Assembly: GCA_022496185.1 (NCBI GenBank)
Contig: WTXG01000119.1
Span: 1 to 64,000, forward strand
From: Multifurca ochricompacta
Lineage: Eukaryota > Basidiomycota > Agaricomycetes > Russulales > Russulaceae
Length of the DNA: 64,000 nt
Direction of reading: 5' to 3'
Shown: positions 1 to 64,000 of the stretch, piece after piece
Position numbering within the stretch: position 1 is the stretch's first letter
How the letters are laid out: every line of letters begins with the position of its first letter
Position numbers and translations under genes: made by a program
The notes under the pieces: generated by a model
The model's database searches: none
Told to the model about the DNA's origin: nothing
Seen by the model: the letters and a program-made list of their open reading frames with translations, nothing else

Positions 1-746
1 TATCTCACCTTGTTCTATGTACTATATCAGCTACTAGATTAAACGAACGCGTTATCTCGTTATCTCGTTTAATGATGTGATTTGATCATATGTCAGATCT
101 TAGATGTATATTCTATGTATCTAATTAATTTGTGAACGCGTTTCTGTTGTGTTATCTATGCGTGATCACAATCATGTCAGACCAATGGAAAATCGCAGCC
201 GCGATTGTTAAGTCAACCTTCCTTAATAGGAAGGAGATCAGACCAATATGCTGGTCCAATGTAGTCGCTGCCCTAAGCAGCCTGTAGATACACGCGGGCC
301 TTGTTTCAGTAAACTAATTTGATAATTAGATTATAGAATAGTCTAAAGTAGTCTAGAGTGTATTTTAGATAGTGCCAGACCGGCAGAATTGATCGCGCGT
401 TAATAAAACAGTTGCATCAGGATTTTCAAGAGAGTGGATCACTGATAACACTTTTATTTTACATCGCACCGTTGATCTGCTTTGATATTTCATAGGATAA
501 CACTAGAACATATTTACTAAAACCCTGTAGCATACATCAAATAAAATATAGTCATTTGTTTGCTACAAATGTATTTTATCATTAAATTTCTGCTGATCTT
601 GTCAATGACTGATGGCCACTTATACCCGCCAAACCCGCTGCGCGGGTACGGGTTTCTGGCGGGTTGGGAGTTGTATACCCGTACCCGTACCCGTCAAAAC
701 CCGCGGCACTTACCCGTGCGGGTATGAAAACCCTTGCTGATCTCTA
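1..746 (-). mobile_element. hAT-type DNA transposon, one end only (H1)
   Basis: The segment runs off the left edge. Its right end (about 610-746) reads, on the reverse strand, TAGAGATCAGCAAGGG followed by an array of CCCGTA/GGGTAC motifs. The same arrangement ends the other hAT copies in this window. It aligns along its length with 18000-18767, but keeps CpG where that copy has TpG or CpA. It joins a gypsy integrase relic at 747, so ACTGCCCC (747-754) is the predicted 8-bp TSD; the partner copy lies outside the window. No transposase coding is visible. The hAT assignment is by similarity to the copies with complete ends and 8-bp TSDs. Confidence 0.75.
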
Positions 747-1565
747 ACTGCCCCAGAAACCTCTAAACTATTCCTTGAGCATGTATGGAGACACACTGGC
801 CTCCCAGACCAAGTCATCTCAGATTGAGGCCCCCAATTTGCATCCAAAGTCATGAAAGAAATGTGGAGCAAGTTAGGGGTACAATCATCCTTGAGCACCA
901 CCTACCACCCTCAGACTGATGGAGAGACTGAACAAGTCAACCAAGAACTAGAACAATATCTCTGTGTCTTCTGCAACTTCCAGCAAGATGACTGGGCAGA
1001 ACTGATTCCCTTTATGGAGTTTGCCCACAATGCTAGAACCCATAGTGCTACCAAAAGATCTCCCTTTGAAATCTGGTATGGCTTCCAACCAGAGTTTATT
1101 CCCCCACTCCATTTTGCCACTCCCATCCTGTCAGTTGAAGAAAGACTCCACACCCTAGAAACCATCTGCAGTGAGGTAGCTGCTGCCCTCCAGGTGGCTG
1201 CAGAGCTAATGAAACAGTCAAGACCAGATGGACCCCTCCATGCTTTCAAAGTAGGAGAACTGGTTTGGTTAGAAGTGTTGAACACAGAAGATGTTTGGTG
1301 ATGCTTCAGGCATCAGGTGATTAGATTAGCTACTTTGTAGATTAGATTAGATACTGGAGTCTCGGACTTTTTACATTATCATTATTACTTTCTTTCTCAC
1401 ATTCCGCAGTAGCTGACTGATGCACCATGTAGCATGTGATTTCTGTAATGGCCAATGGCCTTTCTCCCTCATGTTTATTGTTTGGACTTTATCCGGCACT
1501 TGTGGACTTATTCCCAGTGCACAGACCATCCCTTGAAGAAGTATATAAGGGTGTCTGTTTCATCT

Positions 1566-1603
1566 CTTACACTTCAGAGTTTTCTTCACCTCTGAAGTGT
1601 AAG
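1566..1603 (+). promoter_or_regulatory. LTR hairpin covering a 5' splice site (L1)
   Basis: The arms CTTACACTTCAGAG (1566-1579) and CTCTGAAGTGTAAG (1590-1603) are perfectly complementary over 14 bp, with a 10-nt loop. The right arm contains the GTAAG donor of the intron-like segment that starts at 1599. The TATA box lies at 1541-1550, so the hairpin would sit close to the transcript 5' end. Regulation of splicing is an inference from this overlap. Confidence 0.7.
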
Positions 1604-1653
1604 TCCCATTTCTCTTACCTACTACTTTACCTTTGACTAACTGTCTCATGTAG
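1599..1653 (+). other. Intron-like segment in LTR L1 (55 nt)
   Basis: The segment begins GTAAGT, has CTAAC about 16 nt before its end, and ends TAG. The 22 nt before it and the 17 nt after it (1654-1670) occur again, directly joined, at 1691-1712 and 1713-1729. The second copy therefore equals the first with this segment cleanly removed. Confidence 0.75.
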
Positions 1654-2249
1654 ATAACTTGTCTCCTTAGGTGTGTAGTATAGTATATGAGAGTTTTCTT
1701 CACCTCTGAAGTATAACTTGTCTCCTTAGCTTCACCCGCTAACATCTACAATCAGTATGCTGCACACCGTGCCTGTTTCACAAGAAGGAACAAACATATG
1801 TACCACTCACCCCAAAGCCAAACTCAGCCCCCAACATCATGGTCCTTTCAAAGTCATACACTCTGGCCCTGTTAACTGCAAACTTGAACTCCCTAAGTCA
1901 TGGTGCATCCACCCAGTCTTTCACAACTCTCTCCTGTCCCATTACAAAGAAACCCCAGCCAATGGGCCCAACTTCACCCAACCACCACCTGAACTTGTGA
2001 ATGGGGAAGAGGACCATTACAAGATAGAGACCATCTTACAATCTACCCACACCCCTAATAGGAAAGGCATCTGTTACCTTGTCAAATGGAAAGGCTACCC
2101 TGCCTCAGAAAATTCTTGGGTCTCCTTCACTGATATGAAGAATGCCATGACCTTGCTTTGGGACTTCCATCACCAACACCCCACCCTACCTAAACCCCCA
2201 AACCTCTGACAACTTGCTGTGGCACAGCAAGGCCCTAAAGAGGGGATAG

Positions 2250-2820
2250 TGTCATGAACTGACACCCTAGAGACCTCCTGACCCCCTAGAAATCTCTGGA
2301 TGCTCCCAGAAACCCTGCAGAACCCTCAGAAACAAAGATAACCCTAGATTAAGACCAGAAAGAGACCAGTCTGGACCAGGGCTGGACTCCTGCCAAATTG
2401 GAGAGGTGTGGGAAGAGTACTAACAGGCCCCCACAATGCCTAAACAGCAGTCCACAAACTGTGGACTGCAGACTGCAGATTTCTAAGCCCAAAAGCAGGG
2501 CTATTCTCATTGGTGGATAGTGGGGAGTTAGAGTGAAATTAACCTCCCCTAAAGTGGTGCACAGACCAAAGTCCTGGGTGTAATTATGTATATAAACCCT
2601 TTGGGAATAGAATGGACAGCTCCAGACTGTCCACCTGTGATCTGGTTCCTGATTACCTAGGAGATTAGCCCCACCTTGTGGAAGGCTTCTCACCCCTTGC
2701 CTTTGAGCTGTTTGTTTCATCTCCCTGCACTCTCACCCTCACTCTCATCTTTGCCCACTTCCAAATCATCCCCCTTTGCATACAACCCACTGTCCAGGCA
2801 GTTGACAGTGAGTTGTAACA
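2250..2820 (+). repeat. 3' LTR of gypsy G2
   Basis: The LTR starts TGTCATGAACTGACA just after a purine-rich tract (AAAGAGGGGATAG, 2237-2249) and ends AGTTGTAACA at 2820, the usual TG...CA form. It contains a TATATAAA-like box near 2590. Downstream sequence is copia integrase coding, which fixes the right boundary. No second copy is in the window. Confidence 0.75.
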
Positions 2821-3068
2821 GTATCTATGGGGCGAAGCAATTCATTTTGCTATTTGGCTGAAGAATTGTACATCTATGAAGGCACTGGGTAATGTGACAC
2901 CTCATGAATGCCTCTATGGAGAGAAGCCTAACTTAGGACAGATCCTGGAGTGGGGTCAGCACATCTGGGTCCACAATAATTCTGGCTCAAAACTAGATGC
3001 ATGTGGACTGGAGGCAAGATGGGTGGGATAGAACAGAGATAGCACACATGCACATTGTGTGTATTGGC
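2821..3068 (+). pseudogene. pol: Copia-C2 integrase C-terminal piece
   Basis: Translation resembles Copia-C at 24570-24820: a YLWGEAI-like stretch, then LWLKNCTSMKALGNVTPHE and EWGQHIWVHNNSGSKLDAC, followed by a stop near 3029. The coding continues at 4516 after hAT element H2. Confidence 0.8.
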
Positions 3069-4515
3069 TAGTGATTGTCAAGGGGTTTCATACCCATGCG
3101 GGTAAGTGCCGCAGGTTTTGCCGGGTACGGGTACGGGTATATGGCTCCCAACCCGTGGAAACCTGTACCTGCGCGGTGGGTTTGGTGGGTATAGGTGCTG
3201 ATTATGCATTGACAAGATCAGTAGAATTTCCGAGATAAAACACATCTGCAGCCACAACAATACAAGATCTCATCTGATGTATGCTACAGGGTGGCGTTAA
3301 ATATGTTCTAGTATTATCCTACAAAATATCAAAGCAGATCAATGGTGTGATGTAAAATAAAATCCTTATCAGTGATCCACTTTCTTGAAAACCATGATAC
3401 ATCTGTTTTATTAATGCGCGACCAATTCTGCCAGTCTGGCACTATCTAAAATACACTCTAGACTAATATAGACTATTCTATAATCTAATTATCAAATTAC
3501 TTTATTGAAACAAGGCCCGCGTGTGTCTACAAGCTGCATGGGGCAGCGACTACATTGCATTGCATGGTGGTCTGACCTCCTTCCTATTAAGGAAGGTTGA
3601 CTTAAACACACAGAAATGTGCATCCAGGGACTAGGACAGTTGCGCTTGTATGAAATGAAACCAGAATAATAAAATAATAATGTAAATAAAGGATCCATTT
3701 AATCTTCTGAACATAAACCAACAATTTTTGAGGAATCTTGAGTAGCCATAAATGAACGCGTTGTGTCCAAGTGCTTATCTCCTTGACCAGGATGGCCTGG
3801 GCCATTTACCTGAAATGCGCAGAAATCCAAAGAACAGTCACACTTGTATAAAATTGAAACCAGAATAATAAAATAAAAATGGAATAATAAATTATCTTAA
3901 TCTTATGAACATAAAATAGGAATCTTTGAGGGATCTTGAGTAGCCATAAATGAACATGTTGTGTCCAAGTGCATATCTCCTTGACCGGGATGTCCCGGGC
4001 CGGATGTCCGAAATGCGTGATGCCAGTAAAGAACTTGCATGTGTTTCATTTTATGGGTAACCCAGGTATCAAAACAATTATCCAGGGGTTACCCCTACCA
4101 ATTTCTATGTGTTTGTTAATTTGTTTTGCATTCTGTGTGGTTATCTGACAGGCTTTTCATCAATGTTCTATAACATCCTATCTAATCATCACTGTATACT
4201 GGATTTTAGTTGTGCTTGTATAAAATTGAAAGCAGAATAATAAAATAAAAATGGAACAATTAATTATCTTAATCTTCTGAACATAAAACAAGAGTCATTG
4301 AGGGATCTTAAGCAGCCACAAATGAACGCATTGTGTATCTTCTTGGTCCGGGAAGGCCTGGGCCAGTTATCTGAAATGCGCAATGCAAGTAAAGAACTTG
4401 CATGCGTTTTCACAGGTGACCTGCAGGTTACCCATACCTGTCACTACAGGTACAGGTACGGGTACGGGTACAGGTACCAATGAGGATACCCCAGGGTTAC
4501 CCCTGCCAATCACTA
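3069..4515 (+). mobile_element. Non-autonomous hAT element H2 (1447 bp)
   Basis: It starts TAGTGATTGTCAAGGGGTTTC and ends, on the reverse strand, TAGTGATTGGCAGGGGTAACC, giving imperfect terminal inverted repeats. It is flanked by the perfect 8-bp TSD GTATTGGC (3061-3068 and 4516-4523). Each end carries a GGGTACGGGTA-type subterminal array. No transposase is present. The interior holds three diverged copies of a roughly 190-bp unit. The ends match the transposase-bearing H3, which could have mobilised it (inference). Confidence 0.92.
3640..4400 (+). repeat. Three diverged ~190-bp internal repeats of H2
   Basis: Units at about 3645-3835, 3838-4030 and 4205-4400 each run from CTTGTATRAAATTGAAA, through a TGAACATAAA stretch and a GAGTAGCCATAAATGAAC-like stretch, to a CCGGGATGGCCCGGGCC-like palindrome. 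H3 has one copy at its right end (about 11515-11715). H4 repeats the three-unit arrangement. Confidence 0.7.
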
Positions 4516-4584
4516 GTATTGGCCAGGCAGGTGCACCATCTCTGTGGAAAGAGACATAAAGTTTGTACCCCCTACTGTGATGGT
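4516..4584 (+). pseudogene. pol: Copia-C2 pol, short piece between two hAT insertions
   Basis: The 69 bp match Copia-C at about 24806-24875 (YWPGR..., KFVPPT). They show that H2 and H3 inserted independently about 60 bp apart in the same copia element. Confidence 0.75.
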
Positions 4585-5199
4585 TAGTGATTGTCAAAGG
4601 GTTTCATACCCGCGCGGGTAAGCGCCACGGGTTTTGCCGGGTACGGGTATGGGTATACGGCTCCCAACCCGTGGAAACCCGTACCCGCGCAGTGGGTTTG
4701 GCGGGTATAGGCGCCGATCATCCATTGACAAGATCAGTAGAATTTCCGAGATAAAACACATCTGCAGCCACAAAAATATAAGATCTCGTCTGATGTATGC
4801 TACAGGGTTGTGTTAAATATGTTCTAGTATTATCCTACAAAATATCAAAGCAGATTAACGGTGTGATGTAAAATAAAAGTTTTATCAGTGATCCACTTTC
4901 TTGAAAACCATGATACATCTGTTTTATTAACGCGCGACCAATTCTGCTGGTCTGGCACTATCTAAAATACACTCTAGACTACTTTAGACTATATTGTAAT
5001 CTAATTATCAAATTAGTTTGCTGAAACAAGGCCCGCATGTATCTACAAGCTGCATAGGGCAGTGACTACATTGCATCGCGTGGACCAGCATATTGGTCTG
5101 ACCTCCTTCCTATTAAGGAAGGTTGACTTAAATTTCCATAATCGGTCCAGGCTGGTTATCCAAAACACGCAGAAATGTCCATTCAGGGACCAGGATGTC

Positions 5200-6490
5200 A
5201 GAACGCAGTTGTAAAAAGGGTTTAGCTATCTATTTAGATAGCGGATCAGCTATTACTAAGCGTTAGCTACTATGGTAAAGATAAGATATAGTTATACTCC
5301 AGTTCTTGCGGTCAAAACTGAAGTGAACGCGTACAAAGTGGCGACCTTTTATACTACATAAAAGTGTGACAATCATAACAGTAAATACTTCTATTTACTT
5401 GTGACAAGATGTGTTAAGGAATGTGTTGCGCGTGCAATGTGGAATTGTCTCTAAATCAGTTAATGGACGCACTTTAGATTATCTTATCACGGCTGTTCAG
5501 TCCTGAACTATCTGGTCGCTACTGGCTCGTCTCAACAATTCGCGGACACTGTGTCAGTAGACAGAACAATGTAAAGTTGTAAGGACAGTCTAAAAGTAGT
5601 CTAGAATGTATTCTAGAAGGTGCCAGACCATGTAAATAGACCGCGCGTGATCACATATTGTGAAAACAGGCATGGCGCAGGCTGTACTTTAGATGCTACA
5701 TTACTACTCTATCTCACCTTGTTAGTGTAGAGACTTAGATGCTTTCAATATGCGATAGCAACTTGATTTTGTAGCATATTTACATAGGCTTTTATATACC
5801 TACATGTACTAATCGGCTATTAATCTAATCGTAAGTACAACACGTTTATAATGCGATTATTGTCACATGACCGCTTTCGGATGTATTAGGATCATTAGAT
5901 GTGATCGCATGATCACAATCTTATGTCGGACCGCTCTACCGGTAGCTCTGTACCGGTATCTTGGTTCAACACATATGCGTCCATAACTGATTGTTGTCTC
6001 ATTTTGCATTGGACGTATTATCTGATCTGGCACTTTGTAGGACAGTAGTAATAGGCATATTATTGCTGTATAAGCAGAGCTAAACATTTCTGACTGCCTC
6101 AAGCCTTACGCGTGCATCAATCTCCATTCTGCGCAATTATCTTACAGGCTTTTTCATTGTCATCTATCTATAGCAACACATGGAATCTTATCTTATATTT
6201 CCTAACCGACATCTATACTTTTTTTCCAGGTCCAGGTTTAAAACAACCCCACTATTTTGTGCTGAGCCGGTAACGGATCAGACTAAGCCGGACTGGATTA
6301 GAGGTGACCGGTGTTGGCAGTGCAGGATGATACTTACACTCGTTTATTATAATTAGTTATGATTAAGTACATTCCTTATGATCACAGCACAGCACAGTCC
6401 TTACAGTATTTAAAGACAATATTTCTGTATCTAACAAAGTAGTTGTTTTAACCAGATTTATCAGGCTGCATTTCCACATATTGTTTCAAA
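5200..6490. other. Non-coding left interior of H3
   Basis: About 1.3 kb between the repeated hAT end and the transposase start. A palindrome (CTACCGGTAGCTCTGTACCGG) lies near 5936-5956 and the stretch before the ATG is AT-rich. Part of it (5870-5975) is related to 20181-20235. It presumably includes the transposase promoter; I cannot place a TATA box with confidence. Confidence 0.5.
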
Positions 6491-9400
6491 ATGTCTCCCT
6501 CTAGCTCTAGCAAAGCTGCTCCTAATTTACGTCCTTCAAGTTCTCGCAAACGAAAGCAGATGACGCGCGTCACAGAGAACGCAGATCCACTGCTACCCAA
6601 GAATAAGAAGGCAAAACAATTATCTCATTTATCGACAAATACAAGCCAAATACCACTCCCTACTAAGGATACAAGTACTGGTACTTTTGAAAGCCGGCAG
6701 GCCTCTGTTGACATTGAAGATATTGATGATGAAGATAATACTGTCCAAGGCCAAATAATAGAGGAAGCTGATGGAAGCGATGATGACGACAACGATCCCA
6801 GTGGTCCTAGCGTCATAGTGATTGATGATGATGATGACGAACCTGAGGAGTCTGCAAAAGATGAATTGAGTCAGTCAGTTCCCGCACAATGTCACTGTCT
6901 TTTCTAACACGCGCGTAGAGAGACTTTCGAAATATTGGAACTCACCAATCTATGCGTTTTTCAAACCATATCCCGCGTTGATCACGTTGATGGCCGTCGA
7001 GTTCATGTCTTTGAGTGTAATGCAAAGCACTGCAAAGGGAAAGGTCAGTATTACCGGCATGTCCGACGCTACCTGGATACAGGAGATGCAAAGTCAACAA
7101 GCAATTTGCGACGCCACGCCAAAATCTGTTGGAGCAAAGAGATAATAGAAACTGCAGATCAAAAAAAGGATGTCCACGCTGCACGAGAGGCCGTGGAAAA
7201 AGCTACATTGAAGAATGGGTCAATTACTGCAGTTTTTGAGAGGACTAACCTAAATAGAGTAACTTACTCATATCGGCAACATACCAAGACAGAATCACGG
7301 TATGTCACCATCAATAGAGATCTGTGACCATACTGAGATTGTTCTTGGCTGTGGCAGCACGGAGATCGTTCGATGGGTTTCAGAAAGCGTTCGACCCTTT
7401 AACATTGTCAAGGATCAAGGGTTTCAGTCACTGATGAAGACTGGGAGGCCTGAATGCTACATACCTTCACCTGAAACAGTGTCCCGCAATGTCAAGAATG
7501 TCTTCGTTCGGTGTCGCCAGAGGATCGCAACGATGCTACAGGTGGGTAACAAGTCTGTGAATATGATATCTATATCAGAGCTGAAAATGATGACTTACGC
7601 TTTACAGGAATACGATGGCGCCTTGAACTTTGCGTTAGATGCATGGACGTCACCTAACCACAAAGCTTATATTGCTGTTACAGTCCACTTTGAGCGGGAT
7701 GGTGTCCCTGTTGCCATGCTTCTCGATCTTGTTGAGGTGGCCATGTCACATTCGGGATTGAACCTCGCTGCTGCATTTGCAAAGATTCTTGATGACTTTG
7801 ATATTTCTGATAAGGTCAGTATCCAAACAAGTGATGAGGAATATAAACTTAACAGATTTCCATAGATCCTAAGCATCACTTGTGACAATGCAACCAATAA
7901 CGATAGAATGATTGATGAGCTGAAGTTCCTCCTCCCCCAATTCCCTGGCCCAGCAAGTCAAACACGTTGCTTCACACATATTATCAATCTGATTGCCAAG
8001 ACTGTCATTCGACAGTTTGATGTTCCACATGCGCGAGAGGGTGCGATCATTGATGAGGCAATGATCGCATTACACACGCTAGCAGGAGATCTTGATGTTG
8101 AGGACTTGTTGACCCAGGCAGATGGTTGTGATGATGATGATGATGATGATGATGATGACGATGGTGAAGGATGGGTGGATGAGCGCCAAGGGATGTTGGA
8201 GCTGGAGTTGGATGATCTTGATGGTGATGTACAACCAGTGCGAACAATGTTGGTGAAGGTGCGTCCAGTTGGCGCTAATGCTGTAGATCTCTGACTAAGC
8301 ACCCATGCTAGATCCGCAAGATAGCGTTCACGATCAAAAACTCATCAACGCTCATCCTCCCAAAATGGGTTTCCACTCTCAAAGACCTCAATCTCAGTTG
8401 TCGTATGATGCCCCGGGACGTGTCCACCCGATGGAACTCGACATATGACATGCTAGACTTTGCTGTGACATATTCTGAAGCACTGGACATTATCACTGGT
8501 GATGGGAGATGAAGCTGAGGCAGTACGAGATGGACGCGAATGAATGGGAGATAGCTCGTCAGCTGTGCCAGGTTCTAAAGGTGAGTTTTCATACCTTGTT
8601 TGATTCTTTTACTCATTCTGTCCAGATCTTCAAAGATGCAACACTCTTTTTCTCTCGTGATGGCATTCCAAACATCGCGATGGTCATTCCTGCCATGGAC
8701 CGCATTGATGAGGTCCTTGCCACCAATGCACTCAATCCACAGTATCCTTTGTCTATTCAAGCTGCACTCACAATGGCAAAGAAAACCCTTAACCGGTACT
8801 ACAGCAAAACTGATCTTTCTGAAGTTTATAGGATTGCTATGGGTATGTACTTGCATTGCTACAACATTACACGTTCAGTCAATCATTTCCCTAGTTCTCC
8901 ACCCTCGACATAAACTAGAGTATTTCAGAAATGCTGGCTGGACAGAGGAGTGGATCAAAACATCACTGAAAATTGTTCGAGACCGATTTGAGGGCACCTA
9001 CAAAGCTGTTCCAGTAGACGAAGATAAAGAGATGTTTGAAGAAGTAAGTACTAATAATCTTACATTGTGATCCAAGTATTAACATTAACATTGAATCCAT
9101 AGCCCACAGAATCGCCCTCAAGGAACATCTTCGACAATCTCCCTGCACTTGCTGCACCCAAACCCTCAAATCTGCGAGACGAGTTGGAGCGCTTCCTCAG
9201 CACAGACCCTGAGTATGTAAAGGATGTTCTTGCTTGGTGGTATGAGCATCAACCCATGTACCGCGGCTTTCTCGAATGGCAATGGATTATCTCACAATAC
9301 CAGGTAAGTAATGGAATTGTTATAAGGGTTTTTGAGTCTACTAATACACATATTTCAGCAACATCTGTGAATGTTGAGCGCGTTTTCAGCACAGGCGCAT

Positions 9401-9575
9401 TCTTTTGTCGCACCTCCACTCTCACCTCTCAATTCAGTCAACTCGAGCTTTGATGATGGTTGGGGAATGGAGCAAGCTGGGATATGTCAAGAATAGTGAT
9501 GTAAAAGCTGCAACTATCCTCCCAGAGGTTGAGGGAGAGGAGGAGGAGCTTGAGGAAGATTGGGATTTGATTTGA
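6491..9575 (+). pseudogene. hAT transposase, BED finger type, eight introns
   Basis: This is the cut-and-paste transposase of H3. In order it has an acidic N-terminus (about 6491-6880), a BED-type zinc finger (C-x4-C near 7018-7035, HAKIC near 7115), a DAWTSPNHKAY motif near 7637, CDNATNND near 7883, an Asp run from a (GAT)n microsatellite (8128-8160), DVSTRWNST near 8418-8444, and a C-terminal hAT dimerisation motif ATSVNVERVF (9359-9388). Introns by GT-AG and conserved flanking coding: 7300-7357, 7542-7607, 7815-7865, 8259-8311, 8581-8625, 8843-8894, 9044-9102 and 9304-9358. One-base frame breaks near 6885, 6975, 8508 and 9395 mean it is probably dead, unless they are sequencing errors. The stop is at 9573-9575. 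Confidence 0.85.
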
Positions 9576-9829
9576 CTGGCATTATTTACTAGTACAATGT
9601 ATGCACACAGTAACTATTTATACTTATCGTATGACAAAAGTGGGTTAGAATGAGAGGTACTGGGTACAAGGCAAAGGGGCGCGTGAAGGAAGTGGAACTG
9701 TATGCCGAAAATGCAGGACAGTCACACAATCTTATCTCCTTGGGTCTGACCGGGCCCGTTTTCTGAAATGCGCAGAAATGCACAGAAGCACAGAATAACA
9801 GTCGCTTGAGTGCTGCCGTCCACGTGCTT

Positions 9830-11097
9830 CCCTCCGATCGGTTCGCATGGCCAACTGGCGTCTTGTTCTGAACGCCATTTGCCACCCTGTCCTCACCTAT
9901 GGCTCCCAGCTCTGGGTCCGATCCAAACAAGCTGCTGGCTTGATCAAGCTCCTACAGGGAGTCACCAACCACATGGTCAAAGTGGTCTCTGGGTCTTTCC
10001 ACACGGCTCCCATGAACTGGTACGCCTTCTCTCCATGACTCACTATATGCAGAAGCTCACAGACACCACTTCACTCCGCTACTCGTCCCTCCCTCCCTGG
10101 TCCCAACTGTCCATCCGCCTTTCCACTGAAGCAGATGATGCCATTTGGGCCCCCTTGTCTCGGCCTTGACGACGCACGCAGCCAGCACGACCCACACCGC
10201 TTACGATGCTGGTGGCGCACACCCCTCCACTGGCCTGCCCAGTGGATGTGCTTGCACTCGCCCCCTGGGAACTCCCAGAGTGGGGCGACCATGTCTCCTA
10301 CGATGGGGTTACCCGCCCTCAACTCAGCAAGGATGCCCTTGCCGCGCATCTTTCCCAGCCGCGTGCGTTGGTCATCCTCGTACATGTCGCCGTGTCCCTA
10401 TCCAGCGCAGGCTGTGGCGACGAAAAGGTAGTGGGGGCCGCGGCAGCAACCCTTATGGATCAACGGGGTGAGTGGATCATGGAGTGGTGTTGGGGCTTGG
10501 GAGTCACTAGGGCTGACATGGAGTTGTTTGGGCTGGCTCGCACCATGAGCTGGCTCTGCAATTTTCTGGGTGAGTCCTTGGTTCCTCTGTCTGTGGTACT
10601 GACTGCCTCCTCCTCTTCCTTCCTCCTCTCCCTCCGCTCGCACAACCCACGCAAGTTCACTGGCGACTTCGTGCTTTTCCAGTGGTCGCTCTCCACTTTG
10701 CTGTTGACTTTCCCAGACCCACCTCAAGTTCATGTGGATTCCGGCGGTCAAGACTTACCATGCCATGATGGCTTCCTCGAAGGCTGCTGCCCATTCCTGC
10801 ATGACAATGTCCCTTCGCGACCTGGACGAACGCCCTTCTCTGAAGTGGCGTGCCCTCTCCCGCCTCCGTGCCTATGACAATTGGCGCGAGGAATGACTCT
10901 GTGACCGCGCCCGCGCGGCTCCCTCTGAGAACATGGCTGGCAGCGACTACCACGCCTACTCCCTGTCGATAGACCGGCCTCCCAATGGCTCCAATCACCC
11001 ACTCTGGACAGCAGCTACCAAGAAGCGGAACATTTGTCAAGCCCATCGCTTCCCATCGACCACGCGAGCCGGATTGAGTTTGCTGGTGGATATGTAG
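9830..11097 (+). pseudogene. LINE ORF2 remnant: RT C-terminus and RNase H-like domain
   Basis: The first part (9847-10020) reads NWRLVLNAICHPVLTYGSQL and KLLQGVTNHMVKVVSG, typical of the RT thumb/connection of fungal LINEs. After a frame change (MTHYMQKLTDTTSLRY near 10034), the frame from 10206 contains VSYDGVTRP, SSAGCGDEKVVGAAAATL and TRADMELFGLARTMSWL, which I read as an RNase H-like domain (D...ADMEL). Another frame change leads to RPSLKWRALSRLRAYDNWRE near 10832-10890. Several frameshifts and stops make it non-functional. Clade assignment (Tad-like, RNase H-bearing) is tentative. Confidence 0.7.
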
Positions 11098-11208
11098 GAC
11101 TTGGTAAGTTTTTTCTTTCTTCGTTCTCGAACGGTCTCTGTTTCGGATGGCCATTTACCTTAGTTTACACTGTTTTTTTTCTCCCAGGTTTTACACCATG
11201 ACACTTTG

Positions 11209-11491
11209 TTGTCACTCCCACTTATTGTCTGTAGTAGTAGTAGCTACGTTGTTTCCTGATGTGGCCGCGCAATTGGGCACCGTCCTGCAAGCGCGTTATA
11301 AAATCAATTTACCTTCACAGGTCCTTTGACTCAGAACATGAAGCGCTCCCTGAGCATCACAAACCCCAATGCCGATCTGATATCACTTTGTTGTTGCTCC
11401 CACTCATTGTCTGTAGTAGTAGTAGCTACATTGTTTCTCCTGATGTGGCCGCGCGATTGGGCACCATCCCGCAAGCGTGTTATGAAGTCAA
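11209..11491 (+). repeat. Tandem duplication in the LINE 3' untranslated region
   Basis: Two copies (about 11209-11325 and 11385-11491) share CCCACTTATTGTCTGTAGTA-like, GTAGTAGTAGCTAC and GATGTGGCCGCGC stretches. The second runs directly into the A tail. Confidence 0.75.
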
Positions 11492-11826
11492 TTACAAAAA
11501 AAAAACAAAAAAACAGTTGTGCTTGTATGAAATGAAACCAAAATAATGAAATAATAATGTAAATAAAGTATCCATTTCATTTTCTGAACACAAACCAGCA
11601 AATTTTGAGGGATATTGAGTAGCCATAAATGAACACGTGGTGTCCAAGTCCTTATCGCCTTGGTCCGGGATGGCCCGGGCCGGTCATCCGAAATGCACGA
11701 TGCAAGTAAAGAACTTGCACGCGTTTTCATGGGTAACCCGCGGGTTACCCGTACCCGTCACTACGGGTACAGGTACGGGTATGGGTACCAATGAGGATAC
11801 CCCAGGGTTACCCCTGCCAATCACTA

Positions 11827-13659
11827 GTGATGGTGTATTCACCACTTCCTAGCCACACTACACTGAGTCCACCACAACCACCAACTGCAATGCTCCCAAC
11901 ACCCCCCATTTCAGTAGTCACACAGCCACAGCAAAGGACTTCACCACCATCAGTTACAACTTCTCAGCCACCCACTTTCAGCATGCCAGTACACACACAA
12001 GTATGACCTCCAGCCACCAGCAGTGGAGAAGAAGAATTAGAAGATGAAGAAGTGGAAGAAGAATTAATGGAACCTGCCACAACCTCAAAAGGCAAAGCAC
12101 CATTGCAAACACCAGATGCACCCAAAAAGAAGAGAACCAAGCTTGTAGAACCAATGCAAAAGTCTCAACACCTGATAAAACTCTCAGAAACAATGCAATG
12201 AACCCTCAGTGCCCAAGGAGGACCACTGCCTGCATGCAGAAGTACACCAACAGCTTTGACAATCTCCTCTAGACTCAAATATCACCATCCAGACACTCAA
12301 GAAGAAGGCCCTGCATCTATTGCTGATCTATCTTCAAATACAGTTTATGCCTATCAGGCAGAACATGACAATATGATTGTGGCAGCTATTGAAGATGCCG
12401 AAGGCAACCCAAGATCACTCACTGAAGCCAAAACACATGACAACTGGCCTCTTTGGAAGGAGGCTATGGATTGCAAAATACTCACTCTGGAAAAGGCAAA
12501 TATGTGGATTACAGTCCCATGTCCCAATGACAAGAACATAGTTGGATTGAAGTGGGTCTTTCATATCAAACACAAGGCTGATGGTTCTGTGGAGAAGTAC
12601 AAAGTGAGACTTGTTGCACATGGCTTCACCCAAGTATATGGAGTTGACTATTTTGACACATTTTCTCCTGTTGCCAAACTAACCAGTTTCCACACCATAC
12701 TGGCACTGGCAGCATGATACAACTGGGAAATTGATTCCTTTGACTTCAATGGAGCATATCTCAATGGAGAACTCAATGCAGATGAAGAAATATACATGCA
12801 AGCTCCACCTGGCTATGAAAACCAAGATGGTGACACTGTGAAGAAACTACAGAAATCACTTTATGGTTTAAAACAAGCTGGGCAAAAATGGTATGACACA
12901 CTTTTGCATGCCCTTACTGACCTGGGTTTCTGCATTAGCAGTGCAGATCCAGGTGTATTCCACATTTGCATTGAAAAACACATATTAATACTTGCCATCC
13001 ATGTCAATGACTGCACCTTCACAGGCAGCTCAAGCAACTTAATTACCCAATACAAAGCCAAGTTGAATGCACAATATGCTCTTACAGACTTAGGGCCAAT
13101 TCATTGGCTGCTAGGTATCAAGATTTCACACAACAGAGAAGCAAGAACAATATCATTATCTCAAACCTCATACATCAATTCCATTCTTGTGTGATTCAAA
13201 TTAGAAGATGTAAAACCTTATGACACTGTGATGCCACCAGGAGTTCAATACTCCTGTAATGACTCACCACAAATGCCAACTGATGCTGAAAAGATGAAGA
13301 GAACACCATACCATGAGGCAATTGGAAGCCTCATGTATGCTTCAGTCAGTACATGTCCTGACATCGCCTATGCCATCTCAACTCTATCACAATTTCTCGA
13401 AAACCCTGGTCAAATTCACTGAGAAGCAGCCAAAAGAATCATGTGGTATCTTTCCAGCACTAGAGACATGGAACTGACCTATGGTGGCAAGTGCCATGAC
13501 CTCATAGGATTCACCAACTCTGATGGAGTGAACCAAGAACACAGACATGCTATCTCAGGCTACACATTCCTCATTGATGGCAGTGCAGTATCCTGGAGTT
13601 CCAGAAAACAAGAACTAGTCACCCTATCCACTGCCAAGTCTGAATATGTCACAGCAATG
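11827..13659 (+). pseudogene. pol: Copia-C2 reverse transcriptase and start of RNase H
   Basis: After the proline-rich linker (11835-12190), the RT reads DNWPLWKEAMDCKILTLEKA, GLKWVFHIKHKADGSVEKYK, HGFTQVYGVDYFDTFSPVAK, SFDFNGAYLNGEL and LYGLKQAGQKWYDTLLHAL. RNase H follows from about 13480, to LSTAKSEYVTAM at 13659 where solo LTR L2 is inserted. Stops lie at 12006, 12715, 13192 and 13420. The catalytic YVDD-equivalent reads IHVND (near 13000), so one catalytic Asp is lost. Copia-C (25450-26740) is the intact reference. Confidence 0.88.
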
Positions 13660-15627
13660 TGTCAAACAATCATGCTGCTGGTTATACTGACTGTGGTTAG
13701 TAGTGTGTGAGGCTAAAAGACAAGTAGTACTTCAGAGGTTAGAAGAACTCTCTACAACTATACTACTGACCTAAAAGACAAGTAGTCTACAGAAGATGGT
13801 TAGTCAAAGGTAGAAAAGAAAGTATAGTAAAAGGAACTTACACTTCAGAGGTTAGAAGAACTCTGAAGTGAAAGAGACGAAACAGACACCCTTATATACC
13901 CATAGGGGCCAGGGGAAATGGTCTGTGTGCACTGGGAATAAGTCCACAAGTGCCAGACAATAAACAATGAGGGAGTAAGGCCATTGGCCAACAAGGAGTA
14001 GTGATTGTCAAGGGGTTTCATACCTGTGCGGGTAAGCGCCATGGGTTTTGCCGGGTACGGGTACAGGTATACGGCTCCCAACCCGTGGAAACCCGTACCC
14101 ACGCGGCAGGTTTGGCGGGTATAGGCGCCGATTATGCATTGATAAGATCAGTAGAATTTCCGAGATAAAACACATCTGCAGTCACAAAAATACAAGATCT
14201 CATCTGATGTATGCTACAGGGTGGCGTTAAATATGTTCTAGTATTATCCTACAAAATATCAAAGCAGATTAACAGTGCGATGTAAAATAAAAGTGTTATC
14301 AGTGATCCACTTTCTTGAAAACCATGATACATCTGTTTTATTAACGCGCGACCAATTCTGCCAGTCTGGCACTATCTAAAATACACTCTAGACTAATATA
14401 GACTATTCTATAATTTAATTATCAAATTACTTTATTGAAACAAGGCCTGCGTGTGTCTACAAGCTGCATGGGGCAGTGACTACATTGCATCGCATGGTGG
14501 TCTGACCTCCTTCCTATTAAGGAAGGTTGACTTAAACGCGCAGAAATGTGCATCCAGGGACTAGGACAGTTGCGCTTGTATGAAATGAAACCAGAATAAT
14601 AAAATAATAATGTAAATAAAGGATCCATTTAATCTTCTGAACATAAACCAACAATTTTTGAGGAATCTTGAGTAGCCATAAATGAACGCGTTGTGTCCAA
14701 GTGCTTATCTCCTTGACCGGGATGGCCTGGGCCATTTACCTGAAATGCGCAGAAATGCAAAGAACAGTCGCGCTCGTATAAAATTGAAACCAGAATAATA
14801 AAATAAAAATAGAATAATAAATTATCTTAATCTTATGAACATAAAATAGGAATCTTTGAGGGATCTTGAGTAGCCATAAATGAACACGTTGTGTCCAAGT
14901 GCATATCTCCTTGACCGGGATGTCCCGGGCCAGATGTCCGATATGCGCGATGCCAGTAAAGAACTTGCATGCGTTTCATTTTATGGGTAACCCAGGTATC
15001 AAAACAATTATCCAGGGGTTACCCCTACCAATTTCTATGTGTTCATCAATTTTTTTGCATTCTGTGTAATTATCTGACAGGCTATTCATCAATGTTCTAT
15101 AACATCCTATCTAATCATTGCTGTATACTGGATTTTAGTTGTGCTTGTATAAAATTGAAAGCAGAATAATAAAATAAAAATGGAATAATTAATTATCTTA
15201 ATCTTCTGAACATAAAACAAGAGTCATTGAGGGATCTTAAGCAGCCACAAATGAGCGCGTTGTGTATCTTCTTGGTCTGGGAAGGCCCGGGCCAGTTATC
15301 CGAAATGCGCGATGCAAGTAAAGAACTTGCATGCGTTTTCATGGGTGACCCGCGGGTAACCCGCGGGTTACCTGTACCCGTAGTGATGGGTATGGGTATG
15401 GGTACGGGTACCAACGAGGATACCCCAGGGTTACCCCTGCCAATCACTAACAAGGAGACACGTGCTTACTGTGCATTACTAAGTCCATCACTAATCAGCT
15501 GAGTAAGGTGAGAAAGAAATGTAATAAAGATATCATAAAAAGTCTGAAACTCTGGAACCTAATCTAATCTACAGCTGAAGCGAACCTTAGATGCCTGAAG
15601 CACCTCCAGACACATCCTGTGTCAACA
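13660..15627 (-). repeat. Solo LTR of the Copia-A/B group (L2, type A), split by H4
   Basis: The left edge TGTCAAAC and right edge TGTCAACA are flanked by the 5-bp TSD CAATG (13655-13659 and 15628-15632). It is about 509 bp once H4 and its TSD are removed. On the reverse strand it carries the same hairpin, 55-nt intron-like segment and joined repeat as the other LTRs. Both copies of its downstream piece read ACTACTTGTCTTTTAG. Confidence 0.9.
13999..15449 (+). mobile_element. Non-autonomous hAT element H4 (1451 bp)
   Basis: It is nearly collinear with H2: the same termini (TAGTGATTGTCAAGGGG; TAGTGATTGGCAGGGGTAAC on the reverse strand), subterminal GGGTACGGGTA arrays and three internal ~190-bp units. 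It is flanked by the perfect 8-bp TSD ACAAGGAG (13991-13998 and 15450-15457), inside solo LTR L2. It keeps more CpG than H5. Confidence 0.92.
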
Positions 15628-15855
15628 CAATGCACACCGCAAAAGAAGCTATCTGGCTTCACAGACCCATTCAAGAACTACTCCCTTCTCACACCAGTCC
15701 AATGACTCTATATTGCAACAATCAATCTGTGATCAAACTAGCCACTGAAGATAACTACCATGCACAAACAAAACACATCAACATTTGCTATCACTTCATT
15801 TGAGATGTGATATCAAATGGTGTGATCAAAATCATTTATTGTCCCGCTGATGATA
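15628..15855 (+). pseudogene. pol: Copia-C2 RNase H, C-terminal piece
   Basis: It continues from 13659 with HTAKEAIWLHRPIQELLPS, LYCNNQSVIKLATEDNYHAQ and TKHINICYHFI, then a stop near 15801, matching Copia-C 26735-26960. The coding resumes at 16773 after the Tc1/mariner insertion with ADIL-type sequence (CRYFTKALLRWKVKYH). Confidence 0.85.
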
Positions 15856-16770
15856 CAGTAACCCACAAAACTGTTCCAATGTTTGGCCATCCTGAAGAGA
15901 TTGACCTACCACACAATGAGAATAATTTCCAAAATTAGTAGAAATTGATAGATGATAGTGTAGACTCTAAGCTTCAATTAGAGCCTATACTAATGTCAAT
16001 TGAGTCAGTGGTGCATGATATATAAAATGTTTTGTGTAGCAATGTCATTAGAATGGTTTTGTGGCCTATTGCACTTATGATGGAATGGGGGTGTATGATA
16101 TGGGAGGGGCCAGGTATGGCTTGAAAATTTGATAGGAGGATGGACAGGCATTGTATGTTGATAGAGGAACCCATTAACAACCTCTGAAGTGCTCTAGTCA
16201 CTTCCACATCTGTGTCTGTCCTGCCAGAGGAGATAAGGCAAACAGCATGCTGAGCATTTCTCTCTGTCAGCCTCCTTGGTCTCCCTCCATTTGACTTGGG
16301 ATGGTAAGGGCAGTATTTATGACACATCCGGAGATGATAACAGTGCCATGGCCAGTCATTGTTGACACTTCACAGGCAGATTTGCCTGAAGTGAGGAGGG
16401 AGATGATGTGAGTCCTTTTGGCAGCAGAGAGGGCATGCATGGTAAGAAGCAAGTGTTGTTGATGATTATTTGGTGTATGTTTAACTTATTAAACATTGTC
16501 ACATGACTGTCAATGCATTTGCATGACCACCAGATACCAGTTTTGTCATCTCACATATTGGCCACAAAACTGTTCCAATGATAATGCCTCACAAAACATT
16601 TTATATATCATGAACCACTGATCCAATTGACATTATTATAGGCTCTAATTGAAGCTTAGATGCTACACTATCCTCTACCAATTTCTACTAATTTTGGAAA
16701 GTATTCTCATTGTGTGGTAGGTCAATCTCTTCAGGATGGCCAAACATTGGAACAGTTTTGTGGGTTACTG
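15856..16770 (-). mobile_element. Tc1/mariner deletion derivative with ~215-bp inverted repeats
   Basis: The ends are CAGTAACCCACAAAACTGTT and its reverse complement, flanked by TA dinucleotides (15854-15855 and 16771-16772), the canonical Tc1/mariner target duplication. The inverted repeats extend about 215 bp inward with scattered mismatches. The interior keeps only the N-terminal part of a transposase on the reverse strand. Because the catalytic DDE region is absent, movement would need a transposase supplied elsewhere. Confidence 0.88.
16035..16440 (-). pseudogene. Tc1/mariner transposase, N-terminal DNA-binding remnant
   Basis: Reverse-strand coding from MHALSAAKRTHIISLLTSGK through CEVSTMTGHGT (helix-turn-helix) continues, after a one-base frame change near 16325, with CHKYCPYHPKSNGGRPRRLT and RNAQHAVCLISSGRTDTDVE. 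The GRPRRLT stretch is the linker between the two helix-turn-helix modules of Tc1-like transposases. The reading then enters the inverted repeat and the DDE domain is missing. Confidence 0.75.
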
Positions 16771-16772
16771 TA

Positions 16773-16862
16773 TGACTGCAGATATTTTACAAAAGCCCTT
16801 CTGAGATGGAAGGTGAAGTATCATACTTCCTGCCTAGGCCTATGTTGTGCTTGTGAGGGGAG
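16773..16862 (+). pseudogene. pol: Copia-C2 pol C-terminus
   Basis: ADIL-type end of pol (CRYFTKALLRWKVKYHTSCLG...CCACEG), followed by a purine-rich tract (GTGAGGGGAG, 16853-16862) that serves as the polypurine tract in front of the LTR. Confidence 0.8.
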
Positions 16863-17316
16863 TGATGGATCTGGATCTCAAGATGTGCAAATCAGACAAG
16901 CTTAATTTTCTGGACACCACTCAAGATTCTATGGTCTATGGTTTCATGTTTGGAAGAGTTAATGCATTTTACTTTTCCATTTCATTATTCTGGTTATATT
17001 TTATTCAAGCATGACTTAAATCTGTTTCAGTAATCATTCTATTGCACACCCCCTTTTACTCAGCATTGCATGTGCTACATTCTAAAGGACTTGTAGTTTA
17101 CATTGTATCAACCCCTAGCCATTGCTTTTGGCTTTCTGCTTTGACTCCTATAGCATAAACTGTATAAAAAACCTATTAATTTCACTTGTATCAGAATAGA
17201 GTCTTGCTTCACTTCCACTTCTAAACCCACTTGCATGTCCCCACTCATCTTCTTTTGCATTCATAATCATACCAATCCATTCATCATCTGGCCATTCTTC
17301 ATTGTTTTTGGTATCA
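16863..17316 (+). repeat. 3' LTR of Copia-C2
   Basis: It starts TGATGGATCTGGATC after the purine tract and ends ATCATCTGGCC...GGTATCA, matching the start and end of the Copia-C 3' LTR (27043-27467). It is strongly diverged in between. The next bases, GGTTG (17317-17321), are the predicted TSD. Confidence 0.7.
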
Positions 17317-17330
17317 GGTTGAGATGCTGC

Positions 17331-18767
17331 TAGTGAATAGCAGGGGTAACCCCCAGGTATCTTCATTAGTACCCATACCTGTACCCGTACCCATCACTAC
17401 AGGTATGGGTAACCCGCAGGTCACCTGCAGGTTACCTGTGTAAATGTGTGCAAGTTTTTTGCTTGCAACGCACATTTCAGATAACTGGCCTGGGCCATCC
17501 CAGTCAAGGAGATACACAATGTGTTCATTTGTGGCTACTCAGGATCCTTCAAAGATTCCTGTTTTATATTCATAAGATTAAGATAATTCATTATTCTATT
17601 GTTGTTTTATTATTCTGGTTTCAATTTTATACAAGCGCAACTAAAATCCACCCCAATATACAAAGATGATTAGGTAGATGTTATAGAACATTGATGAAAA
17701 GCCTGTCAGATAACCGCATAGAATGCAAAAATAATTGACAAATGCATAGTGATTGGCAGGGGTAACCCCTGGATATTTGTTTTGATACCCAGGTTACCCA
17801 TAAAATGAAACATGTGCAAGTTCTTTACTTGCATCACGCATTTCGGACACTTGGCCTGGTCCATCCTGGTCAAGGAGATATGCACTTGGATACAACATGT
17901 TCATTTGTGGCTACTCAGGATCCCTCAATAATTGCTGGTTTATGTTCAGAAGATTAAGTTTATTCTTTATTTACATTATTATTTTATTTCATTTTGTGGA
18001 ACAGGCATGGCACAGGCTTGTACTTTAGATGTACTATATCAGCTACTAGATTAAATGAATGTGTTATCTCGTTATCTTGTTTAATGATGTAATTTGATCA
18101 TATGTCAGATCTTAGATGTATATTCTATGTATCTAATTAATTTGTGAACATGTTTCTGTTGTGTTATCTATGCATGATCACAATCTTGTTGGACCAATGG
18201 AAAATCAAAGCTGTGATTGTTAAGTCAACCTTCCTTAATAGGAAGGAGATCAGACCAATATGCTGGTCCATGCAATGCAATGTAGTCGCTGCTCTATGCA
18301 GCCTGTAGATACACACAGGCCTTGTTTCAGTAAAATAAATTGATAATTAGATTATAGAATAGTCTAAAGTAGTCTAGAGTGTATTTTAGATAGTGCCAGA
18401 CCAGCAGAATTGATTGCACATTAATAAAACAGTTGCATCATGATTTTCAAGAGAGTGGATCACTGATAACACTTTTATTTTACATCACACCATTGATCTG
18501 CTTTGATATTTCATAGGATAACACTAGAATATATTTACAGAAACCCTGTAGCATACATCAAATTTAATCTTGTCATTTGTTTGCTACAGATGTATTTTAT
18601 CATTACATTTCTGCTGATCTTGTCAATGACCAATGACCACTTATACCTGCCAAACCCGCTGCATGGGTACAGGTTTCTGGCAGGTTGGGAGTTGTATACC
18701 CATACCCATACCCATCAATACCCACAGCGCTTACCTGTGCAGGTATGAAAACCCTTGCTGATCCCTA
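17331..18767 (-). mobile_element. Non-autonomous hAT element H5 (1437 bp), CpG-depleted
   Basis: It starts TAGTGAATAGCAGGGGTAAC, ends (reverse strand) TAGGGATCAGCAAGGG, and is flanked by the perfect 8-bp TSD GATGCTGC (17323-17330 and 18768-18775). Its right 770 bp is the sister of H1 (1-746). H1 has CGCGCG, ACGCGTT and GCGCGGG where H5 has TGCACA, ATGTGTT and GCATGGG, so H5 has lost most CpG by transition. No coding is seen. Confidence 0.9.
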
Positions 18768-18775
18768 GATGCTGC

Positions 18776-19107
18776 ATACTTTAAATCAGCAGTCTCTACA
18801 TAACCTGCCTTCATCCAAGCTCCCAAACATAGAAGAACCTGAGTTGTATGCAATGGGACCACTGGGTCTGTATACAGTATCTACAACACATGTACTGTAT
18901 AGTTTTTCTGTGGCTGGTGCAATACCACATGCATTGCCACCCTCATTGCCACCCTTCCAATTTCAGCTTACCTGCTCTGGCAGGTAAGGGTTGGGTGTCT
19001 GTGGGTAGGGGTCACATGAGGGGTATGAAGATGTGACCCTGACCTGTACCTGCATGTACCCTGACCACATACCCAGTGGGTTGTGCCTACCCATAGTGAG
19101 CACTACC
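18776..19107. other. Unassigned 330 bp between H5 and a copia gag scrap
   Basis: No reading frame or repeat family is recognised. Around 18963-19100 the sequence is rich in CCTGACC/TACCC motifs and contains a short inverted repeat (TTACCTGCTCTGGCAGGTAA, 18967-18986), which suggests another worn DNA-transposon end. Confidence 0.35.
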
Positions 19108-19590
19108 CATACCATATCCAACATTGGCTTGCCATTGGATGACAAGCTTGTTGCTTTCATGATCATCTCCTCACTCCCAACCTCCCTATCCACACTAAAA
19201 ACCATCCTTTCTACAGCCAACCCCTCTTCCCTTACCATTGAGCATGTAAAGTCACAAATAATTCTTGATGAACAATGCTGCATTCAAGAATTGGGCCTTG
19301 GAGTGACTGCTTTGCACGCTCAGCAAATACAGCTAAAAAGGGAAAAGAAAAGTCAGAAGAGGAGAAGACAAAGAAACACTGCACTCACTGTAAGAAGTGT
19401 GGCCATGTGGTGGAAGAGTGTTGGAAGCTGGAGAAGGAAAATGAGGCCAAAGCAAGCAGCACCAGAGATGATAAGCAGAAACCCCCCAATGCTACAGCCA
19501 AAGTCATGATTACTAGGGCTGCATGCCATACCTGTACTGTAGCAGCTCAAGTCAATCATCAAGATGGACAGTTATGGGTAGTGTTTTAAG
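19108..19590 (+). pseudogene. gag: Ty1/copia gag fragment with zinc knuckle (Copia-D)
   Basis: The first frame (LPLDDKLVAFMIISSLPTSL, LTIEHVKSQIILDEQ) is the UBN2-type copia Gag. After a one-base frame change near 19280, the next frame gives a CX2CX4HX4C zinc knuckle (CTHCKKCGHVVEECW has this spacing after one extra Cys, near 19382). It is bounded on both sides by unrelated sequence, and the family differs from Copia-A, -B and -C. Confidence 0.75.
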
Positions 19591-19850
19591 GTCTGGTCCG
19601 GTCTGGTTTTTTCACCATAATGGTACACAACTGGCAACCACAACTGGTTGCTGGTTGCACCTTATGTCCAGGTTGCCAGACTGGACCACCTAAAGACCAA
19701 AAAACAGTCCATTTCAGTCCATTTGCCAGTCCACAACCAGTTCAAACCAGTCCTACAATATGAAATTTATGTAATAAAGGTATAATAGTGTAGTAATAGT
19801 CATATCATAATGAAAATGACATTTATCAAAGAGCATGCCAGAAAATAAAT
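19591..19850. repeat. TGGTC/ACCAG-rich low-complexity segment
   Basis: The segment is dense in GGTCTGGTCCGGTCTGG, CAACTGGTTGC and ACCAGTCC motifs, in both orientations at its two ends. It resembles the subterminal repeats of a worn DNA transposon. It could instead be the body of a tRNA-derived SINE, given the tRNA-like sequence next to it. No coding. Confidence 0.35.
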
Positions 19851-19926
19851 GGCAACATCTGGGATTGAACCCAAGACCTCTGGGTACAAGCTTGATCCGG
19901 TGCTCTAACCATTGAGCCACCCAGCC
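19851..19926 (-). tRNA. tRNA-like sequence (tRNA pseudogene or SINE head)
   Basis: On the reverse strand a 76-nt stretch has an A-box (TGGCTCAATGG), a perfect 4-bp D stem (GCTC/GAGC), a B-box (GGTTCAATCCC), a mostly paired T stem and an acceptor with GGC...GCC at its ends. The anticodon arm does not fold: CTTGTAC next to CCAGAGGTC resembles a tRNA-Thr(TGT) arm with about 6 extra bases. It is therefore more likely a pseudogene or a SINE promoter than a working tRNA. Confidence 0.4.
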
Positions 19927-20009
19927 TCACTAGTAAAGACACACAATATATTATATATAGGGTTATGCAGAATTGATTTTATCACTTGTATCTAATTGAT
20001 TGTGAACAC

Positions 20010-20190
20010 ATTTTTGATCTTATCACTTAGATGTATATCCTAAGTATCTAATTAATTGTGAACACATTTTTGATCTTATCACTTAGATGTATATCCTAAG
20101 TATCTAATTAATTGTGAACACATTTTTGATCTTATCACTTAGATGTATATCCTAAGTATCTAATTAATTGTGAATGCATTTTTGATCAGA
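20010..20190. repeat. 56-bp tandem repeat, about 3.2 copies, with a nearby inverted copy
   Basis: Units starting near 20011, 20067 and 20123 are almost identical (GATCTTATCACTTAGATG...AATTGTGAACACA). A copy in the opposite orientation lies at 20237-20305, so a transcript could fold into a long hairpin. The unit is related to one stretch of H1 (about 95-170) and H5 (about 18110-18185). Confidence 0.85.
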
Positions 20191-20319
20191 CCACTATCCT
20201 TGGAATGTCTGTACCAGTATCTTTGTTTGGTTCAACATAGATAATACAAGTGATAAGATCAAAAATGTGTTCACAATTAATTAGATACTTAGGATATACA
20301 TCTAATACAAGTTGTAACA

Positions 20320-21610
20320 CTTTTGCTCCAGTGAATGCTGCCTGAAATGCTTGTCGGAATTTCTCCCATGGGTGCAGCTCTTGAATTCTGGCATGGGCTA
20401 CATTGGCTAGCCACCATGTCTGCTCCATCACCCATTGGCTAATCTTGGGTCCTCTCATTAGGGCCAACACATATGATATTCTGGAGATCTTGTCTTTTAT
20501 GGCTGTTGCTTGGCTATTCAGGAAGATGTGGAGCTCTACTTGAGCCCACCAATGCTCTGCCTCTCCTCACTTTCCATCAAAGAATGGGGGTGGTACCCCT
20601 TCTATTTGTCCTCCAGTCATTTCATCTTTGGGGTGTTGTGGTTACTAGTAAGTCAGTGTATTCTCCTTCTGGGTCTTTTGGGTTAGCTGATCACTGTCAT
20701 TGTCTAGGTTGGGGTTCATGAAATATGGTTGGCATTGGGTCCAGGTTTGCTTCACTGGTAGCACTTCGAATATGGATGGAGGATATGTTTGGTTAGTGGG
20801 GTTCTGGAGGAATCAGGTGTGTTGAATCTGGTTTCATTTGGGACTATTCTAATAGCTTCAATCTGTCCTAGGTGTTTTAGGATGGACATGTCGAACAGGC
20901 ATGAGGCGCAGCATACTGACTGTGGGTTGTTAGCGGGTTAAGCTAGACAAAGACAAGTTAACTTCAGAGGTAGAAGAAACTCTGTTATACTATGCTACTG
21001 ACCTAGACAAAGACAAGTTACTATGTAAAGCATTAGTCTCAAGGTATGGTAGTAAGTAAAAGAGGGGACTTACACTTCAGAGGTAGAAGAAACTCTGAAG
21101 TGTAAGAGACGAAACAGACACCCTTATATACAATCCAAGGGATGGTCTGTGCACTGGGAATAAGTCCACAAGTGCCGGACAAAGTCCAAACAATAAACAT
21201 GAGGGAGAAAGGCCATTGGCCACTACAGAAATCACATGTTACATGGTGCATCAGTCAGCTACTGCGGAATGTGAGAAAGAAAGTAATAAAGATATAGTAA
21301 AAGTCCGACACTCCGGAATCTAATCTAATCTACAAAGCAGCTAATCTAATCACCTGATGCCTGAAGCATCACCGAACATCTCCTGTGTTCAACAGGACAT
21401 GGTACCAAGTTCCTTGGTAGAGGTTGATTGCAAGGCACATATGTTGGTAGGGGATCCAATATCCTCTAAAAGGTATGTTCTCTTTGCGAAGCTCTAACCA
21501 GCATGTGTTTGCTTTTAGCTCTGGGTCCACATTGTCAGCTGGTTGTATGGGAAGGATGAATGGGAAGGAGGTCACCATGGTTGCAAGGCTCATGTCAATG
21601 GATGTCAATG
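20320..21610 (-). pseudogene. gag: gypsy Gag fragment (G3), interrupted by a solo LTR
   Basis: The reverse strand reads EGVPPPFFDGK*GEAEHWWAQ, VELHIFLNSQATAIKDKISR and MLALMRGPKISQWVMEQTWW. This is the PPxFDG...W...LxLMRGxxxxxW pattern of fungal gypsy Gag (Retrotrans_gag type). A TGA replaces the expected Trp before GEAEHWW. The N-terminal part (21608-21400; LATMVTSFPFILPIQPADNV) is separated from it by solo LTR L3. Confidence 0.65.
20889..21394 (-). repeat. Solo LTR of the Copia-A/B group (L3, type B)
   Basis: A 506-bp LTR with the perfect 5-bp TSD GGACA (20884-20888 and 21395-21399). On the reverse strand the hairpin arms are 21106-21093 and 21082-21069 (14 bp, perfect), the intron-like segment is 21073-21021 (53 nt), the following piece is 21020-21003, and the joined second copy is 20982-20943. 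The 18-nt downstream pieces of the two copies are identical. Confidence 0.92.
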
Positions 21611-21814
21611 AAGATTCCTGGAGCAGTCTTGCTTCCAGTCAGGGTTCAAGTAAGAAGTCAGGGTTTGGTGGTTCGGTGTGGTGTGGGATGCTCTCAGTCA
21701 GGGAGTCGCTTGCAAGAAGTGCAAAGTGGTTTTGGTTTACAGGCAAGATTCTTTCAAGGCTCTGTGTTACTGATCAGTATTCTAAGTTTCAGGTTGGCGA
21801 CTGGTACTCAAGGG

Positions 21815-21985
21815 ACACATCATCCATCAAAGGTGTCTGTGGGCTCTCATGTGGAAGAAGACATTGTTGGTCCAGGATTTGGGCAATGGGATGTGTCATC
21901 TGTCAAAGGTGTCTGGGCTCTCATGTGGAAGAAGATGTCATTGGTCAGGGATTTGGGCAATGGGACACATCATCATTGCCTTGCA
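21815..21985. repeat. Direct duplication of ~70-80 bp
   Basis: Two copies of a unit containing GGGCTCTCATGTGGAAGAAG and GGATTTGGGCAATGGGA (about 21838-21905 and 21910-21975), preceded by a partial third. The function is unknown; it lies upstream of G3 gag on the reverse strand. Confidence 0.7.
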
Positions 21986-22406
21986 GGTTCAGGTGAGTTC
22001 TTTTGTTTATAAGTTCTGAGAAGTCTGTTTTAATGTCACAGCCAGGTCTTTGCTGTGTCAAGGTCATTCAAGCCACAGTCCCTCAAGTTATGGAGTGCAT
22101 GCAAGGTCAAGGTTGAGACTGTCAAGGATCAGTCAAGTTACAGTATCAAGGTGAACCACAGAGGGCCAGGATCAAGGCTCAAGGTCAAGGCTATCAAAAA
22201 CAAATTGATTCAAGAGTGTCAAAGCAAACTACAAGAGCCACAGTCAAGGTTCAAGAGGGGCACACATGCAAGAAGTGTTGAACAGGCATGAGGTGCAGCA
22301 TACTGACTGTGAAGTGTTAGCAGTTTAGGCTAAAAGACAAGTTAGACTTCAGAGGTGAAGAAAACTCTATTACTATACTACTGACCTAAAAGACAAGTTA
22401 GCTACA

Positions 22407-22816
22407 TGATGGATTATGATCCATTGACAACCTGGAGGAGCGCAAAAGCACACCACAGTCATCAAAAGTTCTAGCCTTTGGCTAGAACAATTAATTTTTG
22501 GCACGCTCCTCAGGGGCGATGAACTTTGATCTTGTTTGCGTCTCACATTTGATTCTACAGACTCTATGGTTAAAAGTTTACAGTTACAAGATTAACGTTT
22601 ATTTTATTTGATTATTTTATCTAACTGATACAAGTGCGACAAATTGAAAAAGTCACAAGATAAAATGTCTCATTTACTTAACCCCTATTTACAAAACTCT
22701 TATACTTGTATTGAAATTAACTGTAGTGTAAATTGTATAAAAAAGGCTTGAAAAAGTGAATCAAGCGAGCATTGTATTCTTTTTCCTATTTACATGTGTG
22801 TACCCCTATCTGGCCC
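22407..22816 (+). repeat. 5' LTR of Copia-C, 3' end deleted
   Basis: Nearly identical to the 3' LTR (27043 onward) through CCCTATCTGGCCC. It lacks the last ~15 bases (CCATAATCTTATCA) present in the 3' copy, and joins directly to gag coding. Confidence 0.9.
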
Positions 22817-25800
22817 TACAGCAAGTTATGTCAATGCAGGTACAGTCGGCAGACTTACCCCTGAGCAAAAATGGGCAGCGGATGGAGCTATTGTCAAGCA
22901 GCTTATTGCCACGTCCATACCTGACAGTCTTTAATTGAATAAAGACTGCTACACACACAAAAGCGGTGTGGGACATTTTAACAACACTTTTTGAGGGACG
23001 ATCGAGTAGCTTGATGGTAGACCTGGGAAGAAAATTCCAAAATACAAAATGCGGTGAGGAAGATAATGTTCGAACTCACCTTGACAGGCTGGATGAGATG
23101 CGAGAGAAGCTTGCATCTATTGGCAGAGTTGTAGACGACCTTGAATATGTCGCCATTATCTCAGGATCCCTACCACCATCCTATGATGGTCCTATCAAAT
23201 CCCTCATGACATTGTACAATGTGAATAACCAAGTCATAACCCCAGCCGCTGTAAAACATACTGCCCTTAACGTGTACGAACGTTGACTCCTCTGAAAAAC
23301 GCCTCAAGACAAGGCATTCGTGGCAAGAACCCAGCAGAAGAAGAAGAAACGAGAAATTGAATGCTTTAACTGCCACAAGAAAGGGCATGTTAAAGCGGAA
23401 TGCTGGGCCAGAGGAGGAGGGAAAGAAGGCCAAGGGCCGAAGAAAAACAAGGGCGACAATGACAATGCTGCTGTAGCAACAGAGAACACGGACAAGATGA
23501 TGACAGACATCAAATCCTGGGCCATCAAAACAACAAGCTTTGAAGAGCAAAATAATTCATCAGTACGAGAAATGGCAAACGCAGCAAGTACCTGTGAAGC
23601 CGAGCTTTATGATTCTGGTGCCTCGCGGCACATTTCCCCTTTTCGTCATCGATTCCTCTCCTATCAGCCCATTCCCCCTCGACCAATTAGCACCACTGAC
23701 AAGCAATTTTTCTATGCCATTGGTACTGGCAATCTTCAGATTGAAGTGCCTAATGGAACATCGACTACTCTGATTATCTTGTGTGATATCTTGCACGCGC
23801 CAGACATTCCGCTTACCATTGTATCCATAGGACACATCGCGAGTGCAGGATATTCAGTATCTTTCCAAGGTAGTCGTTGCAATATCAAAAATGAAAAAGG
23901 ACTTCAAATTGGCAGTATAGCGGCAAATGCAAATGGATTGTACAAAGTCAAGCATTCAAATCTAACTGCAGCAGCAGCTATACCAGAAGAAGTAGATCTT
24001 CCCACGCTCCACAAGCGACTCGGTCACATTTCAGTGGACACAATTTGCACTTTGATTCACAGCCATGCAGTCACCAGACTGCGTCTAATAGACGATCATT
24101 CCCCTTTTTATTGCAATTCATGTGATTATGCTAAGTTAACACGCAAGGCCATAAAGAAGGAGCACGCCACACCGCCAGCCAAGGCTTTTGGAGAGGAGAT
24201 CCACACTGACTTGTGGGGACCATCGCCCACTTCTACCATTGGAGGGCGAAAATATTACGTGACATTTACTGATGATTATACGCAATTTACCAGATTAGAG
24301 CTCTTGAAGAGCAAAGATGAGGCACTGCAAGCATACAAGAGCTTTGCAGCCTGGGCCTTAACTCAGCATGGAGTACACATTCGACGATTGCGATCCAACC
24401 GTGGAGGTGAATTCATGAGTAATGAATTCACAAAGTTTTGAAAGATCAAGGTACCGAACAATGACTTACAACTCATGATACTCCGCAACACAATGGCATG
24501 GCGGAATCTCTAAACCGCCGTCTTCTAGAATGTGTGCGCACCATCCTCCATCATGCGCAACTGCCTAAATATTTATGGGGGGAGGCTATTCATCATGCTG
24601 TATGGTTAAAAAACCGTACATCTACCAAAGCACTCGGTAATGTCACACCATTCGAGCATCTTTACCGGGAGAAACCTAACTTAGAGAGAGTGCCTGAGTG
24701 GGGACAAAATATTTGGGTTCACCACCACATAGGCTCAAAACTTGACGCACAAGGACTTGAAGCGTGATGGGTTGGCTATGATCAAGATAGCACACATGCT
24801 TCCCACATGTACTGGCCAGACAAGCGAACCGTTTTGGTGGAACGAAACTTCAAGTTCGTCCCTCCGACTATTTCCATTTACTCACCACCTCCAAGCTATG
24901 CTACTGCAACCTCGCAACCTTTGGCTACTATGCAAATCCCACTGGCAGCTACTCTCCCGATGCCTCCTGTTTCAACTATACAATCAACAATTTCTACACC
25001 ACACACACCATTAGCTACGACGCCATTATCAGTATCTATGCCCCAAACTTTTCAAACACCATCTACGATCAGCATGCCTATACTTCCACCTGTCACTACA
25101 GATAGCGGGGAAGAAGAGATGGAAGATGAAGAAGTCGAAATTGAAGAACAACTTACAGAGCCAGTCACATCAACTTCAAAAGGAAAAGGAAGAGCGATCG
25201 TACAACCACCCAGCGCGCCAAAGAAGAAAGTCAACCCCATGTGTAAATCTGAACACATTGCATGACTTACAGAAAAGCACAAAAATGAAGGCTCAGCAGA
25301 AAGTTCATCATCTCATAAAAGCACTCTGACATCTTCGATGATATCTTCCAGGCTCAAATATCATCACCCTGATTCTCAGGAAAGAAGTGAAGCGTCGATT
25401 GCTGATCTAAATGTAGATTACACATATCATGCAGGATATGATGACATCATCATGGCAGTGATTCAAGATGCTGAAGGTGACCCGAGATCACTAGTCAAAG
25501 CACAAAGATGCGCAGACTGGCCTCTTTGGAAGGAGGCTATGGACTGCAAAATCACGATGCTACAGAAGGCTGAAATGTGGATCACAGTGCCACGTCCACA
25601 GAATAAAAACATTGTCGGGTCAAAATGGGTTTTCTGTATCAAATGCAAAGCCGATGGTACAATTGACAAATACAAAGCAAGACTTGTTGCCCGAGGATTC
25701 ACACAGGTCTACGGTGTTGACTATTTTGATACCTTCTCCCCCATTGCTAAACTTAGCAGCTTTCACACCATCTTAGCCCTGGCAGCGCGATTTGATTGGG

Positions 25801-27110
25801 ATATCAAATCTTTTGACTTTAATGGCGCCTATTTAAATGGAGAGCTGGATAGTAATGAAGAAATCTACATGCAAGCGCCACCAGCATATGAAAACAACAA
25901 CAACGAAGTTATGCGACTATGTAAGTCGCTATATGGATTAAAACAGGCCAGGTGAAAATGGTACAACACACTCTTGCATGCATTGACTGACCTGGGTTTC
26001 CGCATTAGCTGCGCAGATCCAGGGGTCTTTTACGCTCACGTGGCAGGACACCTGTTAATCCTTGCCATCCATGTCGACGACTGCGCCTTTACAGGCAGCT
26101 TGAGCAAATTAATCGCAGAATACAAAATGAAATTAAACAATCGATATTCCATCATGGACCTAGGACCTATTCATTGGCTATTAGGTATTAAAATAACTCA
26201 TGATAGATCAGTGCGAACAATTTCCCTTTCGCAAGCACAATATATTACTTCAATCCTTTCGCAATTCAAGCTCGACAATGTAAAACCAAATAATACAGCT
26301 ATGGTACCCGGAGTAGAATATTCACGTAACAATTCACCACAAAATCAAGCCGACGCCACCGAAATGATGAAAATCCCTTACCGCGAGGCAATGGGAAGTC
26401 TGATGTATGCCTCAGTTGGTACCCACCCAGACATAGCATTCACCATTTCGACTCTGTCGCGCTTCCTCAAAAATCCAGGCCGATTACACTGGGAAGCCGT
26501 TAAATGGATCTTCTGGTATCTTTCCAGCACTAGGAATATCGAGCTGACATACGGCGGCGAACACCACGATCTGATAGGGTACACAGATGCAGATGGAGCC
26601 AGCCAAGACCATAGGCATGCCATCTCCAGCTACACTTTTCTGATCGACAGTGGGGCTATATCTTGGAGTTTGAGAAAACAAGAACTCGTAACTCTGTCTA
26701 CTGCTGAATCGGAATACGTTGCCGTGATGCACGCGGCAAAAGAAGCCATTTGGCTTCGCAAGCTCATTCATGAGCTCTTCCCAAGTTTTATTGCATCCAC
26801 CCCGCTCTATTGCGACAATCAGGCTGCGATAAAACTAGCCACCAAGGATAATTATCACACAAGAACAAAACATATTGACATACGATATCACTTCATTTGT
26901 GATGTGATATCTAATGGCACGCTCAACTTAATCTACTGTCCAACTGATCAAATGACAGCAGATATTTTAACTAAAGCTCTTCCAAAATGGAAGACAGATT
27001 ATCATAACTCCTCCCTGGGCCTGCGTCATGCTTGTGGGGGAGTGATGGATTATGATCCATCGACGACCTGGAGGAGCACAAAAGCGCACCACAGTCATCA
27101 AAAGTTCTAG
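22817..27110 (+). pseudogene. gag-pol: Copia-C gag-pol polyprotein
   Basis: Gag (UBN2 type) is at 22966-23286, with no surviving start. A zinc knuckle CFNCHKKGHVKAEC follows near 23360, protease (ELYDSGASRHIS, about 23605), GAG-pre-integrase (LHKRLGHIS...CNSCDYAK), an integrase core with HTDLWGP near 24205, RSNRGGEF near 24396 and HNGMAESLNRR near 24490. RT follows from 25490 (HVDDCAFTG near 26070) and RNase H from 26540 (YTDADGA, TAESEY, YCDNQAAI, TADILTKALP). Frame breaks or stops occur near 22935, 23284, 24438, 24767, 25264 and 25953. The final stop, at 27108-27110, lies inside the 3' LTR. The integrase DD35E second Asp reads Asn (SNRGG). Confidence 0.9.
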
Positions 27111-27467
27111 CCTTTGGCTAGAACAATTAATTTTTGGCATGCCCCTCAGGGGCGATGAACTTTGATCTTGTTTGCGTCTCACATTTGATTCTACAGACTC
27201 TATGGTTAAAAGTTTACAGTTACAAGATTAACATTTATTTTATTTTGATTATTTTATCTAACTGATACAAGCTCGACAAATTGAAAAAGTCACAAGATAA
27301 AATGTCTCATTTACTTAACCCCTATTTACAAAACTCTTATACTTGTATTGAAATTAACTGTAGTGTAAATTGTATAAAAAAGGCTTGAAAAAGTGAATCA
27401 AGTGAGCATTGTATTCTTTTTCCTATTTACATGTGTGTACCCCTATCTGGCCCCCATAATCTTATCA
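27034..27467 (+). repeat. Polypurine tract and 3' LTR of Copia-C
   Basis: The purine tract GTGGGGGAG (27034-27042) is followed by the 425-bp LTR, from TGATGGATTATG to CTTATCA. The LTR has no hairpin or intron-like block like the A/B group, so that structure is specific to the other lineage. Confidence 0.85.
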
Positions 27468-27845
27468 CTACAGAGAGCGGTTAGTCAAAGGTATAAGTAG
27501 GAAGTAATGTAGAAGGGACTTACACTTCAGAGGTGAAGAAAACTCTGAAGTGTAGAGGACGAAACAGACACCCTTATATATCCCAAGGGATGGTCTGTGC
27601 ACACTGGGAATAAGTCCACTGGTGCCAGACATGGTCCAAACAATAAACATGAGGGAGAAAAGCCATTGGCTACTACAGAAATCACATGTTACATGGTGCA
27701 TCAGTCAGCTACTGCGGAACACAAGAAAGAAAGTAATAATGATAATGTAAAAAGTCCGAAACTCCGGTATCTAATCTAATCTACAAAGTAGCTAATCTAA
27801 TCACCCGATGCCTGAAGCATCACCAAACATCTTCCATGTTCATCA

Positions 27846-30800
27846 TCCCTCCATGCTGAAGGCATCTGGTCATGGATGGGAAATGAGTTGGATGAGCACA
27901 CTGCCATCACAATTGAACGAGCATATCACCAGCCAGAGATCCAACTTCTCTAACTCTCAAGTGCAGGTTGTGAGTTTTGCATATGAGTTGTAGATTTGCT
28001 TATGCAAGCTAAAATGCTTGACACATTTGAATATCTACTTCCTGCATACACACCACTTGTGTCACTCTCAAGGTCGAGAATATACTCATATGGCATGGTG
28101 GGAAAGTGAAACTGGTATTCAAAGTCTCCAGATTCCAGCTCTCTCATTTCAGCATAAGTCCAAGTCCATTGACCATGGTTTCAAATGATGCTCTTGGTAG
28201 AGACTTAGTGAAGCCATCTGCCAGCATCTCACCTGTGGGGGGTCCACACTAACTCAATTATGTGCAATTCAATGTACCCCCTAATGGCATGGTACTTGAT
28301 AGGTATATGCTTTGACCGCCTTCCTGTGACAGGGTTTAATGCCAGATCTATGGCACCCTTGTTGTCACAGTGGAGTAGTATAGGGGAGGATACCTCATAC
28401 CCTAATTCCTCCATAAAAGTCCTATACCACGCTGCCTGATTGGAAGCCTCAGAGAGGCTCATATACTCGGCTTCTGTGGTGGACTGTGCTACTGTTTTCT
28501 GCTTTCTGGAACACCAGGATATGGCACCATTTGCTAAGAAAAACACATAGCCAGAGGTTGAGTGGCAGTCCTCTTGATCTCCCCATGAGGAATCTGCAAA
28601 GCTGTGAAGGCCACTCTCCCCATTCCCTCCAGAATACCGCAACTTGCAGTCTTTTGTACTATTTAAATACTTTAAGACATATTTTGCAAGTCTCATATGA
28701 TCCTGAGAGGGATTGGAAGCATATTGGCTAAGGCGTGCCACAGCAAAACTGATGTTGGGTCTGCTTCCAATCTGCACCCATAGTAGAGACCCCATCAACT
28801 GTTGGTACTTCTTTATATCAGAAGTAGATGCCTGGCCATCAAACTTGACCAGATGTACATCAGTGCCAGAGGGAAGAGGAGTATATACTTGGTTGGAATC
28901 CCTCATCCCAAACTTCTCAATAATAGATAAAATGTAGGCTGCTTGGTCAATCTCCAGTGTCTTGTTAGGACGATCTCTGGTGATATTAACTCCAAGGTAT
29001 GACTGGATTTCTCCCAAGTCAGTCATCTCATATCGATTAGATAGAGAGGACTTCAGCCACATTATCTTATCAGTGGAAGATCCAAGTATAGTGATGTCAT
29101 CTACATAAAGAATGACATAGAGTGAATCATCCCCCTCTTTTTGATGAAACACATATACTCCTGCATCAGAGTACGTCCAAGTGAAGCCCAGTTCACTAAG
29201 AACTGCATGGAATCTTCAATTCCATGCTTGGGAGGCTTGTTTGAGGCCATATAATGCTTTTTGTAGCCTGCAAACTTTGGCCTCTTTACCAGCAACGACA
29301 AAACCAACTGGTTGCTCCATATAAATTTCCTCATCCAGATCACCATGTAGGAATGCCGATTTGACATCCATCTGGTGGATTTCCCAATCCTCTAGTGTAG
29401 CTAGCGCTAGTAATAATCTAAGTGATTCAAATCTGGCAACTGGGGAAAATGTTTCGTCGAAGTCCACTCCTTCTACTTGGGTGAACCCTTTTGCCATGAG
29501 CCTAGCACGAAACCATCCATCTGGTTTCAGCTTAAATACCCATTTTGGCTTGACTGCCTTCCTTCCTTTTGGAAGATCCTCAAGGCACCACACACTAAGT
29601 TTATCTAAGGCATCAATTTCATATTTACATGCCTCAAGCCATTCATTGGCATTGTCAGACTGCATTGCCTCCTGAAAAGTCAGGGGATCTCTATAAGAGA
29701 CTCCTGTGGCATTTAGCAACTCCATATGCCCAAGTCTGGAAGAACCCTGCACAAACTCAGCATTATCCTCATTATAAAATCAAGGATTTAAGCGGTGTGA
29801 ATGTCTGGGATGGGCAGTATCAAGATCTAGATCTTCCTGCACAGCCCTGTCACGCTGTTGAGATCGTGGACTTTCCCTAGTAAATACTGGTTGGGGAAGT
29901 CTGCCAACATTCTTTTTAGATTGTCTTTTGGCACGAGTTCTCTGGGGGAGTTCAGATGGTTCCATAATTTGAGATGGAGGTGTCTGATAGATACTTTGAT
30001 CATGTGTGTCAAGTTCATTTTCAGGTGTGGTAGGCTCAGGATTTACTTGAGGAGGTTCCACTACCTCCTGTTCCTCAACCTCGGTTTCCTTGTCTTCAGG
30101 AACCTGAGGAACTGTGGCTATTGCTGGTTGAGGCTGGACAGGCCTCTCAGTTTCTAAGACAAAAGGTATAACTTTTTCCTTTTGCTTTCCCTTGTTGTCC
30201 TTGGCAAGGTTGGATGGGAAGGACCCTTCATCAAATGTCACATCTCTTGACAATATGAAGGATCGAGTATGCATATCCCAAAGGAGGTATCCTTTAGAGT
30301 GGGGTGCATACCTGACAAAGACTGTTTCCCTGGCTTTGCGATCCAGTTTACGTCTTTTGTCCTCTGGGACAGTATAATATGCTAAGCAGCCAAATATTTT
30401 AAAGTATGAGACATCTGGAATGTCCCCATCCAGAAGCTCAAGCAGTGTTCTCCACTTATTAGAGCAGATAGGCATTCTATTGTATATGTGACAGGCTGTT
30501 TGCACTGCACATTCCCAGAAACCAAGGGAAAGACCAGCATGATGCAGCATACTGGTGGCTTTTTCCATGATGGTTCTGTTGAACCTTTCAGCCCTTCCAT
30601 TCTGTTGTGGAGAATATGGCATTGTCAATTTATGCTCTATGCCAGCCTGCTCAAGTATTGACTTCAGCTCCCTATTGACAAATTCGCCACCTTGGTCTGT
30701 GTGTAAGGTCTTTATTTTCCTGTCTGTTTTATTTTCCAGGAATGCCTTAATGTTACAAAAGACCAATGTAAAGTCACTTTTAGCTTTCATAGCAACAACT

Positions 30801-30977
30801 AGAGCAGTTCTGCTGAAGTTGTCTATGAAAGTGGTGAAGTATAGGTTCCCTTGAATTGAGGTAGATTGCAAAGGACCAACTAAGTCACTATGAATGACTT
30901 CCAAGGGTGCTGAAGCCCTCTTTTGAGAGGGAGGGAATGGAAGACGGTGTGATTTTCCCATTTCACAGCCATAACAC
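27846..30977 (-). pseudogene. pol: Copia-B2 pol: integrase, RT, RNase H
   Basis: Read on the reverse strand: integrase from 30961 (MGKSHRLPFPPSQKRASAPL, HSDLVGPL, HTDQGGEF, QQNGRAERFNRTIMEK), a linker rich in Pro/Glu, then RT (SDNANEWLEACKYEIDALDK, VDFDETFSPVARFESL, ILYVDDITILG near 29100) and RNase H (ADSSWGDQEDCHSTSGYVFF, TEAEYMSL, HCDNKGAIDL), to about 28140. Frame breaks lie near 29770, 29215 and 28240. The non-coding 3' tail 27846-28130 runs to the LTR. The catalytic residues of integrase and RT are still readable. Confidence 0.88.
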
Positions 30978-31489
30978 TGTCAAACAATCATGCTGCTGGT
31001 TATACTGACTGTGGTTAGTAGCGGGTTAGGCTAGAAAAGACAAGTAACTTCAGATGTTAGAAGAACTCTATATTACTACACTACTGACCTAGAAAAGACA
31101 AGTACTATAAGAAGCGTTAGTCTATAGGAAGTAGAGAGTAAACTAAAGGGAACTTACACTTCAGATGTTAGAAGAACTCTGAAGTGTAAGAGACGAAACA
31201 GACACCCTTATATACCCATGGGGGCCAGGGGAAATGGTCTGTGCGCACTGGGAATAAGTCCACAAGTGCCAGACAATAAACAGAGAGGGATTAAGGCCAT
31301 TGGCCAAGGAGATATCATGTGCTTACTGCGCATTACTAAAGGCATCACTAATCAGCTGAGTAAGGTGAGAAAGAAATGTAATAAAGATATTGTAAAAAGT
31401 CCAAAACTCCGGAACCTAATCTAATCTTATCTACAGCTAAAGCGATCCTCAGATGCCTGAAGCATCTCCAGACACATCCCATGTCAACA
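30978..31489 (-). repeat. LTR of the Copia-A/B group (L5, type A) at a chimeric junction
   Basis: A 512-bp LTR with no matching TSD (AACAC on the left, GAGGA on the right). The left neighbour is the interior of copia pol ending CATAACAC. In complete elements the base before this LTR edge belongs to a primer-binding site reading CCCATAACC. The hairpin, the intron-like segment and the joined repeat are all present. Both copies of the repeat share the variant ACATCTGAAGT. Confidence 0.85.
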
Positions 31490-31500
31490 GAGGAAATGTT

Positions 31501-32095
31501 TGTTACATCTGGTGTGGGACATTCTACACGACTTGTGTATCAGCATTTGTTCATGATCAGATAAGAGACCAATAGGGCCCCTTGGAGTTCTTAGGGATGA
31601 GTCAAAGTCAGAGGGGCTGTTCCCTTGGACAATGTTGAGTGGGAGAAGTACCAGAAGTACTGAGGCAGACAAGTCAAAGGTTCAGGGGAGATGTCCAGAA
31701 GACAAGCACCAATGTATTGAACAAGTTGAGTCTGAAGTCTACAGCATAGCTACAGCAGACTTATATACATAATCAGATGGGTGTCAATAAGATAAGAGTC
31801 ACAGAGTCAGGTGGGCCCAAATATACAAAAGCAGATGGCATAAAGCCTGGCTTCTGATAGGGGATTAAGTAAGTGTCCAGTTGTAAAGATAAGAAGAAAA
31901 AGAGATAAGGAGACAATGATGTAAACATAGGTAATCACAGAGTCAACAAGTGCAAGGACAGTCATGGGGAAGGAAGCAAGGCATGTGACAGATCCCAGGA
32001 AGGGGACATGATCAAGAAATGTAGGGTAGGTGGAAGAGAAGGGTTCGCATTAGGGAGAGTAAAGAAAAGATGGTCGCTAGGCAATGGTCATAACA
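31501..32095 (-). repeat. 3' LTR of gypsy G1
   Basis: A 595-bp LTR, from TGTTACATCTGG to CATAACA, followed by TCACCCCCTCTTCTGG (polypurine tract on the reverse strand). It aligns with the LTRs of Gyp-1 and Gyp-2. The left neighbour GAGGAAATGTT (31490-31500) separates it from copia LTR L5. Confidence 0.85.
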
Positions 32096-32126
32096 TCACC
32101 CCCTCTTCTGGTTTGAGCTGACCCAG

Positions 32127-32517
32127 CTAGAAATGTGCACTGTCATCATCCTGCACCAAATCCATGTAGTCATCCACTACATTATGGTCATCCTGGGTGT
32201 AGGTCTCATCCTCCATGCATTGATGAGTATGCAGAAACCCATAGGGGCTGCGTCATCCACATTGGGGGCACATGTCGTACACAGGGCAATCAATCTCATG
32301 GTGTCCTGTGTTATGTTGTAAACACTTGCTGCACCACCCTGATTGGTTAACAATGGTTGGGGCAACACCTAGATGGCAGAAGATGCAGAACCAGCTCCAG
32401 TGCAGATTGCTGTGGCAGTGACAGCACCACTTGTGATTGAGGGGACAGTTCCAGCTGATGTGGTACTTACTGTCACACCGCCAGCAAGTCTCTCCTTGGG
32501 GGTTCTCATGCATCTGC
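32127..32517 (-). pseudogene. G1 ORF3, C-terminal Cys/His-knuckle part
   Basis: The reverse strand reads four Cys/His clusters in a row: CWRCDSKYHISWNC (CX2CX4HX4C), CCHCHSNLHWSWFC, CSKCLQHNTGHHEIDC (CX2CX6HX4C) and a last CPQCG...H-type cluster. An acidic tail follows, with a stop at 32129-32127. The upstream part of the same reading frame lies at 53122-53211 and 60714-61459, beyond Copia-B and Gyp-2. Confidence 0.85.
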
Positions 32518-33033
32518 TGTGAAACAGGCATGAGGCGCAGCATACTGACTGTGAGTGTTAGCGAGTAAAGCTAAAAAGACAAGTTATACTTCAGAGGAGA
32601 AGACAACTCTGTTACTATACTACACACCTAAAAAGACAAGTTATCTACATGAGATGGTTAGTCAAAGGTAAGGTAGTAAGTAGAACAGAAGGGACTTACA
32701 CCTCAGAGGAGAAGACAACTCTGAAGTGTAAGAGATGAAACAGACACCCTTATATACACTTCCAAGGGATGGTCTGTGCACTGGGAATAAGTCCACAAGT
32801 GCCGGACAAAGTCCAAACAATAAACAAGAGGGATAAAGGCCATTGGCCAATAAGGAATCACATGCTTGTACATCATTAGTAAGGTACATCAGTCAGCTAC
32901 TGTGGAATGTGAGAAAGAAAGTAATAATGATATGGTAAATAGTCTGAAACTCCAATATCTAATCTAGTCCACAAAGTAGCTAATCTAATCTCCTGATGCC
33001 TGAAGCATCACCGAACACGTCCTGTGTTCAACA
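32518..33033 (-). repeat. 3' LTR of Copia-B (L6)
   Basis: A 516-bp LTR close to 52601-53116. The hairpin arm carries one T to C difference at 32702 that leaves a G-U pair in the RNA. Downstream pieces of the intron-flanking repeat read ATAACTTGTCTTTTTAG in both copies on the reverse strand. It is followed by TCCCTCCATG, the reverse of the purine-rich tract that primes plus-strand synthesis. Confidence 0.92.
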
Positions 33034-33340
33034 TCCCTCCATGCTGAAGGCATCTGGTCATGGGTGTGTTGACACAGGATGTGTCTGGAGATGCTTCAGG
33101 CATCTGAGGATCGCTTTAGCTGTAGATAAGATTAGATTAGGTTCCGGAGTTTCGGACTTTTTACAATATCTTTATTACATTTCTTTCTCACCTTACTCAG
33201 CTGATTAGTGATGTCCTTAGTAATGCGCAGTAAGCACGTGATATCTCTTTGGCCAATAGCCTTTATCCCTCTCTGTTTATTGTCCGGCACTTGTGGACTT
33301 ATTCCCAGTGCGCACAGACCATTTCCCCTGGCCCCCATGG

Positions 33341-33350
33341 GTATATAAGG
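33341..33350 (+). promoter_or_regulatory. TATA box in the Copia-A 5' LTR
   Basis: GTATATAAGG, present at the same place in all LTRs of the A/B group (e.g. 1541-1550 in L1). Transcription should start about 25-30 bp downstream, next to the hairpin at 33370. Confidence 0.75.
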
Positions 33351-33369
33351 GTGTCTGTTTCGTCTCTTT

Positions 33370-33398
33370 CACTTCAGAGTTCTTCTACCTCTGAAGTG
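33370..33398 (+). promoter_or_regulatory. Hairpin at the predicted transcript start of Copia-A
   Basis: The arms CACTTCAGAG and CTCTGAAGTG pair over 10 bp with a 9-nt loop. Type-B LTRs extend the stem to 14 bp. The last paired base is the G of the GTAAGT donor of the intron-like segment. Confidence 0.7.
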
Positions 33399-33453
33399 TA
33401 AGTCTTTCCTTTACTATACTATTCTTATACCTTTAACTAACCGTCTTATGTAG
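33398..33453 (+). other. Intron-like segment in the Copia-A 5' LTR (56 nt)
   Basis: Starts GTAAGT, has CTAAC at 33437-33441 and ends TAG. Its two flanks recur fused at 33491-33527, differing at one base here (33513) and at none in the 3' LTR. Length and signals fit the transposase introns in this same window (45-66 nt). Confidence 0.75.
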
Positions 33454-33579
33454 ACTATCTGTTTTCTAGGTCAGTAGTATAGTTAATAAAGAGTTCTTCT
33501 ACCTCTGAAGTATTATCTGTTTTCTAGCCTCACCGCTACTAACCACAGTCAGTATAACCAGCAGCATACTTGTTTCACA

Positions 33580-33594
33580 GGTTATGGGCCCTGC
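33580..33594 (+). promoter_or_regulatory. Copia-A primer-binding site, half-tRNA iMet type
   Basis: GGTTATGGGCCCTGC directly follows the LTR. Its complement GCAGGGCCCATAACC corresponds to the anticodon stem-loop of eukaryotic initiator tRNA-Met (GCAGGGCTCATAACC), with one difference that still allows G-U pairing. Copia of Drosophila and Ty5 use such an internal tRNA-iMet fragment as primer. The same site occurs in Copia-B (52586-52600, reverse). Confidence 0.8.
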
Positions 33595-34518
33595 TGCTCA
33601 TACTGATCTGTAACTCCCTTTGTTCATTACAGCCCAACTTGCTCTTGCACAAACCAAGCTCACAAAAAGCTTCAAAGTTTTTCCCACCAGCTTTCAACTG
33701 TGAGCTTTCTTAATTACTGTCTGTGCACCTTAACACCCCACAGGATGACGCAGTTTACTGCTCATCCTGAACTGTTTGGCTAGCCCTTCGGGGTTCTTGC
33801 AAAAGGTGATGAGGGACCCTAAGCGGGTGAAACACCTTGAGCTCCTTGAGTGCGCACTAGGTATTAGTAACCTTCATAGTTGTAGCTGGGTCTTCGTCCC
33901 ATAGATAGCTTTAGTAGGCCTATAGCCAGAAGCTTGTGGCTTTAAGTCCAGTTAATGCTTGGCTTGATCCGTAAGCCAGGTTTAGCGACCTGCAGGTAGA
34001 GTTTAGGGTCTAGAACAAGGCATGGGTAGTCACTCCCATGACGCTTGGGCTCGATACAAGTAGGCTGCACTACTATAGTCTTTACATAGTAGCTAGAAGG
34101 TTTTGTCTCTGGGCAGAAGCATTCGCTGCCATGTTGTGGGGGTTTGCCCCACCAGAGGAAACCTAATAGTCTACTTAGTCATGGCCCCAATCATCTAGGG
34201 CTTAATCATGGACTCCACCACCAGCATTAGAGAAAGGGCTATATACCCTTTGTCTCTAATGGAACTTGCGGTTGGCTCCTCCATGACATGACTCCCAGTC
34301 TTGGTTACACCAGACACTCTGGCTAGTCTACCAGAGCTTATGTCTAGTTACAAGATTGCGCTAGACAGCTTTACTATACCTAGAAAGTCGCACAACAAAG
34401 GCAGGACCTTTTTAGGTTCTGAAGCATAGCGCCACAGTATGGGGTGGCACTCTTAAGCGAGACCTGGGCACTGGTTCTAACTGCTCCTTGGAACCAGGAA
34501 CATTTATAACATCTCACA
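33595..34518 (+). other. Copia-A 5' leader, non-coding, structured
   Basis: About 920 nt between the primer-binding site and the gag ATG. It contains short hairpins such as CATGGGTAGTCACTCCCATG (34021-34040) and GTGGGGGTTTGCCCCAC (34136-34152), and pyrimidine-rich 3' splice-like sites. It is collinear with the Copia-B leader (52585-51667). This conservation suggests a cis-acting RNA role such as packaging or translation control (inference). Confidence 0.6.
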
Positions 34519-37500
34519 ATGCCGTCCTCAATCGTCTTTCCTCCCTCCTCCAAGATGGAGTGCCTTGATGGCGCAAACTGGCAGGTTTGGTCTGCCAACT
34601 TCAATGCGCTTTTGAGGATGAACGGGCTCAGGAGGCACATTTTAACGCCTTACCCTGACATGCCTCTCCTCCCTGAGGACAAGGAAGAAAAGGAGAAGAT
34701 GCAGAAGGAAGTCGTTGACCCCATCCTTAGGGAATGGATGGGAGAAGAGGAAATGCTTATTGGGCTCCTCTTTCTTAACGTCACCCAAGAGGTCTACTCC
34801 CAAGTAGCCTCTGATGCCAATTATCCTTCTCTTAGTGAGAAGTATAATAAGTTGGAGTGGCTTTATGGCTCTGTAGGTAGCATGGCCATGTATAATTTGT
34901 GGCTTGCCCTGGTGTCCTTCCGTCTTGATGAAGGACAGACATTCAGAACTCAATTACAAAAGGTTCTGGATGCCAGGAGTACCCTTAGGGAGAATGGGAT
35001 GGAGGTCAATGACCTCCAGATGAGCTTCATTTTACTGAAGGCTCTCCCTGACTCCTACAGTGCCATTGCTGGCTCCATACTGGCCTCTGGCGACCCAGAG
35101 CGTCTCTCTCCTCAGGACCTTGTGCAGAGGTTCCTAAATGAGGAAAGTCGCCTGGCAGGTCCCTCGGGAAGTGGTAGTGCAGTCCTATCTAAGGCTGCAC
35201 CTGTCAAATCAAACAAACCAAAAAATTTATCACCACTTCCCGCTGCTGCCCCTGGTCCACAAGGGGTGGTCTGCTTCTATTGCCAAAAGCCTGGACACAA
35301 GTCCAATGCTTGTGCAAAGAAGAAGAAGGACCTGGAAAATGCCAAGAAAGGCAAGGCAGGGAACAAGAAGAGGGCTGAGGCCCAACATGTAAATACTATA
35401 GCCACCATAGTTAATGGTAGTGGCAAAATAGAGGAGGTGCATGAAGCACCTCGCATTCGCCTTTATGTTCACACCTATAATCTGGATATCAACTCAGATT
35501 ATTGGATGCTTGATAGTGGAGCAATGTCTCATTTCAGTCCCAACCTTGAAGACTTCGATACATATAAAGTTGACAGTACCCATGATGTATCACTAGGTGA
35601 CAACTCCATAGTCAAAACAAGTGGAGTTGGCACTGTGATCATCAGGACTGATCAAGGTTTTGACTTGGAATTGAGCCATGTGCTCCACATGCCTGGAGGA
35701 CATAAAATACTCTCTGCCAGTGCCCTGGTAGAAAAAGGGGCAACTGTGTTCTTTGATAACAAGAAGGCAACAATAAAATATGGCGATAACATTATAGCGG
35801 AAGCATGGAAGTTTGGCAAATTGTATTGGGTACTAGGCAAACACGTCCTAAGCAGTATCCATACATCTGCATCTGCCTCACTTGAAATCTGGCATCAAAG
35901 AATGGGCCACATGTCTAAACAAGCCCTAAAAAGATATGCTCCTGAGGTGGTTAAAGGCCTCAGAATAGATGATAGCCAAGTGGAAGACAAGCCGTGTTAT
36001 GGCTGTGAAATGGGCAAGTCCCATCGTCTCCCATTTCCCCCATCTTCAAAGTGCGCATCAGCCCCCCTTGAGATCCTTCATAGTGATCTCGTAGGTCCCT
36101 TGCAGTGCAGTTCAATACAAGGAAATCTATACTTTGCCACTTTCTTGGACGATTTTAGCAGATACGCTTTAATCGTTCCAATGAAATCTAAGGATCTGTT
36201 CACACCAGTTTTTAGTAAACTGAAGACACTACTTGAAAATAAATTTAATCATAAAATCAAGTGTCTTCATACAGATCATGGTGGCGAGTATGTGAACAAG
36301 GCGCTGAAGGCAACGCTTGAAGATTTTGGCATAGAGCATAAACTTACGATGCCGTATAGTCCACAACAGAATGGAAGAGCTGAGAGATTCAACCGAACCA
36401 TTATGGAAAAAGGCACTAGCATGCTGCACGATGCTGGCCTGTCTCTCGGTTTCTGGGAGTGTGCTGTTGAGACAGCATGTCATATTTATAACAGAACTCC
36501 CATTCATTCTAATAAGTGGAAAACTCCACTTGAGCTTCTGGTTGGGAACAAACCAGATGTCTCGTATTTTAAGGTCTTTGGATGCAAAGCCTATTATCAT
36601 GTTCCAGAGGGCAAGCGGTGTAAATTGGATCCCAAAGCCAGGGAAGCCGTCTTTGTCAGGTATGAGCCCACTTCTAAGGGCTATACACTTTGGGATAGTC
36701 GTACCCGGTCTCTCATCTCTTCACGAGATGTTACATTTGATGAGAGATCCTTCCCATCCCGCTCTGATAAGGACAACAGAGCAGAGAAATCTATAGAGCA
36801 ACCTAGTCAAGGTGGCTCATTTACTGTACCTGGTGGCAATGTCCAGCCACCACCAGCAGCAGCTACACATGTTCCTGAGGCTCCTCAGCATGAGGAAGAC
36901 CTGGAAGAGGAACAGGAGGACATTGTACCTTCTCAATTAGCACCACAGCCTACCACACCCACACATAATGTAGACACCACACACCCTCAGACTATATATC
37001 AGACCCCTCCATCTCAAATCATGGAACCATCCTCCCCTCCCAAAAGAACCAAAGCAATCAGAAAATCACAAAGGATTGCAGACAGAATTCCTCAACCAAA
37101 TTTTCAGAGGACAAGTCCACGCTCTGAATGACGAGATAGGGCAATCCAAGAAGATTTAGACTTGGATACTGCACGTCCCAATCGGAATCGTCGTCTGAAT
37201 CCTTGATTCTACAACGAGGATAATGCAGAGTTTGTGCAAGGTTCTTCCAGACTTGGTCAGATGGATCTACTCAATGCTGCAGGATTGCCCTATAGGGATC
37301 CTCTTACTTTTAAAGAAGCAATGGAGTCTGATAATGCCAGTGATTGGCTTGAGGCATGTCAATATGAAATTGATGCCTTAGAAAAACTTAAAGTGTGGTG
37401 CCTTGAAGACCTTCCTGAAGGTAGAAAGGCTGTAAAGTCCAAGTGGGTCTTTAAATTGAAAGCAGATGGACGCTTTCATGCTAGGCTTGTAGCAAAAGGG

Positions 37501-38841
37501 TTCACCCAAATAGAAGGGGTGGACTTCGACGAAACATTCTCCCCAGTCGCCAGATTTGAGTCTCTTAGACTATTATTAGCATTGGCCATGCTTGAGGATT
37601 GGGAAATCCACCAGATGGATGTCAAATCGGCATTTCTACATGGCGATCTGGATGAGGAGATTTATATGGAGCAACCTGTTGGTTTCGTCATTGCTGGACA
37701 AGAGTCCAAAGTTTGTAGGCTACAGAAGGCTCTGTATGGCCTCAAACAAGCTTCCCGAGCATGGAACTTGCAATTCCATGCAGTTCTCAATGAACTGAGC
37801 TTTACTTGGACATACTCTGATGCAGGAGTATATGTGTATCATCACCAAGAGGGGGATGGTTCACTTTTCGTCATTTTATATGTTGATGACATCACTATAC
37901 TTGGGTCCTCCACTAAGAAGATACAATGGCTGAAGGACTCTCTATCTAGCCGATATGAGATGACCGATCTTGGCGAAATCCAGTCCTACCTTGGAGTTAA
38001 CATCACCAGGGATCGTCCTAACAAGACACTGGACATAGACCAGACAGCCTATGTATCCTCTATAGTTGAGAGGTTTGGAATGGGGGATTCCAACCCAGTA
38101 TATACTCCTCTACCCACTGGCATGGATGTTCATTTGGTCAAGTTTGAAGACCAGGCATCTACCTCTGATATTAAGAGGTATCAGCAGTTAATGGGGTCTC
38201 TGCTTTGGGTGCAGATTGGAAGCAGACCTGACATTAGTTTTGCTGTTGCGCACCTTAGCCAATTTGCTTCCAACCCTTCCCAGCAGCACATGCGACTAGC
38301 AAAGTATGTCTTAGCTTATTTAAATGCTACAAAAGACTACAAGTTGCGCTATTCTGGAGGGAATGGTGAAGTTGGCCTTCATGGCTTTGTGGATTCCTCA
38401 TGGGGAGATCAAGAGGACCGCCACTCCACCTCTGGCTATGTCTTTTTCCTTGCTAATGGAGCCATTAGTTGGTGTTCCAGGAAACAAAAGACAGTAGCAC
38501 AGTCCACCACAGAAGCTGAATATATGAGCCTTGCTGAGGCTTCAAATCAGGCAGTGTGGTACAGGACGTTCATGCAGGAATTGGGATATGAAGTTAGTTC
38601 ACCCATACAACTGCATTGTGACAATAAGGGTGCAGTAGATCTTGCATTAAACCCTGTCACAGGAAGGCGATCAAAGCACATACCAATAAAGTACCATGCC
38701 ATTAGGGAGTATGTAGAATCGCACCAGATTGACTTGGTGCGAACTCCCACTGGAGAGATGCTGGCAGATGGCCTCACAAAGTCTCTGCCTAGATCATCTT
38801 TTGATCTCATGGTAACTGGATTTGGACTAGTGCTGGAATGA
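34519..38841 (+). CDS. gag-pol: Copia-A Gag-Pol polyprotein (1440 codons, two in-frame TGA)
   Basis: One frame encodes all functions. Gag (UBN2-like) is residues 1-215; zinc knuckle CFYCQKPGHKSNAC is near 251-264; aspartic protease (WMLDSGAMSHFS) near 328-340. The integrase zinc region (WHQRMGHMS...CYGCEMGK) starts near 457. The integrase core has D523, D586 and E622 (DD35E). RT begins near 940, with QMDVKSAFLHGDL and YVDD at 1121-1124; RNase H has VDSSWGD, TEAEY, CDNKGA and MLADGLTK. TGA codons at 37129-37131 and 37204-37206 interrupt it in the linker between integrase and RT; both fit CGA to TGA transitions. Otherwise no frame break is seen, so integrase-side and RT-side halves remain open. 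The ATG at 34519 is followed directly by a typical Gag start. Confidence 0.93.
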
Positions 38842-39093
38842 AGGAGCTGGAATCTGGAGACTTTGTTCACCATTTTCACTTTCCCACCATGCCACATGAG
38901 TATGTTCTCGACCTCGAGAGTGACGCAAGAGGTGTGTAGACTTGCATAAGCGAATCTACAACTCATATGCAAAACTCACAAAGAGTTAGAGAAGTTGGAT
39001 CTCTGGCTGGTGACATGTTCGTTCAATTGTGAACAGCAGTGTGCTCATTTAATTCATTCCATTTGTATGATCAATGCCTTCACCATGGAGGGA
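38842..39093 (+). other. Copia-A 3' untranslated region and polypurine tract
   Basis: About 250 bp of non-coding sequence with collinear counterparts in Copia-B2 (28130-27846) and Copia-B. It ends with the purine-rich ATGGAGGGA (39085-39093) directly in front of the 3' LTR, which would prime plus-strand DNA. Confidence 0.7.
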
Positions 39094-39606
39094 TGTTGAC
39101 ACGGGATGTGTCTGGAGATGCTTCAGGCATCTGAGGATCACTTTAGCTGTAGATAAGATTAGATTAGGTTCCGGAGTTTCAGACTTTTTACGATATCTTT
39201 ATTACATTTCTTTCTCACCTTACTCAGCTGATTAGTGATGCCTTTAGTAATGCGCAGTAAGCACATGATATCTCTTTGGCCAATAGCCTTTATCCCTCTC
39301 TGTTTATTGTCCGGCACTTGTGGACTTATTCCCAGTGCGCACAGACCATTTCCCCTGGCCCCCATGGGTATATAAGGGTGTCTGTTTCGTCTCTTTCACT
39401 TCAGAGTTCTTCTACCTCTGAAGTGTAAGTCTTTCCTTTACTATACTATTCTTATACCTTTAACTAACCGTCTTATGTAGACTATCTGTTTTCTAGGTCA
39501 GTAGTATAGTTAATAAAGAGTTCTTCTACCTCTGAAGTACTATCTGTTTTCTAGCCTCACCGCTACTAACCACAGTCAGTATAACCAGCAGCATACTTGT
39601 TTCACA
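39094..39606 (+). repeat. 3' LTR of Copia-A (L8)
   Basis: A 513-bp LTR matching 33067-33579. Intron-like segment 39425-39480; flanking pieces 39404-39424 and 39481-39496; joined second copy 39518-39538 plus 39539-39554. Both pieces are identical in the two copies here. Confidence 0.95.
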
Positions 39607-39611
39607 GGGTG

Positions 39612-41048
39612 AAATGAGTTGAATGAGCACACTGCCATTACAATTGAATGAGCATATTGCCAGCCAAGAGCTTGTCTCAGGTTGTCAATGTTGAGAATGA
39701 GTCAACTTCTTGACAGAACAAGTCAATGAGAAGCGTGTGATTCAGAGGCATATCACAGTGATTCGCTTATGCAAACTGAAACTCTACACACTTCTTGTGT
39801 CACTCTTGAGGTTGAGAATGTGCTCATGGTGGGAAAGTGAGACTGGTATACAAAGTCTCCAGATTCCAGCTCTCTCATTCCAGCACAAATCCAAGTCCAT
39901 TGACCATGGTTTCAAACAATGCTCTTGGTAGAGACTTAGTGAAGCCATCTGCCAGCATCTCACCTGTGGGGGTTTGCACTAAGTCAATTATGTGCAATTC
40001 AATGTACCCCCTAATGGCATGGTACTTGATTGGTATGTGCTTTGACTGCCTTCCTGTGACAGGGTTTAATGCCAAATCTACAGCACCCTTGTTGTCACAA
40101 TGGAGTAGTATAGGGGAGGATACCTCATACCCTAATTCCTCCATAAAAGTCCTATACCATGCAGCCTGATTTGCAGCCTCAGAGAGGCTCATATATTCAG
40201 CTTCAGTGGTGGACTGTGCTACTGTTTTCTGCTTTCTGGAACACCAGGATATGGCACCATTTGCTAAGAAAAACACGTAGCCTGAGGTGGAGTGGCAGTC
40301 CTCTTGATCTCCCCATGAGGAATCTGCAAAGCCATGAAGGCCACTCTCCCCATTCCCTCCAGAATACCACAACTTGTAGTCTTTTGTACTATTTAGATAC
40401 TTTAAGACATATTTTGCAAGTCTCATATGATCTTGTGAGGGATTGGAAGCATATTGACTAAGGCACACCACAGCAAAACTGATGTCGGGTCTGCTTCCAA
40501 TCTGCACCCATAGCAGTGACCCCATCAACTGTTGGTACTTCTTTATATCAGAAGTAGATGCCTGGCCATCAAACTTGACCAGATGTACATCAGCGCCAGA
40601 GGGAAGTGGAGTGTATACTCGGTTGGAATCCCTCATCCCAAACTTCTCAATAATAGATAAAATGTAGGCTGCTTGGTCAATTTCCAGTGTCTTGTTAGGA
40701 TGGTCCCTGGTGATGTTAACTCCAAGGTATGACTGGATTTCTCCCAAGTCAGTCATCTCATATCAATTAGATAGAGCTGACTTCAGCCACGTTATCTTAT
40801 CATTTGAAGTTCCAAGTATAGTAATGTCATCTACATATAAAATGACATAGAGTGAATCATCCCCCTCTTTTTGATGAAACACATATACTCCTGCATCAGA
40901 GTATGTCCAAGTAAAGCCCAGTTCATTAAGAACTGCATGGAATTGTAGATTCCATGCTTGGGAGGCTTGTTTGAGGCCATATAATGCTTTTTGTAGCCTA
41001 CAAACTTTGGATTCTTGACCAGCAATGATGAAACCAACTGGCTGCTCC
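39612..41048 (-). pseudogene. pol: Copia-B pol 3' part: RT end and RNase H
   Basis: On the reverse strand, RT starts after the Gyp-1 insertion (MEQPVGFIIAGQESKVCRLQ, LYGLKQASQAWNLQFHAVL), continues with YVDDITILG near 40830 and, after a stop near 40760, with MTDLGEIQSYLGVNITRD and the RNase H motifs (ADSSWGDQEDCHSTSGYVFF, TEAEYMSL, CDNKGAVDL, MLADGFTKSLP), to a stop at 39877-39875. The segment 39612-39874 is the non-coding 3' tail, cut by the Copia-A insertion. Confidence 0.9.
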
Positions 41049-41053
41049 ATATA

Positions 41054-41638
41054 TGTTACAACCTCTACCGTCTGTCCCCATTTTCTTTCTACTCCCCAAC
41101 GACGACCCCTCCCTGCCGCCCACTTTACACTTCTCAATCACATCTCTGTCGTGGGACCCGTCACATGCCCTGCTTCCATCCCCGTGACCTGCTTTGTACT
41201 TGTTGATGCGACGTTTGCCTATGTTTATCTCGTTATCTTGTTATCGTCTTATCTTTACGACTGGACACTTACTTAATACCCTATCAGAAGCTAGACTTTA
41301 CGCCGTCTGCTTCCATATATTTGGGCCCACTTGACTCCATATCCTTATCTTGTAGACGCCCATCGAGTTACATATATAAGTCCGCTGTAGTTACACTGTA
41401 GACCTCAGACTTGACTTATTGAATACATCGGTGCTTGTCTTCTGGACATCCCTTTGATCTCTGACTCAGTTGTCTCGGGTACTTCGGGTACCTTTCTGTT
41501 CAACATTGTCTTAGGGAGCGCCCCTTTGACTTTGACTCATCCCACTTCATCTCCAAGAAGCCTTATTGGTTTCTTACCTGAACCTACGAATCGTGCTGTC
41601 ACACAAGTTGTGTGGAACGTCCCACACTGGACGTAACA
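41054..41638 (+). repeat. 5' LTR of Gyp-1
   Basis: TGTTACAACCTC to GACGTAACA, 585 bp, nearly identical to 47916-48499. TATA-like box TATATA at 41375-41380; predicted transcript start at AGACTTGACTT (41407-41417), complementary to the site just after the LTR. Confidence 0.93.
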
Positions 41639-41640
41639 TC

Positions 41641-41651
41641 AAGTCAAGTCT
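41641..41651 (+). promoter_or_regulatory. Gyp-1 self-priming primer-binding site
   Basis: AAGTCAAGTCT begins two bases after the LTR and is the exact complement of AGACTTGACTT at 41407-41417, about 32 bp after the TATA box. In Tf1 and related chromoviruses the first 11 nt of the transcript fold back onto the primer-binding site and serve as primer. The same pair is found in Gyp-2. Confidence 0.75.
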
Positions 41652-41657
41652 CTCATC

Positions 41658-43165
41658 GTGGCTTCCAGCCGCAGTCAGACCTTGTTCAAAGAAGAGCTCA
41701 TCAAACGAAGAGACAAGAATAATCTTTCGCAGCAGACACTTGGTTCTGCCGCCTGGAAAGACTTTGAATCTGAGTTTGGATACTACGTCTATCACGACGG
41801 AAGATACCAACCGGTAGAATACGACGACGAGAAGAGGGTTTGGTATCGTATCCGATATTCGGACAGCCGACACTCTTGGGTCACTACAGGGCCCGCCCCA
41901 CCTGAATTCAGATTAGGACCGTGGAGAGAAAATCCCCGGCCATCGTCATGGACTCTGAACCAGAAGAGTATGTAGAAGAACATAGCGAAGAAGCACTGGT
42001 ATTAGCGTCGACTACAACCCCAGTTGCACCAGCAGTTGTCACATTCAGAGCCCCTGCTTTGACAACTCCCCAGATATCTATACAGTCCACCAGCACCGTC
42101 ACCACGTCAAAACAAACAATGTCCACCATCGCCCCCAACTCCCAGACCCAGCCCCTCCGCCGCCACCACCCCACCAGTCATGATGCCGCCAAATATACCC
42201 CCACCCTCGGGATGACTATCAGGAGTACTACCCCAGACCTTCACAGGGGATCGCTCCCAGAGCAAGAAGTTTATGTTGGAGTTTACAACGTTCAAAAACT
42301 TCAACCATGATGTCCCCCAGATCATTAATCCGTTCCAACGCGCCAATCTCTTCCTATCTCTGATATGAGGGGACGCGGTAGATGACTGGACAATGGAGCA
42401 GCTGGAGTGGCTGAATGAACAAGTCGAAGGTGGTCGTCGCACCACTAGTGAAATTCTTGGGGAAACCATCGCCCAGAGATTCAAGGACGCATTTACGGAC
42501 GGACAGGCCAAGCAGAAGGCTGCCCGAGAGTTAAAGTCTCTCAAGATGGAAAAAGGAGAGTTGGATGCCTATGTGGCAAATTCAGAAGCCTGGCCAACAG
42601 GGCTGGGTATGACATGGACAAGAGGCAACATTGGACCTCTTCTCACAAGGGTTGCCTAACCCACTGGTCAAAAACATCATCCAGTTCCACCACCCCCAGG
42701 ACTGGGATGCATGGGTTGATGCTGCTCGACGACAGCAGCAAGATTATCTCGACTTCCAGACACACTTCGGAGTCGATACCAAGAAAGGGAAAACTCGAGA
42801 CCAGTGGAAGGCGGCCTTCGGGGTCAAACCAGCCCATGCTCCCCAGAGGGATCCAAACGCAATGGATACCTCAGCTGACAGAACCAGAGTAGGGTCGCAC
42901 TGACAGAAGACGAAAGGCAGACATTGATGAAGGAAGGGAGGTGCTTTCACTGCAAAGCACTGGGCCATATGTCAAGGGAATGCCCAAAGAAAGGGGCACG
43001 AGTGGCGGAAGCTACGGTCACGCCTATCCGCAACAACCCACCCACCGTCAGAAAAAGACCCAAGAAAGAAGAAAAGGTGCAAGAGATATGGGCAAACATG
43101 ATGAAGGAAAGCGAGGAAGTGCGAGCCATCTTAGTAGAGAAGGCTTTCGCCAAAAAGGATTTTTG
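41658..43165 (+). pseudogene. gag: Gyp-1 gag, frame-broken
   Basis: An N-terminal stretch without ATG (SSRSQTLFKEELIKRRDKNN, WKDFESEFGYYVYHDGRYQP, RHSWVTTGPAPPEF) leads into MDSEPEEYVEEHSEEALVLA at 41948. After a frame change near 42130 comes the Gag core (INPFQRANLFLSL, GDAVDDWTMEQLEWLNEQVE, FKDAFTDGQAKQKAARELKS), then, after two more changes, a zinc knuckle CFHCKALGHMSREC near 42945. Gag ends at 43163-43165 in AFAKKDF*, with pol continuing in another frame. Confidence 0.85.
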
Positions 43166-46100
43166 ATTGGCTCTACCCCGTCGGCCTGGGCACAGCACTA
43201 CATGTAACCTCTGTGTATACTAGTCGCTTCAAATCATTGAAAATACCAGTACATTTCGAGACTACACAGAGGATGGCCACTGTGACATCCTGATCGACTC
43301 AGGAGCCACTGATAACTTTATCAGCCCATGAATGGCGAGGACCATGGGCTTGGGGATGCTGGAACTCCCCCAGGAAAAGAACATCTGGAACATAGACGGA
43401 ACGGCTAATAAAGCCGGAAGGATTACCCACTACACTGACCTTAATGTCCAAGTGGGGGAAAGGACAAAGACAATTCGCTTCCTTGTCACCAATTTGGGAA
43501 ACAAAGATCTAATCCTAGGATACCCATGGTTGGCTGCATTCGAGCCAAAAATCAATTGGAGTGACGCGACCATGGACAAGGACTACTACCCAGTTCTCAT
43601 CACATCATTAGGGTATGACTATGCCGTCCGACACGCAAAGGTACCAGAGACAGAAGAGGAGGATGCGGAACGCTGCTATGTTACGAAAGCATCAGAACTA
43701 GCCCAAAAGGCAGCAGAAGGACATACAGAGAAGACCTTTGAGGAGGTAGTGCCAGAGGTTTATCACCGACATTGGAAAGTGTTCTCAGAAGAGGAGTCAC
43801 AACGTTTCCCCCAGCACGCCCTTGGGATCACGCTATCGAATTCACGCCTGACACCCCATCTGCCATTGACTGCAAAATCTATCCATTGTCCCAGAAAGAG
43901 CAGGAGGCACTCACAGCGTTTCTTGAAGAGCACCTTGCAAAAGGATATATCCGCCCGTCGAAGTCACCATACACATCGCCTTTCTTCTTCATCAAAAAGA
44001 AGGATGGGAAACTTCGACCCGTGCAAGACTACGACGGATAAATGCCCATACCATAAAGAACGCTTATCCTCTCCCCCTCATTTCCGAACTCATTGATACC
44101 ATGAGGGACAAGTCCCTATTCTCCAAAATGGACGTCCGTGGGGGTACAATAACATCAGGATTAAGGAAGGAGATCAGTGCAAAGCAGCATTCAAAACCAA
44201 CCAGGGACTCTTTGAGCCAAATGTTATGTTTTTCGGTCTTACCAACTCGCCCGCTACCTTCCAATCTATGATGAACCACATTTTTCGCGACCTTATCCTC
44301 ACAGGCGAAGTAGTGGTATACATGGATGATATCCTCGTGGCCACAACAGACAATTTGACCCATCATCGAGAACGAGTTCACCAAGTGTTGGACATCCTGC
44401 ACAGCACGACTTATACCTCAAGCCGGCCAAATGCTCATTTGAACAACGGAGCATAGAATACCTGGGGGTTATCCTGGAAGGAGGACGGGTTCAGATGGAT
44501 CCGGTGAAGGTGCAAGGCATTCGGGAATGGCCCACACCCACGTGCATCAAGGATGTGCGATCCTTCATTGGGTTCTGCAACTTCTACCGGCGATTTGTAG
44601 AGGATTCTCGGGTATGGCCCAACCATTGAACGGGCTGTTAAAGAAGGATACACCTTGGCACTGGGGAGATGAACAACAAGAGCCTTCGAACAGATCCGGG
44701 ACATTATCGGCTCAGAACCAGTTCTTCTGCAGCCAGACCTAACAAAGCCCTTTGAACTCGAGGTAGATGCATCGCGCTTTGCAAACGGAGCCATACTCAA
44801 CCAGGAGATGCGGGAGGGTTACTTCATCCAGTTGCCTTCTACTCGGAAACATTCTCGCTGGCAGAACGGAATTACGATATTTGGGACAGAGAACTGCTCG
44901 CCATTGTAAAGGCACTACGACATTGGCAACCGTACCTAGCAGGGACTCCCCATAAAACCATTATTCACACCAATCACTCCAACCTATTATATTGGAAGGA
45001 ACCCCACAAGATCAGTCGGCGGGTTGCCCGCGAAGTCTTGGAACTGGAGGAATATAACTTCGTGTTGAAACATATTGCAGGAAGTCGCAATGCACGCGCA
45101 GATGCCTTGTCACGACGGCCGGATTGGAACAGTGGAGAAGAGGACAATAATGATGTCATGGTCCTACCTGAAGAGGTTTTCGCAAAAACCACCGTCGTGA
45201 GCCTCCATGACATGGACCTATGGGCTCAAGTGTCACAAAACATGAACCAACAGTTATGCGAGTCATGGGCAGACTCACATAATCTGAAGAAAATCGATGG
45301 CCTTTGGTGGAAGGACGGGGATCGACTCGTTGTCACCGGTGGCGACAACATTAAGAGGGGGGTGATCCATTTTCACCACGACCTCCCTCGGCGGGCCACC
45401 CTGGCATTACGAACACATATGCCTTGGCCAAACGAGATTACTGGTGGCCTGACATGAAGAAGGATGTGGAAAACTATGTGAAAGGATGTGCGGACTGCCA
45501 AGCCAACAAAGTAAACACACACCCGCACCCACCAGCACCATTCCCGATCACACCTACGGCCTCATTACCGTTCCAGACCATTGCGATGGACTTCATAGTC
45601 AAACTCCCCATCTCCAGAGGGTTCGACTCAATCTTAACCATCACGACCACGACTGCTCTAAAGCGCATTGTTCATACCCTGTAATGAGTCCGTCACAGCG
45701 GAAGGCGTAGCCAAACTTTACCTGGATCACGTCTACAGACACTATGGCCTCCCCGAAAAGATCATCTCTGACCGCGACCCACGCTTTACCTCCGCCTTTG
45801 CCAGGGCGCTCTGTAAGACCTTGGACATCACCCAGAATATTTCGACCGCCTACCATCCACAGACTGACGGACAATCAGAAAGAACGAACCAATGGCTAGA
45901 ACAGTATCTTCGATTCTGGTGCAACAGGCGACAGGACGACTGGGCTGACTGGCTAGCCATGGCAGAGTTTGCACACAACTCATGGCCCAACGGAACCACC
46001 AAGACCCCTCCATTCTCACTTATCATGGGATGGACGCCACGGACCAACTGGACCAAGAAACCCACAAATGTCCCATCGGCTGCGCAACGTATCAGCCAAT

Positions 46101-46620
46101 GGGAGGAGATCAGGAAATCAGCCAACAAAAACCTGCTCAAGGCGCAAAGAATCCTATCCGAAAGGCCGTCAAAGTTCACACCTTATCGGACCAATGACCT
46201 CGTCTGGCTGGAGGGAAAGAACATTCATACGTCACACCCCACCGCCAAATTAGCTCCCCGACGTCTTGGGCCCTTCATGATAACGAGGAAGCTGTCAGAT
46301 GTGTCATATGAACTCGGACTTCCATCCACATGGAGAATTCACCCAGTCTTCCATGCCCGACTCCTGACACCCTACAGAGAGACAACCCTGCATGGGGAGA
46401 ACTTCCCGAGACCCCCCCCTGAATTAATCGATGGAGAAGCGGAGTGGGAAGTGGAGCGAATTCTAGATTCTTACATAAAGGCCGAGGGCGCAAGCTGCAT
46501 TACCTAGTCAAGTGGAAAGGATTCCCAGACTCTGACAACTCGTGGGAGCCCTGGGGAATATCTTTGCCCCGGCCCTTATCTCGGAGTTCCATACCGACAT
46601 CCAGAGGCGCCCAAGAATAG
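43166..46620 (+). pseudogene. pol: Gyp-1 pol: protease, RT, RNase H, integrase, chromodomain
   Basis: Protease ILIDSGATDNFIS is near 43280. RT motifs include NLGNKDLILGYPWLAAFEPK (about 43492), [40 protein letters not shown] and VVVYMDDILVATTDNLTHHR near 44310. RNase H follows (EVDASRFANGAILNQ near 44760). The integrase zinc region has YWWPDMKKDVENYVKGCADC near 45440; the core has [34 protein letters not shown] near 45760 and [14 protein letters not shown] near 45855. At the C-terminus are HPVFHARLL and the chromodomain ([14 protein letters not shown] near 46506). At least six small indels break the frame. Confidence 0.88.
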
Positions 46621-46659
46621 TTAAAAGGAAGACCCAGATCCTAAGGAAATCCCCAGTAC

Positions 46660-47884
46660 ATGCTCCCACAGCAACGTCCTACAACCATCGAATCTATTAT
46701 GTCTTTCATCGCTGCCAACGCCGCCATTGATGCCTTTGCTGCCACCACCGAGGTGTCGAGAACTTCCCCTCTGCACACCCCTCCACACGTCCCTCCTCAC
46801 CCATTGATTACGAGGCCGCCGAAGCCGAGTCAAGAACCAGTCCCCCAACCCCAATGACGACTTTGAGCATGTGAAGAACCACATCCCAATGACCTGATAG
46901 GTATGGAGTCAGATGAGAAGTCCCGAGTTCCCCTTCTTTGTAACAACCCGAACTCCTCCACGTACTACCCGTTGGAGATCACCTTGGGCGACGGACAGTC
47001 GCCATCGCCAGTATATTTCTACACAATGGAGGGATGGACGTGGCCGGATGCATGAAGAAGGACGGTCCTGTTTATGGAGCTCCAGTATATCTGGAGGAAA
47101 GGTACACTGGCCGTTTGCACCACACCATGACCGACGAGCAGCTGGGGCATCTGGCTGCTGAAGACTCGCGAGCCTTTGCCATCGACGAAGTACTGAGTGA
47201 CATGCGACTTCCGCGTCTCAAAGCCGAGGTAATGAGACTGCGGAAGAATCTAACCTTACGCAATACACTCAACAAGCAGTACAAAGAACACCGAAGGATG
47301 ATGGCCCGGCTGACCAATGGGATGTTCAAATTGAGCAGGAGTTGGTGGAAATTCGAAAGAGGCTGGAGAAAGGGGATGCCTACCAGACAATTGCCGAAAG
47401 GTACGCCGACACGTATGCCCGACCCTTACCCCCACGATCATTGGGGGCTGCCCCTGTGCTGTTGCCAAACCGATTCGAGATGCCGCGTATGCATGAGAAC
47501 CCCCGTGGAGAGACATGTGGCGCTGTGATAGTAAGTATCACATCAGCTGGAACTGCCCCCTCAACCGCAAGTGGTGTCGGCACTGTCGTAGCAACCTGCA
47601 CTGGAGCAGGTTCTGTATTTTCTGCCGAATAGGAGTCGCCCGACGATCAACAACCCATCCGCATGGTGCGGCAAGTGCTTGCGTCACAATGCTGGACACC
47701 GCGAGTTGGACTGTCCTGTCCACGACCAGTGCCACTTATGCGGTCGACGCGGCCCTACGGATTCCTCCGCACCCACCAATGCCCCCAGGATGAAGACAAG
47801 GAGAATTATACCATGGATGATCGTAATGTAGCTGATGACTACTTGGAGTTGGTACAGGATGATGACGGTACGAGTCGTTTCTAG
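46660..47884 (+). pseudogene. Gyp-1 ORF3 (env position), Cys/His knuckle protein
   Basis: It begins MLPQQRPTTIESIMSFIAAN. Despite several frame changes it retains GGMDVAGCMKKDGPVYGAPV near 47030, a helical segment (LKAEVMRLRKNLTLRNTLNK near 47218) and the knuckle region (CDSKYHISWNCPLNRKWCRH near 47519). It ends with an acidic tail (DDYLELVQDDDGTSRF) and a stop at 47882-47884. It is collinear with ORF3 of Gyp-2 and G1. I do not recognise a function; no signal peptide or membrane segment is seen. Confidence 0.8.
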
Positions 47885-47901
47885 CCGGGTCTGCTAGAAC
47901 C

Positions 47902-48499
47902 AGAAGAGGGGGTGATGTTACAACCTCTACCGTCTGTCCCGTTTTCTTTCTACTCCCCAACGACGACCCCTCCCTGCCGCCCACTTTACACTTCTCAATC
48001 ACATCTCCGTCGTGGGACCCGTCACATGCCCTGCTTCCATCCCCGTGACCCGCTTTGTACTTGTTGATGCGACGTTTGCCTATGTTTATCTCATTATCTT
48101 GTTATCGTCTTATCTTTACGACCGGACACTTACTTAATACCCTATCAGAAGCTAGACTTTACGCCGTCCGCTTCCGTATATTTGGGCCCACTTGACTCCA
48201 TATCCTTATCTTGTAGACGCCCATCGAGTTACGTATATAAGTCCGCTGTAGTTACACTGTAGACCTCAGACTTGACTTATTGAATACATTGGTGCTTGTC
48301 TTCTGGACATCCCTTTGATCTCTGACTCAGTTGTCTCGGGTACTTCGGGTACCTTTCCGTTCAACATTGTCTTAGGGAGCGCCCCTTTGACTTTGACTCA
48401 TCCCACTTCGTCTCCAAGAAGCCTTATTGGTTTCTTACCTGAACCTACAAATCGCGCTGTCACACAAGTCGTGTGGAACGTCCCGCACCAGACGTAACA
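47902..48499 (+). repeat. Polypurine tract and 3' LTR of Gyp-1
   Basis: The purine tract AGAAGAGGGGGTGA (47902-47915) is followed by the 584-bp LTR, which ends at the ATATA duplication. Confidence 0.92.
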
Positions 48500-48504
48500 A
48501 TATA

Positions 48505-51500
48505 TATCTCTTCATCCAGGTCGCCATGTAGGAATGCTGATTTGACATCCATCTGGTGGATTTCCCAATCCTCTAGTGTAGCTAGTGCTAGTAATAATCT
48601 AAGTGATTCAAATCTGGTGACTGGTGAGAATGTTTCATCAAAGTCCACCCCTTCTATTTGGGTGAAACCTTTTGCCACAAGCCTAGCATGAAACTGTCCA
48701 TCTGGTTTCAGCTTAAAAACCCATTTTGACTTGACAGCCTTTCTTCCTTTTGGAAGATCCTCAAGGCACCACACATTAAGTTTATCTAAGGCATCAATTT
48801 CATATTTGCATGCCTCAAGCCATTCACTGGCATTGTCTGACTGCATCGCTTCCTGAAAAGTCAGGGGGTCTCTGTAAGAGACTCCTGCAGCATTTAGCAG
48901 TTCCATATGCCCAAGTCTGGAAGAACCCTGCACAAACTCAGCATTATCCTCATTATAATATTGAGGATTCATGTGATGTGAACGTTTGGGATGGGCAGTA
49001 TCAAGATCTAAGTCTTCCTGCACAGCCCTGTCATGTTGTTGAGAGCGTGGACTTTCCCTAGTAAAAACTGGCTGGGGAAGTCTGCTGACATTCTTTTTAG
49101 ATTGTCTCTTGGCATGGGTTCTTTGGGGGAGTTCTGATGGTTCCATGATTTGGGATGGAGGTGTCTGATAGATAGTAACTTCATGTGTGTCAATGTCTCT
49201 TTCAGGTGTGGTAGGCTCAGGATTTATTTGAGGAGGTTCCACTACCTCCTGTTCCTCAACCTCGGCTTCTTTGTCTTCAGGAGCCTGAGGAACTGTGGCT
49301 ATTGCTGGTTGAGGCTGGACAGGCCTCTCAACTTCTAAGACAAAAGGTGTAACTTTTTCCTTTTGCTTTCCCTTGTTGTCCTTGGCAAGGTTGGATGGGA
49401 AGGATCCTTCATCAAATGTCACATCTCTTGACAATACGAAGGATCAAGTATGCATATCCCATAGAAGATATCCTTTAGAGTGGGGTGCATACCTGACAAA
49501 GACTGTCTCTCTGGCCTTGTGGTCCAGTTTACATCTTTTGTCCTCTGGGACAGTGTAATAGGCTAAGCAGCCAAATATTTTAAAATAGGAGACATCTGGA
49601 ATGTTCCCATCCAGAAGCTCAAGCAGTGTTCTCCACTTATTAGAATGGATAGGTGTTCTGTTGTATATGTGACAGGCTGTTCGCACTGCACATTCCCAGA
49701 AACCAAGGGAAAGACCAGCATGATGCAGCATACTAGTAGCCTTTTCCATGATGGTTCTGTTGAACCTTTCAGCCCTTCCATTCTGTTGTGGGGAATATGG
49801 CATTGTCAATTTATGCTCTATGCCAGCCTGCTCAAGTATTGACTTCAGCTCCCTATTGATGAATTTGCCACCTCAGTCTGTATGTAAGGTCTTTATTTTC
49901 CTGTCTGTTTTATTTTCTAGGAATGCCTTAATGTTACAAAAGACCGATGTAAAGTCACTTTTAGCCTTCATAGCAACAACTAGAGCTGTCCTGCTAAAGT
50001 TGTCTATGAAGGTGGCAAAGTATAGGTTCCCTTGAATTGAAGTACATTGTAAAGGACCAACTAGGTCACTATGAATGACTTCCAAGGGTGCTGAAGCTCT
50101 CTTTTGAGAGGGAGGGAATGGAAGACAGTGTGATTTTCCCATTTCACAGCCATAACACGGCTTGTCTTCCACTTGGCTATTATCTATACTAAGGCCTTTT
50201 ACAGCCTTAGGAGCATGTCTTTTGAGGGCCTCTTTTGACATATGACCCATGCACAAATGCCAGGTATCAAGGTTACTTGATGCAGATTTGTGGGAAGCAG
50301 TATTTAGGTTCTGCATTGTTTTCCCAAGGACCCAGTAAAGTCCCATAGCCTTGACACCTTCCGCTATAATTGCATTATTGTACTTTATTCTGACTTCAGA
50401 TGGAGTAAATCCACTGAACCACCTTTGTCTGTGATGCAGCTTGTTGACAGTATTCTTTCACTGCCAGGCATGTAATAGACATTATTTAACTCTAACTCAT
50501 AATTATTACGAGTTTTGAGAATGACTTTGCCTGTTCCTTTGACTTGGACTATGGAGCCATCACCAATTGTCACCTGATGTCCCGTATGTGGGAGATATTC
50601 AGAAAGTCTTCTAAATATGGTGTAAAGTGAGTGGTGGCTCTGCTGTCCATCATCCAGGGTTGCTGCCATCATTGACTTCTTGCATGTGTTCGTCAAGAAT
50701 AAAGTGAAATGCAAGGTGTCTCATGCACCTCCTGTATTCTGCCACTACCATTAACTATGTAGCTACTTGTGTGAGTTTGTTTGTACACTGGGGCTTGCCC
50801 CTTCCTCTTGTTGCCCTTTTTGCCTGCATCAGCATTGGCTCTGTCCTGTTTCCTTTGCGACATTCATTAGCCTTGTGGCCGGCTTCTGGCAATAGAAGCA
50901 GGTGACATCATTGGACAATGATGCACCTGCAGGTTGTGGCATGAAATTTGTTGTTTTTTGTTTTTATTTTTGTTGACATGGGCTGCCTTGTTAAGGGCAG
51001 CCCCAACACCACTTCCTGTGGGGCCGGCTAGTCGCTTTCCTCATTTAGGAACCTTTGTACAAGTCCTGAGGGGAAAGGCAGTCAGGGAACCTGACACCAG
51101 GATGAGCCAGCAATGGCATTGTAGGATGGAGGCAGGGATTGGAGCAATATGAAGCTCATCTGGAGATCAGAGATCTCCATCCCATTCTCTTTGAGGTACT
51201 CCTCCATCCAACACATGCTGCAACTGGGGCTGAATTGTTTGCCTTCTCCAATGGAAGAAGACACAGAACACCACAAGTTGTAGGTGGCCATGCTACCTAC
51301 TGAGCCATAGAGTGATTCTAATCACTCATACTTGGCATTGACAGAAGGGTAAGTTCTGTCAGAGGCAATTTGGGAGTATGTTTCTGGTGATGTTACCATC
51401 ACTAGAACTCCCATGAGGACTTCCTCCACTCTGTTCCATTCAAGGTACATAGGCTCTGACCAAAGTGCAAAGCATTTGGCATACTCTTCATCCTTTTCTC

Positions 51501-51666
51501 CATCCTCTGGCTTCGGAGGATTCAGGAACTCAGGGGCATCATGAGTAATGTGCCTCTTCATCCCATTTATCCTGAGCAGGGTGGTGAATGACACTGACCA
51601 CTGCTGCCAGTTGGAGCTGTCAAGCTTATTGAACTTGAAGGTAGGGGGGAAGACAATGGAAGACAT
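48505..51666 (-). pseudogene. gag-pol: Copia-B gag-pol 5' part: Gag, protease, integrase, start of RT
   Basis: The ATG at 51666-51664 opens MSSIVFPPTFKFNKLDSSNW; Gag continues with a stop near 51324 and frame changes to about 51080. The zinc knuckle region (CFYCQKP) is near 50905. Protease-side sequence is at 50714-50385 (LPHTGHQVTIGDGSIVQVKG). GAG-pre-integrase is at 50346 (WHLCMGHMSKEALKRHAPKA) and the integrase core follows (HSDLVGPLQCTSIQGNLYFA, TMPYSPQQNGRAERFNRTIM). The linker and first part of RT (FDETFSPVTRFESL, QMDVKSAFLHGDLDEEIY) end at the Gyp-1 insertion. Several stops and indels. Confidence 0.88.
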
Positions 51667-52585
51667 TTGAGATGATTTTGAAAGAAAATTGATCCTGGTT
51701 CCAAGGAGCAGTTAGAACCAGTTGTCCAGGTCTCATTTAAGAGGGCCCGTCCATTCTGTGGCACTATGCTTCAGAACTTAAAGAAGTCCTGCCTCTGATG
51801 TGTGACTTCTAAGTAGTATAGTATGCTGTCTAGTGCCATCTATAACAAGTCCTAAGCCCACATCAGGGGGACATTGTGTAAATAGATGGGGAGTCATGTC
51901 ATGGAGGAGCCAACTGCAAGTTCCACTAGAGACAAAGGGTATATAGCCCTTCCTCTAGTGCTGGTGGTGGAGTCCATGATTAAGCCCTAGATGATTGGGG
52001 CCATGACTGTAGTAGACTGTCAGGTTTCCTCTGGTTGGGGGGGACCCCCAATGACAGCAGCAGGTACTTCTGCCCAGAGACAAAACCTTCTAGCTACTGT
52101 GTAACTACTATAGTAGTTCAAGCCTACTTGTATCGAGCCCAAGTGTCATGGGAGTGACTACCCATGCCTTGTTCTAGACCCTAAACTCTACCTGCAGGTC
52201 GCTAAACCTGGCTTACAGATTGAGCCAAGCATTGACTGAACCTATAGCCCCAAGCCTTCTGGGCAAGTGGCCTACTAAGACTATGGATGGGACAAAAACC
52301 CAGCTACAACTAAGAATACTATTTACTTAGAGTGCACATGAGGAAATTAAGGTGTTTCACCCACTTAGGGTCCCTCATCACCTTTTGCAAGAATCCCCTG
52401 AGGGACTAGCCAAACAGATCAAGGTGGGCACATAAAGTGCACCACCTTGTGGACAGTTAAGGGCAAGAAAAATAGAATTGAAGCTCACAAAGAAGACTGA
52501 TTGGGAAGATGGTCTTGAAGCTGGTGAGCTTGAAGAAAAGGTTGGACTGATTAAAGAAAAGAGGTGACAGGTCAGTAAAGCGTTG
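51667..52585 (-). other. Copia-B 5' leader, non-coding
   Basis: About 920 nt between the primer-binding site and gag, collinear with the Copia-A leader (33595-34518). Shared landmarks are AGACAAAACCTTCTAGCTAC, ATGGGAGTGACTACCCATGC and the block around GAGTCCATGATTAAGCCCTA. No reading frame is seen. Confidence 0.65.
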
Positions 52586-52600
52586 CCAGGGCCCATAACC
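52586..52600 (-). promoter_or_regulatory. Copia-B primer-binding site, half-tRNA iMet type
   Basis: On the reverse strand it reads GGTTATGGGCCCTGG directly after the LTR. It matches Copia-A except for the last base and is complementary to the initiator tRNA-Met anticodon arm. Confidence 0.75.
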
Positions 52601-53116
52601 TGTGAAACAGGCATGAGGTGCAGCATACTGACTGTGAGTGTTAGCAAGTAAAGCTAAAAAGACAAGTTATACTTCAGAGAAGAAGACAACTCTGTTACTA
52701 TACTACACACCTAAAAAGACAAGTTATCTACATGAGACGGTTAGTCAATGGTAAGGTAGTAAGTAGAACAGAAGGGACTTACACTTCAGAGGAGAAGACA
52801 ACTCTGAAGTGTAAGAGACGAAACAGACACCCTTATATACACTTCCAAGGGATGGCCTGTGCACTGGGAATAAGTCCACAAGTGCTGGACAAAGTCCAAA
52901 CAATAAACAAGAGGGATAAAGGCCATTGGCCAATAAGGAATCACATGCTTGTACATCATTAGTAAGGTACATCAGTCAGCTACTGCAGAATGTGAGAAAG
53001 AAAGTAATAATGATATGGTAAATAGTCCGAAACTCCAATATCTAATCTAGTCCACAAAGTAGCTAATCTAATCTCCTGATGCCTGAAGCATCACTGAACA
53101 CGTCCTGTGTTCAACA
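52601..53116 (-). repeat. 5' LTR of Copia-B (L9)
   Basis: A 516-bp LTR with a 14-bp perfect hairpin, an intron-like segment and the joined repeat. Both copies of its downstream piece read ATAACTTGTCTTTTTAG on the reverse strand. It abuts the TCTGC duplication at 53117. Confidence 0.93.
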
Positions 53117-53121
53117 TCTGC

Positions 53122-53211
53122 AGCATTTTGAATCAATTGGGTAACAATGTCGGGGTGGCCCCCAGTGATTGTGGAGGGAGAGGCCAGGCATATGTGTCTG
53201 CATACCTTTCA
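53122..53211 (-). pseudogene. G1 ORF3, short middle piece
   Basis: Ninety bp left between the Copia-B and Gyp-2 insertions. The reverse strand reads ERYADTYAWPLPPQSLGATP, then an in-frame TGA where Gyp-1 has CGA (LPNRFEM), matching Gyp-1 at about 47398-47480. Confidence 0.8.
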
Positions 53212-53807
53212 TGTTACAATCCCTGCCAAGCACCCCCATTTTCTTCCACCTTCCCAATGATGACCCCTCTTTACCACCCACTCTGCACTTCATGATTACG
53301 TCTCCATCCTGGGATCCATCACATGCCCTGCTCCCATCCCCATGACTTGCTTTGGACTTGTTGACCTGTTGTTTATCCATGTTTGACTCCTTATCTCTTT
53401 ATCTCGTTATCTCTTTATCTTTACAACCAGACACTTACTTAATACCCTATCAGAAGCCAGGCTTTACGCCATCCACTTTTGTATATTCGGGCCCACCTGA
53501 CTCTGCAGTTCTTATCTCATAGACGCCCACCTTGTTATGTATATAAGCCCACTGTAGCTACACTGTAGACTCCAGACTTGACTTATTGAATACATTGGTG
53601 CCTGTCTTCTGGACATCCCCTTGGATCTGTGACTCAATCGTCTCAAGTGCTTCCAGCACTTTTCTGCTCAACATTGTCTTAGGGATCAGCCCCTTTGACT
53701 TTGACTCATCTCACTTACACTCCAAGAAGCCTTATTGGTTTCTTACCTGAACCCATGAATCGCACTGTCACACAAGTTGTGTGGAACGTCCCACACCAGG
53801 CGTAACA
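53212..53807 (+). repeat. 5' LTR of Gyp-2
   Basis: TGTTACAATCCC to GGCGTAACA, 596 bp. TATA box TATATAAG at 53541-53548; predicted start AGACTTGACTT at 53575-53585. Confidence 0.93.
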
Positions 53808-53809
53808 TC

Positions 53810-53820
53810 AAGTCAAGTCT
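53810..53820 (+). promoter_or_regulatory. Gyp-2 self-priming primer-binding site
   Basis: AAGTCAAGTCT, two bases after the LTR, is an exact 11-nt complement of 53575-53585, which lies 34 bp after the first T of the TATA box. This matches the Tf1 self-priming arrangement. Confidence 0.75.
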
Positions 53821-53826
53821 CTCACT

Positions 53827-55344
53827 GTGGCTTCCAGCCGCAGTCAGACCCTATTTCATGAAGAACTCATCGAACGAAGGGAAGAGAATAATCTTTCACA
53901 ACAGATACTTGGCTCTGCCACCTGGAAAGATTTTGAGTCCGAGTTTGGATATTACATCTATCATGATGGAGGATACCAACCGGTAGAATATGATGATGAA
54001 AAGAGAGTTTGGTACTGTATCCGATATTCGGAAAGCTGACACTCTTGGGTCACTACAGGACCCGCCCCACCTGAATTTGGATTAGGACTGTGGAGAGAAA
54101 ATCCCCCAGCCATTGTCATGGACTCCAAACCAGAGGAGTACGTAGAAGAACATAGTGAAGAAGCACTGGTATTAGTGTCGACTACAACCCCAGTTGCACC
54201 GGCAGTTGTCACGATCAGAGCCCCTGCTTTGACAACTCCTCAGATATCCATACAGTCCACCAGCACCACTACCCCATCTAAACAAAAGATGTCCACTATC
54301 ACTGCCCAGCTCCCAGACCCAGCCCCTCCACTCCCACCACCCCCACCAGTCATAATACTGCCAAACATACCCCCACCCTCTGGACAGTTGTCAGGTGTAT
54401 TACCCCAGACGTTCACCAGGGATTGCTCCCAGAGCAAGAAATTCATGTTGGAGTTTACGACATTCAAAAACTTCAATCATGACGTTCCCCAGATCATTAA
54501 CCCCTTCCAACGTGCCAACCTGTTCTTGTCCCTGATACAAGGGGACGCAGTAGATGACTGGATGATGGAACAGTTGGAGTGGCTGAACGAACAAGTTGAG
54601 AGTGGTCGTCGCACCACTAGTGAAGTTCTCTGGGAAACCATTGCTCAGAGATTCAAAGATGCATTCACAGATGGACAGGCCAAGCAGAAGGCTGCCCGAG
54701 AATTAAAATCCCTAAAAATGGAAAAGGGAGAATTGGATGCCTATGTGGCAAAATTCAGAAGCCTGGCTAACAGAGTGGGGTACGACACAGATGAAGAGGC
54801 AACACTGGACCTCTTCTCACAAGGGTTGCCCAACCCACTAGTCAAAAACATTATCCAGTTCCACCACCCCTGGGACTGGGATGAATGGGTCGAAGCTGCT
54901 TGACAACAGCAGCAGGATTACCTCGATTTCCAGACGCACTTCAGAGTCAACACTAAGAAGGGAAAGACCTGTGACCAGTGGAAGGCCGCCTTTGGGGTCA
55001 AGCCCACTCATGCCTCCCAGAGGGACCCAAATGCAATGGACACCTCAGCTGATAGAACCAGGGTGCAGGTCGCGCTCACTGAGGATGAAAGACAGACGTT
55101 GATGAAGGAAGGGAGGTGCTTTTGCTGCAAAGCGTTGGGCCATATGTCAAAGGAATGCCTGAAAAGGGGGGTGCAAGTGGCAGAAGCGACGGTTGCACCT
55201 GTCCATAACAATCCACCTACCGTCAACAAGAAAACGCCAACAAAAGAAGAGAAGGCACAAGAGATATGGGCCAATATGATGAAAGAAAGTGAGGAAGTGT
55301 GGGCTATCCTTGTAGAGAAGGTATTTGCCAAAAAGGATTTTTGA
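53827..55344 (+). pseudogene. gag: Gyp-2 gag
   Basis: The frame is open from 53827 (codon GTG) with a TGA at 54037 (CGA in Gyp-1). The first ATG in frame is at 54118. Gag continues through a Pro-rich stretch, the capsid-like core (INPFQRANLFLSLIQGDAVD, ARELKSLKMEKGELDAYVAK), a TGA at 54901 (again CGA in Gyp-1) and a zinc knuckle CFCCKALGHMSKEC near 55120. It ends at 55342-55344. It forms the particle core. The start is uncertain: the coding-like N-terminal part has no ATG. Confidence 0.88.
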
Positions 55345-58300
55345 TTGGCTCTACCCCTTCGGCCTGGGCACGAGCATTACATGTAACCTCTGTGTATACT
55401 AGTCGCTTCAAATCACTGAAAATACCAGTACATTTCAAGACTACACAGAGGACGGCCGACCATGACATCCTGATAGACTCAGGAGCCACTGATAACTTCA
55501 TCAGCCCACGAATGGCAAGAACCATGGGCTTGGGGATGCTGGAACTCCCCCAGGAAAAGAATATTTGGAATATAGACAGAATGGCCAATAGAGCTGGAAG
55601 GATAACCCATTACACTGACCTCAATGTCCAGGTGGGAGAGAGAACAAAAGTGATTCGATTCCTCATCACCAATCTAGGAAATGAAGATCTAATCCTAGGA
55701 TATCCATGGCTGGCTGCATTCGAACCAAAGATCAACTGGAATGACACGACCATGGATAAAGAATTCTATCCTGTTCTCATTATGTTGTTAGGGTACGATT
55801 ATGCCATCCGACACACAAGAGCAGAGGAAGGAGACCCTGGTTGTTGCTACACCACGAAAGCATCAGAACTTGCCCAAAAGGCAGTAGAAGGACATACAGA
55901 GAAGACTTTTGAGGAGGTGGTGCCGGAAGCCTACCACCGACACTGGAAGGTATTCTCGGAAGAAGAGTCACAACGCTTCCCACCTGTGTGACCTTGGGAC
56001 CATGCCATCGAGTTCGCACCTGATACCCCATCAGCCATCGACTGCAAAATCTATCCATTGTCCCAGAAAGAGCAAATGGCACTCACGGCATTCCTCAAAG
56101 AGCACCTTGCAAAGGGGTATATTCGTCCATTGAAGTCACCATATGCATCACCTTTCTTCTTCATCAAAAAGAAAGACAGTAAACTTCGACCTGTTCAGGA
56201 CTACTGATGAATAAATGCCCATACCATAAAAAACGCATATCCTCTCCCCCTTATCTCCAAGCTCATCGACACCATGCGGGACAAATCCCTCTTTTCCAAA
56301 ATGGACGTCCAGTGGGGATACAACAACATCAGGATTAAGGAAGGAGACCAATGTAAAGCAGCGTTTAAGACCAACCAGGGACTCTTTGAGCCGAATGTTA
56401 TGTTCTTTGGCCTTACCAACTCACCCGCTACCTTTCAATCCATGATGAACCACATTTTCCGCAATCTCATTCTCATGGGCAAAGTGGTGGTATACATGGA
56501 CGATATCCTCGTGGCTACAGCAGATGATTTGATCCATCACCGAGAGCGGGTTCACCAAGTATTGGATATTTTACATGAACACAATCTATATCTTAAACCA
56601 GCCAAGTGCTCGTTCGAACAATGGAGCGTAGAATACCTGGGAGTTATCCTGGAAGGAGGACGTGTGCGGATGGACCCAATAAAAGTGCAAGGAATCTGGG
56701 AGTGGCCCATACCCATGTGTGTCAAAGACATGCAATCCTTCATTGGATTCTGCAATTTCTACTGACAATTTGTATGAGGGTTTTCGGGAATCGCCCAACC
56801 ATTGAACAGGCTGTTGAAGAAAGATACACCTTGGCACTGGGGAAACGAGCAGCAACAAGCCTTTGAACAGATCTGAGACATTGTGGGCTCAGAACCGGTT
56901 CTTTTACAACCAGACCTAGAGAAACCTTTTGAACTTGAAGTCGATGCATCGCACTTTGTGAACAGGGCAGTACTAAACCAATGGGATGCAGCAGGGTTGC
57001 TTCATCCAGTCGCCTTCTATTTGGAGACATTCTCACCAGCAGAATGAAATTACAACATTTGGGACAGAGAACTGCTCGCCATTGTAAAAGCACTACGACA
57101 TTGGTGACCGTATCTAGCAGGGACCCCCCATAAAACCATTATCCACACCGACCACTCCAACCTGTTATATTGGAAGGAACCCCACAAGATTAGTTGATGG
57201 GTCGCTTGCAAAGTCCTAGAGCTGGAGGAATATAACTTCATGTTAAAACACATCGCAGGGAGTCGCAATGCGTGCACAGATGCTTTGTCGCGACGACCTG
57301 ACTTGAACAATGGAGGAGAGGACAACAATGATGTCACAGTCCTCCCTGATGAGGTCTTCACAAAAACAGCTGTCATGAGCCTCCATGACATGGATTTATG
57401 GGCCCAAGTGTCACAAAATATGAATCAACAACTGTGTCAATCATGGGCAGACGCACATAACCTGAAGAAAATTGACGGCCTTTGGTGGAAGGACGGGGAT
57501 CGACTCGTTGTCACCGGTGGCGACAACATTAAGAGGGGGGTGATCCATTTTCACCACGACCTCCCCTCCGCAGGCCACCCCAGTATTGCTAACATGTACA
57601 CCCTGGCTAAACAAGATTACTGGTGGCCAAACATGAAGAAGGATGTGGAGAACTATGTGAAAGGATGTGCGGACTGCCAAGCCAATAAAGTAAACACACA
57701 CCCAAACCCACCAGCACTGTTCCCAATCACACCTACAGCCTCACTACCATTCCAGACCATCGCAATGGACTTCATCATCAAGCTCCCCATTTCCAGAGGT
57801 TTTGATTCCATCTTGACCATCACCGACCATGACTGTTCTAAAGCGGCACTATTCATACCCTGCAATGAATCCATCACAGCGGAGGGAGTAGCCAAACTTT
57901 ACCTGGATCATGTCTACAGCACTACAGCCTCCCAGAAAAGATCATCTCTGACTGTGACCCACGTTTCACCTCTGCATTTGCTAAGGCGCTCTGTAAGACC
58001 TTGGACGTCACCCAAAATATCTCGACTGCCTACCATCCACAAACTGACGGACAATCAGAAAGAACGAACCAATGGTTGGAACAGTACCTTTGGTTCTGGT
58101 GCAATGGACGGCAGGATGATTGGGCTGATTGGCTGGCAACGGCAGAGTTTGCACATAACTCATGGCCCAATGGGACCACCAAGACCCCTCCATTTTCACT
58201 CATAATGGGATGGACGCCACAGACCAACTGGACCAAGAAACCCACAAACATCCCATTAGCTGAGCAGCGTATCAACCAATGGGAAGAGGTCAGGAAATCA

Positions 58301-58807
58301 GCCAATGAGAACCTGCTAAAGGCGCAAAAGACCCTATCTGAAAGGCTGTCGAAGTTCACACCTTATCAGACCAATGACCTCATCTGGCTGGAAGGGAAGA
58401 ACATCCACATGTCACACCCCACTGCCAAATTAGCTCCCCAATGCCATGGGCCTTTCACGATAACGAGGAAGCTGTCAGATGTGTCATATGAACTCAAGCT
58501 CCCACCCACATGGAGAATCCATCCGGTCTTTCACACCAGACTTCTGACACCTTACAAGGAGACATCCCTGCATGGGGAAAACTTCCCAAGACCTCCCCCT
58601 GAATTAATTGATGGAGAAGCGGAATGGGAAGTGGAACAAATTCTAGACTCCTCATGTAAAGGCCGAGGGCGCAAGCTGCATTACCTAGTCAAGTGGAAAG
58701 GATTCCCAGACTCTGACAACTCCTGGGAACCAGCCAGGAATATCTTTGCCCCGGTTCTTATCACGGAGTTTCATGCCCGTCACCCAGAAGCACCCAAGAA
58801 TAGTTAA
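55345..58807 (+). pseudogene. pol: Gyp-2 pol: protease, RT, RNase H, integrase, chromodomain
   Basis: Pol lies in the -1 frame relative to gag and overlaps its end. Protease ILIDSGATDNFIS is near 55468. RT includes [13 protein letters not shown] and VVVYMDDILVATADDLIHHR near 56490. RNase H has ELEVDASHF near 56935 and HTDHSNLLYW near 57148. The integrase zinc region is GHPSIANMYTLAKQDYWWPN and CADCQANK near 57670; the core has MDFIIKLPISRGFDSILTIT. After a frame change near 57918 comes [14 protein letters not shown] near 58036, then HPVFHTRLL and the chromodomain [17 protein letters not shown] (58681-58731). Stop at 58805-58807. At least eight in-frame stops are present, mostly TGA, at 55989, 56206-56211, 56763, 56775, 56874, 57046 and others. 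Confidence 0.9.
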
Positions 58808-58845
58808 AAGGAGATGACCCCAAGCCCCAGCTGAACCCCCAGTAC

Positions 58846-60082
58846 ATGCTCTCTCAGCAACGTCCTACAACCCAACAGTCTATCATGTCTTTCATCGCTG
58901 CCAATGCCGCCGTCGACGCTTTCACTTCCTTCCATGTAGTTGTCAAGAACTTCCCCTCAGCACACCCTTCCACTCATCCCTTGTCACTGATCGACTATGA
59001 AGCTGCCGAAGCTTGGGTCAAAAATCAGTCCCCCAACCCAAATGACGACTTTGAACACAGCAAGGAGCCACACCCAAATGACCTATTGGGTATGGAATTG
59101 GATGACAAAGTACCCAAGTTCCCCTTCTTTGCTAATAACCCCAACTCTTCCATGTACTTCCCCCTCAAGATCACTATGGCCAATGGGACGACCGCTATTG
59201 CCAAGTACATATTTTATACCAATGGAGGGATGGACGTTGCTGGATGTATGAAGAAGGATGGCCCAGTTTATGGGGCCCCGGTTTATTTGGAGGAAAGGTA
59301 CACAGGTCATCTTCATCACACCATGACCAATGAGCAGCTCAGGCACTTAGCTGCTGAAGACTCATGAGCCTTTGCGATCGACAAGGTATTGAACGACATG
59401 CAACTTCCATGTCTCAAGGCAGAGGTGATGAGGTTGCGAAAGAACTGACATTGCATACAACACTGAACAAGCAGTACAAAGAGCATGTGAGGATGATGGC
59501 ACGACTGACTAATGGGATGTTCCAAGTAGAACAGGAGTTGGTGGAGATTCAGAAAAGGTTGGAGATGGGAGATGCATACCAGACCATCGCAGAAAGGTAC
59601 ACCGATACATATGCATGCCCCCTTCCCCACGATCGTTGGGGGCTGCTCCGTGGTTGCTGCTGAATTGGTTTGAGATGCTGCGTATGCATGAGAACCCCTG
59701 CGGAGAGACCTGCTGGCGATGCGACAGCAAGTACCATATCAGCTGGAATTGCCCCCTCAATCGCAAATGGTGCTGGCATTGTCGCAGCAACCTTCACTGG
59801 AGTTGGTTCTGCATCTTCTGCCATATGGGAGTTGCCCTGACAATTATCAACCCATCTGGATGGTGCGGCAAATGCCTCCAACATAATGTGGGGCACTGCG
59901 AGTTGGATTGTCCAATCCACAATCTATGCTACTCCTGTGGTCAGCGTGGCCCCTACGGGTTTCTCCATGCACACAGATGCCCTCAGGACTTGGACAAGGA
60001 GAATTACACGCTGGATGATTGTAATGTAGCTGACGATTATCTGGACCTAGTGCAGGATGATGATGGTATGAGTCGTTTCTAG
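58846..60082 (+). pseudogene. Gyp-2 ORF3 (env position), coiled coil plus four Cys/His knuckles
   Basis: MLSQQRPTTQQSIMSFIAAN starts a protein of about 410 residues. The N-terminal half is unrecognised (SSMYFPLKITMANGTTAIAK, GGMDVAGCMKKDGPVYGAPV). A helical, heptad-like segment follows (LKAEVMRLRKE..., about 59417-59590). After two frame changes comes a Cys-rich region near 59710-59970 with CX2CX4HX4C twice, CX2CX6HX4C once and a last CYSCG...H cluster. The acidic end is DDYLDLVQDDDGMSRF. A TGA is at 59365. No signal peptide or membrane segment, so it does not look like an envelope protein. It may bind nucleic acid (inference from the knuckles). Confidence 0.85.
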
Positions 60083-60099
60083 CTGGGTCAGCTAGAACC

Positions 60100-60708
60100 A
60101 GAAGAGGGGGTGATGTTACAATCCCTGCCAAGCACCCCATTTTCTTCCACCTTCCCAACGATGACCCCTCTTTACCACCCACTCTGCACTTCATGATTAT
60201 GTCTCCATCCTGGGATCCATCATGTGCCCTGCTCCCATCCCCGTGACTTGCTTTGGACTTGTTGACCTGTTGTTTATCCATGTTTGACTCCTTATCTCTT
60301 TATCTCATTATCTCTTTATCTTTACAACCGGACACTTACTTAATACCCTATCAGAAGCCAGGCTTTATGCCATCCACTTTCATATATTCAGGCCCACCTG
60401 ACTCCGCAGTTCTTATCTCGTAGATGCCCACCTTGTTACGTATATAAGCCCACTGTAGCTACACTGTAGACTCCAGACTTGACTTATTGAATACATTGGT
60501 GCCTGTCTTCTGGACATCCCCTTGAATCTGTGACTCAATTGTCTCAAGTGCTTCCGGCACTTTTCTGCTCAACATTGTCTTAGGGATCAGCCCCTTTGAC
60601 TTTGACTCATCTCACTTACACTCCAAGAAGCCTTATTGGTTTCTTACCTGAACCCATGAATTGCACTGTCACACAAGTCATGTGGAATGTCCCACACCGG
60701 GCGTAACA
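60100..60708 (+). repeat. Polypurine tract and 3' LTR of Gyp-2
   Basis: AGAAGAGGGGGTGA (60100-60113) is followed by the 595-bp LTR ending GGCGTAACA, then the TTTCA duplication. Confidence 0.93.
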
Positions 60709-60713
60709 TTTCA

Positions 60714-61459
60714 GCAATGGTTTGATATGCATCTCCAATCTCCAACCTCTTCCTAATTTCCATCAGCTCCTGTTCCACCTGGAACATGCCACTCATCAAC
60801 CTCATCATTTGTTTTGCATACTCCTGGTATTGTCTATTGAGTGTTGTGCACAGTGTCAAAGTCTTCAACAGTCTCATCACCTCAGCTTTGAGACACAGGA
60901 GGCGCATATTGTTCAATACCTCATCAATTGCAAATGCCCAAGAGTCATCAGCGGCTAGGTGACTCAGTTGTTTGTCACTTAGCATGTGATGGAGATGTCC
61001 AGTGTATTGCTCTTCCAAATAGACTGGTGCTCCATAAACTGGCCCATCCTTCTTCATACATCCCATGACATCCATACCTCCATTCATGTAGAAGATGTAC
61101 TTGGCAATGGCCTTTTCTCCATTTGCCATTGTGATTTCAAGGGGGAAATACATTGATGAGTTTGGGTTGTTAAGGAAGAAGGGGAATTCAGGTGCTTCAT
61201 CATCTAACTCTATGCCTAGGAGATTGTTCAGGTGAGGCTCTTCTGAATGGTCAAAGTCATTGTTGGGGTTGGGAGATTGCCTCTTTACCTGTGCTTCAGT
61301 GGCTTCATAGTCAATCAGGGAGGAGGGGCATGTAGATGGGTGAGCGGAAGGGAAAGCTTCAATGGTGACAGTGGGAGAGGTGAAGGCATCGATGGTGGTG
61401 TTGGCAGTGATGAAAGACATGATAGACTGTTGTGTGGTAGAATGTTGCTGAGGGAGCAT
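60714..61459 (-). pseudogene. G1 ORF3, N-terminal two thirds
   Basis: The reverse strand opens MLPQQHSTTQQSIMSFITAN at 61459 and stays open for about 250 codons to the Gyp-2 insertion: SSMYFPLEITMANGEKAIAK, GGMDVMGCMKKDGPVYGAPV, then a helical segment LKAEVMRLLKTLTLCTTLNR and QVEQELMEIRKRLEIGDAYQ. This copy lacks stops here although the element is old and CpG-poor. Confidence 0.85.
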
Positions 61460-61559
61460 GTACTGGGAGAAATTGGCCAGGGATCCTTCCCTTTTTAACT
61501 ATCTTTGGGCACTTCAGGATGTCAGGTGTGGAACTCTGAGATAAGGACTGGGGCAAAGA

Positions 61560-64000
61560 TATTTCTGGCTGGTTCCCATGAGTTGTCAGAGTCTGGGAAT
61601 CCTTTCCACTTGACTAGGTAGTAGAGTTTGTGCCCTCGGCCTTTACATATTGAGTCCAGAATTCATTCTACTTCCCACTCTGCTTCTCCATCAACTAATT
61701 TGGGGGGGGGTCTTGGGAAGTTTTCCCCATGTAGGGATGTTTCCTTGTATGGTGTCAGGAGTTTGGCATGGAAGACCAGATGGATCCTCCATGTGGATGG
61801 AAGTTCGAGTTCATATGTGATGTCTGACAGCTTCTGTGTGATTTTGAAAGGTCCATGGCATTGGGGCACCAATTTGGCTATTGGATGTGACGTGTGAATG
61901 TTCTTTCCTTCCAGCCACACAAGATCATTGGTCTGATAAGGTGTGAAGTTTGACAGTTTCTCTGATAAGGCCTTTTGCACCTTCAGCAGGTTCTCATTGG
62001 CCAATTTCCTGGCCTCTTCCCATTGGTTGATACACCATGTAGCTGATGGGACATTCATGGGTTTGTCAGCCCAGGTAGTTTGGGGTGTCCATCCCATGAT
62101 AAGTGAGAATGGGGGAACTTTCATAGTGCCATTAGGCCAGGAATTATGTGCAAACTCTGCTGTTGCCAGCCAGTCAGCCCAATTGTCTTGCTGTCCATTA
62201 CACCAGAATTGGAGATATTGTTCCAACCACTGGTTCATCCTTTCTGACTGCCCATCAGTTTGTGGATGATAGGCTGTTGAGATGTTTTGGGTTATGTCCA
62301 GGGTTTTACAGAGTGCCCTGGCAAACATCAAGGTGAAGCGTGGGTCTCGGTTGGAGATGATCTTCTCAGGGAGGCCGTAGTGTCAGTAGATGTGATCTAG
62401 GTAGAGCTTGGCCACTCCTTCTGCCATGATAGATTCATTACAAGGTATGAACAATGTGGCTTTGGAGCAGTCATGGTCCATGATGGTCAGGATGGAATCA
62501 AAGCCTCTGGAGAGCAGTAGTTTGACAATGAAGTCCATGGCAATGGTCTGAAATGGCAGAGAGGTTGTGGGGGTGATTGGTGATATTGCCGGTGGGTGTG
62601 GGTGTGTGTTTACTTTGTTGGCTTGGCAATCTGCACATCCCTTCACATATTCTTCGACATCTTTCTTCATGTTGGGCCACCAATAGTCTTGTTTGGCAAG
62701 GGCATAGGTGTTTGCAATGCCAGGGTGTCCAGCAGAGGGAAGGTCGTGGTGAAAATGGATCACCCCCCTCTTAATGTTGTCACCACCAGTGACAACAAGA
62801 TGATCCCCATCCTTCCACCAAAGGCCATCAATCTTTTTCAGATTATGTGCATCTGCCCATGACTGGCATAACTGCTGGTTCATATTTTGTGACACCTGGG
62901 CCCATAGATCCATATCATGAAGACTGACAATGGCTGTTCATGCAAAAACCTCTTCAGGGAGGACTGTGACATCATTATTGTCTTCCTTGCCATTGTTCAA
63001 GTTGGGTCATCATGACAGAGTGTCTGCATGCACATTGCAACTTCTGGCAATATGTTTCAGGGTGAAATTGTACTCCTCGAGTTCCAAGACTTCACAAGTG
63101 ACCCATTGACTGATCTTATGTGGTTCCTTCCAATATAGTAAGTTAGAGTGGTCAGTATGGATGATGGTTTTATGGGGGGTCCCTGCTAGGTATGGTCACC
63201 AATGGCATAGGGCTTTCACAATGGCTAACAGCTCTCTGTCCCAGATATTGTAGTTTCATTTGGCTGGGGAGAAGGTTTCAGAATAAAAGGCTACTGGGTG
63301 TAGGATTCTGGTAGTGTCTCTTTGGTTTAATACTGCTCTGTTGGCAAAGTGTGATGTGTCAACTTTGAGCTTGAATGGTTTTCCTAAATCTGGCTGGAGG
63401 AGGACAGGCTCAGACCCTACAATATTTCAGATTTGCTCGAATGCTAGCTGTTGGTCTGCTCCCCAGTGCCAGGGTACATCCTTCTTCAGTAGCCCATTAA
63501 GTGGTTGCATGATGCCTGAGAATCTGTGTATGAAACATTGATAGAAATTGCAAAAGCCTATGAAGGATTGTACATCTTTTACGCATGTGGGTGTGGGCCA
63601 TTCCCAAATCCCTTGCACCTTTATTGGGTCCATTTGCACCTGACCTCCTTCAAGTATGACTCCTAAATACTCAACACTCCGCTGTTCAAAGGAACATTTA
63701 GCTGGTTTGAGGTACAAGTTGTGCTCATGTAAAATATCCAGTACCTGATGCACCTGTTCTCAATGGTGGTTCACATCACTGGTAGTTGTGACCAGAATGT
63801 CATCCATGTAGACCACCACTTCTCCTGTAAGGATGAGATCACAGAAAATATGATTCATCATGGATTGAAATGTGGCTGGTGAATTTGTCAGGCCAAAGAA
63901 CATCACATTGGGCTCAAACAGTCCTTGGTTTGTTCTAAATGCTGCTTTACATTGGTCACCCTCCTTGATCCTGATGTTATTATATCCCCATCGCATGTCC
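61560..64000 (-). pseudogene. pol: G1 pol: RT, RNase H, integrase, chromodomain
   Basis: From the right edge on the reverse strand: RT ([30 protein letters not shown] near 63810, CSFEQRSVEYLGVILEGGQV), RNase H (63420-62920, with stops), the integrase zinc region (GHPGIANTYALAKQDYWWPN, CADCQANK near 62630), a core with MDFIVKLLLSRGFDSIL near 62520 and [14 protein letters not shown] near 62260, the C-terminus RIHLVFHAKLL near 61770, and a chromodomain ([14 protein letters not shown] near 61600) after a frame change. It continues beyond 64000. Confidence 0.88.

Follow-up and report, generated by a model that had tools for sequence, protein, structure and literature searches.

A Ty1/copia-type LTR family of Multifurca ochricompacta whose R region appears to be assembled by splicing and renewed at each replication cycle

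Introduction

In the standard U3-R-U5 anatomy of long terminal repeats (LTRs), R is contiguous and identical at both ends of the RNA, and strand transfer in LTR elements is as a rule driven by homology. Introns are normally lost when spliced RNA is reverse-transcribed, and none would therefore be expected to persist in the spliced portion of the RNA of an LTR element. Penelope elements with an intron in their terminal repeat resemble the element described here in keeping it, but they are target-primed and are not known to have a U3-R-U5 strand transfer or a spliced duplicate. Among retroviruses, HTLV-1 has a splice donor in R and foamy viruses have their major splice donor there; in foamy virus a switch at this donor controls polyadenylation and the donor itself serves the splicing of downstream genes. 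To our knowledge, retroviruses of the HTLV-1 or RSV/MMTV type have neither an intron wholly inside the LTR nor a duplicated spliced R, and among open-licence papers on LTR introns and LTR anatomy, judged by title and the start of the abstract, none appeared to describe an LTR of this kind.

An excerpt of PMC3694450 describes how 13 nt of U3 alter the structure of the foamy virus donor at the 3' LTR, and how HTLV-1 and viruses of the RSV/MMTV type have 3'-end signals upstream of the start that are active only in the 3' LTR. In foamy virus as that excerpt presents it, the LTR donor is treated differently in the 5' and the 3' copy because its structure depends on U3 nucleotides that closely precede the start, and we propose a difference of this sort for Copia-A, an element found in a stretch of 64,000 nt of the basidiomycete Multifurca ochricompacta (contig WTXG01000119.1 of assembly GCA_022496185.1; hereafter "the window"). 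The difference from foamy virus is that the proposed introns of Copia-A lie wholly inside the LTR and that their spliced product would be the R used for strand transfer.

Copia-A shares with Ty1/copia elements (Pseudoviridae) a Gag, an integrase ahead of the reverse transcriptase (RT), TG...CA LTRs and a 5-bp target duplication. Unlike in those elements, introns interrupt its R, as we read it, at the 5' end, and a ready-spliced copy of R lies further down the same LTR. Direct comparison of sequences establishes the layout of the LTR, the concerted evolution of its parts and its abundance, and we consider it likely that Copia-A belongs to a Ty1/copia-type family whose R is assembled by splicing and renewed in each cycle, with the introns kept via the 3' copy. 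A family of more than 1,000 LTR copies would then appear to have made splicing part of its replication, with introns that renew themselves. If this is true, the element owns introns that reverse transcription cannot erase, and the spliceosome, the choice of transcription start and strand transfer are joined in one mechanism.

Results and discussion

Copia-A and the layout of its LTRs

Copia-A was delimited by self-alignment of its LTRs, which are 98.4% identical over 515 aligned bp, and by the GGGTG target duplication that flanks it on both sides (Table 1). Besides this pairing of TG...CA LTRs with a short target duplication, the domain order is copia-like, with gag and an rve integrase upstream of an RVT_2-type RT; PF00665 was found in the first of two large frames and PF07727 (E 5e-82) in the second. 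The primer binding site that follows the 5' LTR is presumably complementary to the anticodon region of tRNA-iMet, and it may be of the half-tRNA-iMet type known from Ty1/copia. The coding frame is broken at 37129-37233 by at least one in-frame stop, and other copies of the family have longer open frames of up to 1487 aa. In-frame stops in RT copies are TGA except for three copies with TAG, and TAA occurs in none; this dominance of TGA suggests C-to-T decay of CGA codons through methylation or RIP-like damage.

Table 1. Features of the window (positions in nt; + and - denote the strand)
Feature	Position	Strand	Remarks
Copia-A, whole element	33067-39606	+	LTR pair and GGGTG target duplication
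Copia-A 5' LTR	33067..33579	+	TG...CA, 513 bp; self-alignment to 3' LTR
TATATAA box	33342..33348	+	34 nt upstream of proposed start; conserved in 68 LTRs compared
Predicted donor-hiding hairpin, 5' arm, CTTTC-ACTTCAGAG	33366..33379	+	complementary to 33389-33402, one mismatch
Exon A	33376..33397	+	22 nt; proposed +1 at A33376; left edge of repeat
Intron 1	33398..33453	+	56 nt; GTAAGT...CTAAC...TAG; precisely absent from A2-B2
Exon B	33454..33469	+	16-nt microexon, ends in TAG, then GT; sequence reading
Spacer	33470-33490	+	A at 33490 counted in repeat
Proposed intron 2	33470..33527	+	58 nt; spacer, A2 and B2; GTCAGT...TAG; GT conserved
A2-B2	33490..33527	+	spliced copy of A and B; proposed to act as R at the 3' end of the RNA
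U5	33528..33579	+	sequence reading
Primer binding site GGTTATGGGCCC	33580..33591	+	directly 3' of LTR
Copia gag-integrase-RT frames	34519-37131 and 37234-38841	+	both in one frame, separated by at least one in-frame stop
Copia-A 3' LTR	39094..39606	+	self-alignment; ends inspected
A-intron-B-spacer-A2-B2 block of 3' LTR	39403..39554	+	
Full layout, another subfamily	1582..1730	+	
Full layout	13712..13863	-	
Full layout	20942..21096	-	
Full layout	31030..31179	-	
Full layout	32570..32715	-	
Full layout	52653..52798	-	
LTR fragments with part of layout	22276-22409 and 27468-27845		

The order of features in the Copia-A LTR is TATA–A–intron 1–B–spacer–A2–B2–U5, in which A2-B2 equals A and B joined without the segment of intron 1. 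The stretch after the proposed start is thus split by an intron-like segment and repeated in fused form 114 nt downstream, and a plain contiguous R shows neither of these properties. The original prediction had placed A at 33377-33397, the intron at 33398-33453, B at 33454-33469 and the fused pair at 33491-33511 plus 33512-33527. These positions are correct and the fusion is exact at the junction; the repeat extends one base further to the left, where 33376 and 33490 are both A, and B2 of the 5' LTR differs from B by one mismatch (ATTATC against ACTATC), while the two are identical in the 3' LTR. In the first copy, the left edge of the repeat is an A that follows a C, 34 nt past the TATA box; the base equivalent to A33376 was left free when second copies were parsed (see below) and is A in 83/83 of them.

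The layout is abundant in the window and in the genome

That the layout recurs in the window had been claimed for nine LTRs, and it does so in eight complete LTRs and two partial fragments. A scan of both strands for the signature of a splice copy (X|GT...AG|Y with a fused XY within 400 nt, exact over 9+9 letters) gave 16 matches: six show the intron-1 form and lie in these LTRs, nine show the intron-2 form and lie either in these LTRs or in the fragment that begins at 22276, and one is located elsewhere. Five one-strand shuffles in which two-base blocks were moved gave 0, 0, 0, 1 and 0 matches, and the signature in the window is not due to chance. Owing to its mismatch in B2, the 5' LTR of Copia-A is not among the exact matches of the intron-1 form. 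The one match outside recognised LTRs lies at 22112-22190 on the + strand.

Across the genome (53.8 Mb in 605 contigs), 1,386 stretches matched the layout pattern and none matched its reversed control. At least 81 matches to the RT were found, among them a copy with 87% RT identity on contig C19 that is flanked by two LTRs with the full layout. Identity between LTR subfamilies in the window falls to about 71% in self-alignment, and the layout therefore predates the present bursts. Proteins related to the RT numbered 7,906, with Rhodofomes roseus among the best 120 of the 7,906, while a search of viral_contigs with the RT protein found no relative and one pattern-matching stretch there was unrelated. 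The window also holds two related elements of ~7.5 kb (41053-48499 and 53211-60708) with LTRs of about 590 bp that are 83% alike between the two; one has a Tf2-1-like SH3 domain and the other an H2C2 integrase zinc domain, and they are probably of the Gypsy type.

The two blocks evolve in concert

We parsed 83 of the 84 LTRs matched in the window and in fetched loci, leaving out L021, in which the AG of intron 1 is changed. The parsing expression demanded that ACTTCA precede A, that GT follow B, that the spacer contain GTAG, that both B and B2 end in TAG and that CYT follow B2, and none of these features counts as evidence within the 83; of the intron 1 donor it demanded only G as first and T or C as second base. 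B was trimmed to the length of B2 wherever AG preceded, and equality of A with A2 or of B with B2 was no precondition.

All 83 sequences are distinct and comprise 17 A and 29 B sequences in 45 combinations. Comparing the two blocks across family copies, as the original prediction had proposed, showed that they match in nearly every LTR: A equals A2 in 79/83, B equals B2 in 80/83 and both hold in 76/83, indels included, with the few disagreements being mostly single substitutions. The mean edit distance from A to A2 is 0.05 within and 1.79 between LTRs (minimum of 10,000 permutations, 1.42), and from B to B2 it is 0.04 within and 3.34 between LTRs (minimum of 10,000 permutations, 2.64). When each LTR was compared with its nearest relative carrying another A, A2 was nearer to the A of its own LTR in 81/83 LTRs (the reverse in 2); in the corresponding comparison, B2 was nearer to its own B in 82/83 (the reverse in 1).

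Blocks of the same LTR mismatch at 6/3,121 aligned sites (0.19%) over the 83 LTRs, compared with 30/2,946 sites (1.0%) between the 5' and 3' LTRs of six pairs. By this measure the blocks do not appear to predate the insertions, and A/A2 and B/B2 seem to have been identical at insertion, just like the two LTRs of an element. A2-B2 follows A and B through indels and substitutions, yet without the segment between them, and splicing is the process known to make such exact joins. The edges of the repeat, with a likely start site on the left and TAG on the right, also fit a cDNA of spliced RNA. Taken as sequence evidence, these patterns suggest that the fused block is rewritten from spliced A and B at nearly every insertion and is no relic of one event.

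A single event is what had been proposed at first. A one-time join of spliced strong-stop DNA to an unspliced R when the family arose, inherited ever since, would account for the precise fusion in any single LTR. Inheritance alone, however, cannot keep each A2 identical to its A and each B2 to its B across 17 A and 29 B types, and blocks that agree within LTRs while differing between subfamilies imply that copying recurs, so that we regard this origin as very improbable. Gene conversion or recombination at the DNA level could also homogenise both blocks, and the collapsed LTR forms described below fit recombination between A and A2 (53) and between B and B2 (3). It would nonetheless have to act separately on 22 bp and 16 bp across an unrelated and intact intron of 49-57 bp, halt at the start site and at TAG, and precede nearly every insertion, and we give it next to no credence.

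Two candidate introns in the LTR

Intron 1 has the sequence features of a short spliceosomal intron of fungal type, with GT-AG ends, a branch motif and a length of 49-57 nt in the 83 LTRs. Its donor is GTAAGT in 82/83 and a CTRAY motif is present in 83/83, about 12-14 nt from the intron end in 82/83. The second candidate, composed of spacer, A2 and B2, measures 55-60 nt and ends in TAG, which the parsing demanded. For the GT that follows B, the evidence comes from patterns with this dinucleotide left free, which had GT in 1,386/1,389 matches; both versions of the pattern fix TAG ahead of it and GTAG two bases further on. Exact CTRAY was found in 0/29 of the B2 types scored for intron 2; their mean best branch score is -3.6, above -8.7 for shuffled B. 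CTAAC occurs at the branch position of intron 2 only in other copies, namely the fragment at 22276-22409 and some matches of fused A-B plus U5. Splicing of intron 2, with this poor branch site, is a proposed step.

What argues for this step is the form of the products. If only intron 1 were removed, strong-stop DNA would keep the spacer-A2-B2 unit and its annealing would add another such unit, but fused A-B followed by the spacer has 0 exact matches in the genome, so that a second intron would have to leave the RNA too; fused A-B followed by U5 has 953. The same absence of a doubled spacer speaks against a single founding event with a donor that lacked intron 1 alone.

An alternative with splicing of intron 1 alone would have A2-B2 renewed by tandem duplication of spacer-A2-B2 at strand transfer, followed by contraction. 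It needs just the well-formed intron 1 and is spared the weak branch site of intron 2. The tandem intermediates expected from it are, however, the very forms that had no match, and the TAG of B before GT as well as the TAG of B2 before U5 would become coincidences; we find this alternative improbable. The original prediction likewise considered removal of intron 1 only; strand transfer from such a donor would either introduce another spacer-A2-B2 unit or cost the LTR its intron 1. The core of the prediction is supported, namely that a spliced 5' end was reverse-transcribed and placed beside the unspliced region by strong-stop transfer. The observation is confirmed, and the first interpretation was right in kind but too small.

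Two further variants were searched, as fused A-B plus spacer had been, with exact patterns, which miss copies with altered anchor letters. A followed by U5 with B skipped had 2 matches compared with 4 in the reversed control, which is chance level. A-intron-1-B-U5 had 40 matches compared with 52 in the reversed control, of which 3 were judged real by reading and 37 dropped; two of these (L098 and L105) were judged in context and the one at C601:39215 by its matched letters alone. The three LTRs fit loss of intron 2 and recombination between B and B2 alike and decide nothing.

A proposed replication cycle with splicing as a step of reverse transcription

In the cycle proposed here, the ends of the transcript, splicing of intron 2, strand transfer, a hairpin switch and a benefit to the element are all inferred. 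Transcription would begin at A, at about position 33376, and introns 1 and 2 would both leave the 5' end of the genomic RNA, which would then begin with A-B-U5 and match A2-B2-U5. Strong-stop DNA copied from this spliced 5' end would pair with A2-B2 at the unspliced 3' end of the RNA, and the DNA would then be lengthened across the spacer, B, intron 1, A and U3, which would restore the LTR with its introns. In each cycle A2-B2 would be overwritten by spliced A and B, while the introns would be inherited from the 3' copy, where they lie within the functional U3. We lean towards a cycle in which splicing is a required step of reverse transcription, with R being spliced, the template rewritten each time and the 3' copy shielded by a hairpin that depends on the start site.

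Alternatively, the RNA might end at the spacer, without A2-B2, and the reverse transcriptase might jump onto it from the spliced 5' end without homology. AATAAA is found just upstream of A2 in some copies, and the base before A2 (window 33489) is hypervariable, as an end-to-end join might leave it. Set against this are spacer lengths that mostly lie within a few bases of each other and the prevalence of homology in the strand transfer of LTR elements, and we judge such a jump quite unlikely. The base at 33489 is T in 43, C in 25, A in 11 and G in 4 of the 83 copies and thereby more variable than its neighbours; it may mark the joint of strand transfer. Beyond CCT, the beginning of U5 (33531-33537) likewise has some positions that are unusually variable among otherwise near-alike LTRs. 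The proposed cycle accounts for neither the variable base before A2 nor these U5 bases.

For the introns to persist, both would have to survive in the 3' copy. Intron 2 would escape splicing there if polyadenylation precedes the end of B2. Intron 1 is complete in the RNA of the 3' LTR and should be spliceable there, yet a genome pattern able to catch layouts devoid of intron 1 had no match, which counts against our model. A possible way out is offered by ACTTCAGAG, which lies before and across the start; its complement, CTCTGAAGT, is located where A ends, and the pairing reaches into the donor. All but the last 4 nt of this hairpin arm lie upstream of the proposed start, so that the arm would be present only in RNA read through from U3, that is, at the 3' LTR. 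The arm has the form CTT[T/A]C-ACTTCAGAG, in which CTTAC pairs with GTAAG in 12/82 LTRs and the commonest version, CTTTC (50/82), leaves one mismatch.

Folding was computed for 82/83 LTRs, and column variability was assessed in 68 of 82 LTRs. The predicted hairpin has a mean of -15.8 kcal/mol with the U3 arm and of -2.5 kcal/mol from +1 onwards. The probability that the U1 site is unpaired is 0.43 in the 5' RNA and 0.23 in the 3' RNA (lower in 72/82), compared with 0.34 in 3' RNA with the 10-nt arm shuffled once per copy. For GTAAGT alone it drops moderately from 0.48 to 0.35 (lower in 65/82), while the donor of intron 2 is equally accessible in both (0.27 and 0.27). Covariation in the hairpin arms of the 82 LTRs gave no support, with the arms varying only at few 5' positions. 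On these predictions, the arm would cover the donor of intron 1 in the 3' copy only, and this probably keeps that copy of the intron from being spliced. Such start-dependent hiding of a donor has a tested parallel in foamy virus and is a prediction for this fungus.

A possible benefit is that the element would always retain a 5' intron, which would help it in a host whose mRNA levels are raised by introns. Excerpts of PMC4935854 and PMC3744415 report that reporter expression in Armillaria mellea needed an intron and that intron removal greatly cut the mRNA of most tested genes in Cryptococcus neoformans, respectively. The reason for intron retention in such elements could be tested directly in fungi with intron-boosted expression. 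The DNA alone provides a signature that can be sought in any genome: an unspliced block beside its spliced copy, both changing together.

Collapsed LTRs as possible side products

Strong-stop DNA that paired with A instead of A2 would yield a short LTR of the form U3-A-B-U5. Fused blocks in the absence of the intron-bearing block, which the original prediction had regarded as a form that would speak against it, do exist: the genome has 53 such collapsed LTRs of 32 A+B types, which lack the introns and the second block. Of these types, 11 (21/53 copies) also occur among the 83 full-layout LTRs. Two pairs of collapsed LTRs lie on one strand about 6.0 kb apart, on contigs C212 (299870, 305854) and C246 (168856, 174820), compared with a spacing of 6,027 for the LTRs of Copia-A. 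Judged by this spacing, each pair seems to represent the two LTRs, both of them short, of a single element, which fits an origin before or at insertion and does not fit a later deletion in one LTR.

We read the 53 collapsed LTRs, from their sequences, as derivatives of the full layout. It is possible that they are instead remnants of an older plain LTR, and plain recombination between repeats also fits them as well as the three A-intron-1-B-U5 LTRs. In one further copy, A and the beginning of intron 1 come after the spacer, an arrangement that fits the product expected from an unspliced donor.
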